Origin: Saccoglossus kowalevskii
Taxonomy: Eukaryota; Hemichordata; Enteropneusta; Harrimaniidae
NCBI RefSeq assembly: GCF_000003605.2
Contig: NW_003109984.1
Span: 1,528 to 26,883, forward strand
DNA length: 25,356 nucleotides
Direction of reading: 5' to 3'
Below the pieces are notes generated by a model, which saw only the letters and a list, made by a program, of their open reading frames with translations, ran no database searches and was not told the DNA's origin. This document shows, piece by piece, positions 1 through 25,356 of this stretch; within the stretch, counting starts at the first letter, position 1; each line of letters begins with the position of its first letter. A program made the translations under genes and the position numbers.

Positions 1-1975
1 GACGAATAACAAATTTAACCTAATGTTTTACAATACATTTAGACCAGTTTTGATCACGAAAATCATTTTTTTTAGTAAAATTATGTTTTGTATTTCTTAT
101 AATGTAATTTTACATCCATGTAAATCCAAAACTTGTCTGTTTTAATTCATATTACTGAACTACCACAGTTTCCAAGTACAAGTAGTTTGGGTTCACGATT
201 TGGAACACGTACCACTCTACATTTGAGCTAATTCTTATCATTTGACAATAAAGTAACCGTGTGAAAGTATAATTCCCAATATTTATTCTAGAGCTAATTC
301 TTGTAACACAATTCACACATTATGCATCTGTAGTCGCCCATTAATGAAGATTTCATTTTATTCTAGATATCAAACGACTACACAACCATTAGAGTGCTAG
401 ATTGATTGGGAGAGCATTTTATTCATGCAAGTGGCGCATGCATTTTTTCACAACATATTCAATATACGTTATATTTATAATAGAGATTGATATAGCATAA
501 ATTATATAGTAGCATGATCATGAAATAGTGAGTTATTATAATTTCATAAAAAATAATCGTAACGTTATAACAGCACAACCATGAAATCCATAATAGTCTG
601 TCACTAATAGTCTTTTAAACTCTACCACTTTCAGATCTGTACAAAAAAATCAGCTCTACCTGGAATCCTCATTGTCAACTGATGTTAACCTAAGTCAATC
701 GTCAATTTAAACACGGATATCATTTCAAGCCGTATGAATATATACATCTGACATAAAATGCAAAACATGCTCTCGGCACATGTATATATTTTCTATACGC
801 TCACGTACCGTTATAGCGCAGGTTTATTCTACTGACATTTGCCTAATAAACAAAGCGTAGTTTATTTTCATGGACTGGTAGGTTTTATGCATTAAACCAA
901 AAACCAAAAAGGAAACATCCAAATGTCGTATTGTCATGTAGAAGTGGTGGGAATATTGTAATACCTACATATAACTACTGATAGTTACATAAACCATTAT
1001 TAGAAACAATATGAGTAAAATAAAGTTATTCCATTTATGGTTGAAGTGTTATTATATTTATGAATGATGTTAATTACATTTATGATGTTAATTACATTTA
1101 TGGTTTCCTCAAGGTACAATGTACAACAGTGTCAATTCCATGAACACATATTTCAAGCATTACTCGTGACACGCGTGAAGAAGAAAATAGCTAAGCCAAT
1201 GTAAAAGTATGACTCATGAATGGTACAATAAAACGACAATAAACATGCAACAAAGAACCAGGCAGAGTAATTGTTACTTGGAGCAGACAAGCTAACAACT
1301 AGATTATATAAATACTGAACTAAGCTCGAGTTGTCTACAATTACGTAGGGTAATTCTGTAATCAGGCATCGTTATCAATGGGTATTAATTACATTAGCCT
1401 TGGGGCAACGGGATCAGTAAATTATACATTTTAATATCTTATTTATCATTGAAATGTGGCTATTAATGTTTACACACGTAGATTATGTGTTTACCGAATC
1501 TTATTTTTATATAATCCAGGATAATATTTCCTTTTAAGTTTACGTCACTAGACACATATGGTGAGTTTTTGTATAAATCCTAGCCATTGGCTACACACGC
1601 AATTTTAACGAAATAAATTATTTTCACGAGAATGACTAGATATTGGACCGTATACAACCCCGATAGAACCGGATATCCCTCGAGCAGCGCTGACAATGAC
1701 AAAACGATCGGCAGTATGCGACGTCAATGTATGTGATATGTATTTTCCATCTTTCCTGTATTAGATCACACTGTAGAAATACGCACGTTATGCATGCGAT
1801 AGGGTGTACTATTATTGCTAAATATAGGATTGTCCACATTGTATTGTGTATTAAAACATGATTAGCGTGTCCACCAATCTTCATAGAAATTTTGGGTTTG
1901 ACTCCCATGGTCAACTCGCAGGCAGTATTCGTATATGCAGAAGCGGCGACAGGACATTTTGCATGGGGGCGATAT
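1..1975. other. Intergenic, no gene seen
   Basis: AT-rich 3' flank of the GPCR gene. Apart from the tandem 18-mers at 1066-1101 nothing was recognised. A minus-strand open frame of 137 codons (2049-1636) runs through its right end, but starts within a dispersed repeat and is not called as a gene. Confidence 0.6.
1066..1101 (+). repeat. Two tandem 18-mers
   Basis: The 18-base unit GATGTTAATTACATTTAT occurs twice in perfect tandem, with a degenerate third part just before it. It lies in the 3' flank of the GPCR gene. Confidence 0.85.
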
Positions 1976-2102
1976 CTAAAATCTGGACCATCTGAAACGC
2001 TATTTCCTGCATTTTGAAGAGCAAATTTTGCTGACAACAAGTATTTCAGCTAGGGTGGGCGACCGAGCATCTGCCCCCACTGCTCCGGTGCCGCCGCCAC
2101 TG
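1976..2102 (-). repeat. Dispersed repeat copy 1 (hAT-end-like)
   Basis: Read on the minus strand this starts CAGTGGCGGCGGCACC. It aligns along its length with 17099-17216 on the plus strand, with identical blocks GTGGCGGCGG, GCTGAAA, GTCAGCAAAATTTGC and AAATGCAGGAAATA. It is GC-rich at its start, in contrast to the flanks. A CAGTGGCG start is typical of many hAT-related repeats in invertebrates, so a hAT-type end is a plausible but unproven origin. The repeat underlies the start of a 137-codon open frame (2049-1636) that can mimic a GPCR tail exon. Confidence 0.7.
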
Positions 2103-5100
2103 ATATCGGCGAACAGCGTCCTTTTGAAGGAGACTTGTGTTACGTTCACTGTTCATGACCAGTGTGCGTATACAGTATTCAGTTGTTCCTGTCGCAAAGA
2201 GTAGCGGTTTGATGTGTATGATTGTCATGTTATATCCATCATTTCCAGTTTGTAATCGATGACTACCGACTAAATGCAAACAGATTGGTTCTGGCTTGTC
2301 ACATTATAAGATTGAGCATATTTAATTAATGAACTTGTTGAACTTGTCGTAGATTGTGTCAAGTTGTTCCAAACTACAAACGTACTTTCCTTTAGTGTGT
2401 GTTCTAAATAATAAAGTACATAACTTTAATATATTCATGAATGACTCACAATGTACAATTAATTATCACATAGATGGGTTCATACACATATGCAATGGAC
2501 ATGTTAAAATATAAATATAACATATAAATATTTATTATGCACAAAAATACGCGACTTATGCATATATACAATCAACCAGACATTAAAGAACCAAAATTGG
2601 TAACTATGCCAGCTGACCACGTGGTGTAATATTTATAAAATATTAATAATAGTAACTTAACAAGTAAATGAGAGTTCAGTGAATAATAATTTTAATATAT
2701 GATTTGCGAATTCTGCCTGGCGTGTTCATTATCTATGTTTACTGGATACCACCATGACAGGTTTAAGCGTTACAGGTATGACATTATGTAATACAGGTGT
2801 ATTTATCGTCAAGTGAGCGGAATATTCTTCTAACTAAGGAGTATTGAATAATAAAACTACACATAAACACATATAAGATAATATATTCAAAAAAATAAAT
2901 ACAACTATACATGTGTACATGACATGTTGATAACGCAATCAGTGATAAATGTATTGTTCTTTTAATGCTTTTTTGTCAAACGGTCTTTACCACGGCACAA
3001 TCAACTGTATAAACGTATTTAAATAGGGTTACTATTCGCAGAACAACTTTTAGCTGGTGAAATTTTCTTCAGCGACTGAACAAATATAAATATTATAATT
3101 AATCATACATTTAATAAAATTAAAACGTACAGTAAATTTGTTACGTTGATATGAATGTAAGTTACAGAACACCAATACAAAAGATTGAAATAACTTCTTG
3201 TCACATTTGTATGAGCATACATTTAAAGACGTCCAATCTTTTGTACACCACAAACAAATTCACAATGACGGCATATTTTAATGAAAAACGGAGTATACAA
3301 GTAATTTTAAACCTACACAACAACTTATTAAGGGTGATTAAATTATAGAAGACTTGAAAAGTCTAAGATACGAAGGGGGAGGGGGTGTATTAACATAAAT
3401 AATACATCACCCGGAGCGCTCTAATTACTAATGCAACTCATTCATGAAAGATTCTTGAACAATCCAAAGATTTCCATTGAAGTATGTCCACGCCAGTAGC
3501 TCTTCGAGGCATGTTTAATTATGAATAAGAATTAAGAACGATTACATTGATTATCGACTGTGTCTTTAGAGCCACATCTAGTATAAGAAATATGAAAAGT
3601 AAAATTCCTGAAATCAAATTTATAAGTAATATTTTAAAATTGTTCACATTGGGCCTGAGCGATTAAACAAATAAATAGTATATTTAATTTGGTGATCAAA
3701 TAATGCAATGTCAAATGCTTACTAGCTTCAATAATACAATATATCAGGTTTACTTTTAGGATTCATTGATGTTTTTTGGTGGAATGGTTGAAATGCAACT
3801 TTGATGGTTTGCAGTATAAATTCAGATACATAACTGGGCAACGTCCCATATCAGTGTTTTAAGTATCAATTACCTCGTCGTTGAATACAAACAACTAAAA
3901 CAAGTAGGTATTATTCGACATTAATGGGTTGTTATAACTGATTGGGCAGTAAATACAATTTCCTCTAAAATGTCTATGTGTGATAATATTAGTTGACACA
4001 CATACGAATAAATAGAACAAATCTTCGAGGTTGTGGACTAGGCCAGGGAACGTGGTTTACATTTCATTAAATTACGCATTCTTTGGGATCGCATACTTAA
4101 AACCTGGAGTGGGTCACATGATGAGCTAACATTGCCCTTTGAAAGAAGAACGCCTCATAAATGTTCAGACCTGGAAAACATGAAAGGCACTCTCATCATA
4201 ACCTTCAAGCTAATGTCATACATAAATAAATTTTAAAAGTGACTCTACAATATAAGGTTTAGTAGTAAATTCATCTCATGTATCTATTTCGCAGCTTCTC
4301 AGTACTTGAAATAATCTATAGACTGTAGTTTGTGAGCGCGCAGTAAATATCGTAGAGTCTTCTGGTGCATTTGTATATTTGCTTATTTTGCAGTAATCAG
4401 TCATGATGTGAAATGGTCAAATTGCTTGCACAGACTAATCCGTTTACCTGTATTTCATTACATATTATGGTGATATAGAGTATTATTATATTGATATATT
4501 GATATATAAGAAAAATCTATATTCAAAATTAAATGGTTACACTTCTAGTTTACTTCAGAGTTGTCAAAGACCTATTAAAAATCAGTAGATTTCATAGCAT
4601 GAAGCGTGGAATTAAAATATAAGCTACTATTGAAATACAATACTTGAAATAACAAACATCTAGCGTTTCTAATGATGAAATTAATATCGTCCAAGTAATT
4701 AAAAAATAGTAATAATATTTATATTGAATTTAGTAATTTTATTTATAATTGAATTAATTGAAATCCTTGACTTGATTTGAGGCGCAAATTCACAGGAACA
4801 ACAATTTATATAGTTTTAAACTGTTTTAGAAAAATGACTCCTATTTATGTTTGAATATAATGTTTTCGTGTTTGTATCGCCTCAATGTACGGACAGATAT
4901 AGCATCCAACGACATGTATATCATACAATGTAATAATATGTTGAATGTTATGATGATGGTACATTTTCTGCGTATAATATAAAAAGACACATCAGTATGA
5001 ATCGTTCAATTGAGCATTGTCATGTGTAGATTCAGCTTCTACGGAAACGTTATACTACAAATTCGGAATATTTCTATATATTTGGCAAACATCAACAGCT

Positions 5101-5130
5101 ACCGATGACAGCGAATACATACATAATTGG
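2103..5130. other. Intergenic, no gene seen
   Basis: AT-rich DNA beyond the GPCR 3' end. It holds the nested hairpin at 3172-3249 and a short G-rich run at 3375-3387 (GGGGGAGGGGGTG). Open frames on both strands at 3050-3348 overlap that hairpin and look like chance. Confidence 0.55.
3172..3249. repeat. Nested inverted repeat
   Basis: TACAAAAGATTG at 3176-3187 pairs exactly with 3234-3245. Inside the loop a second, imperfect hairpin forms around GTATG-AG-CATAC. The sequence is AT-rich, and no function is assigned. Confidence 0.45.
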
Positions 5131-5136
5131 TTTAAT
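5131..5136 (-). terminator. Possible poly(A) signal ATTAAA
   Basis: On the minus strand ATTAAA lies about 310 bases after the stop codon and is followed within some 15-50 bases by a GT-rich stretch (about 5085-5120), the usual arrangement of a cleavage site. A canonical AATAAA also occurs further on at 4743-4738, and either could be used. AT-rich DNA makes chance matches common. Confidence 0.3.
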
Positions 5137-5446
5137 AAAAAAATGAATTGAGAAATTTATACCTTGTAAGGTAAACTTAAAATAATTTCTTCACTTGTAC
5201 CGTACGATATATATTTCACTATTCTGGTTGAATTCGTGGCACGTGTTTTATGTAATGAATACGAACAAACAACTACGTTGTATATATAATCCCCAGCTCA
5301 GTTAGTTACGTCATGGGAATACACTCACTGAATTTGATAGAAATCCAGGTTAGGCCGAATACATGATTATATGAACACGCGATCCTTTTGGTTGTAGATT
5401 TAAAATTTCCCTAGACGCACGCATTGCCTGTGTAGAGGATAGCAGT

Positions 5447-5578
5447 TCATGAGCATTTTGTAGATCGACTTCGATTGCGCGACGAGCGCCATGAGTCGAT
5501 CACTGTTGTTGAGTTTATGTGTGAGATGCAATTCAGGCCACAACGTCCACATATGTTACAACATCTTTTCAGTTCTTC
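5447..5578 (-). CDS. GPCR exon 4: helix 8, Cys-rich C-tail, stop
   Basis: This terminal exon of 43 codons plus TGA is short and easy to miss. The acceptor follows a T-rich tract and ends CCGTTGCAG, then GAA GAA CTG. Joined to exon 3 it continues the tail as GFR-EELKRCCNICGRCGLNC, which fits an amphipathic helix 8 followed by a membrane-anchoring cysteine cluster (C363, C364, C367, C370, C374). Palmitoylation there is an inference from the family. The remaining tail, residues 375-400, is rich in serine and arginine, with several SxxR and RSRS-type stretches that could be phosphorylated. Phase 0 is maintained, and the total then comes to exactly 400 codons. Competing acceptors further downstream give less helix-8-like tails. 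Confidence 0.87.
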   Translation of the reverse strand, partial: EELKRCCNICGRCGLNCISHINSTTVIDSWRSSRNRSRSTKCS

Positions 5579-8500
5579 CTGCAACGGACACGATAAAAAA
5601 TAAAAAGTATTGTTAGGTAGATTTAGAATTTACCCTTACATTTTAATTGACTACATCCCAATGTGCCCGAGTACGGCTAAAACGTAGCTAAAAGTAAAAA
5701 TTCAATTATTGCAATCTTCTCCTAAGGGTGTTCCAGATTTCAAGAATCCTGCAATATTGAGGGTTTTATTTATGGCAATGGTTAACCTGTAAAATTGCAT
5801 ACAGCCACGAACTATATTTTAAACTGATTGCATTTGAATAATTTATTGACAACTCCCCAAAATGATCGACATTTGGAAAATATATTGTGCTTCATCGGCG
5901 TCTCATTCCAGGAATCCCTCACCAATCTCAATCTATAATTAGCTACGTGCGGATATTTTGCAGTGACATTCAGAATTGGCATGCGACAATTTGAAGCACC
6001 TCCCCATACCCGCTCCCAGGAGATTTATTTTGTTCAGATTCCTATATCAGTAAGCTTTAATTTCGATGATTTTGCATTCCAATATTTTCGCTGGACTACC
6101 TGTGTGTTATTAATAAATACGGTTCGCACGCCACGTCACAAAAACACATGACAAATGATCTAATTTGACAAAGAATGATTGAATTTTCTCATGACCATTA
6201 TTGAAACTAATATTCCGTCATTTAACAAGGACATTCACTGACGTGCAATGTATCAAGCTGTCAAGCAAAATACATCATTACGATCATTACCATACATCAT
6301 AATCCATAAATGTTCCATGCGATTCTCGCCACGTATATACTCACTCGAAATCCGTCATGACAAATGGTATATACGAATGGATTGATAAAGCTGTTAGCCA
6401 TCGCAAGCCAATGCACGAACAAGTACACGCTAATGATGACGGTACGGTTGTTAGGATCCTCCAAAATGGTAATATCGAAAACAGTTGCTAATATTAAACA
6501 GTGTAGCGGTAACCAGCATATTGCAAATATAATTACGATTGCCACCAGCATCTTTGTAACCTGAAAAACAAAACAGATTACAATTACCAAATGTGAGATT
6601 TGTTGAAAAATATTTTTTTAATTTAATTGGTGTGATATTAAGGTTAATCTTTTGAATCTTCTGAAGCATTTCAAATCCGTGGCATATAGTGGCCATTCGT
6701 TTATGCACAGGTTTTCAAAAACACCAATATATTGGGGGTTATTCATTAATACGTTTTGAACATAGAGTTAATTAATGCATTGTAAAATAGAATAAACGAA
6801 TGGCCACCATATACGACGGATTATTTCACTATGGCAATTTAATAAACATGTATGAGTTTAAAATTGTAAATTATATTACTCTGACATTGGAACCTTCTCA
6901 AACTGATTAGTAGAAAATGTATTTAATACAGTTTTAATTATATGTTTCATGTCGTCTGTGTGATATTAATCTAAACTTGATTATTTGATATGTAGAAATA
7001 TAACTGAAAATAAAATGGTTCTAATTCGAACAGATAAATGCAAATTTCCATGATGTTGACTTACATTCTCACTGTTGTTTGTAAGAACAAATCTATTCTC
7101 ACATATACCATTGGTTAGATGAAGCACACTACTGAATCTCACCGACACAGCTAATGCAAAACCCACTATTTTGCTGGTAACAATTGTCCCATATATGGTA
7201 TGAATTCTCATTATTTATGTAGGTGTAATTATATACTACGTTCACATTAACAGATTATGTTTTTACTATCGGCAGGTAAGACAAAAACAGTGAGAATAGG
7301 ATCGCATTCACACAAATCGATTGAAATTCAGGGTTGTATGTTGGTTAAACATTCCTCAACAAATTCTTGCTAGATCTTGTTAGTTATTCCAATAAATGAA
7401 AACCTTTTACACTATTGTTTTTTCATGGATATACATTTTTTAAATAACTGCGCCTTGAAAACATATAACGAAATGATTATGTAACATCTTACATGCCATG
7501 TAGCTTAAGTTTGTTCTGTATTCCAGTATGCGTAATGTCAACAGATAATATAACAGACAATGCGAATGATTTAGAAAATGTTTATTATAAATCCATTACA
7601 TTCTAAGAAAACAGCTGGGTTCAACCAAGAGACTGACAACGCAAATAAGCATGCATAGACACATATCCTATATAAGCAAATAGCTTTCAGCTATATTTCA
7701 TTTTCATCTCTCATATTTGAATACGATACGCGAATTATAGGAGAGCCGGTCACGTTGTATGCAATGAATCAATGTACTACATGTATGCAATGTACTACTC
7801 TTTTTGAGCATGCACGTCGAACAACGCAAACACATAATAGGTCCATAAGTCTTCCTATGTCGGTCCTTTGTCTTTACAATGGTACTTTTAGTTTTTCTGA
7901 AACTTTTTTTTGTTTATTGATATTGAAATTGTATCGACACAGATGATCTATTGTTCCTGCCATAGACTTGCGTAATACAAGCATGTAACGCCCAGTTGTA
8001 TTTTAAATACAAGTCGAAAAACGTACACGCGATAATGTCCTGCGTCCCACATTTGTTTTACGCAAGTCTATGGTCAAAAGCACATAGCAACAACTTCTCC
8101 ACTCTAATCGCTAGTAACATTACACAAATATAGCGCACAATTTGAATATGTAAACGAACGCGCAAATGGGGTTGGCGGCGGGGTCGGTAGATATGACATT
8201 CACAACATTTAGAATAGAAATACCAGTGACTATAGATGGTTTCACTATAAGAAGTGTTTAACTATTAGCCGTAATTGACATTTCTGGTCACTTTTAAACC
8301 TAGTAGCTTATTGAACCACTCTGTAATTTGAAAAACATGTGATAGAAAATAACGCAATTAATGCCAACTGAAATATATGTTGATATGCACAATCCGTGCC
8401 AAGTCATATACACCGAAGACATGGCGTAAGGCAAGCGTAATTTAGAATGTAATATCGTAACAAAATAACAAACAATCTCACACGCTCAAACTCACAAACA

Positions 8501-11500
8501 AGTTGCACTTCTTACCTTTTTCTTCGATCTTCGGTATCGCCGATCACGCTTTTTGTCATTATTCCCTGGTATTTCTCTTGCCCAAAGAGCTTTCACTACA
8601 GCCGTGTATGACACAGATAATATGATAAGCGGAATCACGTACGTTGCAAAGATAACAAATACTTCGTAGACACTCTGCAGTAACTGATTATTCCAACGTT
8701 CGTCGCAATCATAAATCACCTCGCCTGTATCCATGGGATATGCCTTGGTTCTGGCAGTGACAAGTTGGAATATGCCTAATACGGATGATATTAACCATAT
8801 AAACGCAGTAACAAGTCTTGGTAGAGAAGATGGTCTAAGGTTTCTCATCGGTTCAACTACAGCTAAGTATCGATCGAAGCCAATTGCAGTTAATGTAAAT
8901 ATACTAACCGTCACAGACACCTGTATAAAATGATATAGGATCTCACATGAGTTACCCTACATTATTAGAAGCTAAAATAATAAAAATAATTAATATTACT
9001 ACTTTAAACTGTTGCTATTGTAAGATCGCAAATTTCTCTTTTTCCCATGTATCCCTTTTAAAACACATAAAGCAACTTCTGAAAGTAAGACTTAAAACTC
9101 AGAATTTATTCAGTGTTTAAGGTATATGTTTATTTGAGTAATGCATTCTTAATATGTTACTTATTGTTGAGTCAATTCAACCGTAGCCGATAGACAATTC
9201 ATAAAAAATATTTTGGTTGAAATAAAAACGTAAAGTGTGTAAAATAATACAAATTCACAACCCACAACTACAGGTAACAATTTTTGCGCATATGGAAATT
9301 GTCAGAAATCATGTCTGAAAAGGATGATTCATATATTGATACTTATCACATGAGCAGCTTGAATATCTAGAGAGCCTTATTTATTAAGCTAGGGTAATAT
9401 CCTGCACTAGCACGTGATACCTTTGACCCCGTGTTATTTGTTCCGCGGGTGAAAAAAAATATAGGCATACCTGTAACTTCAAATTCAGAGATAACATAGC
9501 TTTTCTGAAACCTCGTTTGTGTTGACGCACGTAATCAGTGTCGATAGTTAACGTTTTAGAATGTTTTATAGCAACACTTTTAGGGGTATACCCAAATGTA
9601 GACATTCTAGTTGAAATTTCAAATTTACTCAGTACTTTGCAAGACATTAGTAGCGTTCACGCATAGCTCCTTATCACAGGCTAAGAAACGCTAAGTACGG
9701 ATTAAATTTAGGCCGTTTTCAAAACCTGATCAAGATCTCCAGCACGGGCCAACGGAGTGTACGTGAACGTACGCTTAGCCCGGGCCAAGCGCCCAAAAAT
9801 CTATTGTATTCAATTCTCATTTGGAGATTTACTATTATATTCATAAATATGTCTTTTCCGCCATGACAATCAACGCGAGTACATCTAGAGTTATTGTTCT
9901 TGAAAAAAACGAACTGACGGTGAGACTGCTACTTCTTGCTATTCTGCAAGGCTGCACTTGAATTTACTTTAGAACTATTTTATAATTGTAAAACTAACAC
10001 ATATACCTGTCTATAGTTACCGTACTAGTAATCATAGCTAAAATTACTGAAGTTGTCTTTTATATTCTTAACAAGTTTGGGCGTTTCTTTCTGTTTCCTC
10101 CTGTGCGTGAACGCAATTGTCCGATATGAAAACATACGAGATCTTAGATCTTAAATCTTAGCCCATACGTTGCTAGTTTTAGAAATAATTTGAGTCAAAA
10201 ATTGGGCAAAGCTAATAATTTGATGTTTGTCAGTAATTCCACAGGTTTCTGCAGGTAAGATTTACACTCGTCATTACTCTAGTGGTCTGTATCGCGATTG
10301 TCGAGATGATACAGTTGTACATATGATAACAAATGTATTCAATACCTTGCATTGCTCGAAGCAGTATTGCAAAATATTCTCCACTACGCAATTACCTTCG
10401 AATAACCTTGCTGCAGAACAAGGAACACATGCATAACTTCCTGTTACACAACACTGGGAGTTTAAGTAACTGCTGCCCCATGAAGATTATTTTCTTTGAA
10501 AGTCCAGAAAATTGATTCTAGATGGACGTGTAATATCACATGTCTATTATTTGCCTACTTTGAGAAACCCATTATGTCAGTCATATGGTACGTGAGAATC
10601 GTAGTAATACAAACTGAGAGTTAATTAGCTTTTTTTCCAGTAGTAGATAATTTGCCAACTAAGTGCAGTTACTATACATCTCAAGCAGCGGTGTCATGTA
10701 TGTATAGTAACTGGAATTGCTTTACGTAAATCGAAAAGTTGTAAGCATGAAAACGAATTACAATAGCTGTATATATGCTATGAAATATAACAGTAAACGT
10801 TAACGTAATGGCATTTTCAACTCTAGAAGTCTATGAACATTATACGCAAGAAGAAGCATAGCAGCTGACAATCATCACACGATACCACTGGGATTGCCAA
10901 TATTCCAAGAATCCCAGTACTAGTTACAATTGTATTCCCTGGTTAGGGTATAACAAATCAAACTATGATTGATTGAATGACAGGCAAGTCACTCGCTTCA
11001 TACAAGAGTTGTATCCATATGTGTATGTATGACAGTAATGTAATTATTTCAAAACGTTAAACAATTGTTGTTACATGATGTAAGGCTTTACAATGATAGA
11101 TTCAACGTAGGATCGTCCACATATACAGTGTCAAGTTGTCCAATACATCGTTGTTATTACGGGGGAATTGAAAAGCAAACATATAATAAACAATTCCGTA
11201 GCACAATAGAACAATAACGCAAAATGTCATTTGCTATGCTATTAGAGGCATTTATATTTCTCATCATGAAATCATTACAGCAATTCCAGTATTTGTGAAC
11301 CCTACTGGATTCCAAAATAGTGATATCAGCATAAAACAATCCAATTTGCTTTAAAAAAGTGATTTAATACCGAATTTTGTATTCAATTAAGTTTTCAATC
11401 AATTATGTGAAAGATAACATTTGAACATCTCCTGGGGGAACCAAATGAAGTATGTATAATATGTTTTGAACGTGTATAAAAATTGGGTGAATGTATTTTT

Positions 11501-14500
11501 TTCTCTGTTCTGACATCAATATAATGCGCTGAAATTCCGCTTCTAGGTCTAACATTCATTCTAGAATACCCACCGAGTGCATGTAGTAAAACAACATAAG
11601 CTTGAATATTATAAAATGAACATTTAGCCAACTCTTTAAAAACGCTTTTCTTTTCCGAAAATATTAAATAAGCTCAACTCTCAAGGGTAGGAATTTATGA
11701 TTGTCACATTGTCTACACGGTTGACAGTACGATTGAAAATGAAACGGATATTTTGCGGGAAAGACTGATGTTTTTAATTATATAGAAACTTCCAAATCAA
11801 TTAATAGCATCCAAATCTAAAAATCAATAATAGCAAAAGATGCATTAATAGTTCCAGAAAAGAAACACATTTTGAAAGCACAGGGTAATTTGATTGAGTT
11901 TATATCAATCCATTTGGGAACTTGAGTGCCATAAATAGACACAAAACATGTTCAATTTATCATTCACTTCAATTCGTCGCTTTGGTAAATTATTCAGACA
12001 ATACTGATAACGTGCATATATTTGATATGATATTTATAGCATTTTCAAAATCCAAATAAGTATATATTGTTACGGTTTAGGATTAAAGAGATTACAGGTG
12101 CCGACTAATAGTCAACTGAATTCATTTCATATAGGTCTTGTTTGATACATCAATCTTAATTTCAGATATGGGAATATGAGTTCTAATGGGAGTAATGAGT
12201 TCTAATTTTTGATGCGCTCGAACAACTCAGCGTATTACCTTGAATGATTGAACCGTGAGAACTATGTATATGAATGTGGTGAAAGACATCTTTCTTGGTT
12301 AACGTGATATGTTGGTTATAATAGGTCATGGTAATACCCGTCAACAGATTATATGTCTGCTACTAGCATCCTAGCTTAAAGCGCGGTAGTCGTCGAGATA
12401 TATGGGTCTCATATAAACAAAGATGGCGACTTTGACTGTTGCGCAGATCAACGAGTACGAACTGAGACGTTTCCAAGCTATAATTAAGTAATTTTCATGT
12501 TATTGGAAGGTATCGAAGGAGTCGCCGACGGTAATCAGTGTAAGTCGCGCCCAGGTCAAACCTCATACTTGTGATTTCCATTTGAAGAGCGCATTGGATT
12601 GTGGGAAATCAACGTTTATCAATACAAATGTGGCACATGCACAGCGCGACGACTACCGCCCTTTAATAACTACGGTGAGTATGATTTCTTGCATGTGGTG
12701 CAATCGGTGGACATCGTAAGTGACTGAGAGTTAACTGCAGCAATGCTTGATTATTTTGCAGCTCAATACAATTTATTGAATACAACTCGGTCCATTCAAT
12801 AGATACTGTATTGTACAATCTTTTGTTATAGCTGTTTTCCCACATGCTAATTACCTCAACTTGTCGCGTTGTATTAATATGCATTCTTTTATTTGCAGTT
12901 TTAGAATTTTGCGCTCCAGATTCATGGCAAAAAAAAACCTTATGCGAAAGCTTTTAAGATAATCAATGGATGGTAATTATTGGATGTATACATGGATTGA
13001 TGAAGCTGCACGCACAAAGAAATGTATTTGCTAAATTTTTTTTTAAAAATTCCTGAAGCAAACTAATATTTGTTCCCACATTATGTGGGTTTAATATACA
13101 TCGACAACACAAAATGTCAGAAAATAACACACGTAGCACTTCATAATAACACTACCGGATTACATAATACATGACGATCAGTTATTCTACCCCGCATTTG
13201 AATTGTGGTCAAGAACTTATTCAGCGTCTTTAGTATCCATCTATTGAGTCTGATTGAACACACCAAGTTAAACATTTGAATAAAATAAGGATACAAAGCA
13301 CCACGTGTGTTGTTCATTACCAAGTATGAATAAAATCTAAAAATTAATTGGCATGCTTTACATTACACAATTTTGTCGTGTCTTACTTATTTGCACCAAC
13401 ATGGCCACCAGTTGACCAGTTTGAATCAAATCACAAAAACTCTTGTGCATCATTAAGCTATCATATATGATATTCGAAACAAGTTTGAATGAAATTGACC
13501 TAGACATGCCGACATGTTAAATATTTTGGGGACAAAATAACCACCAGTCATTCAAAGGATACAAAAAAAACCAAAAACAAATCAAAGTGCCAACGTGTAC
13601 CATGTTGTCGTTCACATATTACTTTCAACAAAATCGGTCAAAGCTTGCATGTGAAAAGGTTAAGAACACATATAATAACACAAACATGGCAGTCAGTCGG
13701 CCATTTTTACACAAATCGATGTGCACCAGTAACCCACTTTTATGATGTTAATACAAGGTTTGAATAAAAATGACAAAGGTATCTCGGAGTTGATGATCGG
13801 TTACAATTTTTGTGGCATTATTGTGTTTAGCGAAATGAACATTGACAACGAATTCCATACATTTGACAAATTTCAAAAATATCAATGAATATCCTAAATC
13901 GTGTGTAATAACAGTGTAAGGCCTGCTATTGATATTGAGAGGGCAATCCACAGAACTCACACTGGACATGGGGTTCTTTCGCTGCTGGAATGGGGTAGAC
14001 ACTTACAACAAGACATTAGTACTAGTTAAAGCACCTGTCGTTAATAATAACAAGCAACAAAGCACAGAAAAATACAATGAATAAATTCACTAAAATAGGG
14101 GATTGCCTAGGGAATTGATTCACAGTTGCGGGATGTCATTGCTGATAGCAGGAGATCGGAGAGCAGTTCATAAAGTCCCGCAGAATAATTATTGAAGCCT
14201 GTGTCACTTGTTTGACATTATCTCAGCAGCAATACACCGAGTACTCAGTTGAAATGGTGGACCTCAACTTTCATCAATCTAACCTATTTATAGAGCATAA
14301 ACAAATGGCCCAGTTTCGGGTACACCACCTGGGTGTCCACAGCAGTCTCACGATGACATGCAGGCACTCAGCAAGTCAGTAGATTGGAAACATGTTCAGT
14401 CCTATCTCCCAAACCCACAAGTATAGTACACGTTCCTCTATTAAAAATAATTTACGCATTCTCTCTCTTAATTCTTGTTGCTCTCACCGTAACATAAGGT

Positions 14501-17500
14501 TAACATAAGATCCCTCCACTCAACACGGTTTACGCATTACTAAATGGAAAACATCCATGGTCAGAGGACGTTTCAGTATAGAGGGGTAACCCTATGGAAT
14601 AACTTACCACCCCATATCAGAAATTCAGCCACATTAGTCATTTTTAAGAGAACTTACAAAATATATCTTAGTGAAAAATTTGTTGTAAATGGCTCAAGCC
14701 TATAGTGTGTATATTGTGTTTTTGTTCCTATAGAGGGCCAAATGAAAATTACTGTATTGTATATTGTCCTACCCTCTTTAAATATAGTGCTAAATAAATA
14801 AATACACATCCTTTGTTATCTTAATCACAAGCACACCTGGTAGATTGTTCTTTCAGAGTTGTAAACAAGTATGGCTTGTCAATCAAACTTATCACATGGC
14901 AATGCATACCGTTTCTTCCCATGATTCCATGCAATCTTCTATTTGCAAGGTTTGGGGTAATATGAAAAAACATAGAATAAAGGATGCTGACATAATGATT
15001 AAACAGATTTGACACATGTACACGAACGAATGCACAAACAGTCAGAGTCACCAGAATGACGTTTTTGGATGTCTTGTAAGCAATATTTCTACACCAAATA
15101 AATGTCTAAGCTGTAAGAAATGATTTTGTGTGTTTAGTTGCTGGTTCCAATCGTTTATACTCATAAGGCCCCTGAAGATATTACATTTTAATGGATTGCT
15201 AATATGAACCGAACATTATGAATAATAAAAAATATTCACTGACATTCTAGTATTCAGGCAGTACTGAATTTGAAATAAAATAATCCATTTCAGAGTAAAC
15301 GCACACGTTAGTTGCACGAGACGACAGTCTGTTCACTTTGGGTGACACTCATTTGCTCGATTTTTCAACATATCGTCCCTATCCACAAGTGCTTCGTCAA
15401 CTCATGTCATGTGAATTTTTATGAAAGCACCTTTTTCAAAAACACAAAATACATACTCAATATTCATACCTGTTTTTTTTTTACATTCATAGTCGGCACT
15501 TTACTTTCCAAGTCTTTTGCTGACGTCCAGTTCTACAGTTTATTCCTCTATAGTCCTAACCATTTTCATTGAGATGACTTTGACCTAGTCACTCAAGCAC
15601 CGAACAAAAAGTAGTAACATGATGTCATACATTCTTTAACGTGTTGAGACAAATCTAAATGAGAACAGTTCCTAGCAGTATAACTGCACAATTTGAATCA
15701 CATTCCTGAGTAACTAAAGCAATATCAGGAATGGTCAGACTCCTACTCATCATCATGTTAGTTCATATTAAATAAAAAAAAATGCCATGCTTGATTATAG
15801 TCAGTGTTGAGTGCTGGGAACAATCTGGTTTACCTAATAAGTTGATACTTAATAGTTCATTCATACATAGTCGTCAATTATATGTGCTTCTATCTGAAAC
15901 CTACATTAAATCACTAAGGTTTGTCCACAACACTCATAGATTTTGTTCAAGAACTTATTCAGTTTTATTTTAGTAAACAACATTAAGGCCACTATGTTTC
16001 TCTTTATTAAGTTGTGTGTTCCTTAAAGCGAATATACCACTTATGCCATATGTCTCTTGGCAATTAACTCCTATCTCTAGCGTCGTTTTTGCTATTCATC
16101 AGAGTATATTTTGTGACTAACATATGAACATTTCGCAAAACGCAAAGTGAGTCATAGTGAGAATAATTCTGTCAGTTTATGTATACTATTATTGCTTTAG
16201 TCCTTGGTACCCCCACTTTTTTACACTCTATTTCAATAAGCTAAGGGCAATATAAATATTTTTTTTTGTTAATTTATTACATAAAATGAATCATTAATTT
16301 GTGTGTCTTGTTTGGCTAGGAATTACATATTTGTACCAAAAAAGGAGGGGTCTTACCAGACTGCCAGTAATTCTCGAATTAAAATAGAGAATAAAATCAT
16401 AGTTAACAATATACAATTTTTTTTAGATAGAGCAAATATGTCAATGTTCTAGTCAAAATTGTTATACAAAACTATGACTGTTTTTGCATCACAACAATAT
16501 ATTCGTCACGCAAAAAATAGATTGAACAAGGTTGTTGACAATGTATTAAAATAATCTTATATACATTTTTCACAATATTCTCAAGGTAAAACCAACATCG
16601 AGCGGATTTAAATAAGATTTATGTGAACAATTTATCATTGTTGAATTGCATTTGAATGATGCACCCTTTTCGATAATTAACACCAATGGGAGCAAAAAAC
16701 GTGTTATGAAAATAAGTTAAAACGTGTTTAAGAAATAGTTAAGAAGACATAAAAGCCATGGTCACGATTCGACCAATATAATATTGTGTGTGATGGTTAT
16801 ACACGACAGAAGGGAGCACGCACAGACGCGCACGCAGCGAAAACACAAGTCCTTATTCGTCTGAAAGCAAATCATTCGATGTCCTTAATGGCCAAGTGGA
16901 CTTCGCAGACATTGAACGATTTTCACGACTGCTTATTTGATTACGTGTTCATCTAGCTTCTGGTCACAAACTTGGCTGGTGGAGATTGTCCACGCTAATC
17001 AGGCGACCACGAAATCATGTAAGCGATTCCTCGTTATACCATAGCCAAATCTGGCACTAAACATCGAAGTCTAAAGACCAATTAAAAAGAAAACTACGTA
17101 GTGGCGGCGGTACCGTGGGGCCCCTCGAAAAAAGTTTGGGGCATCGAAGCTGAAACCCTTTGTGTCAGCAAAATTTGCCCCTAAAAATGCAGGAAATATA
17201 GTTTCAGAGGATTTTATTCAACTTGTGAATTCCGATCGCCATTTGTACTAGATGTCCAACACCACCAGTAGCTGTATTGCCCTACCATGAACCACGGCTT
17301 GAAACTCGTCGGGTAATTCTGGTACCGGACTTTCGTATACTTAGTTAGTCATGGGCTTTCATTTATTATAACATACTTCTTCATATGTAGAATCTATTAT
17401 TTTTCCGGAAATAGCAGAAATATTGTTTGTGTTCAGTGACGTAATCTACCTCTGACAAATAACAATGGCACCCTGTGTGAAAAAGTGCAAACGTTGCGTA

Positions 17501-20136
17501 GGTGTGGCAAAATACTAAAGGGAGTTTAAGTACGTTTGAAGGCACGCTAAGTTATATTGCTGTCAGTACCATGTGTATAATAATGTATTTTATCTCGTAT
17601 ATCATAGCAGTTCAAGGTAATAAACTTTATTTGCCGCCAACAAGAGAAAAACAGCTTATATCACTCGATTTTATGGTCGATGTTCTCACCTCTCGGGAGA
17701 ATATCAACATAAAAACTCGTGTTATATCGTAAAAATCCAAGCAACAATATCCAACTATAATCAAAACAATCAATTTCAAAAGGCAATATTTGCAAATCCG
17801 AGAACACACATGTATTTTCTTGTTGGCAACGAATAGCTTCCTTATCAAGCATGAACATAGTTGAAATATGGAATAAGATCAATCACGTGAATGATATTTT
17901 TGTTTGGAACACTGCAGTTATGCGTGTTAATTTCACTACTATGAGAACATTAGCGGACACCGCACTTGTATAAATGATAATTGTATTTATCCCATAAAAA
18001 ATCGCAGTTTGGTGTAATATTGCAGTGTAACATTTTTTTTTATATTACCATACTATAATAATCCCGTCAATTTGTACGTGCAAGCTGATTGACATCGTGG
18101 TTGATATCGCAAAATAAGCCAAAAAACCGTGATATTGGTACTTGTTTGTTGGATTATAACAATTTGAACATTTCCGATAGTTTAAGATGTCCAGCTTAAA
18201 TGCTTCACAACCTCTACTTCTCAGCGCATATGATTTTTTTTGCCCGTGTTTAGTGACGATTCGTCAAGGATTGTCAAACGGCTACGGTTTGAAGTTATTT
18301 CAAAAATTGAAACCGACAATATAGTGATGACTCAAAAATAACTACATTTCTTAATCGCAATAGGGTAACCGGCTTTCAAATACGGCTATGGGTTATGAAC
18401 ATGAACCACAACGCTCTATGAGGTCTCCAATATGTTTTCGCAAACTACAATCCCTGCATTAATTATGAAAATTACAACACTCATTCAATAAATTTAATAA
18501 ATTGTAGTTTCAATCCTGATATATTTTGTTATATATCTCCATACTATTTAATAAAATATTGAGGACACGAGTTGAATATTTGTCATTCCTAACAGAAAAC
18601 TCCAGAAATTCTAGTATTTAGGTATCACTTAAGTTTGAAAAAAAAATAACGCACGAGCTGTGTGTGCACGCGTCGTCAGTTCGTTTACTTTGGTTCTTAC
18701 TCATTTCAATTGAACGCCGCAAATTCAACACGTTCACTTTTCTACGCGATGTAGTCACTTTACCGTGGACCCTTCTAACATGATTTTTTTTGTTGAGAGT
18801 GATTTTCTAATTTGTCTAATAATATTTCCGTTTAAAAAGACATTATAATGGCATAAAAACAACAAATCGTTGTTTAACACCCACTTTGCCAAATCACGCT
18901 GAGTACAAAATAGTGCTCCCGTGCAAAATATGTCAGAAATAGATTTTTCTATACTTACTTTGGTATTTTATTCATTCATTCCAAACAATCATTTAAAACA
19001 ATCATTCATTCATTAGTTCAAATATTCAACCAAAAATTCCATTCAATCATTCATTCATTCATTCATTCAACAATACATCTAATGTTATCCATTCACTCAA
19101 CCATAAATTTCATTTATCATTTATTCATTAATAAGTTGTCAAATCGAGGGAAGTAAGAACGTGTAATGCGATGAACGTTTTATCGCACATTTTTGTGAAC
19201 AAACACAAATATGTAAAGATACATGTCAAAACGAGAAATTAACAGCATGCTGTTTTTAGATTAACCTTTGCCAGTAAGATAAGCATTTTAAAATAACTAG
19301 ACGCTTTGTTCCTAGCTTATCCTCATTTTGATTACTGTGATGTTTTAATAAGGCAAGCGCTTACATTCTCCACACAATACAGGTACCCAAAAATTGAGCA
19401 GGTTGAATTATTCTTGGGGCCAAGAAAGACGCATATTAAAAAGGGGACACGTTAACAAATGGCATGGTTCAGTTTAAGTAAAAAAAGACGGATTAATCAG
19501 GCTACACTTATGTATGAAATTTTGAATGGGAGCGCACCAGAATATCGATTAACAAGATTTACAACTAATAAGAAAATTCATGGATACAGTATCAGAGCTT
19601 TATCTCAAAGGCATTCTGTTAACATTAGAACGCATTATATGAAATGTAGTTTTATCTACACCAGGCACATTTATGGAATTCAACGCTTGTATTCTCCACA
19701 CAATACAGATACTCCAGAATTGAGCAGGTCGAATAATTCTGGGGGCCAAGAAATGTGACAATATTAAAATGACACATAAAAAAGCATTTGCAAAGTATTT
19801 AAACCTGTCCCCTCATATAGATGCAAGCAGTTAATACACTGAAGCAAACACACTAATAAAATACAAACAATCACAATTAATCAAATAATTCAATGGCTAG
19901 TCCACGGCCAATGCGATTAGGCCAGTTATTTTTCTCCGTTACCATAGTAATTAAATTATAATAAAACACAGTCGGTAATATGTCAGGTATGCCGATATGT
20001 AGATGTTCAAAATCTGCAACATAAACGTAAAGCGGGAGATTGCGAAGGCTTCAATTTAAGACGTTTATGGCAGGCAACTGCAGAACACAATGTTAGTTCT
20101 CGCGCTTATCATTTCTTCGTCCCTGGCAGGAAACAG

Positions 20137-20172
<36 letters not shown>

Positions 20173-22254
20173 GTAATTGCATGTATTGTTGACGTGTATC
20201 TCTTGAATAGGTCGGTTTTCTATTGGTTCATGTTATGGAATTGGATGATGACTGCGTCTTCTGTATACTACCCAAGTGTAATACAATCGTATATTTGGTT
20301 CCAATGGACATGATGTTTTCAATAATCAATTCAATTGCTTTATCAGGAATGTTTCTCATTCATCATGTACGCATCTATACAGGTTCAGAATGCGTCCACT
20401 AGGAGTTTGTTTTGCTGAATATCTATGACACACGGGGCAAGACAATTCTTTCATCCGTGTTTTCTTCATTTCAATTCTAGGGGGCATGGCATTACGGATA
20501 TGTTCATTTCTGGTGTATGTTTTGTCAAATGCAACGAGAATAATCCCCACCGCTTCGAGAACGTAATTATATCACGCATTGGGACATTAGATTGTGACCC
20601 CATGTCAGTTCTACTGTGTAATATTTTAGCCATTCCACCTGACAGTCAATATGCTTGTTCTTACTTTATTTCTACTCATACTTTAGGGATTTTCATTTTA
20701 CTGAAGAAGGTTCCAGAAACGTCTAGCTATTTTGAATAGTTGAATACAATGATCGACAATTATAGACTATTCTATGTCTTATCTACAGCTTTTATCTATT
20801 CACTACAATAGTACGTGTCGATGCCAACACATACACACCCGCAAAGTATTGCAAAGTCTCGAGGTGTTCTCTGAATTTCTTACTCATCCTGGACACAGTC
20901 TGAGTCCTGAACGATCGTTGCAATTTTGCAAAAGTAATCGAAGTTCTTGGATCGTCTGTTGTACAGCTTATTGCACTGTGACTGCTCGCGCCCTGGGTTT
21001 ACATTGCCGACTGCTTGATTGTTTCGTGGGTATAAGAATTAACTGCTGCCCGTCTGCATTTTGGGGTCTCGCACTCATTTACCATCTTATATAATCCGTA
21101 ATGTTACAACGTGTTATCAGTAGCTATCTGACACACAATGAATGGTTACGAACACCTGAATGGTTGGTCTCCGTCATAGATTAGTTATTTGCATATTCAT
21201 GTGTCAGACACAAGGTCACGCGGCCACTTTAAAAATCATTGATTTTGGTGTTCTCATCTGCCGATTTTACCGAATTATAGCTATCCAATTCTTTTTGTTC
21301 TTTGGTTTCCAATAGCCTTATACTTTTGGATGCCCATACACATGTTGAAACAGACGTGAAAAACAAATCGGTTGCGCCGATATACAAGCTTCAAAATCGT
21401 TGCCGTGACTTTATCGACGTTTTCTAATTAAAATTTGGCACGCTACTTTTCTGAAACGCATTGCATGAATAAAACTGACACGATGCATTCAATTTAGCAG
21501 ACTATTGAACAACTAAGAAAAGCATAAAAAACAACTTCTTATCGCCAGCATAAATGCGTAATTATTTTTTTAACAGAAAAAGTATTTTTTACATTTGAGC
21601 GAGTGACGCGTCGTAGAATGCAGATACATGCATAAAAAGCAACCTTTTCAAAAGTGAAATCTGGCGGTTTCAAAAATATATACGTTCCTGGGTCTTTTTG
21701 TAGTCATTTAGTCGCAATTGTAAGATGATAACAAGTTTGCAAATAATAGCTACCTTAAGTCGTAATTGCAATCAATTAACATTATGGAACGAAATCCAAC
21801 ATACCTGTTGCATGAAACTCACAAATGGACACATGAAGTCACCAAATGGCCAATTTCCAACTAACATCGCGGTTGCAGTGAACGGCATGCATAGCGCTCC
21901 CATAGCCAGATCCGATACAGCGAGGTTAATGAGAAACGTATTAAAGCTTGTTCTAACACGATTTTCAGAGGATAAAATACAGATAGCAATGCTATTTCCA
22001 ACAACTGATAACCCGACAGTTATTACAAATACTATGGACGTGAAGATCTTTGCAACCACACTGATACCGTCGTTGACTGTATATAGCTGTGAGCAATGTT
22101 CACTAACATAGTCTGAATAATGGAGATATGAAGAATAATAGTCAACAGACCAATTAAAACTATCTGCATATGTAGAGCTGTTACAGTGAGGTAATGGACA
22201 GATTTCACATAATGCATTGTGCCAATCAGATGTGTAATTGCTCATATCCTCCAT
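5447..22254 (-). CDS. Class A neuropeptide GPCR, orexin/allatotropin-like, 4 exons
   Basis: The gene is a join of 22254-21805, 8920-8516, 6560-6345 and 5578-5447, giving 400 residues plus TGA, a normal class A GPCR length. Exon sizes are 450, 405, 216 and 132 bases, so every intron is phase 0 with GT-AG ends. Landmarks by residue: N87 in TM1, D115 in LAVSD of TM2, C142 before TM3 paired with C222 in loop 2, DRY 166-168, W192 in TM4, P247 and Y255 in TM5, CWLP 300-303 in TM6, and NPFVY 345-349 in TM7. By family knowledge it is a plasma-membrane, G-protein-coupled receptor for a peptide. Inference: CDERW (222-226), LWAREIPG (262-269) and HWLAMANS (335-342) recall orexin receptors. However, DRY rather than DRW, and CWLP, leave room for a related NPY/SIFamide/QRFP-type receptor. 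The gene looks intact. I am sure of class A, but only moderately sure of the subfamily. Confidence 0.93.
5579..6344 (-). other. GPCR intron 3 (766 bp, phase 0)
   Basis: This intron lies between TM7 and helix 8, with donor GTGAGTAT and an acceptor ending CCGTTGCAG after a T-rich tract (minus strand, about 5579-5605). Nothing else was recognised in it. Confidence 0.85.
6345..6560 (-). CDS. GPCR exon 3: TM6 and TM7
   Basis: Exon 3 encodes residues 286-357. The acceptor is a pyrimidine-rich tract ending TTTTTCAG, followed by GTT ACA AAG. TM6 carries FAICWLP, with W301 and P303 as the toggle and kink residues. The outer loop 3 includes the sequon NRT at 323-325. TM7 has HWLAMANS and then NPFVY (345-349). 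The exon ends GGA TTT CGA before GTGAGTAT, a strong donor in phase 0. Reading through the donor would give 15 more residues and a stop. Splicing is preferred because the donor is good and a convincing helix 8 exon lies 766 bases further on. Confidence 0.94.
6674..6822. mobile_element. 149-bp inverted-repeat element (MITE-like)
   Basis: The arms 6674-6704 and 6792-6822 are inverted copies with 28 of 31 positions matching; their inner 16 bases, GTGGCCATTCGTTTAT, are identical. The arms enclose about 87 bases of AT-rich sequence. No clean target duplication is seen, although ATTTC occurs just outside both ends. It lies about 110 bases from the acceptor of GPCR exon 3, inside intron 2. Confidence 0.55.
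7960..8073. mobile_element. 114-bp inverted-repeat element (MITE-like)
   Basis: The sequence 7960-7980 (CCATAGACTTGCGTAA plus five bases) matches the reverse complement of 8053-8073 at 20 of 21 positions. Near the middle sits a 17-base perfect palindrome at 7996-8012 (TTGTATTT, one base, AAATACAA). The structure fits a small non-autonomous DNA transposon or a foldback element. No clear target-site duplication is visible, so mobility is inferred from the termini alone. Confidence 0.6.
8516..8920 (-). CDS. GPCR exon 2: TM3 to TM5 and loop 3
   Basis: Exon 2 encodes residues 151-285. The acceptor reads TTATACAG followed by GTG TCT GTG, so the first residue is valine and not a start codon. The join reads FMQQ-VSVTVSIF, a normal TM3. 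DRY is at 166-168 and TM4 has W192. Loop 2 contains C222 within CDERW. TM5 runs about 233-259, with P247 and Y255. The inner loop begins LWAREIPG (262-269) and is short and very basic, with K or R at most positions of 273-285. The exon ends AAA AAG before GTAAGA, a consensus donor in phase 0. The LW-R-IPG motif at the TM5 boundary is the strongest recalled resemblance to orexin receptors. Confidence 0.95.
10666..10713. repeat. Perfect 14-bp stem-loop
   Basis: CAGTTACTATACAT at 10666-10679 is the exact reverse complement of 10700-10713, around a 20-base loop. Pairing stops outside the stem, so it is shorter than a typical microRNA precursor. It could be a foldback remnant or a cruciform. It lies in intron 1. 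Confidence 0.6.
12376..12666. mobile_element. TTAA-flanked MITE-like element
   Basis: The ends are inverted repeats: 12376-12395 matches the reverse complement of 12647-12666 at 19 of 20 positions. Each outer end is TTAA, followed by AGCGCGGTAGTCGTCG on one side and AGGGCGGTAGTCGTCG on the other. This is the layout of a terminal-inverted-repeat DNA transposon with a TTAA target duplication, as used by the piggyBac and Kolobok groups. The AG-starting termini are unlike the CC-starting ends usual for piggyBac. At about 290 bp it is non-autonomous. Inside, an ATG at 12423 in a strong start context opens a 22-codon frame ending at 12491, possibly the remnant of a transposase start. It lies in intron 1 of the GPCR. 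Confidence 0.75.
13170..13790 (+). repeat. Degenerate tandem repeat, about 137-158 bp period
   Basis: A motif of the form AAGTTTGAATGAAAT-GAC recurs at about 13324, 13482, 13619 and 13755, with a fainter one near 13193. Each is preceded by related sequence such as ACATGGCCACCAGT (13400), AAATAACCACCAGT (13540) and ACATGGCAGTCAGT (13685). Spacing is 137-158 bases. The units are strongly diverged, so this is an old satellite-like or element-internal array. Confidence 0.5.
14401..14804 (+). mobile_element. LINE (non-LTR retrotransposon) 3' tail
   Basis: This is a 5'-truncated fragment. From 14401 one frame reads HKYSTRSSIKNNLRI. After a frameshift, from 14571 another reads FQYRGVTLWNNLPPHIRN followed by a FKRTYK-type end. 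This ordered pair of motifs is the usual C-terminal end of a CR1/L2/Rex-like reverse transcriptase protein. A short 3' untranslated part follows and ends in a TAAATAAATAAATA tail at 14791-14804, as such elements do. The frame shift and stop codons show it is dead. It sits in intron 1, opposite to the GPCR strand. Confidence 0.8.
15244..15354 (+). repeat. Diverged dispersed repeat, copy A
   Basis: This aligns with 18608-18706: both start ATTCTAGTATT-AGG, continue with a TTTGAAA-AAAA stretch, and later share GCACG, a TTACTTTGG or TCACTTTGG block and ACTCATTT. Similarity is patchy and indels are needed. The family is unknown. Confidence 0.4.
17099..17216 (+). repeat. Dispersed repeat copy 2 (hAT-end-like)
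   Basis: Second copy of the family at 1976-2102, in opposite orientation. It begins TAGTGGCGGCGGTACC, then has a diverged middle of almost equal length, then GCTGAAA, GTGTCAGCAAAATTTGC and AAATGCAGGAAATATAG. The two copies keep spacing to within two bases over the first 57. It lies in GPCR intron 1. Confidence 0.7.
18608..18706 (+). repeat. Diverged dispersed repeat, copy B
   Basis: Partner of 15244-15354 in the same orientation, about 3.36 kb away, with the same order of short shared blocks. It is just upstream of the ATTC-rich stretch. Confidence 0.4.
18968..19133 (+). repeat. ATTC-rich simple repeat
   Basis: An interrupted (ATTC)n tract; its longest pure run is ATTCATTCATTCATTCATTC around 19049-19068. 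The flanking units are degenerate (ATTT, ACTC), which suggests an old microsatellite. Confidence 0.85.
19354..19450 (+). repeat. Direct repeat unit 1 inside the LINE remnant
   Basis: This unit of about 97 bases recurs at 19681-19775, offset by about 326 bases. Shared blocks include ATTCTCCACACAATACAG, ATTGAGCAGGT and GGGGCCAAGAAA. It encodes the reverse transcriptase segment around ILQNRAGRIILGAKK, here with several stops. Confidence 0.75.
19681..19775 (+). repeat. Direct repeat unit 2 inside the LINE remnant
   Basis: Second copy of 19354-19450. It is better preserved: one frame reads LHTIQILQN, a stop in place of R, then AGRIILGAKK. It is joined abruptly after the LWN motif that normally lies about 100 residues further along the protein. 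Confidence 0.75.
20138..20172 (+). repeat. (TTA)n microsatellite
   Basis: About eleven and a half uninterrupted copies of TTA. Its purity suggests it is young and likely to vary in length between individuals. Confidence 0.95.
20356..21094. other. Unassigned stretch with long open frames on both strands
   Basis: This part of intron 1 is less AT-rich than its surroundings and keeps frames of 104 and 106 codons open on the plus strand (20425-20739 and 20774-21094). On the minus strand a frame from 20550 to 20356 includes a basic, cysteine-containing segment (KKTRMKELSCPVCHRYSAKQ). Another minus-strand frame near 20975-20806 reads TFAKLQRSFRTQTVSRMSKK. I recognise no family. Several open frames over one another are typical of a decayed transposon, but a small antisense gene or an extra exon cannot be excluded. 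Confidence 0.3.
21805..22254 (-). CDS. GPCR exon 1: N-tail, TM1, TM2, start of TM3
   Basis: Exon 1 encodes residues 1-150. The ATG at 22254-22252 is preceded in frame by a TAG at 22269-22267, so the frame cannot extend further without upstream splicing. A second ATG (residue 4) has a better -3 purine context. The extracellular tail of about 65 residues has three N-glycosylation sequons (N6, N25, N34), four cysteines (C16, C19, C24, C54) and many tyrosines and acidic residues, and no obvious cleavable signal peptide. TM1 spans about 66-92, with GN at 86-87. TM2 is about 104-131, with LAVSD at 111-115. The first outer loop carries NWPFGDFMC, whose C142 is the conserved disulphide cysteine. The exon ends in MQQ at a good donor (CAG then GTATGT), before the third base of no codon, i.e. 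phase 0. Confidence 0.94.
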
Positions 22255-22364
22255 CCAAAATATAAACTAAATCTAAATAACGTATATTTGGGTGTTGAAC
22301 TTCGTTCTGTGGGAAGGCGAAATAATGGAAACGATGAGTCTACCGTTGCTTCTTAAAACTGCGA

Positions 22365-22372
22365 CTTTTATA
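22365..22372 (-). promoter_or_regulatory. TATA box of the GPCR gene
   Basis: The minus strand reads TATAAAAG here, a consensus TATA box, about 110 bases upstream of the GPCR start codon. Transcription would be expected to begin about 25-30 bases downstream, near 22340. That gives a 5' untranslated leader of about 85 bases, free of introns and containing the in-frame TAG at 22269-22267. The promoter role is inferred from motif and position only. Confidence 0.55.
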
Positions 22373-22379
22373 CGAGGTA

Positions 22380-25356
22380 CGTATATGTGCTAGATACTTG
22401 CCTTAACGGCTCCTATTAACGCAAATGTCGATTATACTCTATCGGTGATGGTTATAATGTGAAAAAATGCGCAGCACAAACATGCGCAAACATCGTATTT
22501 ATCAAGTCAATGACGACGAAATGACGTATGCATTATGTAAATGTCGCCTATGGTGACAATACAGGATATATTAAATATATATTACACATTAACATGGAAT
22601 TACATAAAAAAAATGTACCTTACTCGTATACATATAAACCAGCAGAAAACACAGCCGTAAATCGTAAGTTTGATGAGAAGCGACTTAATTGCTTAGCGAT
22701 TATCGGTTGATTTTAAATCTGATACATCTCCTGCTTGGATTGACAGTGTTAAGCAATTACCGTAACTGTTAGCACACTGTATGACACAACACATGTCTGG
22801 AGCATTTTAGATATTTTTTGTCTTATTGTAATTTCTAATATAATATTATAATACTTGTAGACGTGATTAGCCAGCTATTGTGTACGTATGCAAGACCGCT
22901 CGCGGGCATATGCATTCTAATCACGTTTTTCATCAGACATTGCGGTTCGTCGGGTCTGTCTTGTACATTTTTCACATCAATTAACTCAAAAGCAACCTTC
23001 ATCTCGACTGCTCATGCTAAGGAATGTAAACGTTTTTTTGGGCACAACAGATGTGTGTTTTGATGTCAGGTGACCGCTTAAGTACATGCACATACGAAGA
23101 TGAAATTGTTTAAATTACCAAGAATAAGATAAATCTCGAAACATGACTATAGGTAAACTGAACAGCAAATGGCATGCACTCGCTAACTGAAAAGGCCCTC
23201 CTCATTTGCATATTTTCCATACAAATTATCGAAAATAGAGCGATATAAAATTGTTTCACAAAACCTTATCATTTTTACAAAATTTGTTCTTTATCGTACA
23301 CTTTCATTACACGATAGTGATACTAGAGATGTATTTAGCACCGTTTGTTTATTTATTCAGAAACAAGATATTTTTCATTCATTTACATTTCCACACAAGC
23401 TGCAAACGCACACTGAAAAAAATGTTCTGACACCAAACTCTCTCTCATCTTATAAATTATATTTCTACCCTATTTCAACACTTGCGGATAATCCATTTCA
23501 TGTTTTTTTTAAATAACTATACCTACCAACGAAGTAGAAATTATTTTTAAAACAAGTTGTATTACTCAGTATAAGGACCGTCTCACACATAGTAAACCCT
23601 TATTACATTCATGTCGTATTTACAGATATGAAAAATAGAAACACCAAGTTCGCAAACTCGTCCATGATCTTCTTTTTCACAGATCACTCATAAATCACTT
23701 TAACCTCAACTGAACACCACAATACTAGATCATTGGTCAATTCTGAATAGACCATTTTCCGTTCACTGCGAGAATCACGCGTTATGCGTGAAATCGAACG
23801 TAAAAACAGAACAAACAAAGGTCATAACGTCGTAGTCGCGTCAAACATCGCGTGGGATTCGACAAACGCGAAAGTATTTCGGGGACATTTCCATGCTTAA
23901 TAATGTGCTGTCCACATTTGATGATAGGCAATTTCGATTAAGTAAGGGTATTCGGAAGCAATATTCCTCTGTCGAAGATCGGCCGGTCAATGTAAGCTGC
24001 GAAATAAAGAAATTCTAGTTCAAAATCAAATCGTTCGATTTTTGCGGCAGACGTTCGACGCGCGTCTTTCATGCATCTCGCGAGATCTCGCAATTGTTCG
24101 GAAAATTCACCTATTCACAGTTCCATTAAAAAGAACAAATCTAGGTCAGTCTTAAATCGGCTACAATTTCCAACACTATGCAACGATTTAGCCTAAACAA
24201 TTACAGTAACTGTCAGCAATATAAGATATATAATGAATAAAGCACGTATATTAATTTTCATTTTTGTCTGAGACTTTTTGTTCATTTATTTCTGTCTTTC
24301 CCTTATAGCTATACTTAACCGGAAACAAATGCGACTAGCTCAAATTCAGCTAACTTCTGTTTTCAATTACTTAATTATTATAAACAATATTTAATATTAT
24401 ATCATTGTTTTGATTAATTTTACTAATAAATCATTTCGGCATGTTATTTCTACTTTATAACCTTAAAAGTCTGGCATAAAATGTGTAATTTTATAATCTA
24501 AGTTCATGTTTTTGGCATGCAAAACCTATAAAAACTATTTAGTATTCATATAATATGGCCGAAATAAATTCACTTCATGTTTCAAATCTCAGGTCATAAT
24601 ATAATAATTCGATAATAGCTGGCTGTCTTAAACTTATTTCTATAGTTAATCTATATATTATTTTATTTGCTCTTAAATAATTGCATAATAATTGTACAAC
24701 AACAACAAAAAATGTGTTACAGTAGAACTATAACACATATCTTTGGTGTAGTTCGAAGGCATTTTTAAACAAATGTTGAATATTGTACAAGTTTTACGCA
24801 TACGTAAAGTGAATAGTATTTGTATAGATTGTGTTGTTCGTACGATAACTGGTAAATAATTGTTCCTAAGATTTATGTGAGGGCCATACTAGAACACAAA
24901 TATATCCGCCTTCATTCTCACTCGACATACAAAGTTTGTAGTTGTCTTCTACGAAAACGATTCCGTGAGACTTGTCCTCTTCCACCGTCAATACACGACT
25001 AGAAAATGTCTATAAACACGATTGTATCGTTAGAATAATTCTCCGGGTTGAGGACGTTTTCTTGTTATGATACAAAGTTTTTCTTTAAACGCCTTTTCCC
25101 CCACAAAATTGTGTTTAAAGATATCAACTGCTCTTGTCACGAATCCTCAATGAAATATATGAGAATAGATACTTATAATGGGAGCCTACCATAATCCCAA
25201 AGGACACAGACATCGTACGTTGGCGATTTAACACCGATGTTAGTATTATAACAATTTAAATGCACATGTGCAGTGTCGCGATACTTCCCGTATTCCGAGA
25301 AATTCTCATTTTAAGTCGCAAATTTCAAAATCTTAGTATCAAATAACTGTGCATGG
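22380..25356. other. Upstream intergenic region, no gene seen
   Basis: This lies upstream of the GPCR promoter. Except for the CpG-rich patch at 23760-24130 it is AT-rich, with only short open frames such as 22528-22710 and 22863-23063, which have no recognisable domain. The 24200-25356 part shows no coding signal. Confidence 0.55.
23760..24130. promoter_or_regulatory. CpG-rich patch with TCTCGCGAGA motif
   Basis: CG dinucleotides are much denser here than elsewhere in the window. At 24076-24085 is the perfect palindrome TCTCGCGAGA, overlapping a 12-base palindrome GCGAGATCTCGC at 24080-24091. In vertebrates TCTCGCGAGA is a known promoter element of CpG-island genes. No exon is visible beside it, so a promoter for a gene outside the window is only an inference. 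Confidence 0.3.

What the first reader, a model, noticed from the sequence alone, without database searches (positions are those of the whole stretch)
5447..22254. A complete four-exon peptide GPCR can be read through a 16.8-kb locus
Three long open segments carry TM1-3, TM3-5 and TM6-7. Trimming each to its consensus splice site gives lengths that are exact multiples of three, all phase 0. With the short last exon the total is 400 codons plus stop. All class A landmarks (N87, D115, DRY, W192, P247, CWLP, NPFVY and the C142-C222 pair) are intact. The parts seen separately would look like fragments.
Basis: partly seen in the sequence, partly recalled or inferred. Interest (0 to 1): 0.75.

Follow-up and report, generated by a model that had tools for sequence, protein, structure and literature searches.

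The report
Four-exon neuropeptide receptor gene, confirmed
The window holds an ordinary, intact-looking animal gene for a cell-surface receptor of the kind that senses small signalling peptides; its four-exon layout is matched by a sister gene on the same contig, and it has many relatives in this animal's genome.

Summary
The joined protein matches Pfam 7tm_1 over the whole profile (E 1.7e-62). Each proposed junction outscores every alternative tried, the third by only 0.8 bit.

The decisive evidence is a sister gene about 150 kb away on the same contig (G000:C452:171271-179752) with four exons and all three introns at the same codons and phase. The two differ far more at silent than at amino-acid-changing sites (dN/dS about 0.17), so both are under purifying selection. 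At 23 of 23 further loci chosen from this genome, the TM3-TM5 exon has the same two borders. A few relatives not fetched seem to lack the second intron.

It is a rhodopsin-class peptide receptor near the tachykinin and orexin receptors. It lacks the orexin/allatotropin signature, and no orthologue could be named. Organism, ligand and transcripts were not established. Verdict: correct, well supported, ordinary.

The parts
21805..22254 (-). Exon 1 (coding part): ATG, N-terminus with sequons NYT, NSS and NWS, then TM1, TM2 and start of TM3; ends ...FMQQ
   Evidence: donor GTATGT; sister exon L101:272-727
8921..21804 (-). Intron 1, 12,884 nt, phase 0
   Evidence: sister intron 3,756 nt at the same codon
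8516..8920 (-). Exon 2: rest of TM3 with DRY, TM4, second extracellular loop with C222, TM5, start of third intracellular loop (LWAREIPGN)
   Evidence: same borders in sister gene and at 23 of 23 further loci examined
6561..8515 (-). Intron 2, 1,955 nt, phase 0
   Evidence: sister intron 491 nt at the same codon
6345..6560 (-). Exon 3: TM6 (CWLP), TM7 (NPFVY), start of helix 8 (HDGFR)
   Evidence: sister exon L101:5380-5595 with the same borders
5579..6344 (-). Intron 3, 766 nt, phase 0
   Evidence: same position in sister gene
5447..5578 (-). Exon 4: helix 8 and cysteine-rich tail, 43 codons plus TGA stop
   Evidence: sister exon 4 at G000:C452:179591-179752

Best explanation
A functional animal gene for a rhodopsin-class (class A) neuropeptide receptor, transcribed from the minus strand and spliced from four coding exons. 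Shown: gene structure, full seven-helix homology, intron positions shared with a sister gene, purifying selection between the two, and kinship to many receptors in the same genome. Inferred: the protein sits in the plasma membrane, binds an extracellular peptide (probably amidated, as for related receptors) in the helical pocket under the C142-C222-tethered second loop, and through DRY, CWLP and NPFVY switches on a heterotrimeric G protein, probably Gq as in tachykinin and orexin receptors. It is expected to act in neuromodulation. The ligand is unknown.
For: Exons, splice sites and landmarks. 7tm_1 over the full profile. The best solved relatives are peptide receptors: OX2R 168.5 bits, NK3R 165.2, NK1R 163.8, PrRPR 160.8, NPFFR2 155.8 (60 rows shown of 847 matched). 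Junctions rank first among the alternatives tried. Sister gene with four matching exons. dN 0.21 and dS 1.23 over 353 codons; 240 of 353 residues identical. TM3-TM5 exon with the same borders at 23 of 23 other loci examined.
Against: No transcript or protein evidence. Exon 4 has only a 0.8-bit margin from family homology alone. Some more distant relatives in the genome read without a stop from TM3 into TM7 (C130, C2107), so the second intron is not universal; they were not fetched. A 5' non-coding exon or alternative last exons cannot be excluded. Peptide ligand and G protein are inferred from relatives at 30-35% identity.
Confidence: 0.95

Rival explanations
1. An orexin/allatotropin receptor: it would bind an orexin- or allatotropin-type peptide.
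For: Best single solved match is OX2R (168.5 bits). CDERW in the second loop and LW-R-IPG in the third are shared with OX2R in the printed alignment. The data do not reject a clade with OX2R (p-AU 0.352).
Against: The signature E/DRWYAI (381 of 392 sequences in PMC6629687, passages) is replaced by DRYLAV; that paper admitted only sequences with E/DRW, so the signature is partly circular. TM identity to OX2R is 33.3% (64 of 192, my TM limits), against 48-54% between human orexin and allatotropin receptors and 40-42% for the Ciona receptor (PMC10987541, passages). OX2R groups with another receptor of this genome, L047, and not with the window, in the three trees, with modest support (91/70, 86/82, 83/83).
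Confidence: 0.07
2. A receptor of the tachykinin/luqin branch, enlarged in this lineage.
For: Highest identity among the rows is to NK3R (34% over 283 columns); 35.2% overall and 38.3% in TMs. Grouped with NK1R/NK3R at 97/91 in one tree. The third-loop consensus LWGRxLPGNADxxRDxxHxxSKxK resembles luqin/RYamide receptors as I recall them. Luqin and tachykinin receptors are paralogues (PMC5940834, abstract and passages; PMC7041311, passages).
Against: Support falls to 51/39 once the sister gene is added. In the exon-2 tree the window clade does not join the NK pair. No luqin receptor sequence was available to test.
Confidence: 0.4
3. A pseudogene or assembly artefact: chance open frames plus decaying exons.
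For: Open-frame length alone is near chance; some other 7tm_1 matches in this genome carry stops.
Against: Intact 400-codon frame, consensus splice sites, dN/dS about 0.17 against the sister gene.
Confidence: 0.02

Closest known systems
Tachykinin receptors (NK1R, NK3R; solved structures)
   Same: Class A peptide receptor; 35% overall and 38% TM identity to NK3R; LW..EIPG in the third intracellular loop and CWLP in TM6
   Different: Does not form a supported clade with them once the sister gene is included (51/39)
Orexin / allatotropin receptors
   Same: Best phmmer score (OX2R); CDERW in loop 2 and LW-R-IPG in loop 3
   Different: DRY instead of DRW(YAI); TM identity 33%
Luqin/RYamide receptors
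   Same: Loop-3 pattern PGN..RD..SK+K as recalled; the family is paralogous to tachykinin receptors (PMC5940834)
   Different: Not testable: no luqin receptor sequence was held
Prolactin-releasing-peptide, NPY and QRFP receptors
   Same: Same broad peptide-receptor assemblage
   Different: This genome has separate single-exon relatives that match two of these clearly: L028 with QRFPR 253.8 bits, next receptor 182.3; L049 with PrRPR 227.4, next 199.5. The window gene has no such preference

Membership tests
Class A (rhodopsin) GPCR | Full-length 7tm_1 domain above the curated cut-off | tested here: met
   211.7 bits against cut-off 30.5, profile 1-260 of 260
Class A (rhodopsin) GPCR | N1.50, D2.50, DRY, W4.50, P5.50, CWxP, NPxxY and the TM3-loop 2 cysteine pair | tested here: met
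   that C142 and C222 bond is inferred
Orexin/allatotropin receptor | E/DRWYAI at the TM3/loop 2 border (PMC6629687) | tested here: not met
   DRYLAV. The paper selected sequences by E/DRW, so the criterion is partly circular
Orexin/allatotropin receptor | TM identity to human orexin receptors in the family range (48-54% for allatotropin receptors, PMC10987541) | tested here: not met
   33.3%, 64 of 192, OX2R only, my own TM limits
Tachykinin receptor | Supported clade with NK receptors | tested here: inconclusive
   97/91 without the sister gene, 51/39 with it, not joined in the exon-2 tree
Luqin/RYamide receptor | Clade with deorphanised luqin receptors; response to luqin-type amides | not testable with these tools
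   No eukaryotic protein collection held; no bench
QRFP or PrRP receptor | Clear best match to the human receptor | tested here: not met
   PrRPR 160.8 bits, below OX2R, NK3R and NK1R; QRFPR not among the 60 rows shown of 847
Multi-exon receptor set of this genome | Phase-0 introns at the TM3 border and before TM6, exon-2 clade | tested here: met
   23 of 23 loci examined share both borders; clade of 24 rows at 99/98: window, sister and 22 loci, L119 left out. The loci were picked as best matches to the window, and 11 of 68 single-exon relatives served as outgroup

The most novel reading that the evidence does not exclude
The window gene is one of a lineage-specific radiation of some 25 multi-exon peptide receptors (window, sister and 23 sampled loci) whose ligands are unknown: an enlarged branch near the tachykinin/luqin split that may serve a large peptide set or chemosensation of released peptides.
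Probability: 0.3. Interest if true: 0.4.

Novelty: new member of a known kind. Interest (0 to 1): 0.22.

Why it matters
It shows that raw-sequence reading recovered a correctly spliced gene across a 12.9-kb intron, with junctions confirmed independently by a sister gene. Biologically it adds one well-formed peptide receptor and points to a set of more than twenty related loci in one animal genome with a shared exon layout, a useful starting point for naming the family and finding ligands. Amphioxus has comparable beta-group expansions (39 NPFF-receptor-like sequences; PMC2246102, passages), so such expansion is not in itself surprising.

Tried and rejected
Chance frames: rejected, but only through homology; frame lengths alone are near the 95th percentile of shuffles.

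Alternative junctions: 39, 27 and 1915 candidates scored within the ranges given to the script, the proposed ones included and highest; read-through after exon 3 scores 275.2 against 286.9.

Other genes in the window: no tRNA, no Rfam match at gathering thresholds, no Pfam match below E 0.1 in the ten ORFs given, of the 75 listed (one match at E 0.17). The other ORFs were not scanned.

Tachykinin orthology: suggested by one tree, not upheld. Orexin/allatotropin membership: signature not met.

Relatives in prokaryote contigs: 58 pattern matches, none a relative. The stretch beyond the window's high end shows no letters in the 9,000 of 9,917 bases profiled and gave no ORFs; it was not pursued. 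The 1,527 bases at the low end (L010) were fetched but not examined for genes. The organism was not identified: the COX1 request did not complete.

Full report
WHAT WAS CLAIMED. A four-exon peptide GPCR on the minus strand of window 5447-22254, phase 0 throughout, 400 codons plus stop, all class A landmarks intact.

CHECK. The pieces 22254-21805, 8920-8516, 6560-6345 and 5578-5447 are 450, 405, 216 and 132 nt. The introns are 12,884, 1,955 and 766 nt. Frame length is not by itself remarkable: the longest real open frame is 164 aa, while 200 first-order Markov shuffles of the window had longest frames with median 125, 95th percentile 162 and maximum 190. The homology is decisive: the joined protein matches Pfam 7tm_1 at E 1.7e-62 over profile positions 1-260 of 260.

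JUNCTIONS AGAINST ALTERNATIVES. I built a profile from 14 single-exon receptors of the same genome, the highest-scoring 14 of 68 translated from the loci, and scored GT/GC-AG alternatives in ranges around each junction. The proposed junction came first of 39 (286.9 against 276.7 bits), first of 27 (against 283.3) and first of 1915 (against 286.1; any frame, each cut at its first stop). The third result is weak, since the profile says little about the tail.

SISTER GENE. The window lies in contig C452 of a 572-Mb, 4830-contig assembly. A search of that genome with the joined protein gave 105 matches. After the window's first two exons, the two best were on the same contig, plus strand: 72% identity over aa 149-288 and 56% over aa 3-158. 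A third, 68% over aa 285-366, lies just downstream at a lower score. In that stretch (L101) the strong homology breaks at the proposed junctions; BLAST ran the matches a few residues into intron. There the sites read CAACAG|GTAAGA, CATTATAG|GTTTCT, CTAAAA|GTAAGT, GTTCAG|GTTACA and TTTCGA|GTAAGT: same codons, same phase. Its exons are 456, 405 and 216 nt. Exon 4 was not recognised in the first 1.9 kb downstream but was found in the next stretch behind the acceptor TTTTTCTCCAG. It reads ADLRNFCTLCRRGGMDCVSHL...SWRSS against the window's EELKRCCNICGRCGLNCISHI...SWRSS, with a score of 64 against a maximum of 30 in 300 shuffles. Over 353 aligned codons 240 residues are identical, dN is 0.21 and dS 1.23; in the core from codon 67, dN is 0.15 and dS 1.12. 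The duplication is old and both copies have been kept as proteins.

A WIDER SET. Many of the other matches cover just the TM3-TM5 exon. I examined 23 of these loci, chosen from that table (three came, twenty). All 23 have an in-frame AG at the codon where the window's exon 2 begins and a GT where it ends. A script with a fixed sequence pattern found both in 22 of 23; the one it missed, L103, shows both sites at offset 0. Not examined were at least five further matches that extend towards TM7; two of them, on C130 (aa 145-370) and C2107 (aa 160-378), have no stop inside and so seem to lack the second intron. In a tree of exon-2 stretches, 22 of the 23 loci (L119 was dropped because its automatically chosen end ran past a stop) formed a clade with the window and its sister (24 rows, support 99/98), separate from human orexin, tachykinin, NPY/PrRP and QRFP receptors and from 11 single-exon receptors of this genome. 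These loci were picked for likeness to the window, only this exon was read in most, and near-identical pairs such as L110/L112 may be uncollapsed alleles. The deeper branching is not resolved.

WHICH RECEPTOR. Among solved structures the best scores are OX2R 168.5 bits, NK3R 165.2, NK1R 163.8, PrRPR 160.8 and NPFFR2 155.8, with no clear winner. Identity is 30.1% to OX2R (TM 33.3%) and 35.2% to NK3R (TM 38.3%). As controls, three single-exon receptors of the same genome were tried and each has a clearer partner: L028 matches QRFPR at 253.8 bits, next receptor 182.3; L049 matches PrRPR at 227.4, next 199.5; L047 matches OX2R at 187.7, next NPFFR1 168.0. The orexin/allatotropin family is described by E/DRWYAI (PMC6629687; abstract and passages), partly by the way its sequences were selected; the window has DRYLAV. 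One tree joined the window to NK1R and NK3R at 97/91, but adding the sister gene dropped this to 51/39, and a clade with OX2R is not rejected (p-AU 0.352). A profile of 19 exon-2 sequences (window, sister and 17 of the 23) scores orexin and tachykinin receptors nearly equally (106.6 and 103.1 bits). The loop-3 consensus LWGRxLPGNADxxRDxxHxxSKxK recalls luqin/RYamide receptors, which are paralogues of tachykinin receptors (PMC5940834; abstract and passages); that resemblance is from memory and could not be tested.

HOW IT WORKS. Shown: gene, splice structure by comparison, seven-helix protein, selection, kinship. Inferred from class A knowledge: glycosylated N-terminus, disulfide C142-C222 tethering loop 2, peptide binding in the helical bundle, activation through DRY/CWLP/NPFVY, probable palmitoylation of the cysteines after helix 8, coupling probably to Gq. 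Ligand unknown.

VERDICT. The gene is an ordinary, intact member of a well-known superfamily; the enlarged set with a shared exon layout is the only part of mild wider interest.

Noticed in passing
L101 and L102 (G000:C452:171271-179752, plus strand): Sister receptor gene of the window gene, opposite strand, four exons with the same three intron positions; 412-aa joined protein.
   Followed up: yes
L095-L097, L103-L122: 23 further loci in this genome carry the same TM3-TM5 exon with the same borders; three lie on C171 and two on C1168, suggesting duplication. Pairs such as L110/L112 are nearly identical and may be alleles.
   Followed up: partly
G000:C130:172380-173045 and G000:C2107:98686-99348: Relatives that read without a stop from TM3 into TM7, so they seem to have lost or never had the second intron.
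   Followed up: no
window 19358-19427 and 19684-19753; ORF 19456-19758 (+): A 70-nt direct repeat (87%) beside an ORF that looks like the tail of a LINE-type reverse transcriptase (recalled resemblance; no Pfam match).
   Followed up: partly
window 1991-2051 and 17148-17208: Inverted repeat, 61 nt, 85% complementary, 15 kb apart; probably copies of a dispersed element.
   Followed up: no
window 14865-14989, 23779-23981 and 24017-24092: Match flanks of other receptor loci (L078, L075, L077) at 78-81% identity: dispersed repeats.
   Followed up: no
G000:C1465:1077013-1077816: A 7tm_1 match lies inside an open frame of 7540 aa, unusually long for a receptor.
   Followed up: no
G000:C593, 403-827 kb: Six receptor-like places on one contig; in four of the six at least one of the two searches matched across stops. 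Possible local expansion with pseudogenes or introns.
   Followed up: no
L009 (G000:C452:26884-36800): The stretch beyond the window's high end shows no letters in every 1-kb step profiled (1-9000), so sequence upstream of the gene beyond the window could not be read.
   Followed up: no
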